The notes under the pieces were generated by a model. The model worked only from the letters and a program-made list of their open reading frames with translations, did no database searches and was not told the DNA's origin. Of a stretch of DNA of 64,000 nt, positions 1 through 64,000 are shown piece by piece. Source of the DNA: Hericium rajendrae (lineage: Eukaryota > Basidiomycota > Agaricomycetes > Russulales > Hericiaceae). The stretch's first letter is position 1. The number at the start of each line of letters is the position of its first letter. The DNA lies in assembly GCA_033439255.1 (NCBI GenBank), contig CM065885.1:558001-622000 (forward strand). Direction: 5' to 3'. The translations under genes and the position numbers were made by a program.

Positions 1-3000
1 CTAGGTCCTCATCAGGGCACATTCGCTTGAAATTCTCGATGGCAACGTTATCCGCGACGTCCCTGAGCTTACGCTTGGTGATCATATGGTCGACGTGCTG
101 GCGCAGGACGGCGGGTGGGAGCTCGGACATGTGGAAGCGTCGATTGTCTTCCTGGATGCCGCTGACAAGCGGCGCCAAAGGTCCAATGGTTTCGCGAAGT
201 TCGTTGGACGTGATCGTGGCTCCATAGTGAGCCATGACGTCGATAAAAGAAGGCTGGCGGGGAAGAGTGGGTCTTGAGAGGGTCTGGGAGGATCCTGCCT
301 CGGGCTCGGGGGTGTTGGGCTGTGTGGGCACGAGTTTGTTGGTGTGCTGTTGTACGATCGCGTCTGCAGGAGGATAGATCCTGCCATGCATGCGACGCGC
401 CATATCAGAAAGGTCTTCAGCAGACGGATGATGTTCAAAAACTGGAATTAAGGCTCGATGAAGCGGCTCAGGTGACATGTGAGGTGGTACGTACACTCCG
501 GCGTCCCGCGGGTGGAAACTAATCTGCGCGGTACCACACTCGATGTGAACGTCTTGATTTGGCTGAGCGAGGACTAAGGTCGCTTCAAGCATAATTAAAT
601 CAGCATAGGGCTTACCAGTCGGTCCGTCTACACGATCCTCGTGAAGAAGAATGGCCTCGCTCGAGTTGAGCAGAGCCTGAGAGACTTGAGATGTGTCGCG
701 CAAGTAGCCTCGATCGGCCCAAGCACGCGAGATGAGTTCGAATGGAGAGCCTCCGCGATACGCGCCGGTCCACTGAACGGGATGGAGCTGAGCGCGACGC
801 TCGCGAACGGGAATGAAGTTGAAGGCGAATTTATCAATGGAAATGGGCGATGGCTGAGGGACGTACTCGGGAGGTGGGAGCGGGAGTGGCCAAGCCGACT
901 CAGCAGGGCCGTCTTGGCTCGTATTTATATCTAAAAATTCGGTTATGTCATCCAAAGTGAGCCTAGTACTCACCGGATAACCCTTCAGGCGTAATAAGTC
1001 AAGTGCGCCTTGAAAATCGGTGAGGGAATACGTGGCGGGAGGAGGATAGGACAAGACAGAGGAATCTAGTAGAATGAGATCGGCGCCGGCCTCGGGGATA
1101 CCTCCGGTGGGGTCGATCAGAGATTGGATCTGATCCGAGGATCTGGGTGCCTTGCCCCGATCTGCCTCCGGGATCTTATCTAACTCGTCTTGATCAGACG
1201 CGTCGGTGCCTGTAATCTGCAAAGTATTCAATAACACAGGTACGTCGCTATCCTCGATCGTCGCGGAATATACTTGAGATGTGGGTCGTGCTTGCAGGTA
1301 TTGAGCTTCTGTGCTCGAGGGTACGTGGTAATCCACCATGACCTCGAAACGCGACTTAGAGACATCCCAGGGGTCTTTGAATACGAGGTAAGTTCCTTCC
1401 GACTGCTCGTCTATCGTAACAAAGTTCTGCCTTTGCCAGGGTCGTCCGAGGAGCATGGGGAATGGAACATGGTCCCCGCAGAAGAGGTCGGCTTCTGTGT
1501 TGAGGCTCCCAATTGACAAAGGTACGTTCTGGACTAGTCCGCGTAACTCCTTACTCTGACCGTTCGCGTCTTTCATCTGCACAGTCTTTGTCATGTCGCA
1601 CGGGATGTCTATGGATTCCCGCCATACCTGCCGGTTCACTACATTTAATTGTGAGCCGGTGTCTACAATAGCTGTAATAGGTTTGTCTCCGCATCGCACG
1701 CGGATTCGTATTAAGTCGCCCTGCAAGTCGTGCCTACCAGGTGAGCTATGTCTTGCTTGTTTAAACGTTACGCGTGTCGGCGCGCTTGACCGGGACTCCC
1801 TTTGCAGTGGTCTTCCGACCTTCGGAAAGTTCTCGAGCCACGGGCTCTCATGCCCGTCTCCTTCTCCTCCGCCGACCATGGCTACCGCGGTCGTGGCTGC
1901 AATGGGATTAGACTCAGGAGATTTGAACTTCAGGCTATCGGTAAGTATCTGAGATATTTCCTTTGAAATCCCGATGACCTCACCGACTTTCAGCTGGATA
2001 GGAGACTCTAAGACTCGTGCGAGGACCTTGGAGGGTTCCACGATGGAGGATATGGCCGAACGGCGGACTTGCCGTTTGATCTCGGGCACCGGTACGTCGT
2101 TCTTTGAAGGTGACGTATCCGATCGCTTTACTGACTTGTTCTTTGTCGAGTTCTCCTTGTCTACCTCCATTTCAACATCATCGCGAATGTATTCATCCCG
2201 AGATGAATCATATGCTGGCTTTCTTGTGTCGATCGGGCGCATGGAGGGTGGGTCATCGGCATTTCGAGGTACGTGGCGAGTTTCGACCGTCTCGTTCCAT
2301 GAGCTTCGTCCGAGCTTCTTGGCGGGATGACCAAGTCGTTCTCCAGGAATCCTTGGTGCGTTCATCGGTCGTGATCCCATTGGAGGATCGACCGCCATTG
2401 CTTCATCCGCCGTAGGTATGACTTGTGAGCCTCGGGGATCGGTTCCCGATGCGCGGACTCGTGCGTGCTGTTTTGGGCTAGAGGGTACGTGGACACCATC
2501 GAATATTTCTTTTTTGGCTCGTGTTCCTGCAGACTGACGTGTTTGTCTCTTAGGTTCTTCAACATTCTTTGCCGCGGGATATACGTCGTACTCCGAGTCC
2601 GTCTCGGCGTATTCGTTGAGGAAATAATACCGTGAGTTATCATGGTCTTCACTTTCGGATTCTGATTCTGCATCTAGGCCTACCACAGTCACAAAATTTG
2701 ACATAGCCGCAGCGCGTTGGGCAGCGGTCCTGTCGCGCTGAATTGCTACAAGGAGAGTCTCATCAGGAAATCGAGCAATACGCTGACCATTTGGGTACGT
2801 GTAACGTCCTTGTGGGTCACGCCGGAGCTCACCAGAATCGACTAGTCTCCGTAAGTCGGGGCAGAGTCCCATCCCATGGCCCTTCAGGCCGCAGCCAAAG
2901 CAAGTCATGTCTTCGCGTCGGTAAGCAGGTTCTCGTATTGTTGGAATTGGAGGTGGTCGCGAGGCTGACATTGTACTAGTACGATTTATTGGAGGTATGC

Positions 3001-4270
3001 TGCGCGGGACACTCGAGACATGCGGAGGTGGATCACGCTGAAGAACTTCACGCGTAGTCATAACGGTTTGATTCGAGCATAGAACGGGTGGGCTAACCAC
3101 TTCTCTAACGGCACCATCTAGTTTACAAGCCTTGTAATAAACTAATCCGTATCCCGGATCGTCCGCGCGCATAGTATTGAGTTCACGAATAAGGTCTTCA
3201 ACTTTATCTTGTTCATTGGTAATTTTCTTTCGAGCAGGTGAACTTGATCTCGGGCTTGAAGACTTCTTGAACTTGCTTATTTCTGGTTCTTCATCCTTAG
3301 CAAATTTGACTCTCCTCTCCTTCTCTGCAGATCTGGAGCCAGATTTCTTGGAATGCTTCTTCTTCCTTCTGATCGTCTCATCATCTGAGAATTCTGAGTC
3401 AGAGTCTGAGCTGTCTGAATCTCCAGACCAGTCAGTTCCTAGGTCTGAGTCTGATTCTGCCATGTCAATGTTGAATTTGTTACGTTGCAGAATTTTCTCA
3501 ACTACTTTCTGGACTTCATCAATGGGGAAGGGATCAGCTTGGTCATGATTGGGGTAGCTAGCAATAAGCCTATCTTCAATTTTGTCTCTGAGTCCTGGGC
3601 CTATGCCTAGCCAGAAATAGCCAGCTTCATCATAGTCGCTGAGCTTTCCAGCTGCTTTGAGCCATCCTGCAATTCTAACGAAGCCTCTGGTGTATTTGTG
3701 CCAAGCACGAAGATCACCCATTCTCTTGTACTTGGTATCATGAACATATTTTCGGAGGTCCTTGCGACCATATCTCTTGATTCGGCGATCCGCATCAAAG
3801 TATGTAAGCAGATCAGTCTTGAGTTGTTGGAAGTCAGGCCTGAGATAACTGGGCAAAGCCTCGATTAGATTGGCCACCTTTCTTGAACAGTACTGGGTTA
3901 TGAGTTCACATTTTTCAGCATCTGTGACCACATTATTCTGGCGGCACAGAGCTTCATAGGTTTTAATGAAATATTCCACCATATCATACTGCCCTTTAAA
4001 CTTGAGAGGAGCATGTTTGGTGTTGGGGATTGGCATGGTTAAAACTGAGGGAGCCATGCTGTGCAGTGTAGCTGAGGTAGTATGTCGCTGATGTGTAGGA
4101 ATATGGGATTGGGAAATGGGATTGGGATTAAGAATGTGAACAGGATTTAACTGAGGGGATGGGGAATGGTGACTTGAGGTGATTGGAGAAGCAGATCCTA
4201 CTTCCACTTCTTGAGAAGACTCTGGCGGATCTGATGCAATGGATCCTGAAGGGAATAGTTCTCCTGTCAT
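1..4270 (-). mobile_element. Ty3/gypsy-type LTR element, gag-protease part, running off the left edge (fossil)
   Basis: One minus-strand frame is open from an ATG at 4270 to the window edge, about 1,420 codons. It has a Gag-like first part, an acidic serine-rich stretch near residues 265-290, a CCHC zinc knuckle (CFGCGLKGHGMGLC) near residue 455, and a retroviral-type aspartic protease motif (IVDTGSQLNVVNRQVW) near residue 870. A further 500 or so codons follow without a recognisable domain. No integrase follows the protease, as it would in Ty1/copia, so a Ty3/gypsy order with reverse transcriptase outside the window is the likelier reading. That part is inference, because the reverse transcriptase is not visible. 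The visible part looks uninterrupted, so the element may be young. Confidence 0.75.
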
Positions 4271-4374
4271 AAACTTGATTTGGAGACTCAATGGGTTGAG
4301 TCCAACCTGAAGCAAAAGGGAGACAAGATAGTCCTACAATCTTAAATCGACTCTCCCTCGCGGTGGGCTCCAGA

Positions 4375-5400
4375 TGTCGTGACGATGATGGGTTCCGAAG
4401 TAATGTTGGTATACCTCAGTAACACACTATCCTAGATACGATCAGGTTTTCCTACTTTCCCAGATGTACCTAGTTGTTCGGGAGAGGTAAAAATGTAGGA
4501 TACTATACCCTTTTCTTGCTGACGGTGGACTGTTTGACTGAGTTTAGGAGGTGGTTATGTTTATTCTAAGCTGTGCAAGACTTGAGCAAACAAACACAAA
4601 CAAACAGAAATATACTCCGAATTTTAGGGGAATGCCTATAGTGGCTTCAACCTTGGCTGACTTGATGATCTGGATGTTGGGTAACTGTTGTCGAGACTCG
4701 AGGCTGGCTAGAACTGAGAATTGATATGATCTAAGAATTTTGACTAAACTTTTAGTAGGCTTCTAGCTGTCTGGCAAGACTAGACTAGATGCAACAATGG
4801 ATGAACAAAGATAAACTTATCCCTTGTGGGATTTTACCTGTTACTGACTAACGAGATAGGCTGATGAGGATGATTGGGGCTGTGAGATGAAACACTGAGT
4901 TACTGCAGTCTGAGCCGTTGCTCCAAGAACTGGCTTAGGTAATCAAACAAGGATATTCCCACGCTAGGGGACTGAAAGCGAAAATATTCCCACGGTAGGG
5001 AATGGACTGGAATAATAGAAGCTGAGAACTGGGGTGGATTGGGGTGGTTAATGTGGCCTCTTGTTCCGATCGATTTCAGGGCCTTTATATACCCTTGAGA
5101 CCGTGGGAAAGAGATTCCAAATATGTACATGGTCTATGCTACTGTGGGAACTAACTACTGAATTTGTAGCTACTTAATTTCCGGACTACATTTTTCTACG
5201 ATTAATAAGCTGCTTCGTAAGGCAGAACATGCTCTGTAATCTGTTTCCTTCCTTAGTAATACTACCTTTCTGCCTTAATAAGCCAAATTCTGCTTGGTAA
5301 TGGGTGTCTGAGTAAGCCGAGCATGTGATTGGTAATGATTGGTAAGCTCCATGAGGCTGTGCGCTTATATTTGGCTGGACTGAGTAATTGGGATGACAAA
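4375..5400 (-). repeat. 5' LTR and leader of the left gypsy-type element (outer end not resolved)
   Basis: The inner LTR edge is placed at 4375, where TGTCGTGACG on the plus strand follows a primer-binding-like sequence (minus strand TGGAGCCCACCGCG, about 4361-4372) that begins with the TGG expected for pairing to a tRNA 3' CCA end. On the minus strand a TATATAAAG box at 5083-5091 points toward gag, as a U3/R promoter should. AT-rich imperfect repeats around TAATAAGC and GGTAATGATTGGTAAGC fill 5170-5460, and an ATATTCCCACG repeat lies at 4945-5000. The outer edge could be the GACA at 5395-5398 or lie farther right. The matching second LTR is outside the window. Confidence 0.5.
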
Positions 5401-5564
5401 GAGCAGGTGCTGAGTCATTGCAGGCTTATTAATGCCTTGGTAAATGCCTTACTAAGTGGATAGAAGTTTCCGGATCATTTTCTGAATTTCCGGAGTCTTT
5501 CAGAGCTGGGCTGAATATTTTTCAGGAATGAGTGCATTTTCCCAATCATCAAATAGTCTATCCT

Positions 5565-6707
5565 AAGCTCTGCGGGAATCGTAATGTATGCGCATCTTTT
5601 GTAGCCTTCCAAGTAGTAAATGGCCCAAAGCTCGTAGCTGTACAAGCCACGCGAGATGCAATAATCTACTGTAACGAGGTGAACAATGATGAAGTTTACG
5701 GTGATATGCGGGGAAAATGGTGGCAAATAATGCAGAAGCGACAGGTGGGGTGCGTGCGAAGATAAATGAGATGGAATAGTTGACAGATAATCATTGAGCA
5801 ATAGCAAAGATTGATGGCATAAAGAAACAGCAAGGGCATAGCACGAGAGTATGAATGAATGTGGGCTTAACAAGACGAAAGAGTCCGCGTCCAACGACTA
5901 AGATCACAGGACATACCTGCTACGTCCTGTCAAAATTGCCACTTTGCACGTCCTCCGCTTGTATGCCTCAACCACCCTCTCCTCATCATCCTCCAGGTGG
6001 ACGGGAACGATGAACGAGTGAGCAGCAACCTGCCTGTCACTGGCTGGGTCGAAGGGCTCGTGTGTGTCAACCCGAGGTCGACGGCGGAAGAAGTCGCGAA
6101 TGGGGAGAGTGCGAGGGAGTTGGCTCCATATACGAGGTACGATCAGCTTGAGCTCTGTGACCTCACTGCCTACTGCATCTTCGCGCTCAGCGCAGAAGTG
6201 GGTCCATGTTGCGCCAATGTAGAGGATGGAGGCGATGCGGGCACGAGTAATGATAGTGGTCTCGCCATGTATGAGCGCAAGCTCGACAAGCTGGCCTTGA
6301 CGAATGAAGGGCGTGGGGCGCTTAGTGACGAACCATGGATGCAGGAGGGAGGATTGGTGTGCTCGTACTGAGAGATGACGGTATAGGGAAGGATACTGGA
6401 TGTCGTCGTCATCGTCGTCATTTACAATCTCGATGGGGGATGTGGGGCGTAGAGATAGGGAATCATAATCTGGAGGGGCTGTGCTGCCTGACCTGCAACA
6501 CACTGCAGAGATCGATGCATTGCTAGCAATAGACGTGCATGGAAAATACTGAGGCAGCTGATCGCCTGAGCTGCCCCGATTCGGTGAGCGCGTGAATTCG
6601 CGGGTGACTCGGACTTCTGCTGGTGACTGGTCGAAGGTCTGATTGAGCACCAGGGAAAATAGGTATGAGTCCGAGGATGTGCGGCGAGGATTGAGGCAGT
6701 TGAACAT
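5565..6707 (-). CDS. hypothetical protein, two-exon model
   Basis: No family is recognised. The first exon opens at the ATG at 6707; the farther upstream in-frame codon is only a TTG. It encodes about 260 residues with an acidic run (NDDDDDDIQYPSL), then a moderately hydrophobic stretch (GQLVELALIHGETTI, SILYIGATWTHFCAE) and a charged C-terminal part (VPVHLEDDEERVVEAYKRR). A GT-AG intron can be drawn at 5669-5916 (GTATGT donor, TTACAG acceptor), after which about 33 codons end at a TAG at 5565. At 248 bp the intron is long for this genome, so the second exon is uncertain; without splicing the frame ends at 5904. The gene sits between two retroelement blocks and could be a damaged host gene. 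Confidence 0.35.
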
Positions 6708-6739
6708 CGTTGCCAGCAAACAAAGTCTCGTGTTCGCAT

Positions 6740-6931
6740 ACTACTCTAATATGGCTTTCGCTTAATGATCGAGCGTTGCCAGATCTTGAGCGTCTAGCTA
6801 CGTGCTTAACAGTAATCAATTCGAAGCCCTGAGTCTAGGCTCTCATCAATTTCTTGGTACTTGTTGATCGATCTTTCGATCTTTGCCAATCTCTGGGGCT
6901 GTTGAGTTTGCTAAATCAATCATGTCAATGC
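6740..6931. other. short non-coding spacer left of the copia fossil
   Basis: No coding signal is supported. The right edge is where recognisable copia integrase sequence begins abruptly at about 6932. No LTR or target duplication was found here, so the copia element lost its left end before or after insertion. Confidence 0.4.
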
Positions 6932-9900
6932 TCAAAACAGGTTTTGGGCGCGACAGCGTATCGGGACTGCGGCCTTGCGCGTGGAGCGTCGTGGCGCAGG
7001 TGCCGGTGGGTCGGTCGCCGGTAAGTCGGTAAGCACAGGTGAGTCTGAGTGAATGCTCGTGCTCTCGCCCCCTTGCTCGGGCTCAGCTGGCACGTCGGCT
7101 GGAGCGACGGTCGGAGTGGCGGCGGGAGTGGAAACCTCAACTTCGATCAGGGCACGATGCGGAGCAACGGTGCCTTCGTCGAATATGACGTCGCGGGACT
7201 CGAAAACGCGGCCAGTCGGTCGGTGAACGACGCGGTATGCCTTGCGATTTTGGGCGAGACCGATAAACGTGCATTCGAGCGATTTCGGGTCGAGCTTGCG
7301 ACGGTGCTTGTCAGGCACGTGCACATGAGCTTTGCAGCCGAAAACGTGAAGTTGCACAACTGAGGGCTTGTTGCCAGACCATGCTTCATGTGGGGTGATG
7401 TCGCTGGGCAGGGAACGGGTGGGTACGCGGTTGTGAATGTAAGCCGCGTACTCGATAGCGTCGAACCAGAAAGAGTTCGGTAGCTCAGTGTCAGCTAACA
7501 TCGCGCGTGCAGATTCAACGAGCGTGCGGTTGATGCGCTCGGCAATGCCGTTCTGTTGGGGCATATCCGCGTTGGACTTCTCGTGTTTGATGCCACGCTC
7601 ACGGAGGAAAGTCTGGAGCGCCGTAGACTCGTACTCTCCACCACCGTCGGATCACAAGATCCGCATCTGTTGACCCGATTCGAGCTCGGCGCGTGCGATG
7701 TAAGCCTGGAGGTGGGTGAAGACTTCAGCCTTGTGCCGCATCCCGTTGACCGAGGCATCACACGAGTGATCGTCGATCCAGGTAACGAAATATTGGTAAC
7801 CTTGACGGGACATGGTTTGCATCGGGCCGCAGACGTCCGAATGGACACGTCCGAGAATGATCTCTGCGCGCATCTGTGATTCCTTGGGAATGGCGGCGCG
7901 TGCCTGTTTCCCTTTGAGGCAGGGCGAACAGGTGCCGATGGAGTCGCGAGCGGTGTCGCCGATGATGGACATCCCTTCAACCATGCCGTGCTTCATCATA
8001 TGTCGGACGGCATCAACGCTGATATGTCCGAGTCAGCGGTGCCAAGTGCGAAGGTCTGCGGTGGAGACCTGCACTTTTGCGGGCATTGCGATTGGTTCGG
8101 AAGCGAGTGGATCGGTGTCGGAGTCACTGTCCGCGGAATCGGAGGACAGATCGGGGATGCGAGCAATGTGAGCCGTGGCCGGAGCATCGGTTACAGCGTC
8201 GATGACATAAAGGTTGTCGATGCGACGTGCGATTCCAACGAGTGTGTTGTCAGGGGCAGTGAGGCGGCAGAGCTCAGCTGAGAAGTTGACAGTGATGCCA
8301 CGTGTGTTGAGCTGGGCGACAGACAACAGGTTGCCATGGAGCTCCGGTACGTATAGCACGTCCCAGAGGATCACTGGGACTTCTTGCGAGCCGAGGCGCA
8401 TGCGGACTGCGATGCGGCCAATGCCGCGGGCAAGGATACAGGAGTCATCACCGAGCCAAACTTTCGTCGGTGGCGAAAGCTCCGCGTACTGGAAAAACCA
8501 GGAACGGTGCGAGGACATGGTGCGCGAGGCACCAGAGTCAAGCAGCCACTTGTGAATGAGAGTGGTGCGCTGAGGGTTCGGAGCGCGCGCCATGAAGATG
8601 CACACGACGGAGGGTGGTTCCTCAACGGAAGCGACTTTGGCGACGGCAGAAGTGGACTTGTCCTTCTCCGCCTGAGCGGCCTTGAGTTTTCGACAGTCAT
8701 CACGTACGTGACCTCGGTTATGACAATACTCGCATCTGATGACCTTCTTCTCACCTCCTTTACCCGCCCCCTTGCTGCCTGAACTATTTCCCCCCTTCCC
8801 ACTGAACTTCTTAGAAGCACGCGCCAATAGGGCGGTAGCAGTGAGTGATTCCTTGCGCCGTTGTTCCTCCTGCAAGACCTGAGTCTTGACCTTGTGCGGG
8901 GTTAGGTCGGAGATAGCGCCGGAAGTGAGGATGGTCTTCAGCGTGTCATAGGATGGCGGAAGGGCGAGCATGATGGCGACGGTGATGAGTTTCTCGTTGA
9001 GCAGGCAGGAGAGCGCCGTGAGACTCTGCGAAGCGCGCTGAAGCGCATTAATTTGCGGCTCCAGTGGTTCGTCGTCCGATAAATTTCCTCGGAAGAGTTG
9101 GCTGATGAGGAAAGCGATCTTCTGCTCGCCTTCGCCTTTGTAACGTGCGACTAAGCGATCCCACGCAGCTTTGGCAGTCGTAACGTCGGTGACGGTGATG
9201 TGTGGACCCTGGGAATGGAGGCGGCAGCCAAAACCAAAACCAACAGAGTACCGGGGGGGTGCGAGAGGACCAAGTATCTCAAGTGAGGAGTGAGGTGGGG
9301 GCAGCTGAGGGTCACTGCAGCAGGGACAATGGAGCGACCGGTTCGCTAAGGGCGAGTCTGAGGCGATCTGGTGATAAGCGGCTGGGAAGGATGAGGAACA
9401 GCTGTAGAATGACAAGGAGAACGACGAGACACACAGGTCTCCGATACGACGGACTAATCCTAGAGAAAAGGACTGAAAAGCGGCTGATATGACTGAATCT
9501 GACGAACGACGCTGTGGGCGGACTGGCCTAAAGAGGGCGGACTTGTCTAAAGTCCAGAGAACGATGAGAACAACAGTGAGAGAGACTTCTGAGGTCTGAG
9601 CTCTGAGGGGGAAAGGTGCACTGAGGGGTTCTATTCGAAGCTGGGACTCTCTCTACCATACAAGTAAGAAACTCGCCCTTGGCGGTCTCGGGCGATCTCG
9701 GACTCGGCTGCTCTATGGTACATCTATGGTCCGAAACCATCAAAAGGCGGCATCCAGGCATCCTGTACAACACAGACCCGGTCCCATAATGCCAGCAACC
9801 TGATTGGCTCACCAAAACCGCTGAGGACGATCTGGAGCGAACTTGAGGAAACCTCGGTGAAGCCTGTAGTAGCTGACAACTCCTGAGATGAGGGACATCA

Positions 9901-10591
9901 CCGCTCTGAGCGAGGTTGGTGGGTGAGGAGCTGAAAGCTGGATGGGAGTGAAGGGGAACTGCATGGAAGATGGTGAGATGAGGTCTGACGTTGCTGAACA
10001 CAGCTCGAGGTGTATCAACGGTGTTGAGCGGGTCAGACTCTAAGGTGAGTGTGATTTGCGCTCGTGCTTCGTCGTTGCCGAGGGCCCATTCGTCTCGGGC
10101 GTCCTGGCTTGCGTTAGCGGCCGGTTCGACCTTCGTGCCGTCAACATATGGCCAGAGTCCACGTATGCGGAGCACCATCTTCGAACGGTATTTCCATTCG
10201 GCCCAGTTCGAGTCGTCCTTCAGGAACTCGACGTCGTATAGGCGATTGGAGCCGCGGGCTTTGATGGAAGCCTGCGAAGCGGCGGGGGTCGATGCGGGTG
10301 ACTTGCCGGATGTCTTGCCGGAGTCGCTGCCGGTCATGGTGGGATGCTAATAATATTTGCACGGAGTTCTTTTGTTTGAAGTTATAACGACGCAGGGCCC
10401 ATAACCTGTTGCGCGTGATAGGTCTTCGAGATGGCTATAAGTAGACAATAAAAGGTGTATTGCTCAGCTCTCGAAGAAAGGAACTGTAGCTACGAAAAGG
10501 CAAACCTATAAGTAGACAATAAAAGGTGTATTGCTATTATAGTAGTTAGCTTTTGAGTCGAAAGGAAAATGGGAACAATATAACGAACCTC
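6932..10591 (-). mobile_element. Ty1/copia element 1, truncated and broken (fossil), with the first part of its 5' LTR
   Basis: Read on the minus strand, the parts are: part of the 5' LTR (10407-10591); a primer site GGTTATGGGCCC (10395-10406) matching the anticodon arm of initiator tRNA-Met, as known for copia; a Gag segment opening at 10335; Gag with a CCHC knuckle (CEYCHNRGHVRDDC, near 8700) and a protease motif (LLDSGASRTMSSH); integrase core segments (7652-7999); and the integrase C-terminal part (6932-7564, PQQNGIAERINRTL). Reverse transcriptase, RNase H and the 3' LTR are absent. The coding part is broken in several places. An extra segment of about 0.8 kb (9210-10010) separates two Gag-like parts. 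The remaining piece of the 5' LTR lies at 24032-24146, beyond the nested insertions. Confidence 0.8.
10407..10591 (-). repeat. copia element 1 LTR, first piece
   Basis: It starts TGTTGCGCG directly beside the primer site and is split by copia element 2. It continues at 24032 and ends CAACA at 24146, so its termini form the inverted pair TGTTG/CAACA. Inside are two copies of CTATAAGTAGACAATAAAAG (starting near 10435 and 10508) and an AGCTCTCGAAGAAAGGAACTG unit that recurs in the second piece. About 300 bp in total. Confidence 0.7.
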
Positions 10592-10623
10592 TCTTAGAAT
10601 ATGAGGATACGGGAGGGTTCTAT
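10592..10623 (-). repeat. copia element 2, 3' LTR, first 32 bp
   Basis: Begins TCTTAGAAT just after the ACCTC target copy and ends with TCTAT, the target site of the gypsy element. The rest of this LTR resumes at 17728. Confidence 0.85.
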
Positions 10624-11046
10624 TGTCACGGATCGCTCCACTTCTCTCCGCCTTCTTCTCTGCCATCAAGGCATCGCGTCGGTCATGTGCTCCAGCAGCC
10701 CCATCACATGTTCACTTCCTCACATGACCTGGGGCTATCCTTCACCCATGCCCTTGTTCCCCTTTGGGACATCCTATTGTTCTCCCTCCCATTGTTCTCC
10801 TTTTGGCCACCATTGTTCTCACTCTATTGTTCGACCCGTTATGGTGTCCATTGTTCTTTTCCCATTGTCGTCCCAGTACTTATAGGCTCCCTGTCGCTCG
10901 CCTACTTCCCTAGATTGTCCATTTCGTCTGTACCGTACTGTACCTCCAATACAGGTCACTGCGCTGCTAGTCGCTCTCTGCTCTCTCACTCCCATCATCG
11001 CTGGTGACTTGGGTGGTTCTCTGCTGTCTACGACCGAGTCTTGACA
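10624..11046 (+). repeat. 5' LTR of the nested gypsy element
   Basis: 423 bp, TGTCACGG to TTGACA. It contains runs of the CCCATTGTTCTCC type (about 10755-10870) and a weak TATA-like ACTTATAGG near 10878. A reading frame of 106 codons in it is identical in both LTRs and is not a gene. Confidence 0.95.
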
Positions 11047-12283
11047 CCTGGACAATCTCTCATACACCCGCCTCACCTCCCTACTATCGCCCATCATACC
11101 TTTCTTCTTTGAACCCTTCACCGCCGACATCTTCACCGAATCCCGACATCCATTCCATCAACCTCATCTCCCCTTTCCCATCGCCAACACCATCGAGGGC
11201 AGTGCACTCATCCCCCTCCTCCGCTATTGTGCTGTGAAGCGTTGGGAAGCCGAAGGAGTTTGGTTTCGATTGAGGTCGTGGAAACCACGTGCAGGTGCTA
11301 TCTCCATTGCCTTATACGTTCGAATTCGAGTTTCCTTTGACGTCGACTTGCAAGAATTCACGTTCGGTGCCTCGGATATTGCTTACCACTGTCGCCAACC
11401 CAACCGAGGATCCCCTGCAAGTATCCTACCATCGACCTCATTCCCCTTTTGCACACTAGGTCTTTTCACCCCGAACCCTCGCCTGAGCCTGTGTGGGCCA
11501 GAGAACGCCTCGGCCACCGATTCCTCAGAAACCCGTACTCGGACCCCCTGTACCCTCGTGCTCTTGGTCGTCGCCCAGTCGCGGCTGACTTCTTCTAGAC
11601 CTCACCATTGATCCCACCGACCCCCGTTTCCAGACCACAGAACCATACCCACTCGGCGTCTTTGCCTCGCTCGACGAATACTTCATCTACACCCTTTCTG
11701 GCATCGTTCGAATAGACTTCGTCACTCCGGACGAGGACGACGACGATCCCGCACAGTGGTACTTCGCTGATCGTGACGACCAGGCAGACCTCGAGCTTAA
11801 CGACTTCGACGTCGCAGCTACAGAACACCGCCGCCAACACCCCGCTACCCCGCCACTTCCCACCGTCGCCCTTCCTAGTGCAGATTCTCCCCTGCTCGCA
11901 CCACCCCACTTGTTGTTCCCCCAGGTATTACCTTCAACCCGGTAACCAACAACTACTACGCATACCGCTCCGACACCAATCGGCTTGTAGTCAGTTGGAG
12001 ACCCAGCCTCGTAGAAGAAAGTGACCTGTGGTTTTGGCAGGCCAGTACCCTCTTCTTAACCACTGCAGAACTCGCACTCTCTCAAGCAGTTATAGAGAAT
12101 CTCGCTCAGCAACAAGCTACCCGCCTCGATACCCTTCGGGCCCCACTACCACCACCTGTTTCGACACCTACCCCAGTACCAGTCCCCTCACCTGCTCCAC
12201 CCGTTGCCGCTGTTGCATCGACATCCACCGTCAACGTCAAACCAACCATTGCCACAGCTCCCCCTGTTCTGCCGCCCGACGAC
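11047..12283 (+). other. leader and upstream Gag region of the nested gypsy element
   Basis: The segment begins with the primer site and contains open stretches in more than one frame (for example 11234-11611 and 12028-12283). The last of these is in frame with Gag and rich in proline and alanine. Such long proline-rich leaders are usual in fungal chromoviruses. No separate gene is claimed. Confidence 0.5.
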
Positions 12284-13273
12284 ATGTCCAACCCCGAGAT
12301 CGGCGTCAAACCTGCTCCCTTTGAGGGAGATCGTTCCAAGTCCAAGGAATTCCAGCTGCGTATTCGCTTATTCCTTCGTGCCAACTCTGTCAGGTATAAA
12401 GAGGATACCGCCCAGATCTCCCTCTTCCTCGACCTCTGCCAGGGCCCTATTGCCGGCCAGTGGGCCACCCAGCGTGTCGAGGAGATCCTTGAGGATGACG
12501 ATCTTGTGGCTGCAGCCACATCTCCAGCCCATGTCCCCCGCTACGCCAACCTCGCTGCCCTTCGAACTCGCTTCAATTTGGACTTCTCCCCCCTTGACGA
12601 CTCCAAGGACGCCTCCCATGCCATCCAGACCCTCCAGATGGGCACGCGCCCAGTAGTCGACTACATCACCGAGTTCGAGTCCTTCGCTCCTCGCACCGGC
12701 TACAACGATGTGGCCCTGATCGATTGGTTCCTGCATGGCCTCAACAGCGCCTTGCGAGATGATTGCCAGCGCAGCTACCCCACGCCCACCACCCTGGTTG
12801 AGTGGAAGGCAAGGGCCCGGGACAGGAATGCTGCCTACCTCATGCGCACCCGGTTCCAGAGTCCCCGCCCTACAACTGGGCGCGCCCCGGTGAGCACTCG
12901 CTCCCCTCAGTCCACATCTACTGGCCGATCCCGCACAGTTGCTGCTACAGGTGCCCCACTGCCCAAACTCTCGGAGCCTGACCGTGAGCGTCTCAGGCGT
13001 GAGGGTGGTTGCTTCCGCTGCCGCCAGAAGGGCCATGGCTTCCGCGACTGCCCCCTCAATGCCGACTCCAACCCCCGTGCCCCAATCCCTCGTGTCCGAG
13101 CGCTAGAAACCGGCTCTGCCCCGGGAGTAGCTCCAGAAGATGCAGCCGCCGCCCTCGCTGTCCCCGCCATCAACAGGTCCATCGCCGACTTATCGTCGCA
13201 GTTGAAGGACTTGAGTGAGGAAGAAAGGGAAGAGGCAAAAGCTGCATTAAAGGATATGGTTGAGGGTTTTTAA
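12284..13273 (+). CDS. Gag of the nested gypsy element (fossil)
   Basis: 329 codons from the ATG at 12284, although the frame is also open upstream. The central part is a retrotransposon Gag fold (NPEIGVKPAPFEGDRSKSKE through VDYITEFESFAPRTGY). The C-terminal part carries a CCHC zinc knuckle (CFRCRQKGHGFRDC) near residues 244-257, which binds element RNA in this family. It ends 24 bp before the annotated start of the Pol frame, which is in a different frame. It acts in the cytoplasm as the particle protein. Confidence 0.85.
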   Translation: MSNPEIGVKPAPFEGDRSKSKEFQLRIRLFLRANSVRYKEDTAQISLFLDLCQGPIAGQWATQRVEEILEDDDLVAAATSPAHVPRYANLAALRTRFNLDFSPLDDSKDASHAIQTLQMGTRPVVDYITEFESFAPRTGYNDVALIDWFLHGLNSALRDDCQRSYPTPTTLVEWKARARDRNAAYLMRTRFQSPRPTTGRAPVSTRSPQSTSTGRSRTVAATGAPLPKLSEPDRERLRREGGCFRCRQKGHGFRDCPLNADSNPRAPIPRVRALETGSAPGVAPEDAAAALAVPAINRSIADLSSQLKDLSEEEREEAKAALKDMVEGF

Positions 13274-13296
13274 AGCGCCCCCCGGTCACGTCGTCC

Positions 13297-16200
13297 GTGG
13301 GTGGCAAGAAACATTTCTTTGATCCGTCGAATCGCTTCTCTGTACTATCCGACCCCTGTGAGCAATCGTATCCATCGTCTTTGCGCATGTCCGCTATCAC
13401 GCCCAACCGTCAGACACCGTCCATTACGCTCCAGGCCAAGATTATCACTGCCCCGATCAAGAAACAAATCGACGCTGAGGCACTTCTCGATAGTGGTGCA
13501 GAAGGCATCATTATGCACCCCGAGTTTGCCAAGAAACACCAGTTCCCCCTCAAGAAACTCCCTAAACCCTTTCCCGTTCGCAACGTGGACAACTCCGAAA
13601 ACATCATGGGCTGGGTCCGCTATTCAGTCAACCAGAACATCCGCATTTACGCCAAGGACTCGACGTCCTTTCATGAGGAGACAGCTGAGTTCTATCTCGT
13701 TGATATTGGTGACTACGACATTATCCTTGGGACCGATTGGTTACAGGAACACAACCCTGAAATTGATTGGGTCTCTCGTCGTGTCGACATGACTCGCTGC
13801 CCTCCCTCTTGCACTCTGAATAAACCCCCGGTCAAGAACCTGTCCACTCGCACTGAACGCCGTCACTCAGCCCCTCGTCCACCAGTCCTCAGCACTGCTG
13901 CAGTACTGCTCCCCCCACCTTGCCCCCCTCCATTGCTCCCACTGCCCCCACCATTTGTTGCTGCTCCCCTTCCCAAATACGTGATCCCCGCTCGCCGAGT
14001 CCAAGGTGTCCGCCTTCGCCGCATCCACCTGTCCAAAGTCCCTGCACGTCTATTCACTGAGGACGATGACCCCCGACCTAATGTCGATGACGACTGGGTT
14101 GAAGAGGGCCTTCGTCTAGCTGGTGTTCTCCCTGACTGGGACACACCACCCCCACCAGACGATGACCCCGACTATCAACACACCATCCGTATCCGTCGCT
14201 CTTTCACCAATGCTCAGAAACTGGCGGAGCGCGTGGCCACTCGTGTTGCAGAGAAGTCCTTTGCTGAGATGGTTCCCCCTCAGTATCAGGATTTCCAACC
14301 CGTCTTCGACGAGGAATCCTCCCATCGCCTCCCCGAACGTCGCCCTTGGGATCACGCCATTGACCTGAAAGATGGTTTTGAACCTCGTTCATGCAAAGTC
14401 TATCCCATGGCTCCTACCGAGCAGGAAGACCTTGATTCATTCCTTGATGACCAGGTCAAGAAAGGCTACATCCGTCCTTCCAAATCCCCTATGGCGAGTC
14501 CCTTCTTCTTTATCAAGAAAAAAGATGGAAAACTACGCCCCGTCCAGGACTATCGCACCCTCAACAAAGGCACCATCAAGAATGAATATCCCCTGCCCCT
14601 CATCTCTGAACTCGTTGACAAGCTCAAGGGTGCCAAAGTCTTCTCCAAGATGGACGTTCGTTGGGGTTACAACAACGTTCGCATCAAGGAGGGCGACGAA
14701 TGGAAAGCCGCCTTCAAAACCAACCGTGGTCTCTTTGAACCCCTGGTGATGTTTTTTGGTCTTACAAACTCCCCTGCCACGTTCCAAGGAATGATGAATG
14801 AACTTTTCAAGGATCTCATCGACACGGGCAAAGTCGTCATCTACATGGACGATATCCTCATTTTCACCGAAACCCTCGAAGAACATCGCGACCTTGTGCG
14901 CAAGGTCCTCCAACGCCTCCAGGACAATGACCTCTTCCTCAAACCAGAGAAGTGCTCGTTCGAGCAGCCCTCAGTTGAGTTCCTCGGTCTCATCGTCTCC
15001 CATAACACGCTCGCCATGGACCCCGTCAAGGTTGCAGGCATCGCTGAATGGCCTGCCCCCCGTAACGTCAAGGACGTCCAGTCCTTTGTTGGCTTTGGCA
15101 ACTTCTATCGACGCTTCATCCAGGACTTCTCCAAAGTCGCCCGTCCCATGTTTGACCTTACCAAGAAAGACCATCCTTGGGCCTGGTCTGCTGAATGTCA
15201 ACATGCCTTTGAGGCTCTTAAAGCTGCGTTCACCTCGTCCCCAGTCCTTATCATGCCTGACCCGTCCAAACCCTACTTGGTTGAGGTCGATGCCTCAGAC
15301 TATGCCACAGGAGGTATCCTATCCCAGCGCGGGGAGGACGAGCAATGGCACCCTGTTGCTTACATCTCCAAGGCCTTCACCGCCCCCGAACGCAACTACG
15401 ACATCTATGACAAGGAACTCCTGGCCATCATCCGCGCCCTCGAAGCCTGGCGCCACTACCTGGAAGGTTCTCCCCATACTGTGGAGATCTGGACCGACCA
15501 TAAGAACCTGGAATACTTCAAGTCTGCCCAAAAGCTGAGTCGTCGTCAGGCTCGCTGGGCTCTCTTCCTCACTCGTTTCGACTTCACCCTGATCCACAAA
15601 CCCGGTATTCATCACCGGCCAGATGCCATGTCGAGACGACCTGACCATAGAGAGGGGGTGGATGACGACAACTCCGATCGTGTCCTCCTCGACCCCAAGT
15701 ACTTCCAGATCCGTGCTACACGTCCAGCTGCTGTCAAGTCCATTGGCAATGCTGATCTTCGCCAACGCATTCGCAATGCCAAGACCAAGGACATTGAGGT
15801 TGTTCAAGCCCTTGATGTGATCCTGAACAATGGTCCTCGTTCCCTCGTCAAGAACCTCCAAGAATGGAACTACGAGGATGGCCTCATCCTCTTTCGTGGC
15901 AAAGTCTACATCCCTGCTGACAAGGACCTTCGTCGGGACATCGTCAAGCTGCATCATGACACCCCCATGGCTGGTCACCCAGGACGCTACAAGACCTATG
16001 AGCTCCTCAGTCGCAACTACTGGTGGCCCGGTATGTCTGTCTTCGTCCGTGATTATGTTGATGGCTGTGCTACCTGCCAGGCCACCAAGGTTCAAAATCA
16101 CCGCCCTCATGTTGAAACAATTCCCAATGCCATCCCTACCCGTCCCTTCCAAGACATTACCTCGGACTTCATCGTCAAACTCCCAGAATGCCAAGGCTGT

Positions 16201-17403
16201 GACTCCATCAATGTGGTCGTCGACCGTTTTACAAAGCATGTCTCCTTCACTCCTTGTAAAGAGACCATTACCAGTGATGGCACAGTCGACATCCTTTTTG
16301 ACAGGATTTATCGGAACTACGGCCTCTGGGAACGCCTCATCTCTGATCGTGGCCCACAGTATGCAGGCAAAGTCATGCGTGGCGTCTTCGACAAACTTGG
16401 TATCAAGTCCTCCCTCAGCACCGCCTATCATCCACAGACCGACGGCGAGTCAGAACGCGTCAATCAAGAACTCGAGCAGTTCCTTCGTACCTTCTGCAAC
16501 TACCGTCAGGATGATTGGGTCCAATGGCTCCCTTATGCTGAGTTCTCGCACAACCACCGTATCCACAGCGCCACTAACCGAGCTCCATTTGAAATGCTCC
16601 TCGGCTATATTCCCACTGCCATCCCCACTGTCAACCCCACATCGTCTACACCCGCCGTCGAGGATCGTTTCCGTCACCTCGAACAACTTCGCACTGAGGT
16701 CCAGGCCAGCCTTCAAACAGCTGCTGATCTCATGAAGCGCAACAACCAGGACCATATGCACGACACCATCCACTTCCAGGTTGGTGACAAGGTCTGGCTC
16801 GATGGCAAGAACATCAAAACCACGCGACCCAAAGCTAAGCTTGCTGATCGACGCCTGGGACCTTTCGAAATCACTGACGTCCTGGGCCCAGTCTCTTATC
16901 GACTGAAGCTACCGCCCACCTGGCGTATCCACCCGGTGTTCCACACATCCCTGTTGTCCCCTTACAAGGAAACCGACGCTCATGGTCCCAACTTCCCTGC
17001 ACCACCACCTGACCTTGTGGAGGGCGAGGAAGAGTACGAAGTTGAGTCTGTCCTCGATGCTCGTCTCACCCGGAACAAACGCGGCATTGAATACCTCGTC
17101 AAATGGGCAGGCTACCCTGATTCGGAAAATCAGTGGCTTTCACGTACCTCCCTTTCCAATGCCCATGGTGCAATCACCGACTTCTACACCCGCCATCCGC
17201 ATGCACTCAAGGCTCCCAATCTTCGTGGACTCATCTACCTCGACCCCGTCCATGCTCATCACGCACTCCAGGCGAAAGTGCGTCTTAGAGAGGGGGTGAT
17301 GTCACGGATCGCTCCACTTCTCTCCGCCTTCTTCTCTGCCATCAAGGCATCGCGTCGGTCATGTGCTCCAGCAGCCCCATCACATGTTCACTTCCTCACA
17401 TGA
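13297..17403 (+). CDS. Pol of the nested gypsy chromovirus (fossil, looks whole)
   Basis: 1,368 codons. In order: aspartic protease (LLDSGAEGIIMHPEF, D near residue 65); reverse transcriptase with YMDD at residues 516-519; RNase H (VEVDASDYATGGILS); an integrase zinc domain (HHDTPMAGHPG to CATCQ); integrase core (the second Asp in LISDRGPQYAG, the Glu in HPQTDGESERVNQEL); a GPF/Y module (RRLGPFEITDVLG); and a chromodomain (EVESVLDARLTRNKRGIEYLVKWAGY) from about residue 1247. Chromodomains in this clade steer integration toward marked chromatin (family knowledge). The frame continues about 100 bp into the 3' LTR, so the last 35 residues or so are LTR-encoded. The 13297 start is a GTG; translation is expected to enter from Gag. 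Confidence 0.92.
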   Translation: MGGKKHFFDPSNRFSVLSDPCEQSYPSSLRMSAITPNRQTPSITLQAKIITAPIKKQIDAEALLDSGAEGIIMHPEFAKKHQFPLKKLPKPFPVRNVDNSENIMGWVRYSVNQNIRIYAKDSTSFHEETAEFYLVDIGDYDIILGTDWLQEHNPEIDWVSRRVDMTRCPPSCTLNKPPVKNLSTRTERRHSAPRPPVLSTAAVLLPPPCPPPLLPLPPPFVAAPLPKYVIPARRVQGVRLRRIHLSKVPARLFTEDDDPRPNVDDDWVEEGLRLAGVLPDWDTPPPPDDDPDYQHTIRIRRSFTNAQKLAERVATRVAEKSFAEMVPPQYQDFQPVFDEESSHRLPERRPWDHAIDLKDGFEPRSCKVYPMAPTEQEDLDSFLDDQVKKGYIRPSKSPMASPFFFIKKKDGKLRPVQDYRTLNKGTIKNEYPLPLISELVDKLKGAKVFSKMDVRWGYNNVRIKEGDEWKAAFKTNRGLFEPLVMFFGLTNSPATFQGMMNELFKDLIDTGKVVIYMDDILIFTETLEEHRDLVRKVLQRLQDNDLFLKPEKCSFEQPSVEFLGLIVSHNTLAMDPVKVAGIAEWPAPRNVKDVQSFVGFGNFYRRFIQDFSKVARPMFDLTKKDHPWAWSAECQHAFEALKAAFTSSPVLIMPDPSKPYLVEVDASDYATGGILSQRGEDEQWHPVAYISKAFTAPERNYDIYDKELLAIIRALEAWRHYLEGSPHTVEIWTDHKNLEYFKSAQKLSRRQARWALFLTRFDFTLIHKPGIHHRPDAMSRRPDHREGVDDDNSDRVLLDPKYFQIRATRPAAVKSIGNADLRQRIRNAKTKDIEVVQALDVILNNGPRSLVKNLQEWNYEDGLILFRGKVYIPADKDLRRDIVKLHHDTPMAGHPGRYKTYELLSRNYWWPGMSVFVRDYVDGCATCQATKVQNHRPHVETIPNAIPTRPFQDITSDFIVKLPECQGCDSINVVVDRFTKHVSFTPCKETITSDGTVDILFDRIYRNYGLWERLISDRGPQYAGKVMRGVFDKLGIKSSLSTAYHPQTDGESERVNQELEQFLRTFCNYRQDDWVQWLPYAEFSHNHRIHSATNRAPFEMLLGYIPTAIPTVNPTSSTPAVEDRFRHLEQLRTEVQASLQTAADLMKRNNQDHMHDTIHFQVGDKVWLDGKNIKTTRPKAKLADRRLGPFEITDVLGPVSYRLKLPPTWRIHPVFHTSLLSPYKETDAHGPNFPAPPPDLVEGEEEYEVESVLDARLTRNKRGIEYLVKWAGYPDSENQWLSRTSLSNAHGAITDFYTRHPHALKAPNLRGLIYLDPVHAHHALQAKVRLREGVMSRIAPLLSAFFSAIKASRRSCAPAAPSHVHFLT

Positions 17404-17722
17404 CCTGGGGCTATCCTTCACCCATGCCCTTGTTCCCCTTTGGGACATCCTATTGTTCTCCCTCCCATTGTTCTCCTTTTGGCCACCATTGTTCTCACTC
17501 TATTGTTCGACCCGTTATGGTGTCCATTGTTCTTTTCCCATTGTCGTCCCAGTACTTATAGGCTCCCTGTCGCTCGCCTACTTCCCTAGATTGTCCATTT
17601 CGTCTGTACCGTACTGTACCTCCAATACAGGTCACTGCGCTGCTAGTCGCTCTCTGCTCTCTCACTCCCATCATCGCTGGTGACTTGGGTGGTTCTCTGC
17701 TGTCTACGACCGAGTCTTGACA
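17300..17722 (+). repeat. 3' LTR of the nested gypsy element
   Basis: 423 bp, with no difference seen from the 5' LTR. It follows the purine tract and is followed by the target copy TCTAT at 17723-17727. Confidence 0.95.
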
Positions 17723-18074
17723 TCTATGACAATACCGAGCAGTTAGACTCAGTGATAGGAGAATTCACTTCTATTGATTATGTACCTATGACAATACCGA
17801 GCAGTTAGACTGCCCGCGGAGTAAGTACATTGCCAATCAATTAAAGAAGAGTATTGTCGCGTACCTCAGTGATAGGAGAATTCACTGAGGTACACATCGC
17901 GTAAACTCGTGCCTACATTAACGGCGCGAGTGGCTGATGATAACTGTACAGTAGCGTACGTAATCGAACTGGGCTCCAGGCCCGAACATCTAATCTATAG
18001 ACAAAGAAACAGATAAGATGAGATTCGCACTTAGCGTGCTTTTGGTCGAACGGGCGTTTGCCCCGATCTCAATA
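17723..18074 (-). repeat. copia element 2, 3' LTR, remaining part
   Basis: Bases 17723-17727 are the target copy and 17728-18074 complete the 379 bp LTR, ending CTCAATA. There are internal direct repeats: CTATGACAATACCGAGCAGT at 17724 and 17786, and CAGTGATAGGAGAATTCACT near 17750 and 17870. One difference from the right-hand LTR was seen. Confidence 0.9.
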
Positions 18075-18081
18075 GACCCCT

Positions 18082-20883
18082 TCAAACCTCGTGCGGCCCA
18101 ATCCCAACTAACCCTCGCATCTTTTCCACCTTCGGGCGTGCCAGCGCCTTCGTGAATATATCCGCGGCCATTTCGGCAGTCGGGCAGTAGACAAGATCGA
18201 CTTGGTCTCGCTCCACGACGTCGCGTATGAAGTGATACCGGATCGAGATGTGTTTCATACGAGAATGGAATATATTGTCTTGCGCGAGCGTGATCGCCGA
18301 TTGATTGTCGCAGAAGAGCGTTGTCGGCTTGTCGAATTGGCCGATGATCTCGCCGAGGATCGCGCGGATCCACAAGACTTCCTTGGCGGCATGCGTCATG
18401 GCGATGTATTCGGCTTCGGTGCTCGAGAGTGCGACAACCGACTGCTTCTTGGATGACCAAGAGACGGCGCCGCCATCAACGAGAAAGACAAATCCCGAAA
18501 TTGAGTGCCTGTGATCGTTAGATCCCCAATCTGCATCGGAATACCCAACTATACCACCCTCTGAATCTTCGCCGTAAGTCAGCCACTCGTCCCTCGTGGT
18601 CTTCAGGTACCGTATGACGCGCTTCGCGGCTTCCCAATGCGCGCGTCCCGGGTTGTGCATAAACTGGGACAGTGTCGTTACTGCGTACGCCTTGTCGGGC
18701 CGTGTGCCGAGCGCCGCATACATCAACGAGCCGACCGCCTCGCGGTAAGGCACATTTTGCATGTCTTCGTATTGGCGCGGGGCCGACGGGGACTGGGCGT
18801 CGGATAAGGCGAATGACGGATCGAGCGGCGTCGATAGCGGTCTTGCGTCGTCGAGATTGAAACGCGAAACGATCGTGTCGATGTACGCACTTTGTGACAT
18901 GGACAGGGTACGGGCCCCCCGGTCGCGTCGAATCTCGATGCCAAGGAGCCAGTGGAGCTCCCCGAGATCGGTCATATCGAAGCGCGATTTGAGTCCGTCC
19001 TTGACGTGGGTCATGACGTCGACCGAATTTGTGGCGATAGCGAGATCGTCAACCGAAACTGCGACGATCGCGATGTCGCCGTTCTCGCCGTGCCTGAAGA
19101 AGACCGAATGATCGACCGAGGATCGCGTGAAGCCCATGTCCAAAAATGCGGCACAGAGCTTCTTGTACCAGCGGCGCCCCGCCTGCTTTAGCCCGTAAAT
19201 GGGTTTGAATAAATGACATACTTTATTCTCCTGCCCGGGGGCAGGAAAACCTGGGGGCTGCTTCATGTAGATTTCCTCTTCGAGATCACCGTTCAGGTAC
19301 GCGTTCTTCACGTCCATTTGATGGAGCTCGTAATTGAAACGGGCGGCGAGAGCGCTGACGAGACGGACTGACGCGAGCTTAGCAACGGGGGCAAAAGTAT
19401 CTGTAAAGTCAATGCCCGGGATCTGAGAGAAGCCCTGAGCGACCAATCGTGCCTTGTATTTGCTGATCGCACCGGCGGCATCTCGTTTGATCTTGAATAC
19501 CCATTTGCTGCCGACGACGTTGGCGCCGGCCGGCTTCTCGGTAAGTTCCCACGTTCCCATCTTCTCGAGCCTCTCCAACTCATCCTTTATTGCTGCCTCC
19601 CACTCCGGCCAGTCCTCCCTCGCCTTTGCCGCGTTCACCGTGTGCGGCTCGTCGCCGGTCGCCGGCGTCGCGGCCAATCCCCACTCAACACCGTCTGCGG
19701 ATAGACGGAGGAGGAATTCCTCTTCGTCGTCCGAGTCGCGTTCTCCGCCGCTTGCGATCGCGTCGCTGAACGCGGCCTCACCCTTGTCCTCGCCCTCGCT
19801 CTCGCTTCCTGGGGCCGTGAAGTCCGGCGCGGCTTGCACGACGCGCATACCGCGCGGCAACGGAGGTGCACGCGGAAGTCCGGTAGTCGAACCGGCACCG
19901 GCTTGGAGTAGGCGGACGTAGCGGGAAGGCGCTATGGTGCGCCGCGCGCGAGGTGCGTCTGGTGCCATGGGTGGCGCGCTGCGTGTGCGCGGCGGGGTCT
20001 GCGGGGCGTGAGTCGGCGCAGTCGTGGTCGGCGGCTCGCTCTGGCGGGTTGCGGGCGCGGTCTGCGCGTTTGGCGCGGTCTTCGCGTCCTTCGGCGCGTC
20101 GGTCTTCGTGTCTTGCACGGCGGGCACGGTCGGTGGTGCGGCCACGGGGATAGTGCGATCCGGCGCGGGGGTATCCCTCAGCGCGGCGTCGTCCCCGTCT
20201 ATGGCGACCCATTCGTCCGGAGCCTGTCCGTCGAAAAGGTCGACGAGCCAGTCCTCGGCCGGCTCGTCGGTCATGGGCGGCAGCGCTGCGTCGTCCCAGA
20301 CGACGTTCCGCTCGACGGAAATCGAGCGCTTGCGCGGCCAATAGACCAGTATCCCCTTGCTTTCGCTACTGAATCCGACGAAACGGCCTTCGTCCGCTCG
20401 CGCGTCGAGCTTGCGCCGGTTCTCCATGCGCACCCACACGGGGCATCCCCATTCATGTAGGTCCGATAAGTCCGGCTTCTCGCCGAAGACGCGTTCGTAC
20501 GGGGTATGATCGCCCGTGACTTTCCCCCCGGTGCGGTTCCACAACCACACGGCATGTTGCATCGCGGCCGCCCAAAGGAATTTCGGCAGGCCGGAGGCCA
20601 ACAGCATGGCGAGGGCGCGTGTGACGCTGGTGCGGAAGAACCGCTCGGCAGCGCCATTCTGCGAAGACGAGTCGTGCACCGTTTTTTCGTGGTGCGTGCC
20701 CTTCGATTCGAGGTGTCCTTCGAACTCGGCACTTGTATATTCGCCGCCGCGGTCTGAGCGGAAGTTCTTGATGACAGTAACTCCCCCGGTGGACTTCGAC
20801 AAATTTCTCGTAGGCCACATATTTGGCGAACGCCTCGCTTTTGCGCCGGAGAAAGGAGATGAGGACCTCATAGGTCGCATCAT
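18082..20883 (-). CDS. copia element 2 Pol: integrase part, reverse transcriptase, RNase H (fossil)
   Basis: 933 codons. The N-terminal part is an integrase core (FRSDRGGEYTSAEFE, then SSSQNGAAERFFRT). A long proline/alanine/threonine-rich linker follows, then a copia-type reverse transcriptase (WVFKIKRDAAGAISKYKARL, DVKNAYLNGDLEEEIYMKQP, with VSVDDLAIA as the catalytic segment), and a Ty1/copia RNase H (GYSDADWGSNDHRHSISGF, STEAEYIAMTHAAKEVLWIR). The frame ends just before the purine tract. It is a catalytic polyprotein part of a fossil element; upstream pieces of the same polyprotein are annotated separately. Confidence 0.85.
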   Translation of the reverse strand: MMRPMRSSSPFSGAKARRSPNMWPTRNLSKSTGGVTVIKNFRSDRGGEYTSAEFEGHLESKGTHHEKTVHDSSSQNGAAERFFRTSVTRALAMLLASGLPKFLWAAAMQHAVWLWNRTGGKVTGDHTPYERVFGEKPDLSDLHEWGCPVWVRMENRRKLDARADEGRFVGFSSESKGILVYWPRKRSISVERNVVWDDAALPPMTDEPAEDWLVDLFDGQAPDEWVAIDGDDAALRDTPAPDRTIPVAAPPTVPAVQDTKTDAPKDAKTAPNAQTAPATRQSEPPTTTAPTHAPQTPPRTRSAPPMAPDAPRARRTIAPSRYVRLLQAGAGSTTGLPRAPPLPRGMRVVQAAPDFTAPGSESEGEDKGEAAFSDAIASGGERDSDDEEEFLLRLSADGVEWGLAATPATGDEPHTVNAAKAREDWPEWEAAIKDELERLEKMGTWELTEKPAGANVVGSKWVFKIKRDAAGAISKYKARLVAQGFSQIPGIDFTDTFAPVAKLASVRLVSALAARFNYELHQMDVKNAYLNGDLEEEIYMKQPPGFPAPGQENKVCHLFKPIYGLKQAGRRWYKKLCAAFLDMGFTRSSVDHSVFFRHGENGDIAIVAVSVDDLAIATNSVDVMTHVKDGLKSRFDMTDLGELHWLLGIEIRRDRGARTLSMSQSAYIDTIVSRFNLDDARPLSTPLDPSFALSDAQSPSAPRQYEDMQNVPYREAVGSLMYAALGTRPDKAYAVTTLSQFMHNPGRAHWEAAKRVIRYLKTTRDEWLTYGEDSEGGIVGYSDADWGSNDHRHSISGFVFLVDGGAVSWSSKKQSVVALSSTEAEYIAMTHAAKEVLWIRAILGEIIGQFDKPTTLFCDNQSAITLAQDNIFHSRMKHISIRYHFIRDVVERDQVDLVYCPTAEMAADIFTKALARPKVEKMRGLVGIGPHEV

Positions 20884-21142
20884 CCATTAACGTCATCGCG
20901 TACCGATGTCCCGCAAGCGACTCTATGTGCGCGGGGCCAAAAAGGTCCGATGAGACTAGTTCCCCATAGGTCGTCGATCGGGGACGCGATCGTTCCTTCG
21001 GGAATGGCACGCGGCGAATCTTCGCTTGTACGCAGGCTCGGCACAGCTCCATCTCCTGGAGGAGCGAATCGAGATCTATGCCGACGATCGCGCCGCGTTT
21101 GATAAGCGCTTTGGCCGCGTCGATTGACATGTGGCCCAGCCT
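20884..21142 (-). other. copia element 2, integrase N-terminal zinc region (fossil)
   Basis: Between the two large open segments the minus strand encodes recognisable integrase N-terminal sequence in an open stretch that overlaps the neighbouring segment (20453-21130, for example LCRACVQAKIRRVPFPKERS). It is part of the same element, which is broken in a few places. Confidence 0.6.
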
Positions 21143-22264
21143 TCAATGTAAGTCGGCCGCTGACAGCGTGAGAAGAGCGCTGTGTTCTTTATTGACAGCG
21201 ACGCTGGCGGCAAGCGCATCGGCAGGGCTGACGAATTTGTATAGGTTGTCAGCGCGGGGGATATGCGCGATAATCCGTCCGGCGGGGCTACGTATCTGAC
21301 AATGTCCGTCGCGGAACGTTGTCGAAAAGCCGGATGCGTCGATTCGGCTAATAGAAATCAACGTGAATGCTATACTTGGCGTATACAGTACATCCTTCAG
21401 GGTAATCCTGGTGACTGTGCTGCCATTCGGGAATGGAACTATGATGTCTCCTTGTCCCGTCGCGAAGAAGACGCGCTTGTCAGCGGCGACGATCGGTTTC
21501 GGCGTGATCTGATGGAAGTTGAGGAATTCCGATCGGAAGGGCGAATAATGATGGCTGGCGCCGGTGTCAATACATCGCGTCAGGTCCGATTCGGGGGTCG
21601 CGGCGGCTAGCGCTGAGAAGGCGAAATGGGTCTCGAGGGCGGCAGCGATGTTAGCTGCTCCCTTGTCCCCGGCGTCCTTATCCTTCCCGCTGCTCTTGCC
21701 TTTCCTGTCCGGTCCTTGCCCCTCCTTTCCTCCACCTTTCTGCCAGCAGTTCGCAGCGTCGTGGAATCTGCGCCCGCAGTTCGTACACTTGACGCCGTCG
21801 GGCTTCTTGCCGTTGCCGTTGCCGTTGCCGTGCGCGCCTCGGCTAGTCCCGCGCTTCTTTGGATCGAATGATGCGAGAAGCGCGGTATCGGCCTTCTCAA
21901 GCCGCGCCTTGATCGCACGGCGATCGAATTCCTCGTTGACATGAGAAATAATGGTCAGCGGCGGGATGGTCTTTCCGGTGATGCGAGCGGCCGAGAGCAT
22001 TGCTGATAGGACGGGGTCGTAGTCGGCGGGAAGGGAGGATAGAATTATTGCAGCGAAGTTGGTGTCATCTAATTTAGCTCCCATGCCTGCTAGCTCCTCC
22101 TTCATACGAAGCAAGGCGTCGAAGTGCTCGCGAACGTCGCCGCCAGCGTGGCAGCGCGTTTCCTGGAGTCTTCGCCGGAGATCGATTTTGACCATTTCGG
22201 TCTTGCCCTCGTACTCGTTACATACGGCGGACCATACTTCGTGCGCGCGATCGAGATCCTGCAC
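21143..22264 (-). CDS. copia element 2 Gag C-terminal half and protease (fossil)
   Basis: 373 codons. Gag-like helices (DVREHFDALLRMKEELAGMG) are followed by a zinc knuckle (CTNCGRRFHDAANC), a lysine/glycine-rich linker, and a protease with DTGASHHYSPF and the downstream conserved DVLYTPSIAFTLISI. The segment is cut off upstream by the TRIM insertion. Confidence 0.8.
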   Translation of the reverse strand: MQDLDRAHEVWSAVCNEYEGKTEMVKIDLRRRLQETRCHAGGDVREHFDALLRMKEELAGMGAKLDDTNFAAIILSSLPADYDPVLSAMLSAARITGKTIPPLTIISHVNEEFDRRAIKARLEKADTALLASFDPKKRGTSRGAHGNGNGNGKKPDGVKCTNCGRRFHDAANCWQKGGGKEGQGPDRKGKSSGKDKDAGDKGAANIAAALETHFAFSALAAATPESDLTRCIDTGASHHYSPFRSEFLNFHQITPKPIVAADKRVFFATGQGDIIVPFPNGSTVTRITLKDVLYTPSIAFTLISISRIDASGFSTTFRDGHCQIRSPAGRIIAHIPRADNLYKFVSPADALAASVAVNKEHSALLTLSAADLH

Positions 22265-22337
22265 GCGCAGAAGGAGTGATTCGGAGATCGTCGAGAAGAT
22301 CTGTTGTTTGACTGTGTACTCTTTTTGGAGCCACTGG

Positions 22338-22719
22338 TGTCATGAATCGCCCATTGGTCTTCTTCATTCCCTTTGTTCCCTATATGGACACTCCCTTGTT
22401 ATATCCCCTTGTTCCCTGTTAGGATATCCCTTGTTCCCCTTTAGGATATCCCTTGTTCCCCTTTGGGACATCCCTTGTTCCCCTTCCCCTTGTTCCCCTT
22501 TCAGGATATCCCTTGTTCTCCTTTGGGCTATCCTTCCAGTATATATAGGGCTACCTTTCTGACTGGTTTCCTCAGTTTGTCCACTTGACTCTCCAGTCCC
22601 ATTGTACCCTAGACATTCTCAGCCTGTCTCTACTCTCTATGACATCCTCTGCTCTTTGATCCTTGATCCCTTGGGGTGACTTGGATGGCTTCACTGTTCC
22701 CCTGAACCCAGTCTTGACA
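22338..22719 (+). repeat. left LTR of the TRIM
   Basis: 382 bp. It has a clear TATATATA box at 22540-22547. Upstream, from about 22400 to 22530, are five or so degenerate copies of a 20-22 bp unit built on ATCCCTTGTTCCCCTTT. Confidence 0.9.
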
Positions 22720-23002
22720 TTTGGACAAACTCTCATACATCCACCTCACCCACCCCTGTCCATTGGATTCTTACCCTCCCACCTAGTCCTTGAACCCACC
22801 GCCCACTGCCCAGCCATGACCCCATGATCACCAGATGAGTTGACACCATTGCTTGCAAAAAACCCACAGAACCACAGACCACAGAACACAGAACACAGAC
22901 CCACTTGCAAGGTGGTTGTTAGTCTCAGACTCAAGATTCCATGTAGATGTTGGATAGGTGTTGGTGTGCTCCAGGTGCAAGCACACCTTAAAGAGGGGGT
23001 AA

Positions 23003-23384
23003 TGTCATGAATCACCCATTGGTCTTCTTCATTCCCTTTGTTCCCTATATGGACACTCCCTTGTTATGTCCCCTTGTTCCCTGTTAGGATATCCCTTGTT
23101 CCCCTTTAGGATATCCCTTGTTCCCCTTTGGGACATCCCTTGTTCCCCTTCCCCTTGTTCCCCTTTCAGGATATCCCTTGTTCCCCTTTGGGCTATCCTT
23201 CCAGTATATATAGGGCTACCTTTCTGACTGGCTTCCTCAGTTTGTCCACTTGACTCTCCAGTCCCATTGTACCCTAGACATTCTCAGCCTGTCTCTACTC
23301 TCTATGACATCCTCTGCTCTTTGATCCTTGATCCCTTGGGGTGACTTGGATGGCTTCACTGTTCCCCTGAACCCAGTCTTGACA
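23003..23384 (+). repeat. right LTR of the TRIM
   Basis: 382 bp, the same repeat units and TATA box as the left copy, with four transition differences. It is followed by the target copy ACTGG. Confidence 0.9.
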
Positions 23385-23389
23385 ACTGG

Positions 23390-23622
23390 TCCCACTTGTC
23401 TTCGTAATCATCCAGTTGCTCGGTCGTCGGATCGACCTCCTTTTGGTCTTTATCAATAGACGTCAGTGGTTCCTTCGGTTCCTTGGCGGTGCCTCTCAAA
23501 TGGCGCATCAAGCCTTTCGCTCCGATCACGGTCACGATTCGGGTTTTGTACGTTACCCAATTCGAGCCATTTGCGGTGAGCTTCGGGACGGTGTAGAGGT
23601 TGAACGAATTATTGAGCGACAT
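23390..23622 (-). CDS. copia element 2 Gag N-terminal part (fossil)
   Basis: A minus-strand segment with MSLNNSFNLYTVPKLTANGS and NWVTYKTRIVTVIGAKGL, the typical start of copia/gag-polypeptide proteins of fungi. A more upstream ATG at 23643 overlaps the primer site and is less likely to be used. The segment is interrupted by the TRIM insertion at 23389. Confidence 0.7.
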
Positions 23623-23647
23623 TGAATCGGCACCAGGGCCCATAACC

Positions 23648-24026
23648 TCTTAGAATATGAGGATACGGGAGGGTTCTATGACAATACCGAGCAGTTAGAC
23701 TCAGTGATAGGAGAATTCACTTCTATTGATTATGTACCTATGACAATACCGAGCAGTTAGACTGCCCGCGGAGTAAGTACATTGCCAATCAATTAAAGAA
23801 GAGTATTGTCGCGTACCTCAGTGATAGGAGAATTCACTGAGGTACACATCGCGTAAACTCGCGCCTACATTAACGGCGCGAGTGGCTGATGATAACTGTA
23901 CAGTAGCGTACGTAATCGAACTGGGCTCCAGGCCCGAACATCTAATCTATAGACAAAGAAACAGATAAGATGAGATTCGCACTTAGCGTGCTTTTGGTCG
24001 AACGGGCGTTTGCCCCGATCTCAATA
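23648..24026 (-). repeat. copia element 2, 5' LTR (carries the empty site of the gypsy insertion)
   Basis: 379 bp, from TCTTAGAAT beside the primer site to CTCAATA, followed by the target copy ACCTC (24027-24031). It has uninterrupted GGGTTCTATGACAATACC at 23672-23689, which is the exact pre-insertion form of the site occupied by the gypsy element at 10619-10623/17728. The LTR ends are not the usual TG...CA. Confidence 0.9.
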
Positions 24027-24031
24027 ACCTC

Positions 24032-24146
24032 AGCTCTCGAAGAAAGGAACTGAGGGAAAAAGCTGTCGGTATCGTAGCGTGTATGGTACGAGTCCGATCA
24101 GCCACAGAGACTAGAAACTGTACAGTATATTGTCCGTGGACCAACA
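24032..24146 (-). repeat. copia element 1, 5' LTR, remaining piece
   Basis: It starts AGCTCTCGAAGAAAGGAACTG, continuing the sequence cut at 10591, and ends GGACCAACA. The end mirrors the TGTTG at 10407, which supports this as the outer edge of the first copia element. Confidence 0.65.
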
Positions 24147-26221
24147 TTTGCCTCCGTCGTAGAGACCAGCGCCGACGCTCCTGGCGTCGGCCACACGTGA
24201 CCACGTCGCGCTCAATGGGCGCGCGTCGCGGAGTGTCCCTCGACTTCCAACAATCTCCTCACCGAGTACTAGGCATCTGATCCTTCTGCCTCACGCGCTG
24301 CTTAACCTGCAACGGACCTTCGCATCATCAATGACATGCTTCCAGTCGAGTTTTGCTCGCGTCTCTGAGCAGTCACATTGCTTCACCGCACACGGTGATA
24401 CAGCTCGCAATGCCGCGCATATTCCGACATACGCGCACTCGGAATATTACACCACGTCCTACTAGCGACGCGACTTCTCCTGGCTGGGTGCGATCTATAT
24501 AACGTGCAGTGTGCGCATTTCTTTGTGTCCCCGACTGTGCTCTCCGATCCAGGTCTGCGCTCTCCCTGCCACGTCGTCACTCCCCTTTTCCGTCGCCTTT
24601 GCCCACGGGCGCCTTCACCGCCTTGGCTCTCCTGCGACGCCTCTCATGACACCGCAGCGTCGACCTAGAGTCCATGGCCACTGCATTTTCGTCATACCAT
24701 CCCGTGCCATGCCAAGTGCAGCTAAGCAGTGACACCATCTTTCCCCGCTATGCTGTGTGCGCCTACCGCCCGCCGTAACCACACTAGCGCCCACCTTATC
24801 ATGACTTAGCGCCCGTCGTATGGCATCTAAGCGCCCGCCGTACCGCAACTAGCGCCTGCCTCCCATGGCGATGCCCTCCATACGAACCAATGCCTGCGCG
24901 CCTCCTGGAAGCGATGCTCCCGCCGTATTTATCCAGCGCGAGGGCGCATCGAGGGCGTCGGCTGACCTGTCTTCTCGATCTCGTGCGTTTCTGTTGGAGT
25001 GGGCGTGCAAGGCCGAGGTGCGTGTGTACTGCTTTCGGTCTGGGGAACGCTGAGGAGACGCGGTGTTGTTGTGGGCCGACGGAGGCCGAGTCGGTGCGTA
25101 CTGCGTCGGGCGCCGCTGCGTTGTCGGTCCGAGTGATGCGGGACGTTGCGCCTCTGCAGCCGCGGCGGTTTGGGCGTCGTGGACGCGATTGGTGCACAGG
25201 TGGTTCCGAGTCGCAGTCGGGGGAAGTCTAGCCCGACGTCGGCCTGACATTGAATGAAGCTATCACGCCGTCGACGTTCAAACGTGCGATGGTTGCTTGG
25301 ACTGTTGTCCTGCGAATCAGGTCGTAAGCCGACGGTGATACGACGTCATACACCGGATAGAGTTTTCGCTATGAAGTCAGTAGTAACGATGGTCGGTGAG
25401 TCAGTCCACTACGATACACTTCAGACTTCATCCCCGTGAGGGTCTCGGCGCGACTGTCTCGATCAGGAGGGGCGATCGTGGATCTGAGGAACGACCAGCG
25501 CGGCGGTGCATCACAGGCCCGGGACGTACGGTGAGTATCTCCATCGCGGGGTGAAGGCGCGCTGTGTCCTCTGTGGGCGTACGCACAGCATGCGCACTGC
25601 TTGGGGGACAGTACTGTTCCTGGCATGATTCGACGTCAAGCCTGCAAGCGAAGAGGCTGTATGATAGCTGCACAGGTCAGTCTCTTACGGCTACTTCACG
25701 ACTTTCTGGGGTGTTATGTCTAGTCTGCGGTATATTTTCGAGGCTCTAAATTCAGAGGCGTTAACCAGGCATCTGTAACCCCTCATATCATACCGGTTCA
25801 TTTCTTGTAATGCCGCAGAGCAACGACATCGACTGGTGGACGCAGGGAAATTGAATATCGTAAGAGGTCGTAAGCTGTGTACGGAGGAAAGGCGCGCAGA
25901 TGATACCATACATGACGATTGGCGATGGACATCGATGTACACACGGACGATACTAGAGCAGGCGCATCGCATCGGAGCGTACGGCTTGGAAGCTATGCGG
26001 GCCGAGAAGAAATAAGAATTTGTGTTTAGAATTTGTGCAGAAGGTTGTGTCGGAGCGGCTGACAAGGGCCATGCGGACGGGCGTAATAAGAACAGTTTCA
26101 ATTTTGCCGTGTGGACTGACCGGCGATAGCACCCCCCGACGGAAACTTGCCTCTGTCGCAGCGCCCCATCCATCTCATTCCTTTCCAATTTCGAGGCCCG
26201 CATCAGCTTTATATCAGGAGC
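24147..26221. other. 2 kb intergenic region upstream of the Zn2Cys6 gene
   Basis: No supported gene. Open frames on both strands here lack family likeness and codon structure. It holds an 8 bp perfect inverted repeat GCCGACGC-TCCTG-GCGTCGGC (about 24172-24192), a TCTATATAAC box near 24495, and a degenerate tandem repeat at 24757-24860. The part just upstream of 26222 should contain the promoter of the Zn2Cys6 gene; a CTTTATATCAGG TATA-like site lies at about 26207. Confidence 0.5.
24757..24860. repeat. degenerate tandem repeat built on AGCGCCCGCCGTA
   Basis: Four to five imperfect units of about 26 bp, each with a core such as TAGCGCCC(A/G)(C/T)C, are separated by AT-richer spacers. Function unknown. 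Confidence 0.45.
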
Positions 26222-29200
26222 ATGTCCTCGCCGTCCGGAGGTGACTCCCACCGCCGAGAGCCCGAGTATACCCGCCGTTACGCAGGTACGTACATCTTCT
26301 TTGCCCCCCTCTTTAAATTTCCTGTGTTCTTCTTTGCTAACCACTATTAAACAGCCAAACAGGCCAGCGGGCCCTCGTCCCCCGACGCCCCTCTACCCGC
26401 GCAGGACGGGCGCCATCATTCATCTGACACCAGCTGGCTCTTCCCACCCTCCTCAGATTTCAGCTCACACACGTATCACCCCACCCCACCCCGTCCTGTT
26501 ACACCCCCCTCATCCCAGCCCGCTGGATCCGCCATGATACCCACCCCCACGTTCTACGATCCCGAGCACGCCGTTCCCCAGCAGACGCAGGACTATCAAA
26601 CCTGGCTGGAGCACAATTACACGGCGCAAGCTCAGCAGCAGCAGCAGGCTTTCGTGCCCACCTTCGCTGCCTATTCTGACTTGCAGAACCAGCAGCAGCC
26701 TGCCCCAGCGCAGATGCAGCGCGCGATGCAGACGCAGACTCAGGCGCAGGCGCCCGCCCCGCTCACGAACCAATACCACTTCGTGCCATCGCAACCTGCC
26801 CAGCAGGCGCCCCCGAAGGACGGCAGCTCGTATAGTACGTACTTCGCCGCGCCCACCAACGCCGCCGCGAATACCAGCTCGCGCCCGATGGCGAGCCGAT
26901 TCGTGCATCAGACGGGCATGCCCGCGTCGCGCGGGCGGAATGCGCCCAGCGCCTCTTTGCAAGCGCCGTCCGTCGACTATCTCGCGCCCGAAGTATTCTA
27001 CATGGGCACCGGCACTGACGAGACCGCGCAATACGAGCAGCAGCAGTCGTATGGCGGCAGCGAGCACCTCACCCCGACGAGCTACACGCACGGCACGCCC
27101 GACAGCCAGACGCACTCCGTCTCACCCACATGGAACGACGAGCGCCAGCTCCCCGCGCTCTCCACGTCTGCGAGTGCGAGCACCGCGCGCCCGGGCGGGA
27201 AGCGCCAGAAGGGCGCCAAGGCCGGCGGGGCTGCCAAGGGACGCAAGCGCGCGCGGAAGGACGGGGGCGCGGGCGAGGAGAGCGAGTGGGAGGTGGACGA
27301 GGAGGACGTGCAGCCGCCGCAGGGGCGTATGGACGGCTTGCCGCAGCGACTGTGAGTGGACTTTCGCTGCGAATTGTTTAAGAGCAACACTGACGGGCTT
27401 TCTGTGACTTTGCTTTACTGCTCATTTACCCTTCGTTGCACTTCGTGCAATGGCTCTCCGTATCTCATCTTGCGACGATCCCCGCATGATGTCCTACATT
27501 CTTGCGTATCGTTCGCTTCCACTCGATCGCGTCAATTCGCCTGATTTGCACGACGGGTCTTTTCTCCTCCGTGCACCACGTCGCGCTCTTCGCTCTGTCA
27601 AATGCTGGCTCGTTGATCTCTGTCTGGACCTTCCCCGCGTGGTTTCCTATCTCATTGGGTATCGCTCGCCTCGCTGCTCACGTCACTGGCCTTGTCGCCC
27701 TTGCTCGGCTGATCCTTTACGGGCCTTTTCCACCTCCGGACACACAAACTCGCCTAATCGCATGACGGGCCTTTTCTCCCTCCGAACGAACGTCACCACT
27801 TCCATTCCGCCCGTCCAACCTTCTTCGCACCCATCGCAGTCCCGGTGCCTGCACTTACTGCAAGAAACTGAAGGTACGCTCATGTGTGCCTGCGCTAGCG
27901 TCGTCGCGGCTGATCAGCGCTCCGCAGATGAAATGCGATTTCCCGAAGCATGAGAATGTGTGCAAGCGCTGCAAGGCGGGCGGGCACCACTGCGTCGTGG
28001 AGGGCCGCAAGCCCCGGAGCGCGCCAAAGTGAGTCCCGTATTTTAATCGTGCTGCGATGCGGCCCACCCGCGTACTTGAATCGCGCGCTCCCAGCGTGCG
28101 TTTGATCCCTGCCTCCATGTCGCGCGCGCCTTGCGTGGATGCATCGTCGCCGTCTTCGCCGCCTTCTCCCGATTCCGATATATCTGAATGCTCATTTTCG
28201 TGCTCTAGTAAACGCGAGTACCTGCTCGCGCAGATCCGGCAGAAGGATGTGATTATCGAGTCGCTGCTGAAGCAGGTGCGTGGCTGCTCGCTCGCGCGTG
28301 CACGTTCGTCTGCTGACTTGTCGCGATAGCTGCATAACCCGTATCTGGCGACGCCGCTGAGCATCGCTGCCTATCGCATGGCGACGCCGTCGAGCGACAA
28401 CCACCGCCAAAACGTGATTGCATGGCTCGACCGCATGCAGTCATCTGTCCGCCGCACGCCCGGCGCGGGCGCGGGCTTCACGCTGCCGCGTGAGACGCCC
28501 GCGGACGACGAGAGCGACGGCGGGAGCGAGACGGCGCCGGAGCACGAGTCGGACGAGCCGCCGACGTCGGCGCACACGCTCGTCGATCCCGAGGCGGAGA
28601 CCTATCCGGGGCTGCCGGACACCGCGGTGCCGCTGGGGCTGCTCGCGAACCTGTCGATCAGCAACAGCAAGCAGAAGGGCAAGAGCGCGCTGGCGGACCT
28701 GGCGCGGGCGGAGGATCCGAACGACGACGACGACAACGTGGGGGTCGCGAACGACACGTACTTCCTGCCGGGGCCGGCGCAGGACCTTGCGCTGCGGGCG
28801 ATGCTGATTGATAAGAGCAGCCCGCCGGACATTCTGGTGCATGGGCTGGTGTCGCCAGAGGACGTGGACAAGCTGTTCGAGATGTGAGTGGCTGCTTCTA
28901 TGTCGCGCGATGTCGCTGACCTTGCCTCAGTTTCTATACGAAAGTGAACGTACGTGTGTCCTTTGTGATGAAGTATGTGTGCTGACGGTCCACAGCCATT
29001 CATCGGCGTGCTCGACCCCGCGCTGCATACGCCGGCGACGACCTTCTCGCGCTGCCCGTTCCTCTTCACCGTCGGTGCGTGCCCTTCCCCCCTTCCTTTC
29101 TCCCGCGGCTGACAGGCAGCAGTGTGCGCGACGGCACTACGGTACTCGGACAAGAGCGAGGTGTACCCGATCGCGATGCACTTTGCGAAGAGCGCGGCGG

Positions 29201-31088
29201 CGAACGCGCTGATCGACGGGTGGAAGAGCGTGGAGCTGTGCCAGGCGTACATCCTGATGAGCATCTACGCGGTGCCGGCGCGGCGGTGGGAGGAGGACCG
29301 CTCGTGGCTGTACACGGGCCTCGCGATCCGCATCGCGACGGACCTCAATCTGCACCAGCTGCCGACGCGCCGCCCGCAGAACGAGGCGCAGGAGCGCGAG
29401 ATGCTGAACCGCGCACGGATGTGGATGGTCTGCTATAATCTTGACCGTAGCGTTGCGACGCAGTTTGGCAAGCCGACGACGATCAAGGAGGATTAGTACG
29501 TTCTTTTGCTTTGTTTGCGTGTAGGGGCTGACGGGGGCGTACAGCATCATACGCAACTCGACGGAGTGGTACAAGAAGTCGAAGTACAATCACGAGTATG
29601 ACATCCATCTCAACGCGTACAACTCGCTCCTGCGCATCGTTTCCAAGTTTCACGACGAGGTCTTCTCGGATCCGAGCTCGCCGACGGGGTTGAACAAGGT
29701 ATGTTCATGCGTCATGTCTGCAGGGCAGAATGCTTACGCCGGTGTAGCACATCGACTTCCGCGACGTCACGACGCGACACGATCGCGACTTGACGCGGTA
29801 CCACGAAGAGTGGGCCGAGCGCTTCGCGCAGGACTCGGATCAGAATGGTGGGTGATTTGTTTGGTCGACGATGCGCGTAGGTTTCGCATTGCTTACGCTA
29901 CGTGACGCAGATCCGGCGTGCCAGTTCCGTTGCAAGCTGCTGCCGTTGTATGTATTTTCCCTTCTTTCCTCCGAGAATGCCGTGCTGACGTTGGTGCAGC
30001 CTGGTCAATTATTCGAGACTGGTTATGTACTCGTTTGGCTTCCAGCAGGCGTTCCAGCGCGGACTGGGGCCGGATGACGCGCTCTACGTGGACAAGGTAA
30101 TTAGCTTCTGTTGCTCTGCGCGGTAGATGGCTTGCTGATCTGGCATTCAGTCGCTGGAGGCGGCCAAGACGGTCGTGCAGACGTTGGTCGACTCGTTAGC
30201 GCCTACTGGCTACATGCGCTGCTCTCCCGATGGCCATTTCGTCTTCGCATCCTTTGCATCTGCGTTCATGCTCAAGGTGAGTCTCGCGTGCCTTGTCCCT
30301 TCGCACGGCCTGACACGTCGACGCTCGCAGCTGTGCCGCCCCGAGTTCGCGCAGTTCCTCCCCGCTGGACAAGAAGCCGAGATCTTCGAGCTCATCAGCC
30401 GCCTCATCCAGGTCCTTGGCTCCCCGCAGATCGCCATCGACGAGCGCCACACGCCCAAGCTGTACTCCCGCTTCCTCGCGGGCCTCCTCGCCAAGCACAG
30501 GCGCGACGGCGCGACGAGCGGGCGCCTGCACACGCAGCCGCCGCCCGCGCAGACGCACCAGGGACAAGGGCCGGGCGGCAGTGGCGCGCAAGGGCAGAAC
30601 CCGATCCACCGCACGCCATCCGCCAACTCCGCGTCGTCGCTCGAGATCCAGATCCACGGCGTGCCCGACGCGGGCATGGGCACCGGCTTCGGGATGGCGC
30701 CCGCGGCGGCGCAGGAGCCCGTCTACGAGGCGGAGGCGACGTACTCTGCGGGCACGGGCCCGCTCGAGGTCGGCGGGGGCGGCGGCGCGATGGACTTCGA
30801 CTTTGCGGGGATGGCGAGCGGGAGCGAGGGCGACGTGCTCGCGGCGATGCAGGTCATCCGCAACCCGGAGTGGTGGTCGAACATGATGATGCCTGGGTGC
30901 GTGCGCTGCGTCTGGCTTTATCGCAATTCTAAGTCTTCGTGCTGATGGCGTTGTGATGCAGGTTCACGTGGCCGGCGGACCAGGTGTCGAGTGGTGGGGC
31001 CGCGGATCCGAACTATTTCGGTGGAGGCCTGAACAACGGCGTCGCGAATGCGTATAACTTCCAGATGGCGCAGATCCCCCTGGGCTGA
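26222..31088 (+). CDS. Zn2Cys6 fungal-specific transcription factor, many exons
   Basis: A nuclear DNA-binding regulator. The ATG at 26222 opens exon 1 (ends 26285); exon 2 (26355-27351) encodes a Gln/Pro/Ala-rich N-terminal region with a basic patch (GKRQKGAKAGGAAKGRKRARK). After a 488 bp intron, exons at 27840-27873 and 27928-28028 encode the zinc cluster C-X2-C-X6-C-X8-C-X2-C-X6-C (CTYCKKLKMKC ... CKRCKAGGHHC). A short linker and coiled-coil-like helix follow (REYLLAQIRQKDVIIESLLKQ). Later exons encode a Fungal_trans middle homology region (PFIGVLDPALHTPATTFSRC, YILMSIYAVPARRWEEDRSW, IRIATDLNLHQLP, RARMWMVCYNLDRSVA). The C-terminal region is Gly/Ala-rich and ends NFQMAQIPLG at the TGA at 31086. 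It resembles the basidiomycete PriB/PrtT-like group, but its targets cannot be told from sequence. About 14-15 exons. Confidence 0.85.
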
Positions 31089-31127
31089 GCGTCCCATACC
31101 CAGAAAACATACCCCCTCGCTTGCACG

Positions 31128-31160
31128 TACGCCGTCTCGTCTCGTCTCGTCTCGTCTATG
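31128..31160. repeat. (CGTCT)n microsatellite
   Basis: Five consecutive CGTCT units lie in the 3' flank of the Zn2Cys6 gene. Confidence 0.7.
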
Positions 31161-32348
31161 TTCGATATATCCTCGTTGCGGATTTCCGTCATTTTCTGCC
31201 TGCTGTAATGTGCTCCTATGTTACCGTTACCCTTTAGTTGCGTCTGCTCGCTCTCCGATCTGCCATTCCGTTCCCCGCTCCCGCATCGATATCATAATGT
31301 CTCGTCTATGTAGCATGTTCGCTTCTTGGTTTGTGTAAAGGATATCCGTCTGTATGTTTGAATCTGTTACTACTAGATGGGAAGGAATGACTTTGCTCGT
31401 TGTGTAATCTCTTGCAGTGATCGTCGTGGTGGATCTCTGAGTATCGAGAATACCGAGTGGTAAGCGCTCTTTGGTCCGCGTTCGGGTTGAGTGCCAGCGC
31501 TTGAAGTTAAACGGTGACAACGACGTGCACGTCGAGGACTTGAGTTTCTGTCATCCATCATCTTTAGTTGTGTTGGAAAGAAGGTCAATAGTCTATTTCT
31601 CACTTGGTACTTAACAAGTTACCAACTCCATGATAAATCTTAAGTTTTGCTAACACAGCATTCACAAATCAGGTGGATGGTGATCCCATGTTTGTGTTGC
31701 CCGACTTGAAGTCCCTCGAGCTGCAGAACGTCCACTTTTGTCTTTCTGCGGTCAGCGAGCGCTGATAACGACGAGAGCCTCGGTGACCTGCTGCCGTGGT
31801 GGAACGCTCAGCGAGAAAGTCAGGTCCCGGCGCTGCCACGACATAAAATTACATGACGTCACGTCGAAAATGAATTATCGAGTCGTGGAAGACGCTGGTG
31901 GATGTCGCTTGGGATGGGCATCGCGGTGAATACGATACTGACTGGTACGACTCCAGTGACAAAAGTGGGTAGGATACCGATGCATTTTCGAGCGAGCAGG
32001 ATCCTAATGGGTTAGCTCAACTTGTTCTCGAGATACCTTAAGGACGTCTTGTCCCAAATGATTAGCCTACCTCCTTGTTTCGAGGCCTTAGTAACATCAG
32101 GATAGCATATACAATGTGCAAGGCTTGAAGTCGGGTTTACTGAGACTCATAATTATTCTTGTCAGCATCATGTTCTTCGTGGAGCTCGATTCCTGCCTTT
32201 GAGGCTCAATACCCACCTTGAAGCTTGAAGGGTCTTGAAGTGACAACAAAGGCTACACTGCCGTCTTGGATGAAGAATGCGAATGGAATGAAGAAAATCG
32301 ACAAGAATTCAAGTTTGACTATTTAGATATTTTCTGATGTTAAAGAAT
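31160..32348. other. intergenic region with an LRR-like relic
   Basis: Mostly without coding signal. Around 31676-31764 the plus strand reads LPDLKSLELQNVHFCLSAV before a stop. This resembles the leucine-rich segments of the F-box/LRR proteins elsewhere in the window (FPNLRLLELQSVDV at about 37000) and may be the remnant of a lost copy. Confidence 0.35.
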
Positions 32349-32437
32349 TCGGTTATGGTGTAACGGCTAACATTATCGCCTCTCATGGATTCAGGATTTG
32401 TTCGCGATAGCTCGGGGTTCGACTCCCCGTAACCGAA
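32349..32437 (+). tRNA. tRNA-Glu(CTC) with a 17-nt intron
   Basis: The acceptor arms TCGGTTA/TAACCGA pair perfectly. The D arm is GTGT/ACAT with loop AACGGCTA, the anticodon stem ATCGC/GCGAT, and the T arm CGGGG-TTCGACT-CCCCG, with discriminator A at 32437. The anticodon CTC is at 32382-32384. An intron at 32386-32402 follows position 37, the canonical place. After removal the body is 72 nt. The overall sequence resembles eukaryotic tRNA-Glu, including the GGCTA D-loop. An identical body is at 55841. Confidence 0.9.
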
Positions 32438-32945
32438 TTCCAGTAGAATGTGTCTAACATTTTTTTTCTCTTGCAATAGTTCCAGTTTCTTTTCCCTTGC
32501 GAATCGAGAAAATGGCGATGCGGTGCAGTGAGATCTGAGAAACGAAACATATTGACGACTTCTTGGTGGATTGCCTGCAGCGGGCCCGACGGTCCGGGAT
32601 TGTCCGTCCGGGGGAACGGAAACAGACGGAAACCAAAGGGCGCGTACTTCTCTTCATCTGCAGTTTCCACCGTCGCGACCATACTATTCTTATCTTTTGG
32701 AATGAGTTCCGACAGTGAGCTCTATAGAAGGATTAGCTGAAGAATCCTGGTATCGAATCACGCTTGCTCGGGCACACATTGATAGGGCGAAGACAACTCG
32801 CCCACGTCCGCAACTCCGGGTGGTCGAATCCGCTGGCCTTCGAAGTAGAAGGTTGTAAGAGATCAAGTTTGCTGTGAGCAACCCTTAATTCTATCTTGTC
32901 TTGTGAAAATAATTGAGTACCGTTTAGACTCCCAAGTGGTCACCA
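32438..32945. other. intergenic region between the tRNA gene and gpi13
   Basis: A T-rich stretch (TTTTTTTTCTC, about 32459-32470) just after the tRNA gene is a plausible Pol III terminator. No gene is supported in the remainder. Confidence 0.4.
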
Positions 32946-35900
32946 ATGTCACTGAAGACGACGTCGCTGTTGCTCTTCATTGCGTTTTTGCACCTCTCTG
33001 GAATCTATCTCTTCACTCGAGGCTTTCTACTCTCTCGTCTCGCTCTCTCGTCAGTCACATCATGCGCGAGCACACCTTCGACTTGCACACTACCACCTAC
33101 CCATCGGAAAGCTGTCCTACTCATCATCGATGCACTTCGCTTTGACTTCCTGTCACCTAACCCTCCACAACCACCGTCACCATACCACCATAATGTCATT
33201 ACGCTGCCGCAAGAATTGACTGCTAAGTATCCAAGAAATTCATTCTTATTTAATGCCCATGCGGATCCTCCAACCACCACGCTCCAGCGAATCAAAGGGA
33301 TAGTGACAGGCTCTCTGCCAACATTCGTCGACATGGGAGCTAACTTTGGCGGCTCATCCATCGCTGAGGATTCCATAATAAAGCAGCTATCCTTGGCGAA
33401 CAAAAGTGTATGTTCTCTTAACATCAACGTCCTGTGTATTCACTCATACGCGAGCACGCTAGATTGCATTTATGGGCGATGACACCTGGATGTCTGTGTT
33501 CCCGACTACTTTCCACCCGAACATGACACACCCATTCGACTCGTTCAACGTCGAGGACCTTCATACCGTCGACAACGGCGTCATTGCCCACCTATTCCCT
33601 CTCCTCACGGACTCGCCTCACGCTAAAGAGTGGGACTTCCTTATTGGGCATTTCCTGGGTCTTGACCATGTAGGACATCGCGTTGGCCCGGATCACCCAA
33701 GTATGAAGGCGAAGCAGGAGCAGATGAACGACGTTCTCACGCGTGTGGTCGACGCTTTGGACGATGATACGGTTCTCGTTGTCATGGGTGACCACGGGAT
33801 GGACAGGAAGGGCGATCACGGGGGCGACGGCGATCTTGAGGTCTCGTCCGCTATGTGGATCTACTCAAAAGGACCAGAACTGTCCATCGCAGAGCCTTCT
33901 ATTCCTTCGCAACTCGTGCAGTATACACGGTTCCCCGGAGCACCCAAGGACCACCGATGGGTGCAGCAGATCGACTTGGTGCCCACTCTGTCACTTCTCC
34001 TTGGCTTGCCGATCCCTTTCAACAACCTGGGGACTGTCATCCCGGAGCTCTTCTGGCGCGATCCATTAGGGTCCGATTTCCGCCGCGCAATGGGTCTGAA
34101 CACCCGCCAGATTAAGGAATACCTCGAAACTTACCGCTCCAGCTCGGCCGGAGGCGAACTCGACGCTGTCTGGAACGAGCTGCAGAGCAGCTGGACCAAG
34201 GCGACGGCTTACGCGTCACAGGACAATTTGCATCTCCATGTCGCCTTTACTCGGTTGGCGCTGGAAACATGCCGGTCTCTCTGGGCTCAATTCAGCATTG
34301 GTTTGACGGGCTTTGGCTTGTCAATTCTGCTATTGAGCGTCGGCGTCGCGTGGAGTTTGTATCAACGCAGTGGGCAGAACGTTGGAGATTGGGATACATG
34401 GACTGCTAGGTTGACGCGGAATTATCTCGTGGCTGGAGCGGGTGGCGCAGTGATTGGCGCATCGGCCTGGATGCCCATGCAAGCTCTCGAGCCTTTCAAA
34501 GGAATTTCTATCCTCCTGTTCGGCCTGTTCGGCGCGGCATTAGGTTCCGGTCTCGTCGTTCTGTTCAGCTCCAAGCTGCAGATGCAGGTTTCCTGGTCGA
34601 TCGTTATCACGGTGTTGCATACTGTGGCATTCTTCTCGAATTCGTACACTTTCTGGGAAGACCGCATCCTCACATTCTTTTTACTCAGCACACTTGTTCC
34701 CCCCTTCCTCGCGTCCTTCTCTGCGCCCACATCGCATCTTCGGTGGCATATCTTCCTATACTCCGCGGTCTTCGCCGTGTGCGTCAGATTAATGGCGTTC
34801 AGCACTGTCTGTAGAGAAGAGCAGCATCCTTGGTGCAGTGTCACCTATTACGCGGGCGGGACTGTCGCAGAACCCCCGAAGCTTGTCCTGGCTCTTGTGG
34901 TGCCGTTCTGCTTCTTCGTTCCATGGGTCATCAATAGACAACTGGCGATCTCAAAATCCAACAACGGAGTCGCGTCTATTTTCCTTCCATATATCCTTCC
35001 ACCGACGCTCTTGGCGGGCACAGTCTATTGGATTTTGGAATGGATCGACAGCATGGAGTTCGTTGCGGATACCGTCGATTTCCGGCTTCTGCGGACCGTT
35101 CTCGGCCGGACCTCTATGGCTGGGATCCTCATCGCCGGAGGCCTGCTATGGACCCTCGTGCCCATCTGCCTCCAGATCTTCACCGTGACCGAGCCGCCAT
35201 CGGCAAGCGAGCCACAGCCCAAGCAGAAGGTCACCGTCTTCGGCTTCGCCAACGCGTTCGGCGCGCCATACCTCATCTTCTGGTGCATAGCGCTTGGCCT
35301 CGTATGGATCACCACGCAACTCACGGGCCAGATTGCCCTGGGGTTAGCGGCGGTCGCGTTGCTCGCGCACCTCGAGATCGTCGACGGCATGCGCGATGCC
35401 CAGGCCCTGCAGCACGCATTCGCGACGGACCCCTCCGCCGCGCTCGCAGTCCTTCAGGTGCAGGGCACACAGTCCGCCGCCGCCACACTAACGCCCTCCA
35501 CCAGCAATCTCACATTCGACCACGCAGTCCCACTCGCGCTTCTCGCGTTGCACGCGTTCTACACGACGGGCCACCAATCCACGATCTCGTCTATCCAGTG
35601 GAAATCCTCCTTCGTGCTCACGTCGACGGTGACGTACCCATGGTCGCCCGCGCTCGCGGCGCTCAACACCTTCGGCCCTGTCTTCCTCTTCGCGCTTGCG
35701 GCGCCGCTGCTCGCGCTCTGGAACGTGCCGCCCATCGCGCCGAGCGGGCCCGCCGTAGGCGCGAAGCATACCGCGCTCGTGCTCAGGGGCGTGGTGCGGG
35801 CGGGCGTCGCGGTGATGCTGTATTTCGGACTGCTGCTCGTCGGGAGCGCGCTCAGCGCCGCGTGGCTGCGGCGGCACCTGATGGTGTGGAAGGTCTTTGC

Positions 35901-36036
35901 GCCGCGGTACATGGCGGGCGCGGCGCAGGTGCTTGTGGTTGATCTCGCTGTGCTTGTGGGGGTGTTTGTGGGCGTGAGGAGGGTGCTGGTGCGGATTGGG
36001 ACGATGTTTGGGGAGGGGCGGCGGAAGGAGGAATAG
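32946..36036 (+). CDS. gpi13: GPI ethanolamine phosphate transferase 3 (Gpi13/PIG-O)
   Basis: Adds ethanolamine phosphate to the third mannose of the GPI anchor precursor in the ER membrane, the bridge to which proteins are attached. The model has two exons: 32946-33407 and 33463-36036, with one 55 bp GT-AG intron, giving about 1,010 residues, close to the family length. The N-terminal hydrophobic anchor is SLLLFIAFLHLSGIYLF. The alkaline-phosphatase-like catalytic domain has the metal-binding segments LLIIDALRFDF, MGDDTWMSVFP, FLGLDHVGHRVGPDHP and VVMGDHGMDRKGDHGG. From about residue 440 there are many hydrophobic segments, the multi-pass C-terminal half. The ATG at 32946 is chosen because it places the signal anchor first. 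An upstream F-box family or tRNA context says nothing about its role. Confidence 0.92.
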
Positions 36037-36069
36037 AGCATCGTATTATCGGCTTGTGCGCTTGTCCTC

Positions 36070-36190
36070 GGGTAGGAGGCGCAGGGCATATTTCAAAAGT
36101 AATATTGAGTCTCAGTAGCTCGGGTGGGCCAGGTAGACAGTGTTACGACCGTCATCTTGAACTAGCTCTGGATCCTCACCGTCGAAGTGG
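36070..36190. repeat. SINE-like or tRNA-related repeat, copy A
   Basis: About 115 bp starting AGGCGCAGGGCATATTT and containing AGTAGCTCGGGTGGGCCAGG, clearly similar to 39016-39135. Its sequence has weak Pol III A-box and B-box likeness. Confidence 0.4.
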
Positions 36191-36710
36191 CGCTTGACGG
36201 TCATCGGGCGCGAGCTTCAATGGGTGTAGATCTCGTAGGATTTGTCCAAGTTAGTGGGGACAAAGACATTGCGAGCAGCGCTACGACTGTCGACATGACT
36301 GCGACAGAAGAGGGTGGACGAAGGAGCGAGAGTGACTCAAGTAGACAATACAATGGTACATATCTTCACAAAAACGATATATGTTGTCAACCATTTAGTG
36401 ACTGAAATGACCGAAAATGGCAGAGAATGCTGACAGGCCGTTCATCAAACCGGCCGACGATGCGCAGACCGTCCGACGGACCTGCAGTGAGAACTGGCAG
36501 AGGGTACTGGCCACTCACCATATCGGCCTTACCGATGCACTTCTCAAGGGATCCAAAAAAAAATACAATCCTGTCCTATTGATGCGTACGGCGTCGCACT
36601 CTAGCATGGAACGAAGGAAAAAAAGCGGTCACATTTCCGAGAGCTGTGATGAATATTCTATAATAAGACAATGTCAGACAGCTATAGATAATAGTATCTG
36701 GAGAATCGAA
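36191..36710. other. intergenic region, nothing recognised
   Basis: Downstream flank of the F-box relic and of gpi13 (convergent). No coding signal that I can support. Confidence 0.4.
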
Positions 36711-38534
36711 TCACCAATGATTGACACGCACAAATCCCTCGAGCCGACCTTGTCGATCTTCGGGTATTTCTTGTACAGACTCTGGGTCCCATTCGACATC
36801 CACGATCTCCCGGAGTGCGTTCAGGCGCGCAGCGTCGACGATGCAACCGGTTCCCAGTCTGACCAGAGAAAGAGGTCTTCCTCCGATACGGCGTGTATTC
36901 AATGCCTCCACTATCAAATCACCCAGTACAACAATCCCATTGGTCAAGGTCATGATGGGTCTGACGTCGACGGATTGCAACTCGAGCAGCCTGAGATTTG
37001 GAAAAAAAAAACGCCTATGCGTGGCAAGGACATGCTGCGCTTCTTCCTCCGGGATCGTCATGTCATCAAGCGTCACATCGAGCGCCTCGCAAAGTTCTTC
37101 AGCATCGGCCGCCTTGTTCACGAGGATACTGCTGACTTCTCTGCAGTTATGCGCATAAAGATTAATCCAATCGTCCCCCGGTACTCCATACTGGTAGTCC
37201 CGACGGATGATGACGCGGATGTCATTGAGTGGAAGTGTATCAAACATGACTGCTAGAAGCTCTTCGGGCCAGCGTCGGTCGATCATCAGCGATAAATCGG
37301 GATCGTGGGGAGGTTAAAGGACAGTCGAGTCAGAAATGTTGCTCTTCCGCCATAGTTTGAGACCACAATATCGTTTGGAGGAATCGTGGACGAGCGACAC
37401 GGTGTAAAACGGGTCCGGCGTCGCAGGAAAGTTTTCGCACAATCGGAGGGGGAGGATATCATCTGGCAGCTCCGGGTCCTCTGATCCAAACTCTACGCAA
37501 TGAATGCCGATCCGACAGGAGGAAGGGACGTTCAACTTGGGGAGAATGTCCAGGCACCGATAACCTCCGTCGATTATGGTCAAGTTCTGGAGGCAGAGTA
37601 GTCGGGCAGTCTGGTCATCTGCGCGAGATCCGGCAGATATAACATTTTCGAGATATAGTGTCTGCAGCGTAGGCATCCCGTTGAGGGCACAGAAAAAGTC
37701 GTCCTCCCGGCTAAACGGTTGCTTGCCACGCCCATCTTGTTCAAGATGAAGATATGTCAAGTCGTGAAGGACGGGTGCGGACCATGACACACTGATGTTC
37801 TTGAGAGACAACCTACGAAGCATGGGTGATTCATTCTCGAAGATTTCTTCAGGTAAAATGGTGCGATGATGGCATTGATAGTGTGCCATCAAGTCCAAGG
37901 TATCAAGCATCGGTGCTGGAGCTGTCAAGGAATGTGCTGTGATGTCGATCGTATCGGGAGTCTCCAACAGAACCGACAGACGGCGGATGTGGGTTAGACG
38001 GGGAAGGATATGCGCCAGAAAGTGTCGGTTATAACGCTCATGGTAGAGCTGACACGACAGAGGCACGGATTTAGCACGATCCAGCATTAACTCTAGCCAG
38101 CGCGGACCAAGCTCCGTCGTAACATTGCCCCATAATGTAGGACGGGAGAGAGCTGTGTCGCACCAGAACCTGCAGACATGCTTTATCCGGATCCAGCCGA
38201 GGTCTTGCTCTGATGGCGGTTGGTCTATCGAATGCAACTTTAAAATCCGACCGAGGAGCTCCATGGGAAGGGTGGCGATGGGGGAAAGGGTGTTGCGATG
38301 CGTTCGCAGAGAGCACAATGCTAGATGCATAGCGGCCACTTCGTCATCTAACATCTGGCGAACCTGCACAAACTCCTTATTAGGTCGGTCGCGGCGAGAT
38401 ATTCTCTGGATATGAGTGACACGGGACTGGACAAATTCGGTCCAGAACTCCGTGGCACGAGTCTGCAACCGTTGAGTCTTATCAATACTGCAGAGGAGCT
38501 GATCGTCTGATGCACACCTAGATACACCTTCCAT
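36711..38534 (-). pseudogene. F-box-like/LRR protein, interrupted by an in-frame stop
   Basis: The frame starts at the ATG at 38534; the codon at 38561 is only a TTG. The N-terminal helix (EVAAMHLALCSLRTHRNTLSP) leads into an F-box-like motif (LPMELLGRILKLHSI, then HVCRFWCDTALSRPTLWGNV), then degenerate leucine-rich repeats (LDTLDLMAHY, LRRLSLKNISV, LQTLYLENVIS). A TAA at 37314-37316 stops the frame. The same frame then continues at once with PPHDPDLSLMIDRRWPEELL and another 190 residues ending at 36711. The continuation reads like the normal C-terminal part of this family, so a single stop has probably killed or shortened a once intact gene. F-box proteins are substrate receptors of SCF ubiquitin ligases (family knowledge). 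The substrate is unknown. Confidence 0.65.
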
Positions 38535-38599
38535 TTGACCATCCACGAAAGATCGTTCCAATGTTCACAGAGATCCTTGTGAGATCCTGCAGATAGTAC

Positions 38600-39015
38600 C
38601 TCAGCGACTTCAGTAGAGAAATATAAAACTAGCAAAGCGACCATCGGGGCACTTACTTTCCTGTCTCGTGGCAAAAGCGAGATATCGATTGAATATTGCG
38701 AGAAGGACAGAAAAAGCTTGCTCTCCAAAGCAATATGCAATGAACCAGTTCACAAACGTATCAATATCAGGTTGATGTTCCTGAAGTCCTGGGTTATTGT
38801 GAGTCGCTTCCGTGAGCGAACAGTCAGTAGTACTACTTCACACGTCGAGCGCTCGAGCAGGCTCAAGTGCTTACGTGTCAAGCGTGCACGTCTAGACCGG
38901 CGCTTACAGACAGGGGCGGCCCGCATACGCATCTATCTATCTATCCGTGACACCATCTGGGGCTGCGCTCGAGCTGATTCACCGGCCATGGGCCTGGATT
39001 GGGCTTGCGAGTTGA
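38600..39015. other. intergenic region between F-box genes
   Basis: No gene supported; a short ATCT microsatellite lies near 38932-38946. Confidence 0.35.
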
Positions 39016-39135
39016 TAGGCGCAGGACATATTTAAAAAGTAATATTGGCTCTTTATAGCTCAAATGGCTCAGGTAGACAATTGTAACTGTCGTCGTTTCG
39101 AACCACATGTCGGCTTCACTGTCACCAAAGCGGCG
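39016..39135. repeat. SINE-like or tRNA-related repeat, copy B
   Basis: About 115 bp similar to 36070-36190 (roughly 70-75% by eye). It contains TAGCTCAAATGG (A-box-like, about 39055) and GTTTCGAACC (B-box-like, about 39094), spaced about 40 bp apart as in tRNA-derived promoters. It overlaps the 3' flank of the F-box gene to its right. Confidence 0.45.
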
Positions 39136-41004
39136 GTCTCCAACTGACTAAAAGCACGCGACCTGCATATCCCCCAGCGCATCGTCCTCCGCCGCAGCCC
39201 TCTATCCAGAACCGAGTCCACGCATCAGCACACGCCGCACCCAAAAACCAAACCAAAGCACCACGCACCGAAAATCCAATCAGCCGCTCCCCGTCGACCA
39301 TGATGCCGTGCTCGAACGCGGGATCCTTCAGATCGAGCGCGCGGAAGGGCAGGCGCGTCTCGAGCGGCGCGAGGAAGTGGCTCTCGGCCGGGATGCAGGA
39401 CGGCGCCGTGACGGGCGCGGAGGGGTACGTGCTGGTCGCGGCGACGGGCTGGTCCGGGTCAAAGAGCGGCAGGCGCGCGGGCAATGAGGTCATGGGACGC
39501 AGGCAGTTGCGGCTGAAGTCGAGGATGCGGATGCCGGCGCCGACTTCGGGGAAGACGACGCGGCGGCCGTGGACGTATCTACATGGCGATGGTGGTGAGC
39601 ATCTGTAGGGCCTTTGATGTGAAGAGGGGACTGACCGTAGCCAGTGGCTCCATTGTCTGAAGCGGAACGCACGACTGTGCTTCGGGCCCCATTCCTTCCA
39701 TGGCTTCACAACGGGCGCGCCTCCGTCACGGTGCTGGTTGATGTATGGCAGGAAGACGCGGTGGTCGACGATAAGACGCACCATGCGGCCGACGGGGCGC
39801 ACGTAGAAGAGCGTAAGGACGTGGATGCGTGTGTCCGAATCAACGTCGAAGGGCGCGTCGCGGGGGATGCATGCGGTGAAGGGCCCGGTGTGAGTGTTGA
39901 TGCGGCCGATGCCCGCCTCGACGGTGAGCGGCGGGAGACGGAGCGTCGCGGCGTGGTGCGCGGCGGTCGCATTGACCTCGTCGCTGGAGAATGTGAAGAT
40001 TTCGAGAGAGCCGTCGCCGTCGTACGCGGTGAGCAAGTAGGCGCGGGGAGAAAGGAAGGAGAAGTCGGAGATGGCCTGAGGCGCGTGGTCGGTGTGCTGT
40101 GTGGCGAGAATTCGAACAAGAGGGAGTGTCAGCGTGGCACGAAGGAACAAAGACGCCACCGACCAGAAGCGTCTCGCCGCTCTTCCAATTCCAAATGATG
40201 AGGCCTGCGAAGGGGCGAGATAGAAACATGCCGATAACATCATGGGCGATCTGCGTCGTCGACTCGGAGACCGCGGTACGAGATGGGTGTCTCAGGATTG
40301 GTGTTCTCGCGAGCGTATGTGGCGCGTTGGTCGAGAGGCTGCGCAAATGAATACGGATATCGCCCTGGAATGGCGCGGCGAGTCCATCCATAGCCTGTCC
40401 AAAGACATCGGGATGGCGTTCGACCAAAGCTAGCAGGTCCTGTGTAGGGTCAATCGCAAAGTCTTTGACCGGAATGCCCATGTCCCTGTATACGACACGG
40501 TGCTCGTCCGTCGAGGCGGTAGGGAGCCATGAGGCGATGAACTGGGAGTTCCCGAGGGAACTGTGATCGCTGCTTGGGTCACCGACGGTGGCGAACACGC
40601 CGCCTACAAGTTCGTATGCAAGGCAATCATCATGGATGGAGAGTTTGACTGATTTCCGTATATCAAGACGCTCCCAGGCCTTGCGCCTGTCGAGAAGGAC
40701 TTGAAGGCGTTGGGCGATCGACAGAACGCTGGCAGGATTGTCAATCATTCCATCCGCGAAGAGCTCGATTTTATACTGCAGCTCCAGAGATTGCTTGATG
40801 AGGGCAGAAAAGGCCTTACTGACCTGTAAGGAGATATAGTCAGGACGTTCGGAAATGAGTAGAGAAAATGCATACCAACGCACAACGTAACACCTCCCTG
40901 ACGTCAAGATACCTTACTATCTCTAACAGAAGCTCTAACGGCAATGACATGAGGAGTGATTCTCCCCCCCTCTGCCTACTGCCGTCCGGAGCTCTGAACG
41001 CCAT
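39122..41004 (-). CDS. F-box domain protein, four-exon model
   Basis: Exon 1 starts at the ATG at 41004 and holds the first half of an F-box (LPLELLLEIVRYLDVREVL), split after RCAL by a 52 bp intron. It resumes as VSKAFSALIKQSLELQYKIE and then the family-typical ELFADGMIDNPAS. The middle part (GIPVKDFAIDPTQDLLALVE, IQIAHDVIGMF, GLIIWNWKSGE) is a beta-rich region conserved in agaricomycete F-box proteins. Two further short introns are needed: one after LLV near 40165 and one of about 57 bp near 39580-39640 (GTCAGT donor), joining HWLR to YVHGRRVVFPEVGAGI. The C-terminal region ends at a TGA near 39122. Probable SCF ligase receptor; substrate unknown. It appears intact if the introns are accepted. 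Confidence 0.7.
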
Positions 41005-41335
41005 GATATACGCAAACAGGAAACCGTGGAGAGCATAGAAAAAGTAAGGCGCTGCAGAATCCAGCTCGGATGGCTTGTCACGGAGAACACACCGAAGTGA
41101 ATGTGACCGTTGAGATGGATCAGCTCAGAGCTGAAGCAGTGCCACGGTTGTAGTGAACGAATCGTAAATGTTGGGCGCTTGTGGCGCGGAATACGCGCTC
41201 GTGCTTAGATTACCTTATATGGCATTTCGGTTCCACGACTATAATGCCTTTCGATGCTTTCACCACCTCGTTCTCAACTCTCATTCACCCTCGTCTTCTC
41301 AAGTAGTAGTCACTTATAGCCTTGTATCCTTTGAG

Positions 41336-42323
41336 ATGCCTCGCAAGGACGCATCCAGTACTGCAGAGAGCGCACAGGCCCAGCAAAAGATGGTCTCTGA
41401 GGGGATCGACAGCTTCGAACTGCCCAGGAGTCTCGTTACGAGGATAGCCAGAGCAGCTGTATGTCCTTGTCCATTTACACGTGTCATTCTCGCGTTCTTC
41501 TCCAGAAGTCAGTCGATCCTCACGTTGAGTATGCTCTTTCTCCTCTAGCTACCAGAAAACACGAAAATGCAGAAGGACACCGTGCTCTCACTGGTGAAGG
41601 GTTCCACGGTGTTCATCAACTATCTTGGTACGCATCTTTTCGACTTTCTTTCTCACATGCTCATATGCCTCTGTGCATAGCTGCTACGTATGCTCTTACT
41701 TCCATTTTGTGCCGCACATCTGTGATAACATGGCGGTCTGAATAGCGCTCACGATGTCGCCCATTCGAAGCAACATAAATCTATTTCTGCCTCCGACGTC
41801 CTCAAAGCACTCGAAATAATCGAATTCGGAGACCTCGTCGGACCTCTACAAGCCGAACTGCAAAGTTCGTCACTTCTCCTTACTTCTGGACTGCCGCATC
41901 TCATCCTCCGGTATTGTAGCGTACCGCGAAAATAACAAAGGCAAGAAAGGGGGTGCTGCTACATCCGCAGGCACAATATCTGTGCCGTCCAAGCCGCGCG
42001 CGAAGGGCAAGGAGCGTGCAGGGCCGTCGGAGGCCGTGTCTGCGCCGTTGCCTCCGCCACTGGCTGCACCAGTGGAGGAGCCTGTCGCGCCTGCAGGTGA
42101 TGTAGATGAGGAAATGACTGATGTCGCAGAAGCAGGAGGTCTGGAGAATGCGGAGGGCCCAGAGGACGAGGAGACGGATGAGGACGGGCCGGAAGAGGAA
42201 GAAGGGGAGGATGAGGACGAGGATCTTACAGACGATGCTGGCGAGGAGGACGTTGAGATGGGCGGGTTGCAGGAACCAGGCCATCAGGGTGAGGAGGACG
42301 AAGGACACGGTGAAGACAGGTGA
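41336..42323 (+). CDS. dpb4: DNA polymerase epsilon subunit / CHRAC histone-fold protein (Dpb4, POLE3)
   Basis: A histone-fold subunit of DNA polymerase epsilon that binds H3-H4 and pairs with a Dpb3-type partner; in several eukaryotes it is also part of the ISWI/CHRAC remodeller. Exons: 41336-41458 (FELPRSLVTRIARAA), 41549-41627 (LPENTKMQKDTVLSLVKGST, VFINYL), a 7-nt exon at 41681-41687 (CTGCTAC), 41746 to about 41864 (AHDVAHSKQHKSISASDVLK, ALEIIEF), and a last exon from about 41920 (YRENNKGKKGG). All introns are GT-AG. Only with the 7-nt exon does the conserved YLAATAHDVA segment appear, which supports it. The tail is Pro-rich, then strongly acidic (DEETDEDGPEEEEGEDEDED), as in other Dpb4 proteins. 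The stop is at 42321-42323. Confidence 0.88.
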
Positions 42324-42760
42324 AGATACCGGTTTCGGAGATGGTTCTGCGGTTTTCTCGACGTTATCATGCTGTCTCACGTATCGCACCCCTCTGACAG
42401 TAGACTTGATTGCGATGGTATCCCTCTCCTAATTTACCAGTATCATCCTATCATCCCCGTCTGGTGCGTGATCTCTTTGAAGTCCGTCGGAGCGTCATAA
42501 GAATAAAATGCATGATGCGATTAACATCAGTCACCCGTGAGTTACTATTAATTTACAAACTGCGATCGTCAGTTAATGAAGGAACTACGAACACAGAAGC
42601 CTGTCTCACAGATATACGTCCAGATTTGGCCTTGATACGGTCGTCGATACTGCGTGCCAGGCAGTGCAGGCGTCAATGAGCCATCCAGTTCGGTCTGTGC
42701 TTCTCGGACAGCATCTTGATAAGGAATGCCTTCGTCTTCATCCTCACCCTCACCTTCACT

Positions 42761-43807
42761 ATGAGCTTCGTCGCATTCTCGTTCGGTTCTTTCGGAGACA
42801 TCATCGCATTGGTTCAGCTCGTCGTCACTGCCATCAAAGCCTTGGATGACAGCCGAGGATCAGCGAAGGAATATCAAAGGCTCAGCCTGTACCTAGCATC
42901 CTTCAGTGGAGCTCTCGACGCGTTCAAGACAGAGTACACTGATGCGTCGTCTCATCAGATGGAGGAGTCACTGAGACTCGCCATCGAGGCGTCGTACGAC
43001 TTGTTACTGGCACTCAATCAAGAGGTACGAAAGTATGAATCGCGTCTGCGGCCGGGCGGATCGTCGAATCGGATACGCGACACCATGATGAAGCTGGTTT
43101 GGATTTGGAAGAGGCGAGAGATGGAACAGCTTTAGAGGCAACTGTCCGCTCACGTCGAGTTGGTTCTCCTCTGCTCGAAAAGGTAGTAGTATCACGTTTC
43201 AACGAGAAATGTCTCGCTGGAGAACTAATGCGCGCGACAGTCTCGATCGGAAACAGGCACAGCGACTACAGGAACACATCGACAAGAGAATGGAGGAACA
43301 CGCGCGAGCCCTGTCGACTCTTCAGTCTTCGATACAAGGTGGACCTCGGTCTGTCGAGATCGAGGCCATCTTCCTGAACACGTTTCTTGGACATACCATA
43401 CAAGTGCCCTTTTGCTGTTGCACCTCTTACGAAGTAAGGATTTTTGAGTCTCACGAGCTGATTGGAGCTAATAGATGGGAGTACAGGCATTTCATCGCTT
43501 CCTGCAGTCTTGTTTTCAAGGTTGGCCCTGCAAGGCCTACGTCGAAAGTCAAGACTACGCGTTGACCATAGGCAACACTCCACAGTCGTCCATCTTCAGG
43601 GTCACCAAGTCTGTTTGGAAAGCGATACGTCCCGGCACCTTGATCTGCATGTCTGCCATTCTGAGTTCGCACCAGGTGCAAAAAGCGAAGGTTATTTTTG
43701 TCGAAGGAAAATCCTGTCCGCAGAGTACTATTGGTGTCCCTTGCGAAATCGCCCGTGATACACGGTCAGCACATTTCAGAGCTCCATTGTCAGAAATAAA
43801 TCATTAA
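42761..43807 (+). pseudogene. STAND-N-like / ubiquitin-like-domain (ULD) protein, damaged
   Basis: The ATG at 42761 gives a helical N-terminal segment (FGSFGDIIALVQLVVTAIKA, LDDSRGSAKEYQRLSLYLAS), characteristic of a large agaricomycete family with a STAND-type N-terminus and a C-terminal ULD. After KRREMEQL the frame meets a TAG at 43132-43134. The expected continuation RQLSAHVELVLL follows directly in the same frame. Farther on, 43209-43434 encodes a helix plus the start of the ULD (SVEIEAIFLNTFLGHTIQVP). After a short intron (about 43435-43476), the ULD continues with AFHRFLQSCFQG, YALTIGNTPQ, VWKAIRPGTLICMSAIL and stops at 43807. Domain-complete but carrying one in-frame stop. Related genes lie at 44391 and 52689. 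Such proteins are suspected immune or heterokaryon-incompatibility parts by association; their function is unknown. Confidence 0.6.
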
Positions 43808-43842
43808 GCTGCGGGTTTTGTAGCATTATCACGGCACGATGT

Positions 43843-44300
43843 ATGTTTAAGGAGGACCCAGTTTCCGAGTCAGGGTCAAATCAACACACCCGGTACAACC
43901 TATCGATGTCGCCTGCAGTCGAGGTGCCGATGCTCTGTATCACAAAAGAATCACTTCACGACCTCAAAAAGTATGAACAAGTGATGAGTAGCCATTCTTC
44001 GATCCTTCATACCGGGAATATCGGGTATAGGTATCGTAAACGTGAGTAATACTAATCTCGGCTCGAGGCTCGCTGTTCTATTATTCACAAAATGCTAGCG
44101 TACGAAGTAAGTATCGAATGGCAGTTGTTGCCTCGGGGCCGAGATGACAACAAATCTGAACACAAAGGTCAATATATCACCGGGTATCGCATCGAAGAAA
44201 AGGTGAGGGCTAGAAAAAATTTCTTCGATACAGCATTGCATCCACATGGACAAGGACTGTTGTCGAGAATGTATATCACATTTGATTAAAAAAGGCATAA
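43843..44300 (+). other. possible 3' remnant of the ULD gene
   Basis: Two short open stretches (43843-44049 and 44092-44289) lie between the two ULD-family copies. They have no recognisable domain and may be decayed C-terminal sequence of the first copy. Confidence 0.25.
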
Positions 44301-44390
44301 ATTCTGGCACGCTGACCCATGGGTTTGTGTCGCTATTATAAATTACTCGAAATTTAATAATACTTGTAAGGACTCGTCATCACCTTTGCT

Positions 44391-44930
44391 ATGAGCCTTG
44401 TTGCCTTCACATTCGGTTCCGTCGGAGACATCGTCGCCTTGGTTCAGTTCGTCGTCACGACTATCACAGCGCTGGATGACGGCCGTGGATCAGCGAAAGA
44501 ATACCAAAGGCTCGGCCTGTATCTCGCCTCTTTCAGCGGAGCTCTGGACGCGTTCGACACAGCACATCGATGCGTCTTCCAATGAGATGAAGGAATCGCT
44601 GAGATTTGCCGTCGAGGCGTTTTACGACCTACTGCTGACACTCAATCAAGAGACATGGAAGTATGAGTCGCGTCTGAGGCCGGACGGGTTGTCGAGTCGG
44701 ATACGCGACATCATGGTGAAGCTGATTTGGATCTGGAAGAAACGAGAGATATAGTAGAGCACCTACAGAGGCAGCTCGCAGCTCGATCTGATTATGCTTC
44801 ACTCAGAGATGGTACATCAGAACAAGAAATCAATGCAAGAGAGCTGACTGCTATCCTCGACAGTGTCGAACGCAGACAGATAAGTTAGCATTCTACCACA
44901 TAACTGGGGGTCGGCAGATCTAAGCTTACT
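44391..44930 (+). pseudogene. second copy of the STAND-N-like family, N-terminal fragment
   Basis: It opens with FGSVGDIVALVQFVVTTITA and LDDGRGSAKEYQRLGLYLAS, strikingly close to the gene at 42761. The first frame ends at 44585; the homologous sequence continues in another frame (DASSNEMKESLRFAVEAFYD, then WKYESRLRPDGLSSRIRDIM) and again in a third (VEHLQRQLAARSDYASL). Two shifts therefore break it, and nothing of the ULD remains downstream. A tandem duplicate of the left neighbour that has decayed and lost its 3' half. Confidence 0.7.
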
Positions 44931-45053
44931 TGCATTAGCTTACTGCAGTCATGGTCGACCACTGCCATACAGTTCACCATGTAATGGATACCTCCGGATC
45001 CATTCCAACATGCCCAGACCTACATTGTATGCTTGGTTGATTTTTTTCAGATA

Positions 45054-47273
45054 TCAGAACCCGACGTAGCTCAAACTCCACATCTCCCCCTTTACCTTCC
45101 TCTCATCCCTGCCTTTTTCCTTCTCGCCCGCCGCCCAAGCCCCCAGCCCCTCCAGTACCGCAAGCGCGTCTCGCAGCGCCAGGCGCTCGCGCGCGCTGAC
45201 AGGCCTAACGAGGCGCAGATCGAGGCCCTGGAAAGCGGGTGTATACGGTATGCACGCGCGGCGCGCGCCTAATGCGAGAAAGAGCGGCGGCGGGCTCTGC
45301 GCGCTCCAATTCCCGGGCGCGTGCGCCTGCGTATGCGGCGACGGGTACGTCGGGAAGCCCGGGAGCCAGAACTGGATGGGCGGCAGCTGCGGGTTGCGCG
45401 GGAAGGGCGGGTCCGCGGCGCCCGAGGGCACGGAGAGCGCGGCGGGGATGAACGGGACGCTGTTCGGGATCTGCATGACGTGCGGGGAGGGCGAGGGTGG
45501 GGGCGGGCCCGGCGTCAGGTCGGCGGAGAGCGAGGGTGACGGGGTGCGCGCGGGCGAGGGCGCTTCTGGGTGCTTTGTTTGCTCGGTTGAGGTTTCTGCG
45601 ATGTCGAAGTCGGAGCCGGCACCACCGACGAGGCGGAAGGGCGTGTGGGACAGGACGGGCAGAGGGGTGCTCGTCGTGGGTGGGGAGGGTGATCGGGTGG
45701 GAGTGGTGAATCCGGAGGATATGTATCGACCGCGTGGGGCTGCAGGTGAGCCGACGCGCGAAGCGCCGGGAGTTGTGAGTCCTCCATCTGAGCCTTCGAT
45801 ATCGGACGACACAGCAATGTCTTCATTGTCGCTTGGAGAAGAGAGCCTACTGGGCGCCTGGTAGATATATCTGTCAGGCTCTCTGTAGTAGGACTGTCGT
45901 GGAGGTAATGAAGTGGGCTCTGGTACTAGGTCTCGTTCGGGTTCGGGTCCTGATTCTGGTTCTGGAGGGTATGCCTCTTCGATACTGTACTTCAGTAAGG
46001 CTTCACTCGGACCATCAGATGGTGTGGGGGGGTCTGAGGGCGAACGAGGATTGGATGATGTCCTAGGAAAGGGAACATGGATAGGTGCCGGTGATGCTTG
46101 TACGGACGGAGGAACAGATGACATAGAGGGTGATTCGGGCCTGGCTTTGGCCTTCCCTTTGACGTTGGAGGGAGTTCTGTCACCCTCGAACCCGTCGTTA
46201 TCTTGCCCACGCACATCAGGATGGAATTGTTGTGCTGCCGTAGGCGTATCCAAGCCCCATTCTCCCTCTCTCCACCCAACCTCGTTCGCATCCTGTGACT
46301 GCAACATCTGGTTTAGAATAGCAGCCGCCTCACGAAAAACGTCGTCAACTCTGCCCGCACCGTACTCCGCCGCGGCCCAATCGCGCCCGTCCTGTTGCTC
46401 TTTTTCATCGTCGTCACTGTCGATCTCTGGTGGGCCAGCCCGGACTTCAAATACACCCTCTCTGACGAGACGACGGCCAGCTTGTCCCAGCTTGACGTAC
46501 TCTTCCATTGCCCAGTCACGAAGCTTTGGGTCGTCCGAGTCTAAGGCCAGAGCTAAGCGTCGTGCCCGTTTCTCGATCGGCGATAGAGAAGAAAGAAGTT
46601 GTGTCGGGAGCACTCTCGGAGCAACTGGCGCGTGAGGAGAGAGAGGAGAGTCCGTTGCTCCGGATAGATGGATGAGACGTGAAGCTGCGACGAATGTGGA
46701 GTATGGGTCCAGCTGTAGAGCGGGTAGAACGTCCGTCCGTCCGTGGATCTCATATGGTGACCGGTCTACATCCAGACATGTATATGTCAGCCATACATGT
46801 GCAAAGAACGGAGCCAAAGACATACGACAGTGCTTGCATATCTTCGGCGAGCCGTAATGGACACTGCCATGCTCTGAACCGGGAGGCAAGTCGCTGAAGT
46901 CGGAAGACGGGCGGGAGCTGCGATGACGCCTCCGCCTCCGCCGCGAACCTTCGACTGTAAACGACTCGGTGACTGACGATGGCGTCACAGACGATTCTTC
47001 GCTTGAAGAGGTATATCCACTATCGAAGGTGGACGGGAGGGTCTGAGAGTCAGTCTGCACAGGAGACCTTGCTCTTTCATGAGAAACTTCGTGTCGTCCT
47101 GAGCTGTGAAGTACCATGGACTTGTTCTTCGAGGCTGGCTCCCGGGACGATGAATGCGATCTACGGACTTGGATCTTGGATTTTGAATTTGATCTCCGGG
47201 CATATCGGTCGGAGTCCGTGAAACTACCTCGACTGCCCCAGCTTGACAGTGTGCTCAAGGATGAAATCGACAT
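45054..47273 (-). CDS. large Ser/Pro-rich, mostly disordered protein of unknown function
   Basis: Not recognised. The frame is open from 47438, but the only ATG near its start is at 47273 (MSISSLSTLSSWGSRGSF), giving about 739 residues to the stop at 45054. The N-terminal third is Ser/Arg-rich with an arginine run (SRRRRRRHRSSRPSSDFSDL). A short ordered patch with two cysteines (ICKHCRMSLAPFFAHVWLTY) is followed by a helical, conserved-looking block (SSLSPIEKRARRLALALDSD, LRDWAMEEYVKLGQAGRRLV, REGVFEVRAGP). The rest is Pro/Ser/Glu-rich low complexity. Shortly before the stop, ordered sequence returns (FLALGARRACIPYTPAFQGL, LRLVRPVSARERLALRDAL). Divergent from the SNF2 gene, with a 700 bp shared upstream region. 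Confidence 0.6.
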   Translation of the reverse strand: MSISSLSTLSSWGSRGSFTDSDRYARRSNSKSKIQVRRSHSSSREPASKNKSMVLHSSGRHEVSHERARSPVQTDSQTLPSTFDSGYTSSSEESSVTPSSVTESFTVEGSRRRRRRHRSSRPSSDFSDLPPGSEHGSVHYGSPKICKHCRMSLAPFFAHVWLTYTCLDVDRSPYEIHGRTDVLPALQLDPYSTFVAASRLIHLSGATDSPLSPHAPVAPRVLPTQLLSSLSPIEKRARRLALALDSDDPKLRDWAMEEYVKLGQAGRRLVREGVFEVRAGPPEIDSDDDEKEQQDGRDWAAAEYGAGRVDDVFREAAAILNQMLQSQDANEVGWREGEWGLDTPTAAQQFHPDVRGQDNDGFEGDRTPSNVKGKAKARPESPSMSSVPPSVQASPAPIHVPFPRTSSNPRSPSDPPTPSDGPSEALLKYSIEEAYPPEPESGPEPERDLVPEPTSLPPRQSYYREPDRYIYQAPSRLSSPSDNEDIAVSSDIEGSDGGLTTPGASRVGSPAAPRGRYISSGFTTPTRSPSPPTTSTPLPVLSHTPFRLVGGAGSDFDIAETSTEQTKHPEAPSPARTPSPSLSADLTPGPPPPSPSPHVMQIPNSVPFIPAALSVPSGAADPPFPRNPQLPPIQFWLPGFPTYPSPHTQAHAPGNWSAQSPPPLFLALGARRACIPYTPAFQGLDLRLVRPVSARERLALRDALAVLEGLGAWAAGEKEKGRDERKVKGEMWSLSYVGF

Positions 47274-47985
47274 GAGGAACCGTATGGGTGAGTTGAACGC
47301 GAAAGGCTGTCGGTGCTTTAGGTTTTTGCTGGAACGTCTTGTATTGGAGAGTGGATGGAGTTGAGTGGCCAGACGTTCTTTTGTCCGCGATTTATTGTCG
47401 ACTCTCCGTGCATTACGTGATGGCAACGAGGCAGCCACGAGTGCTCAGTACACGTGTCGAGTTGGCGACTTGATGAGATCACCTTTCTATCAGCGATTCA
47501 CTAATGAGCAACTTTGTTAGAGTTAAGAGATACCCCAGTCAATAATAGATTATAGCTGATATAAGGGTACCATAATCTTGCGAACGTTTCCTACGTTATG
47601 TTCGAGTGTCCAGCGAGCATGCGGAGTTCGGAGTCAGCTTGAGGCTATGTGGTAAAAATATTCACTGCCATGGCGGCAGGGAGCGCGGGTCAGGCAAATT
47701 AAGCTCACCTATCAGACATTCACGTAGTTTTATGATGTCTGAGACTTCTTCCTATACTTGTTGTACGGCATGAGCATCCTGAGGAAAAGATTCGGAGGAA
47801 AAGAGCTTGAAAACAAGGAATTTCGCCAGAGCGCGTAGTTCACGTGACCGCGTGATAAGGGCGAGTTTAGGGCCGGTCCCTACGCGTGTACTGACATAAT
47901 CACTACGAAGTTACTAACTCGCTGTTGTTGTCGCGCTCATTTACCCGCCTTGTCTCACCCCCGCCTCAGTCATCTCACTGTCACC
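47274..47985. promoter_or_regulatory. shared upstream region of two divergent genes
   Basis: About 0.7 kb between the start codons of the disordered protein (minus) and the SNF2 ATPase (plus). No coding support. CT-rich tracts just before 47986 (CTCACCCCCGCCTCAGTC) are typical of fungal core promoters. No specific site can be named. Confidence 0.4.
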
Positions 47986-50900
47986 ATGATGTCTACTGGG
48001 GAAAGTACGCCGTCGAGGTCTAATTTCGCTATGTCGTCTCCCCCAGGATCAAGTACTGTAGCATCTTCGCCACCACTCTTGGACGAAGATGTCGACGACC
48101 AAGTGCCAACGTCGAAGACCGCGCCATCTGTGAGTACTTGCAATGTATAATATATTAGGGTTAATAATCCCCGCGGATACTCTTTTCCATCTGAAGGCGT
48201 CGAACACACCAGACCCAATAGAAGAGCAGGTTAGCCCGTCTTGCCACGTTAGACGCGCGAGACGCGTATCTGCTCTCAGTTACTGACCGAACGCGTACTC
48301 ATTTCGAATTCAGGACCTGGAGGCGCGTTTTACGCGTCTTAATTATCTGCTTCAAAGGTCATCGCTCTATGCGAACCTTCTAAAGGACCAGATGGACCGC
48401 TCACGTGAGAAACATGCTGCGGCAGCCATAATTGCTGAAACGCCTACCCCAGCCAAACGTGGGCGTGGAAGGCCGAAGGCGAAATCTGTGCTGAAGAAGA
48501 ATAAAGGCAAGCGAGTTCGTGTGGACAGTGATGACGAGGCCGACGGCGATCTCATACCCGACTCGAAACGAGCGAAGGTCGAGGTGGCGAAGGGGGAGAA
48601 TGGCCAGCAAGATGGCTCAGAGAAGCCGTCTTTCGTGCAGCCTGCGTTACTGACGGGCGCCACATTGAAAGACTACCAGCTCGATGGCGTCGCGTGGATG
48701 GTCGGTCTCTGGGAGAATGGTATTTCTGGCATATTGGGTTTGTGCTCCTCTATATTTTGTGGCCTTACATGCTGACCGTTTCTGACATTGCAGCGGACGA
48801 AATGGGTCTGGGCAAGGTAAACCGTATATCATGTCACGCTTATCGTTACTCACGGTATTTGAGTAGACCATACAAACTATCGCCTTTATTGCGTACTTGC
48901 GTACACGTGTGGATTCGCCTTTTCTAGTAGTCTGCCCTTTGAGTGTGATGCACAACTGGATCGACGAATTTCAGAAATTCGCCCCTGACGTAAGTGTTTT
49001 AATACATTGATTTCATTACGAGTTTCAGGCGTTGACATGCTTTCCATAAGATTCCCGTATGCATGTACCATGGCTCTCCTGAGGAGAGAAAAGAAATGCG
49101 AAACACCGACATGTCCTTGGACAAACTAGACGAGGCCTGCAAAGTCACTAACACACCGAAGAAGAAGGCTGCGTCCGAGGCACAGCCGAAAAAGGGACGT
49201 CCAGCAAAGGCGAAGGCCAAGCCAAAGGCCAAAGCTCGACAGACGCGTCGCAAGTCAAACGTAGATTCCGATGACGAGCTCGCTGGGTTTACAGAGGACG
49301 ATGTTGAGGAATCGGAAGCTAAAAAAGGACCACCCGCCGAAGAGCCAGTGAATTCGACTCACCAGAAATCCATGTTTCCTGTCGTGGTCACCACATATGA
49401 GATCATCATCAAGGATCGACAGCCTCTGTCGAAAATCATATGGGGATATATCGTCGTCGACGAAGGCCATCGGCTTAAGAACATGGACTGCAAGCTGATG
49501 CAGGAAATCAAGAAATATACCAGTGCTGGTCGCATGGTATTGACTGGTACACCCTTGCATGTGCGCAGTCTTGCTTCGTACTCAGGCGAAGAATATATTT
49601 GCTCACGACTTGCTTCTCAGAATAATTTGGCAGAATTATGGTCTTTGCTCAACTTCATATTGCCTGACATCTTCGACGACGTCGACGTTTTTCAGAAATG
49701 GTTTGTCATATTACCTTCCATGACTTCACCATTTAAGCCAATGGTTTTCTCCAGGTTCAACCTGCCAGAATTATCTACGCAGCTATCGACGGACCGAACT
49801 TCACACATCCTCCAGACTCTTCACTCCATCCTCAAGCCGTTCCTCCTTCGCCGCGTGAAGGCCGACGTGGAGCGATCGCTTCCTCCGAAGAAGGAATACA
49901 TCCTCTACGCGCCGCTCAGCGAACGGCAGCGCGAGATTTACGACGCGATTGTGCGCCATGATATCCGGCGTTTGCTTGTCGGCGCGCGACCCGATTTAGA
50001 AGACGAACATGTGCTGCGCGAAGCCGAGGACATGGAGAAGCAGAAGGATGAAGCTGTAGAAGACGAGAAAAACGATCGAAAACTGCGGAAGCAGGAGCGA
50101 AGGAATTATGATGTGGATGGAAGCGACGATGACGACGCGTACTTTGAGGCATTGGAGAGAGACGGAGTTCAGGATAATCGCCGGCAGGAGCCTGAGAAGA
50201 GCGTCGAGCAGCTAGGCAAAGAATATGCCTACAAGACAATGCGTACGTCTATCTCTGCTCACATGGTGACTGTACTGACAAGTGTCACGGATTACAGTGA
50301 AAAAAGTCAACAATCTGCACCTCGAAAACGTCGTCATGCAGCTTCGGAAAGTCTGTTCTCATCCATTTCTCTTCGACTGGCCGCTAGACAGCAGGACGAA
50401 TCAGTATATCGTTGACGAGCAGCTGGAGGATGTGAGTGGTAAGATGATGGTGTTGGAGCGCCTGCTGGAAGAGCTCTTCAAACGGGGCCATAAAGTCCTC
50501 GTATTTAGTCAATTCACCACCATGCTCGACGTGATCCAGGTACGCTTGACGAGTTCATGCGTTAGACGGCAACTTACTGTTTCGAATGACAGGACTGGGC
50601 GACGGAGTTCAAACATTGGCCACTGTGCCGCATCGACGGTTCGTCAAAGCCCATGGAGCGACGCCGCGAAATGGTGCGCTTCCAGACCGACTCGCCCGAT
50701 GCACCTCGCCTCTTTCTGCTCAGCACACGTGCCGGAGGCCTGGGCATCAACCTCACTGCGGCCGACACCGTCGTCTTCTACGACTCGGATTGGAACCCGC
50801 AGATGGACCTGCAGGCCGCCGACCGTGCGCACAGGATCGGGCAGACCAAGCCAGTGCTCATCTTCCGTCTTATCAGTAAACACACGATCGAGCAGAAGAT

Positions 50901-51355
50901 CCTCGAGCGCGCGACGCAGAAGCGCCAGCTGGAGGCCATGATCATCGCCAAAGGTACTTTTCCCTTTTTCAACCGCCTAAGTGCCGGACAGATTGCATGT
51001 TTGCAGGTAAATTCAAAATGCCCGCTCAAGCTGGGAAGCAGGAGACCATGACCGAGATGGCAACGTCGCTGCTGACGCTCGAGGGCGAGAAAATCGAAGT
51101 CGTGCAGAGCACAGCTGCAGGCAAGGCGAGCGTCATTAGTGACGCCGAGTTGGATTCACTGCTCGACAGGCGGTCGGAGGTGTTCCATGGGCGAGGCAAG
51201 GGCTGGACGAGCGCTGGTCTGCCAAAGACGAAGGACACAAAGAAGCCCGACACGAGCGTGGCAGGGGCTGCGTTCGCTGTGTATGAGACTACGCAGGATG
51301 AGGGGAACGATGCGCTTGCGAGGATGCTGGGTGAGGATGTTGTGGACTTGGAATA
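47986..51355 (+). CDS. irc5: SNF2-family chromatin-remodelling ATPase, LSH/HELLS/DDM1 (Irc5) group
   Basis: A nuclear ATP-dependent nucleosome remodeller; relatives support DNA methylation, repeat silencing and cohesin loading. The start ATG is at 47986; about nine short introns. Acidic/basic N-terminus with an AT-hook-like GRGRPKAK. ATPase lobe 1: [20 protein letters not shown]; Walker A ADEMGLGK, with the intron immediately after GK, then [15 protein letters not shown] box ([11 protein letters not shown]); LTGTPLH. A basic insert ([20 protein letters not shown]) lies between motifs Ia and II. Lobe 2: [37 protein letters not shown] and the arginine-finger motif [11 protein letters not shown]. 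An acidic linker ([20 protein letters not shown]) marks the LSH group. It looks intact to the stop at 51355. The symbol follows the yeast name and is by homology only. Confidence 0.88.
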
Positions 51356-51789
51356 GATATGGTCAGAGATATACCCACAGAGAGCTATACACTTAGAGCC
51401 CGTCGGACTTTTTAGGGCCGACATTGAAATTAACTGGTTAGGCAAACAATGATACTGGTATGGTGACTGAGGACATGATATCGTGGGTTATATCGTAAGA
51501 TGAGAAGTGACGGAATGCAATTTTAGGATCAGGCGCAAATGTCGTGTAGGAGAAACAAAATGGAGTCACATTAGAAGCCAATCAATCCTCAAAAATGAGA
51601 CGCGTTCTCCGGTTGGACTTGGGGTGTATTGCAGATGCTCGTTTTCGCACTCTAAGGCGCAGTGGACTATATGGTTCCTGTGAATCCAGATATGCATGAG
51701 AAAAGAAAGAACGTACAGAATGGAAAAGGATGAGAACCGGAGCATACGGTGTCGTGTCGTGTCTGGCATGATTGAATTTCCCCTGATAT
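51356..51789. other. 3' flanks of two convergent genes
   Basis: No gene supported. It holds the 3' untranslated parts of the SNF2 gene and the minus-strand ULD-family-like gene. Confidence 0.4.
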
Positions 51790-52689
51790 CAGTTGACCGC
51801 CCATGGCCATCGGCGTCTGCTGAATCCCATGGTCGGTAGGACAAGGAGAAGCGGGCGATTGGAGACCGGGCGCATCAATGCAAAATCCTCGTCCAGAATG
51901 ATGACTTGTGGAGCTCTGCTGAGGAACAAATTTCAGCACTGCAAGTTGTTCCATACGTCGCATGGAGACGAAGAACTGACCTGTGCGCGGAGCAGATCAC
52001 ACACCGTCCGGCACATGTCCCATTGTTCAATGCGAAACTTCCATAGCAAGTCTCGCAGCTCCTGCTGATCGCGAGAAATCCTTTTCCCCGTTTCTGTCAA
52101 TTCGCGCAATTCGCCTGCCAATTCATGCAATTCTCCGGCCAATTCGCAACGTTCGTCGTGTGCAACATCCAAACTTTTCCGGAATTCGCCCAATACGTCC
52201 CTGTAGCGTCAGTGTAACAGGCATGATCTCAAAGGTGGAGAAGAACACGCACGTCATATTTAAGCACAGGATGATAGCCATGTGTGTCTGCTGATCGTGC
52301 AGCCTCCGCCGCAACGAATCAACATCATCCTTCCTGAATATCACCCAGCCAATTCTGCGGGGGATACTCCGGAATCCATATCCAGCTTTGTTCTGCCCGA
52401 GACGGTGCTCGAAGCCTATGTTCTTGGCTTTGAATTCGTCCAAAAGGCGGCCACACATTGAGAGTGAGTATAGAAATGCTTGTTGCACCGATGACAGTAA
52501 CGTGTTCTTGTTCCACATATCTTTGGCAACACCTAAAGTCTCCTTGAGGGCATTGAGCTCGCTGCTCAGCTGCTGATAATCCTCGGGAGAGTCCCGGACT
52601 TCTTTCAGAGTACGCGCTATTTGAAGAGCATGCTGGACGACCGAGATGGTTTCGTTAATAAACGTGAAGGCAAGGGGAATGCTGGACAT
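51790..52689 (-). CDS. STAND-N-like family protein, probably truncated
   Basis: The ATG at 52689 gives a helical segment (PLAFTFINETISVVQHALQI, DSPEDYQQLSSELNALKETL) like the agaricomycete STAND-N/ULD family, then RIGWVIFRKDDVDSLRRRLHD and a hydrophobic HMAIILCLNM. An intron of about 52 bp (near 52200-52252, GTGCGT donor) leads to a coiled-coil-like exon (FRKSLDVAHDERCELAGELH, ELTETGKRISRDQQELRDLL, WKFRIEQWDMCRTV), followed by a donor at about 51977. Beyond it the expected ULD start can be seen in one frame (QVIILDEDFALMRPVSNRPL), but it ends after about 40 codons without the rest of the domain. Either a truncated gene or a short family form. Its exact 3' end is uncertain. Confidence 0.5.
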
Positions 52690-53735
52690 GAGATATTTGC
52701 GATCCTACGTACGCGTATGCGATGGTGAGTTATACGAACGTGCCCCGCTGGCTTATATACTGATAGACCATGAGTATATCAGTAGACCAGCCGGAAGTCT
52801 GCATGCGAGACACCGTTGTAGCTGTAGGCATGTTGAAGGCACAGTTTCAAGCGCCACCAAGTACAACCTCAAGACAGTAGCCAGTGTCGCACCGCAAGCA
52901 AAGGCAGAGGTGCTTCGGTGTTCTACTCATCTCTGCAGGTACTATACCTAGTACCGACTGAAGTCCTCCGGCCAGTACTCAGGCCAGTACTCAGGCCGCG
53001 ATGTAGCGCCTGATCTATTGTCGATAGAGGCAGTGTCAATGCATCCGTTGTTCTGGTCCAAGCTGACAGCTGTTACCAAGGTCATGTCATACACGATGAA
53101 ACCTAAGTCGAAGAACCTGTCACTGCTGGATAAACAGTTGTCGACGTACCTGTATATCGTGGTGACTTAACCCATCACTAGCGGTCGTTCCTCCTCTTGA
53201 TCACAACCCTCGGCGCCTTAGAAGTCGAAGTGACCACTATCGCTGACTTCAAGACACTTGGAGAAACAGGTCAGGGGCCTAACTCCAACGTCTAGGTGTG
53301 GATGAGCAATCAAATTGGAGGTGCACTAAATGATCATGACTGGGATAGACAATATTCTAGCTGAGCTCGAGCGAGGCCGTGCGCGGAAGGAAGAAAGGAT
53401 GCATAAGCTATTAATAGACTACCGGCGCCAGCGCTGAGCACATCCAACGAATCCCGATGATGTCCATTTTGCCGTCGAGCCAAGTGCCGCTGAAAATTTG
53501 AATAACAAGTACCATATACGTGGATAGAAGATTGAAAATGCGTCATCCCAAAAGAACGCAGTTGTAAGAGCAACTTGACCCGCGCCATCACTGATCGCCG
53601 GACCCCTGTACAGCTACTAGCATACCTACTAACTACAGTACGACACTGCGGGTAAGTTCAGCGCGACTCCACCCTAGTATGAAGCGAACATGATATGTGC
53701 ACCCACACCTACCATGTTCCATGCGAAGTGAATGC
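52690..53735. other. 1 kb intergenic region, nothing recognised
   Basis: Divergent upstream region of the ULD-like gene and 3' flank of the F-box gene. Contains a short direct repeat GGCCAGTACTCA (about 52970-52995). An 85-codon minus frame at 53334-53591 has no supporting features. Confidence 0.4.
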
Positions 53736-55602
53736 TCAGTCGCTATCATCACTGTCGTAGTCCCCGTCCTCGTCCTCGTCCTCATCCTCGAAGTCTCCCT
53801 CATGCTCGCGATCTGTTTCGACCTCTACCAAAGTCCTGAGCCGTGCAATATCCTCCCGGGAAAATGAACGTGCGTCTTCCAGGCATAGTCTAGGCGCAGC
53901 ATCGATACGCTTGCGAGCACGCAGCCATTTCTCGAGCAAAGCCGAGAATGTGTGACCCTGACTGGAGCGCATGTCGAAGGAAAAGTCGCAGAAGGCCACT
54001 GACCGCAAGTTAGGCAGGAAAACGTGGTCTTCTCTGAGAATTCGGCCTCCGCTCCTCCGCTGTCGAGAATCTGCAACATTGTCCAGGTCCGTATGAAAGA
54101 CCAATGCGTGACTGAAAGGTAATACATCGTCTCCAGTGATCAGCGCGTGCTCCAAGACTCTGCATTGCCCGAAAACGCTCAACCATTGCTGGGAGGACCA
54201 GACCAAACTGTACACCCTCTTGATCAGAACATGTAGATTGTCGATAGGAAGTACACTGCAAAGATCCTGGATGGCAGTTGTATCTGCTGTGAGATTCGTC
54301 ATCTGAATCTGGAAATCAGGGTCTCTAATAGAAACAGACGCGAACTTGGAGTCTTTGAGAGATGATATGGAGCATCGCCAAGCATTGAAGTTGAGTCCAT
54401 TCTGCGCTGACGGCCACGGAGATGTCGATAAGATAGAAAATGGATGTATTTCTTCAGCGCTTTCGCGAGAAAAATGATCACGCATGACCTGGAGAAAAAG
54501 GGTATATGCACCCAAGGAGAAGTTCACGAAGTCTAGAGAGACTATGCAATGAACGGGGAGATGGAGAAATTCCATAAGGCGCGTGCATCCGGCAGCCATG
54601 CCAGTCAATCCGAGATGGTGCAGATGAATCAAATTCGCACGGGGCAATGACAACGGGGCATCAGATTGATGCGGTAGGCAATGCTCCAGATTCAGGATCT
54701 CCAACGCTGGCATTGCCCCAAGGGTGGCGATAAGCAGGTCCAGCGAATGACTAGAAACGATGTGGGTCGGGTTAGAATGCGCCAAATGATCTGCGCATGA
54801 TATGATTTCTAAGCTGGTGAGACCCTTGAAAAGTGGGGAGGGAAATGTCAAACAAGAGTTCGTGAGGGATAGATGATGCAGCAAAGGTGTGTCGCCTCCA
54901 AAGGCGTGCTCAGGAAGGGTAAGTTCGTCGTCGGTTGAAATTCTGACAGACTTCAGTAGCAGAGCAGACCATGTCAATGACGATATGACTGGCCCGAGCC
55001 TCCGCTCACTGCCTTCAAGATTTAGATGCACAATGTGTGAAAGACGCCTGGAGATGAAATCCTCACTCGGAAGAGGTCCGTTGTTATTGTATGTGATAGA
55101 AACTGCTGAGACTTTCGCGCGTGTCAGCATTTCTTCGGCCCATTCAGAACCAAGGGCGAAGGTAATGTTCCCCCAAAGGTCAGGTTCTTGTAATGCTGCC
55201 TCTCGCCAATACCTGCAAACATGGGTCACTTTCATCCATCCTAGACGGGGGACCGAGGTATTCTTCCATTTGGATGTTCGGAACGACCTTGATGTTTGCG
55301 GCTTGTCAATGGAGAGGAAAAGGAATATCTTGCACAAAACCTCTGGCGGCAGGTAGTCGATCAGCGAAAAGGTATTGATGCGTGTTCGTAGTGCACACAT
55401 CGCGAGTTGCATGGCTTCTAGCTCGCGCTCCACAAGTTCTCGCGTTTCGAGAACAGCCGTCAGTTGATTGAAACGAGACTCAAGAGCACCGAGCCAATAG
55501 GCCTTTGCGTCACTGTATGTAGTTGTTAGAGGATTAGAACGTATATTCACAATTGATAACGACGCACACTTGCATCCCTCCTTCGTTGATTGACATGTTC
55601 AT
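53736..55602 (-). CDS. F-box-like protein, two exons
   Basis: The large frame (53736-55550) has no ATG at its start. A short first exon from the ATG at 55602 (MNMSINEGGMQ) with a GTGCGT donor and an ACATACAG acceptor near 55516 joins in frame to DAKAYWLGALESRFNQLTA. This model gives about 600 residues. A helix (LVERELEAMQLAMCALRTRI) leads into an F-box-like motif (IDYLPPEVLCKIFLFLSID, HVCRYWREAALQEPDLWGNI), then leucine-rich segments (LLHHLSLTNSCLTF, LTSLEIISCADH, LHHLGLTGMA). The tail is acidic (EDEDEDEDGDYDSDDSD). Same family as the broken gene at 36711-38534, but intact here. Presumed SCF substrate receptor; substrate unknown. Confidence 0.72.
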
Positions 55603-55840
55603 CGAAAGTTCACAACTTGATGAGGCAGTGCAGCCCAGTGCCTTCATGACGTCTGATGAGCTATCGCAACTCGCCAACAGTAGACATGTCAGAGCCATAC
55701 CTGTAGTTCCTGGATTATACAAAGTAGCTTTCCAGAGGAAGCATACTGCCGTTGTTAGCGCATGCAGCATGGTCAACTGGAGGCACGAGGCATCGATTCG
55801 GGTTGACGATTAATAATCATGATAGAATTTAGAGAATATG
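55603..55840. promoter_or_regulatory. upstream region of the F-box gene
   Basis: Short spacer to the tRNA gene; no specific motif recognised. Confidence 0.3.
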
Positions 55841-55921
55841 TCGGTTATGGTGTAACGGCTAACATTATCGCCTCTCATTACATGTTCGCGATAGCTCGGG
55901 GTTCGACTCCCCGTAACCGAA
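55841..55921 (+). tRNA. tRNA-Glu(CTC) with a 9-nt intron
   Basis: The mature body is identical to the gene at 32349: the same acceptor, D, anticodon and T arms, with anticodon CTC at 55874-55876. The intron, after position 37, is only 9 nt (55878-55886). A TTTTTCTG run just downstream (about 55924-55931) is a plausible Pol III terminator. Confidence 0.9.
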
Positions 55922-56137
55922 TTATTTTTCTGCTTTATTTCGCCATGCGTCAAGCGCGTCAAGGCTAGGATGTTCATGACCTCCGTCAGTTGTGAAGGGA
56001 TTTGAGTTTACTATATGTGGTACATGCATTTACGACAGGAACAGTAGTAGAGAGACAAGGATCGAAGACACCACCCAGTGCCAACTTTCTGGTCGACAGC
56101 CCGACCCGAACTTTCACGAAAGCAGCGCAATTGTCTA

Positions 56138-56957
56138 CTAGGACATACCCCGACTGATCGTGAACAAAAACAGAGATGAAGAAGGTATTCTTCGCCTATC
56201 ATGGTCTCCTGGATTTACCACGGTCTCAAATGCCTCCAGCGCCTCAGCATCTCCCTCGTCGCCTGGGATCTCTTCAGGCTGAGAGTTATATCCCCAACCT
56301 AGATCGAAATATGCATAGTTCAGTGCACGCACTGCAGCCGCCCCCATATCCATCTTTGGTTCTACCACCAGCTCCTCCAAGGACATCAACTCTGCGAAAC
56401 GATTCCAGATCTGCGCCCAGTACCTAGACGGCCCATCTCCATCTTCTCCATCTTCAGGAAGCGGGATCGTGCAGTGCTTCAGTTTCAAGTAGCGGAGCAT
56501 GGCTTTGGGTCGGATGATGAGATCCTTGAGATCCTCGACCTCCGAGAACATGAAGCGCGTCAAGGAGAGCAAAGATAGCTGCGGATAATTCAGCTTTGCA
56601 AAACTGAAGCCTGGGAACTCCTCGACGTCGATATCGGCTTCCAGGGTGAAGTGAAAGAAATAGTCACATAAATGACGGGGTTTCGTAGAATCCATCATGC
56701 AGATTGTGGGGCAACAGATTCAAGATGTTGAACGAGGTGGATGCAACCACGGGAGTCTGTAAAGGCGTGAGCAGAATATATTGAATATATTGAAGGATAT
56801 CATTCAGTGCGGTTGGAGTGCGGGAGGATATGAGACAAGACAAGTAGCCAGCACAGTCGTCGTCGGTCCTCCAATGTCCGTAAGATCTGCAAACAAAATC
56901 AGCTTTGAATAGGAAGGTCAACACGTAGTAGACGTACAATATCGCTGCCGAAACCAA
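56138..56957 (-). pseudogene. F-box/LRR family copy, C-terminal fragment
   Basis: The open segment 56138-56698 encodes VEEFPGFSFAKLNYPQLSLL, LRYLKLKHCTIPLPEDG and YWAQIWNRFAELMSLEELVV, matching the layout of the neighbouring gene's C-terminal half (FDPFTFPHLTSLSLHSF, LESLVLKYCYIAL, WSQVWNHFAEELTHLKV). A possible upstream piece lies at 56664-56957. No F-box is found, so this is a truncated tandem relative of the gene at 56972-58230. It ends at 56138 after a short acidic stretch. Confidence 0.5.
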
Positions 56958-56971
56958 AGGGACGCAAATCG

Positions 56972-58230
56972 CTAGTGACTGCCCGAAGGTTCACCAAGAA
57001 GGTGACATCTTCCACGAACGAGAGCCTCTAGATGTGATAATGCGATCTCGTCGTCCTCTTCACCAGGTAAGGGTGTAGCAAAAGAAATAAACCCTAAACC
57101 GTTAACCACCTTCAGATATCTCGAGACAAAATATTGAGGTTCATCCGTGTCCGGTTGAGTAGTCTCGTATTCCGCACGTGCCGCGAAGACTTTCAGATGC
57201 GTCAACTCTTCGGCGAAGTGGTTCCAGACTTGCGACCAGCGCATTGTCTCTCTTCCGCCATATAGTGCAATGTAGCAGTATTTAAGCACGAGACTCTCGA
57301 GTGTCGCATTGTGCCGCACGATGAAATCTTCAATTCCTGTCGTCTTGTGCATGATGAAACTATGCAGAGAAAGTGAGGTCAGGTGGGGAAACGTGAATGG
57401 GTCGAACGAAAACGATGGTATGATGCCGATGAGCTGATCGGTATATAAACTGAGCTTTGTAAGATTCGATGAGCCATTGAGGGCTTGCATTATCTGTCGA
57501 GGAAAGAAATTTTCCCAGAACTGTGATAACGGATCATTCGGATACGTCCGGTCATTTATGGAATCCTTATTGCGATCGGACAGAGTGGAGACATGGAACT
57601 CGGACAGGGTCCTCAACGCCGAGAAGGATGGATGGTCCCAGAAGGGAGAGCGGAGGACGGAGAGGTGGTCGATGTTCAAGGAATGCAGCAACAATCCAGA
57701 CTCCAGCGCGCGCAGGATCGCCAGTAGAATAACGGATTGGCTGCAGTGTTCAAAAGAGTCAGCAATACCGGTCCAGATGTCGGAGAATATTAAGGTCAGC
57801 GTTGAGAGTTCCCGCGCATTTGAAATAAGTGAGAAGGCATGCTCCAGCGATGCGACGTGTCGCTTTTCGTTTCGTGACATGATGTGGTAACCATCTACGA
57901 AGAAGGCGACTTCTATGTCAGTTGCCTGCATTGAATTCGTGAGACACTGCACCTATGTCATCAAACTGGAAATTACGTCTGGAAGGCAAGTCCCAATAGT
58001 AAATCTCTCGAATATGAGAGGCCAGACTATCTGGACCTCCTTGAAGGATGTTCGCGAGGTCTTCTGATCTCCTAATATCAATGCTGGTGATGACAAGGGA
58101 ACGGAAAACCCGTGGAGTAACGACACCATGCCAGGTCTTGTTCAGTTGTCGTAGGATGCGTAGGTCCACTGCTGAAAGTTCGTTTGATATACTCGACAGA
58201 AGTTCGGGGGAAGACGGTCCATGTCGCGTG
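56972..58230 (-). CDS. F-box/LRR protein, two open segments
   Basis: The N-terminal segment (about 58230-57918) contains an F-box (SSPELLSSISNELSAVDLRI, LRQLNKTWHGVVTPRVFRSL); no in-frame ATG precedes it, so a short first exon is likely missing from this model. The second segment (57952-56972) begins in another frame with DIEVAFFVDGYHIMS and continues with LRR-like sequence (LLHSLNIDHLSVLR, LTKLSLYTDQLIGIIPSFSF, HLTSLSLHSF, LESLVLKYCYIAL). No clean intron of normal size joins the two at 57920-57950; either an unusual splice or a one-base shift has occurred there. The tail ends LEALVRGRCHLLGEPSGSH. Presumed SCF receptor of unknown substrate. Confidence 0.55.
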
Positions 58231-59131
58231 TTACACCACTTAGTGGCTCAGGTTAAATAACTTCTGCAGTTGGAAACAGGATTGAATGTCAGGATTATAG
58301 ATACTGCGATCCAGATCCTGATGTACAAACCTTGCGGCCCAACAGCTGGAAGCTTCAACTTGCTGCAGTACTTGGTAAGGAAGGAAAGACCTGAGTGGCA
58401 GAGTCGTCGCCAGTCGGACGATGATCTACGATGATCCTCCGGCCGGGCCGACCAGAGCAAGCGCCACCTATTGGCGCTCACGATACCCGGCCGGCTTCGA
58501 CCACTGCACTCTTCCGAGTCTTCAACCTTCTTCGACCAGCTTTTGCAAGTGGCCATGAAGTAACTTATCTAATCTTCAATGGTCCTGCTTTACCAACATC
58601 CTCTTTGTTGAGCCTTACCCTAGCTTTCAACCCTTAGATTCTGTTCGGTGTTAGCCTGCTAAGGATGCGTGGGTAAGTCTATCAATGACCTGATGTTGGC
58701 GCCGTTGTCTAGTTGGGTCGTTCAGCGGACTCTCTTCGAGGCGTACATAAATGCCATGGACAGGACGGAAAACACTTTCTTTTCGTAACTGAAAGCACGA
58801 AGAATTCTTGAAAAATCAGATGCAGCCAGCCCACCGTCATGATAGCAGTCGGCTGCAACGACTCTTTCCATCAAGTCTTATCGTGACATTCTTATCATAT
58901 GGGCAGCGGACATGGTCCCAGACCCACAGCGCTACTTGACGCTCCATTAGACGGTGATTTGAGTTCGTTATCTCGTTGATATACAGACAGGCGCTTCCTG
59001 TCTGTCTTCCTTATCATGTGGCCCACTCTATAAAGGACAGTCTAGGAACTGTACTACTTTCGTGATTCTCGTGCTTCAGAACTGCCATTGGGTCGGAGAA
59101 GAGGCAGAGAACCTGCAGTTTAACACTCAAC
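58231..59131. other. 0.9 kb intergenic region, nothing recognised
   Basis: Divergent upstream region of the F-box/LRR gene and the permease gene. A CTATAAAG TATA-like box at about 59028-59035 lies 100 bp upstream of the permease ATG. No gene is supported here. Confidence 0.4.
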
Positions 59132-61511
59132 ATGCAGACTTCGCCCTCTAAGGCGGATGACATCACGATCGCGGAGGGCGGGGCGCCTCCAATGCAGGGA
59201 GATGAGGCCGAACTAGCGAGAATGGGATACAAGCAGGAGTTGAAGTGAGTGCTTAATTTCTGCTGAGCATCTGTGCTCCTCTCACCATCTTATTGCAGAC
59301 GAGATTTGTCATTGATACAGGTGTGAGATGTCAACGTTTTCATGACTTATAATAACTGAAAGATCTGTACGATACTATAGAACTTCGGCGTCTCATTTTC
59401 CATCATCAGCGTCATCACCGGAATACCATCGCTGTTCGCCTATGGTCTCGTGAGTTCTATTTCTTCGCGCGTGAACGAAACCAGTCATTTTGTAGACGAC
59501 AGGTGGCCCGAGTGTCATGGTCTGGGGCTGGGTAGTTGTCTGTAAGTTCGACACTCTGTCGGTCAATGCGCTTCTCTCTCAAAGAACTTGATAATATAGC
59601 CTTCTTTACAATGCTTGTCGGTCTCGCTATGGCAGGTATGTCCATCGTCGTGACTTTTTCTAAGTCTTGGTTTGAAATGCGAATCAACTTGTCAGAGGTT
59701 TGCAGCGCGCATCCTACTAGTGGCGGGCCATATTTCTGGGCAGCTATGTTGTCACGACCTCAAAACGCAGCCTTTGCTTCGTGGGTCACAGGCTGGTTCA
59801 ACCTCCTAGGCCAGGTCGCCGTTACGACAGGTATCAGGTCAGTATCCCGAATCAAGGAACATTTGCATTGGAAGTTGACATCGATGTTCCAGCTTTGCGT
59901 GTGCGAACTTCATCTCAACTGCATGTACACTCGGCACGGATTTCGTCCCTACTGCAGGCAAGACTATCGGCATCTACGCCGCTGTGCTCTCTGCACAAGG
60001 TGGAATTCATTCATTTTCTTTCTTACGCGTCTTTTTGACCAGCAAACAGGCGCCATCAATACTTTTGGAGTACGTATCCTCGGATACCTCAACAATATCT
60101 CTGTATGGTGGCATGCTGTCGGCACTGTGTCCGTCGTCATTGCTATTCTTGCCGCAGCTCCGAAGCACCAGTCTGCAAAAGTTGTTTTTGCTTCCTTCGT
60201 TGATGGAACTGGTGTTGATGGTGTCGGTTGGTCACAACGAGCAAGTCCAGCATATGTCGTCGTCATCGGCATTTTGATGGCTCAGTATACCCTGACTGGT
60301 AGGAAGCCCGTTCTTCCTTTATTAATGTCTGCTGACGACGTGACATATATAGGCTTCGACGCCAGTGCACATGTAAGTTCTGTTGTGGGTGCTTCGGTAC
60401 CAGTCCTTAAGAACGATGCTAGATGACGGAAGAAACCCATAACGCAGCGATGTCTGGATCAATAGGCATCGTCATGGCCATTGGCGTATCTGCCGTCCTA
60501 GGCTGGTTTCTCCTCCTAGGCTTGTTGTTCTCGATGCAAGATTATGACAATACAATCAATACCGCGACCGGTGAGCCAGTCACGCAGATATTCCTGGATA
60601 CTGTTGGCGAGAAAGGAGCCATCGTGCTGATGGTATGTCAGTCGAGTTTTATGATGTGACCAGTGATGTCTTATTATCGCATCCCCAGGTCATTGTTATC
60701 GGCGCTATGTTCTTCTGCGGGTAAAATCTATCCAAGAATCCTAGGTCTCAAAGGTTGATGACCGCCGTACAGGACATTCTCTATCACATCAAACTCCCGT
60801 ATGATGTACGCGTTCTCTCGCGATGGGGCCATTCCTGGTCACCGATTCTTCCACAAAGTCGATAAGCGATGGATGTCGCCCATTCGAACAGGTATGATTT
60901 TCTCGTAGTCATTTCAGGCATCAGCTTTCAATCAATATTCTCTAGTATGGCTTGCATGTACCTTGAGCTTCCTTCTCGGCCTCCCCAGTCTAGGTAGCTC
61001 TGTCGCATTTTCAGCTGCGACGAGTATAGCCACAATTGGGCTCTACATCTCATACGGTGAGGACTGCAGTTTCCATACATACTACACGATATCCTCACCT
61101 CAGTGCCCAGCCATCCCCATCGCCCTCCGCGTCATCTACGCCGACAAGTTCGTCCGCGGACCCTTCCACCTCGGCATCTTCTCCTTTCCAGTCGCCATCG
61201 CCGCGGTCACCTGGATCGCATTTATCTCCATCGTCTTCGTCTTGCCCGAGCTGAACCCCGTCAACTCGCAGACGCTCAACTACGCCATCGTCGCCGTCGG
61301 GATCGTCCTCACGTATAGCATGGGCTTCTGGCTGCTCAGTGCGCGCAAGTGGTTCACGGGCCCGATCAAGCAGATTGCTGGTATGCCGTGCTACTGCTCC
61401 TCTCGTGTGTGCTATGACAATAATCGTTGTTCCATAGCGGAAGAACAAGGTATCAATATCACTGATCCAGCAGTGATGGCCGAGAAGGAAGACCTCGAAA
61501 AAATGTTCTAA
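59132..61511 (+). CDS. APC-superfamily amino-acid/GABA permease (Uga4-like)
   Basis: A plasma- or vacuolar-membrane transporter of amino acids, choline or GABA. The ATG at 59132 starts a hydrophilic N-terminus (MQTSPSKADDITIAEGGAPP, MQGDEAELARMGYKQELK), then about ten short introns. Transmembrane segments in order include NFGVSFSIISVITGIPSLFA, SFFTMLVGLAMA, EVCSAHPTSGGPYFWAAML (family signature), FASWVTGWFNLLGQVAVTTG, GYLNNISVWWHAVGTVSVV, IVMAIGVSAVLGWFLLLGLL, VIVIGAMFFCG, RMMYAFSRDGAIPGHRFFHK and the closing TLNYAIVAVGIVLTYSMGFW. The C-terminal tail ends VMAEKEDLEKMF at 61511. Spliced length is about 520-540 residues, normal for the family. The EETHNA.A.SGSIGIV segment is typical of the Uga4/Hnm1 branch. 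Substrate cannot be decided. Confidence 0.85.
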
Positions 61512-61951
61512 TTGACTCGATCTGCTTGTCTTTCCTTGTAGAGTCAATGATAGTCAGCAACTGTATTGATTTTCCTAGAGTATATCGAAGCTCAGTAGGC
61601 GTAAAGGTGGAAACGGTGATTCAATCAATCGTGCAATGCATGGGTTGCAGAGCACGACGAGCAAGAACGTGAAGGTGTCGCGAATAGGATCGGTAGGTGG
61701 CGGTAAAGGCGTGAAAGGGGGTGCGACACGGCGGAACGGGGTAAAGTAGTAATGCAGTAATGCAGAATGGTGTCTAACTGAAGTGGTAACTAGGTACATG
61801 TGTAAGCAGAGGTATAGCGGATTATACAGGAAGCAGTATCCAGTAGATCGAGACGAAATGAAGTGAAACGTGAAGTGAAGCTCGCCAGCAGGCTACGATC
61901 GGGGCGCGTGGAATGCACGCGCTACACCCGCCCAGCCCTGCGCCGCGCGAC
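61512..61951. other. 3' flanks of two convergent genes
   Basis: No gene supported; this should contain the polyadenylation regions of the permease and of the right-edge gene. Confidence 0.4.
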
Positions 61952-64000
61952 CTACACAGGCCTGAAGTCCCTCCCTTCCATATAGTGCTCCATATCCCCC
62001 CAGCTCGACGGTGTAGCCCCGCTAGACTCGGACTGACCTGCCATCGTCGCTGGCGCCGTCACGAAGGACGGTGCAGCGGTGCTGATGTCGGGCTGGCTCG
62101 GCATTTCGCTGACAGAGAGATAATTTGTGCCCGTGGGACTGGCCACGGACGACCTGCCTGGGATGGGCTGGGTAGGGGACGCAGGCGGCTGCCCCTGGGC
62201 CTGAGGACCTGCCGAGACGGTGCGTTCTGAAGGCGCAATGCCAGAAACCGTGGACATTACGCGCGGGCGCGGAGGCGACTGCGACGCGGAGCTAGCTCCA
62301 GAACTAACGTCTTCGCCAGGCTTCTTTTCTTCGCCCTCGCTCTCCGACTTCGGTTGCGCGGCGACGGGCCGCCGCACCATTCCAGCGCCGCCAGCCACAG
62401 GCTGGCCGAACGTGTGATTTTCAGGATTGCTCATCGCGTCCTCGGAGAAGTACGGTGAGCTCTCCGAGCCCTCCTCATTGTCCTCCAACCGTACCGCAGA
62501 CTGCGTGCGGGCGCGCCTGCCCACTACCAGATCCAGGCTGGAGCGGGATGCAGTACCGACGCTGTGGATCAGCGACTGTGCGCGCTCGCGCACGCCGCCA
62601 GAACCACCCAGGACGAGCGAGATGGACGACGCAGACGGGTTGCTATTGGAATTATGGCGCGAGTTCGATCCACTGCGCGAGCCTGACCCAGAACTGCCAT
62701 GCCTGGACCTGTACCCCGAGCCAGGACGTGATCTGGAGCCATTGCTCAGACGGCTCAACGACACAGTGCTACCCGCCCGGTGCCGCATCCCCCCAAAGGA
62801 GCTCTTGGGACTTGGAGCAGCAGACAGCAGACCGACGCTGTCTTCGCGCTCGAGCGCCTCCTGCGAGCCATCTGGCGAGGGCGATCTGCGCCCGCGCCGG
62901 GAGCCGCTGGAGCTGCTGAAGTCCAGCGCGCCAACAATCTCGACCATCTCGCCCTCCGACTCGTAAAGCACCTCAGACCCAATGTCCGTACTCTCCGGAC
63001 GAGACTGCGCGCGGCGTCTCCGTTGTAAAAGTGACGGATTGGGCACAACCGGTGATGGAGACGACGGGATCGGAACAGTCCCAGACCGCTGCCGACGCTG
63101 GCCATTGGATCCGGGATGCCTTGGAGGCGGCGGCATCGGGACACTCCTGCCAGGTATCGAGGTCGGGCTGGGCACACCCGAGGAGCTGCCGCCCAAGGAC
63201 ATTGGCGAATCCGAGGACTCCCTGTTTCCTGTGCTGCGTGAAGCACGCGACAGATGCGTGGAATTGGAATGCGTGTGGGCCGAGGTAGACTTGGACTGGG
63301 GCGTGACATGCGTCAGCGCATGCGAGCCGGTGGACGAGACGCTGCCTCCTCGCGCGGGGTGTCGGAACTGGAAGGGATACTTCGGCTGGATTGGCTGGCC
63401 AAGGCTGGACATCGAATTCGAGCCGCGATTTGAGAATGAAGATGGCTCGGCGGAGGAGCGCGGTTCGCGCTCGTACCCCAATTCGCCTGAGTCAAATTCT
63501 GCTTCCTCCTCGCCCTCTTCGGGCGTGCCCGAAGTCTCCTCGTCCGGCAGTCCTGGTGATGGCGGGAAAGGTATCTGCTCCTGCTCGGATTCCGACTCTT
63601 CCTTCTTCACACCAAAGCCCGTGAACGGATAAGGGAGCTGCATCAGCGGGCCGTCTTTGGCCGGCTCGCTGCCCTGCTGCAAGTCTAGTGTCGGCTTGGG
63701 CTTAGGGATAATACTCGAGACGTCTGGAGCCTGCACAGGACTGCCTCTGCGTGTGTTCCCTTCCTTGGGGCTATCGAACAACTCCTGGGACAACATGCCC
63801 CGGCGCGAGGGCTGCCCTGACGTGCCCAAACCCACCGCAGCGAGAACCTGCTCGACATGGTCGAACGAACTCTGGCGTGGTGGCTCCGCACCGGACGTCT
63901 CCTTAGCACTGTGGGGCGGCCGCAGCGTCAAGCAGAAGTCGTATGCTTCTCGGACACGCATCTGTGTGCACTCCTTCCAACTCCATGGAAGCGACTCGCC
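61952..64000 (-). CDS. large disordered protein, C-terminal part, continues beyond the right edge
   Basis: The frame is open from the window edge to the stop at 61952, at least 680 residues, so the ATG at 63961 is internal. The first visible part (ESLPWSWKECTQMRVREAYD, FCLTLRPPH) is an ordered, conserved-looking segment. Everything after is Ser/Pro/Gly/Arg-rich low complexity, with a likely folded or phospho-regulated stretch SEVLYESEGEMVEIVGALDF and repeated SRSGSNSRHNSNSNPSASS-type sequence. Ends EHYMEGRDFRPV. I do not recognise the family. It is probably the regulatory tail of a larger enzyme or signalling protein lying to the right. Confidence 0.6.
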   Translation of the reverse strand, partial: GESLPWSWKECTQMRVREAYDFCLTLRPPHSAKETSGAEPPRQSSFDHVEQVLAAVGLGTSGQPSRRGMLSQELFDSPKEGNTRRGSPVQAPDVSSIIPKPKPTLDLQQGSEPAKDGPLMQLPYPFTGFGVKKEESESEQEQIPFPPSPGLPDEETSGTPEEGEEEAEFDSGELGYEREPRSSAEPSSFSNRGSNSMSSLGQPIQPKYPFQFRHPARGGSVSSTGSHALTHVTPQSKSTSAHTHSNSTHLSRASRSTGNRESSDSPMSLGGSSSGVPSPTSIPGRSVPMPPPPRHPGSNGQRRQRSGTVPIPSSPSPVVPNPSLLQRRRRAQSRPESTDIGSEVLYESEGEMVEIVGALDFSSSSGSRRGRRSPSPDGSQEALEREDSVGLLSAAPSPKSSFGGMRHRAGSTVSLSRLSNGSRSRPGSGYRSRHGSSGSGSRSGSNSRHNSNSNPSASSISLVLGGSGGVRERAQSLIHSVGTASRSSLDLVVGRRARTQSAVRLEDNEEGSESSPYFSEDAMSNPENHTFGQPVAGGAGMVRRPVAAQPKSESEGEEKKPGEDVSSGASSASQSPPRPRVMSTVSGIAPSERTVSAGPQAQGQPPASPTQPIPGRSSVASPTGTNYLSVSEMPSQPDISTAAPSFVTAPATMAGQSESSGATPSSWGDMEHYMEGRDFRPV

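What the first reader, a model, noticed from the sequence alone, without database searches (positions are those of the whole stretch)
6932..24146. Four LTR elements nested in a readable order
Copia element 1 is split in its LTR by copia element 2 (target copy ACCTC, 10587 and 24027). Element 2 is split in its 3' LTR by a chromodomain gypsy element (target copy TCTAT, 10619 and 17723) and in its Gag by a TRIM (target copy ACTGG, 22333 and 23385). All three inserted elements have exact 5 bp duplications and LTR pairs of equal length (379, 423 and 382 bp), so the history can be read without an outgroup.
Basis: seen in the sequence. Interest (0 to 1): 0.7.

Follow-up and report, generated by a model that had tools for sequence, protein, structure and literature searches.

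The report
Six nested retroelements; gene inside LTR
A nest of four jumping genes turns out to hold six, and one that was missed, a 16-kilobase element, carries a conserved gene inside its terminal repeats, which normally hold only control signals.

Summary
The nesting is real. All three target duplications are exact, and the LTR pairs are 379, 423 and 382 bp as stated. The host genome is held and shows a larger nest: C8:546474-582252, 35.8 kb, six elements.

Copia element 1's other LTR begins 11.5 kb left of the window. It is identical (0/407 columns) and holds one ACCTC: a built-in empty site for element 2. Element 1 is also split by a solo LTR (9198-10017) and by a 16,391-bp gypsy whose right LTR is window 4375-6955. 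The order is only partly readable. The LTR clock is marginally at odds with it: the TRIM has 4/382 LTR differences, more than the older elements around it (P=0.042).

The unexpected part: the giant gypsy's 2,581-bp LTRs contain a 267-codon gene (5904-6707, minus) with dN/dS about 0.33. It lies beside 13 of 13 closely related pol matches and 1 of 37 more distant ones, upstream of a TATA-like site, so probably in U3. I propose a U3-encoded accessory protein, arranged like MMTV Sag but unrelated. Its function is inferred. My paper searches showed no described counterpart in a retrotransposon.

The parts
1..6955 (-). Right part of a giant gypsy element (whole: C8:548565-564955, 16,391 bp) inserted in copia element 1
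   Evidence: 2,581-bp direct repeat at both ends, TGTCG...CGACA, 4-bp repeat GCGT at the edges, RT-RNase H-integrase between
4375..6955 (-). 5' LTR of the giant gypsy, 2,581 bp; 3' LTR is C8:551145-548565
   Evidence: 4 differences in 2,581; further LTR pair on C2
5904..6707 (-). Conserved 267-codon gene inside the LTR (LTR sense positions 249-1052)
   Evidence: dN/dS about 0.33 against relatives; 56 tblastn matches; beside 13 of 13 related pol matches
2..4315 (-). ORF1 of the giant gypsy (gag-protease), open for 1,438 codons in the window and 503 more outside
   Evidence: aspartyl protease match, weak DUF4100, open frame
6956..10591 (-). Copia element 1, right-hand interior and first part of its 5' LTR (10407-10591)
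   Evidence: copia domains; matches C1 and C5 copies
9198..10017 (.). Solo LTR (820 bp) of another LTR family, inserted in element 1 gag
   Evidence: absent from C1 and C5 copies; 40 matches in the genome (40 of 182 candidates scored), nine same-strand pairs 4.28-4.39 kb apart; ACGGTG on both sides
10587..10591 (.). Target copy ACCTC of element 2, left (right copy 24027-24031)
10592..24026 (-). Copia element 2 with its two inserts; own length 5,279 bp; LTRs 10592-10623 plus 17728-18074, and 23648-24026
10624..17722 (+). Chromodomain gypsy, 7,099 bp, in element 2's 3' LTR; target copy TCTAT 10619 and 17723
   Evidence: LTRs 0/423; domains
22338..23384 (+). TRIM, 1,047 bp, in element 2's gag; target copy ACTGG 22333 and 23385
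   Evidence: LTRs 4/382; LTR ends, PBS and PPT regions shared with the gypsy
24027..24252 (-). Rest of element 1's 5' LTR, ending ...CAACA, followed by target copy ATCTC at 24253-24257 (other copy C8:546469-546473)

Best explanation
The locus is a six-element nest built by ordinary integrase-mediated insertion. Copia element 1 landed first. It was later hit by copia element 2, by a giant gypsy and by an LTR element that collapsed to a solo LTR. Element 2 was then hit by a chromodomain gypsy and a TRIM. Shown: the insertions, the target copies and the partial order. The giant gypsy belongs to a clade whose LTRs carry a protein-coding gene under purifying selection (shown for one comparison of subfamilies). 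The gene lies upstream of the presumed core promoter, hence in U3 (inferred). I propose that it is an accessory protein made from its own transcript that helps the element by acting on its transcription, silencing or RNA handling (inferred, weak). Reverse transcription copies U3 into both LTRs, so the gene is present twice per element and can survive in solo LTRs.
For: Nest: exact target copies and LTR pairs; empty site in element 1's own second LTR; lengths add up, 5,118 bp for element 1 against 5,122 for its C1 copy. LTR gene: dN 0.39-0.42, dS 1.19-1.26 against three relatives of one subfamily, second codon positions most conserved, homology from the start codon to the last codons; 23 of 30 near-full-length copies lack an in-frame stop, while a neutral simulation at 33% divergence gave 6.9 stops on average and never 0 in 2,000; 0 of 2,000 shuffled LTRs had so long an ORF; beside 13 of 13 pol matches at 77% identity or more, 10 on both sides, against 1 of 37 at 72% or less. 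U3: TATA-like site at LTR 1865 inside a block conserved in gene-less relatives, AATAAA at 2391; the gene-less LTRs are about 1.0 kb shorter just where the gene lies.
Against: No transcript or protein data. The TATA and AATAAA motifs are short and could be chance; no chance rate was computed. The three relatives used for dN/dS belong to one subfamily, so they amount to about one independent comparison; among themselves the ratio is 0.16, 0.43 and 0.62, the two higher with the frame-broken L086. The two LTRs of one element are not independent in the stop counts. 7 of 30 near-full-length copies have a stop, and 26 of 56 matches are partial. 28 of 56 matches lie near no scored pol. No family or PDB match hints at a function. 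The giant's edge repeat is 4 bp, not the usual 5, and no clean polypurine tract is seen before its 3' LTR.
Confidence: 0.7

Rival explanations
1. The LTR ORF is not a U3 gene. Transcription starts within the first 248 bp of the LTR, so the ORF is the first reading frame (or a spliced first exon) of the genomic RNA and contributes a leader or extra gag-like protein.
For: The ORF is in sense orientation and near the LTR start. ORF1 follows shortly after the 5' LTR (ORF 2-4315, LTR from 4375).
Against: About 1.5 kb lies between the ORF and the LTR end; the TATA-like site and the blocks shared with gene-less LTRs lie downstream of the ORF.
Confidence: 0.25
2. The LTR ORF is a host gene or fragment picked up by the LTR and carried as a passenger.
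For: It is absent from related LTRs as a block of about 1 kb, and three matches at 35-37% identity on C5, C3 and C2 lie near no scored pol and might be host genes.
Against: Frames stay open and dN is well below dS between subfamilies whose pol is about 80% identical; a passenger would decay.
Confidence: 0.12
3. The TRIM's four LTR differences are ordinary mutations since insertion and the conflict with the nesting order is chance.
For: The conflict is marginal (P=0.042); age intervals overlap; recurrent sites weighted, shared alleles have P=0.14.
Against: Three of four differing sites carry alleles seen in other copies, and L023 shares two non-CpG variants of the 5' LTR (P=0.015 with equal mutability). 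The L012 TRIM has LTRs of two length classes within an exact target copy, which fits conversion or mixed templates, though its 22-bp difference is one unit of a tandem repeat.
Confidence: 0.5
4. The nest, or part of it, is an assembly artefact.
For: All parts are repeats, with near-identical copies elsewhere for the chromodomain gypsy, TRIM and giant families.
Against: Exact target copies at the three stated junctions and around element 1, a 4-bp one at the giant, 5-6 bp at the solo LTR; lengths add up to within 4 bp of another copy.
Confidence: 0.03

Closest known systems
MMTV (betaretrovirus), U3 region with the Sag/Naf ORF (PMC9412291, passages read)
   Same: Protein-coding ORF within the LTR; in MMTV it is served by its own U3 promoter
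   Different: Here a fungal-type gypsy element without a detected env; no Pfam, NCBIfam or PDB match for the protein; U3 position inferred only. It works like it at most in layout, not by descent
LTR retrotransposons with additional ORFs, e.g. bdelloid rotifer elements (PMC5408684, passages read)
   Same: Extra gene besides gag and pol
   Different: In those passages the extra ORFs are internal (e.g. downstream of pol) and LTRs are 159-551 bp; here the ORF is inside a 2,581-bp LTR
Nested plant LTR retrotransposons (PMC6911290, passages read)
   Same: Insertion of LTR elements into LTR elements, with nesting as relative age
   Different: That study reports LTRs as uncommon targets; here two of five insertions hit an LTR (element 2 and the chromodomain gypsy)
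TRIMs, e.g. taeniid ta-TRIM (PMC4558846, passages read)
   Same: Short element with LTRs and priming signals and no coding frame, presumably moved in trans
   Different: Here a probable helper, the chromodomain gypsy in the same nest, shares LTR ends, PBS and PPT regions, and the TRIM has 2 CpG in 1,047 bp, observed/expected 0.04

Membership tests
Ty3/gypsy (giant element) | RT, RNase H and integrase in that order in one pol, with RT before integrase | tested here: met
   RVT_1 184-295, RNase H 427-556, H2C2 698-751, rve 770-859 in one frame; rve and RVT_1 are weak
Ty3/gypsy (giant element) | LTRs with TG...CA ends and a target copy | tested here: met
   TGTCG...CGACA, GCGT on both sides (4 bp)
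Ty3/gypsy (giant element) | Polypurine tract next to the 3' LTR | tested here: inconclusive
   No clean purine run in the 50 bases before the 3' LTR
Chromovirus (chromodomain gypsy 10624-17722) | Chromodomain at the end of a gypsy integrase | tested here: met
   PF00385 at 1247-1298, E 1.3e-10
Chromovirus (giant gypsy) | Chromodomain at the end of integrase | tested here: not met
   No Chromo match in the frames scanned; so it is not filed as one
Ty1/copia (elements 1 and 2) | Copia gag, BBD, integrase before RVT_2 | tested here: met
   Met for element 2: gag, BBD, SH3 and RVT_2 in that order. For element 1 gag, BBD and SH3 only; its RT part lies outside the window and was not scanned
TRIM (22338-23384) | Short LTR element with PBS and PPT, no coding capacity | tested here: met
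   1,047 bp, PBS and PPT regions alignable with the gypsy; the 150-codon ORF list shows no gene of its own, one frame 22059-22562 overlapping its left edge
TRIM (22338-23384) | Moved in trans by another element | not testable with these tools
   Inferred from shared signals with the gypsy
MMTV-like U3 gene | ORF located in U3 with its own transcript | not testable with these tools
   No RNA data; placing inferred from TATA and AATAAA motifs
MMTV Sag | Sequence homology to Sag | tested here: not met
   No Pfam match up to E 1 for the window protein, up to E 5 for two relatives

The most novel reading that the evidence does not exclude
A clade of giant, probably fungal gypsy elements has evolved, independently of retroviruses, an LTR-encoded accessory gene. 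It sits in U3, is kept by selection through several subfamilies, and makes solo LTRs left behind stand-alone copies of that gene in the host genome: a way for a retroelement to seed regulators of itself, or raw material for host genes.
Probability: 0.5. Interest if true: 0.75.

Novelty: new variant of a known kind. Interest (0 to 1): 0.58.

Why it matters
Nested LTR elements are common, and as such the finding is ordinary. An LTR that carries a selected gene is unusual: the case I found in print is MMTV. If confirmed, it would be a separate origin of an LTR-encoded gene, would help explain 2.6-kb LTRs, and would let one ask what an LTR gene does for a retroelement not known to infect. The nest also gives a built-in test of LTR dating, because positional order and LTR divergence can be compared in one place.

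Tried and rejected
Rejected: that the long direct repeat left of element 1 is a host segmental duplication (gypsy pol between the copies, TG...CA ends, a 4-bp target copy, another LTR pair on C2). Rejected: that the LTR ORF is a chance frame. Considered: that the TRIM is an old copy; impossible by position, so its LTR divergence must be chance, conversion or non-identity at birth. Considered: CpG deamination as cause of the TRIM's differences; its LTRs have 1 and 0 CpG, so only one of four sites fits. Considered: that the TRIM is simply the gypsy with CpG turned into TpG/CpA; of 18 gypsy CpGs in the LTR alignment 3 align to TG/CA/TA, 1 is kept and 14 align otherwise; in the PBS region 2 of 4 and in the PPT region 6 of 7 do. 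So this is not shown for the LTR.

Led nowhere: PDB sequence search (4 matches, best E 0.79) and profile search (0) with the LTR protein, NCBIfam, viral contigs. Paper searches: among the titles, abstract openings and passages I saw, none describes a gene inside the LTR of a fungal or other retrotransposon, apart from MMTV. Several lists were cut (20 of 66, 12 of 13, 12 of 100). Passages, not whole texts, were seen of PMC5408684, PMC5689174, PMC6911290, PMC4558846, PMC9674265, PMC10817607, PMC12037069, PMC11117352 and PMC9412291. The host species was not identified; 'fungal' is my inference from element types and the 46.8-Mb genome.
Full report
1. The observation. ACCTC, TCTAT and ACTGG are exact at the stated places; the three inserted elements have LTR pairs of 379, 423 and 382 bp. 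Domains fit two copia elements on the minus strand and a chromodomain gypsy on the plus strand.

2. The nest is larger. The window is C8:558001-622000 of a 46.77-Mb genome in 19 contigs. Searching it with the flanks of element 2 found element 1's second LTR at C8:546473-546879. It matches the split LTR in 407 of 407 columns and holds a single ACCTC, so the pre-insertion state is read inside the same element. The LTR proper is TGTTG...CAACA, 406 bp, with ATCTC on both outer sides. Element 1 therefore runs from C8:546474 to window 24252.

3. Two insertions were missed. (a) A 2,581-bp direct repeat (C8:548565-551145 and window 4375-6955, 4 differences) with TGTCG...CGACA ends brackets gypsy RT, RNase H and integrase on the minus strand: a 16,391-bp gypsy inside element 1 with GCGT (4 bp) at both edges. 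(b) Window 9198-10017 is absent from the C1 and C5 copies of element 1. It matches 40 places including itself (40 of 182 candidates scored), nine of them same-strand pairs 4.28-4.39 kb apart, i.e. it is a solo LTR. ACGGTG flanks it; target copies of 5 and 6 bp cannot be told apart. With insert lengths subtracted, element 1 measures 5,118 bp against 5,122 for its C1 copy, and element 2 measures 5,279 bp.

4. The order. Element 1 is first. Element 2, the giant gypsy and the solo LTR came later in unknown order; the chromodomain gypsy and the TRIM came after element 2 in unknown order. LTR differences are 0/406, 1/379, 4/2581, 0/423 and 4/382 for element 1, element 2, giant gypsy, chromodomain gypsy and TRIM. 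With the fungal rate 1.05e-9 quoted in PMC5689174 (passage) these give 0, 1.26, 0.74, 0 and 4.99 My with wide, overlapping intervals. The TRIM cannot be older than element 2, so the clock reading is out of order; a conditional test on element 1, element 2 and TRIM gives P=0.042. The window gypsy's LTRs differ from all 28 other LTRs compared at two sites and from 21 at a third, equally in both LTRs, so these changes predate the insertion.

5. Why the TRIM's LTRs differ. Among 33 other TRIM LTRs, alleles at 3 of the 4 differing sites recur; the fourth variant is private. The solo LTR L023 shares two non-CpG variants of the 5' LTR. The chance of that is 0.015 with equal mutability, but 0.14 if recurrent sites are weighted. 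The L012 TRIM has LTRs of 382 and 360 bp inside an exact target copy; the 22-bp difference is one unit of a tandem repeat. This hints at conversion or mixed templates and is no proof. 6 of 6 full TRIMs and 23 of 23 solo LTRs checked have exact 5-bp target copies (L024, a rearranged copy, left out; 40 of 352 candidates were scored). The TRIM shares LTR ends, PBS and PPT regions with the chromodomain gypsy, its probable helper.

6. The gene in the LTR. Window 5904-6707 (minus) is a 267-codon frame, sense, at LTR positions 249-1052. A DNA search with the LTR found distant families matching at the ends, in blocks at 1655-2048, and across 339-926 inside the frame. Codon comparison with three relatives of one subfamily gives dN 0.39-0.42 and dS 1.19-1.26; among those relatives the ratio is 0.16, 0.43 and 0.62, the two higher ones with a frame-broken copy (L086). 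tblastn finds 56 matches at 34-100% identity; of 30 near-full-length ones (243 or more of 271 residues) 23 have no in-frame stop and 7 have one. 28 of 56 gene matches lie near no scored pol. Two gene-less relatives' LTRs (C7:575589-577449, C3:895988-897839) share ends and downstream blocks but are about 1.0 kb shorter where the gene lies (by coordinates; letters not fetched).

7. Mechanism. A TATA-like site at LTR 1865, in a conserved block, and AATAAA at 2391 suggest a start near 1890 and so place the gene in U3 (both motifs are short). By established reverse-transcription biology (recalled), U3 is copied from the 3' end of the RNA into both LTRs, so each element carries the gene twice and a solo LTR keeps one. 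In MMTV the U3 ORF (Sag, Naf) is served by its own U3 promoter (PMC9412291, passages). I propose a like arrangement here. What the protein does is unknown; an acidic run and basic clusters are visible, and a regulatory role on the element's own expression is my best guess.

8. The rest of the giant element. ORF1 is an open frame of about 1,942 codons (one base at the window edge unread here; one search reports an open frame of 1,948) with an aspartyl protease and a weak DUF4100 match. About 2 kb without a long frame follows, then pol, which in this copy lies in two frames while some other copies have longer single frames.

9. Limits. The species is unknown.

Noticed in passing
22338-23384; L009-L038: The TRIM family has almost no CpG (2 in 1,047 bp, observed/expected 0.04, against 1.05 for the window) and far more solo LTRs than full copies among those fetched (23 against 6). 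A CpG-free element might escape methylation.
   Followed up: partly
C5:355402-356115, C3:145443-146210, C2:4449604-4450149 (coordinates only): Open-frame matches at 35-37% identity to the LTR protein that lie near no scored giant pol; possible host genes or an older LTR lineage.
   Followed up: no
10592-24026: Element 2 is the only copy of its family in the genome by its LTR (next best 83% identical) although its own LTRs differ at one site; possibly a recent arrival. Its LTR ends are TATTG...TAAGA rather than TG...CA.
   Followed up: partly
8018-9200: Element 1 is 87.9% identical to its C1 copy here but 93-97% in the other stretches compared; a mosaic or a divergent stretch.
   Followed up: no
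L029 and L030 (C9:2045414 and C9:1955163): Two solo TRIM LTRs 90 kb apart share the target copy TACAT and several variants; probably a duplicated segment.
   Followed up: no
42750-43122 and 44380-44750: A direct repeat pair of about 373 bp, 81.5% identical, 1.6 kb apart; perhaps an old short LTR element.
   Followed up: no
32340-32439 and 55829-55923: Two 87% identical copies of a tRNA-like sequence; ARAGORN calls tRNA-Arg (tct) at 55841-55921 and an uncertain tRNA at 32348-32438.
   Followed up: no
10370-10406 and 23630-23647: Both copia elements have GGTTATGGGCCC (sense) next to the 5' LTR, which looks like the anticodon arm of initiator tRNA-Met, i.e. half-tRNA priming (recalled; not tested against a tRNA).
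   Followed up: no
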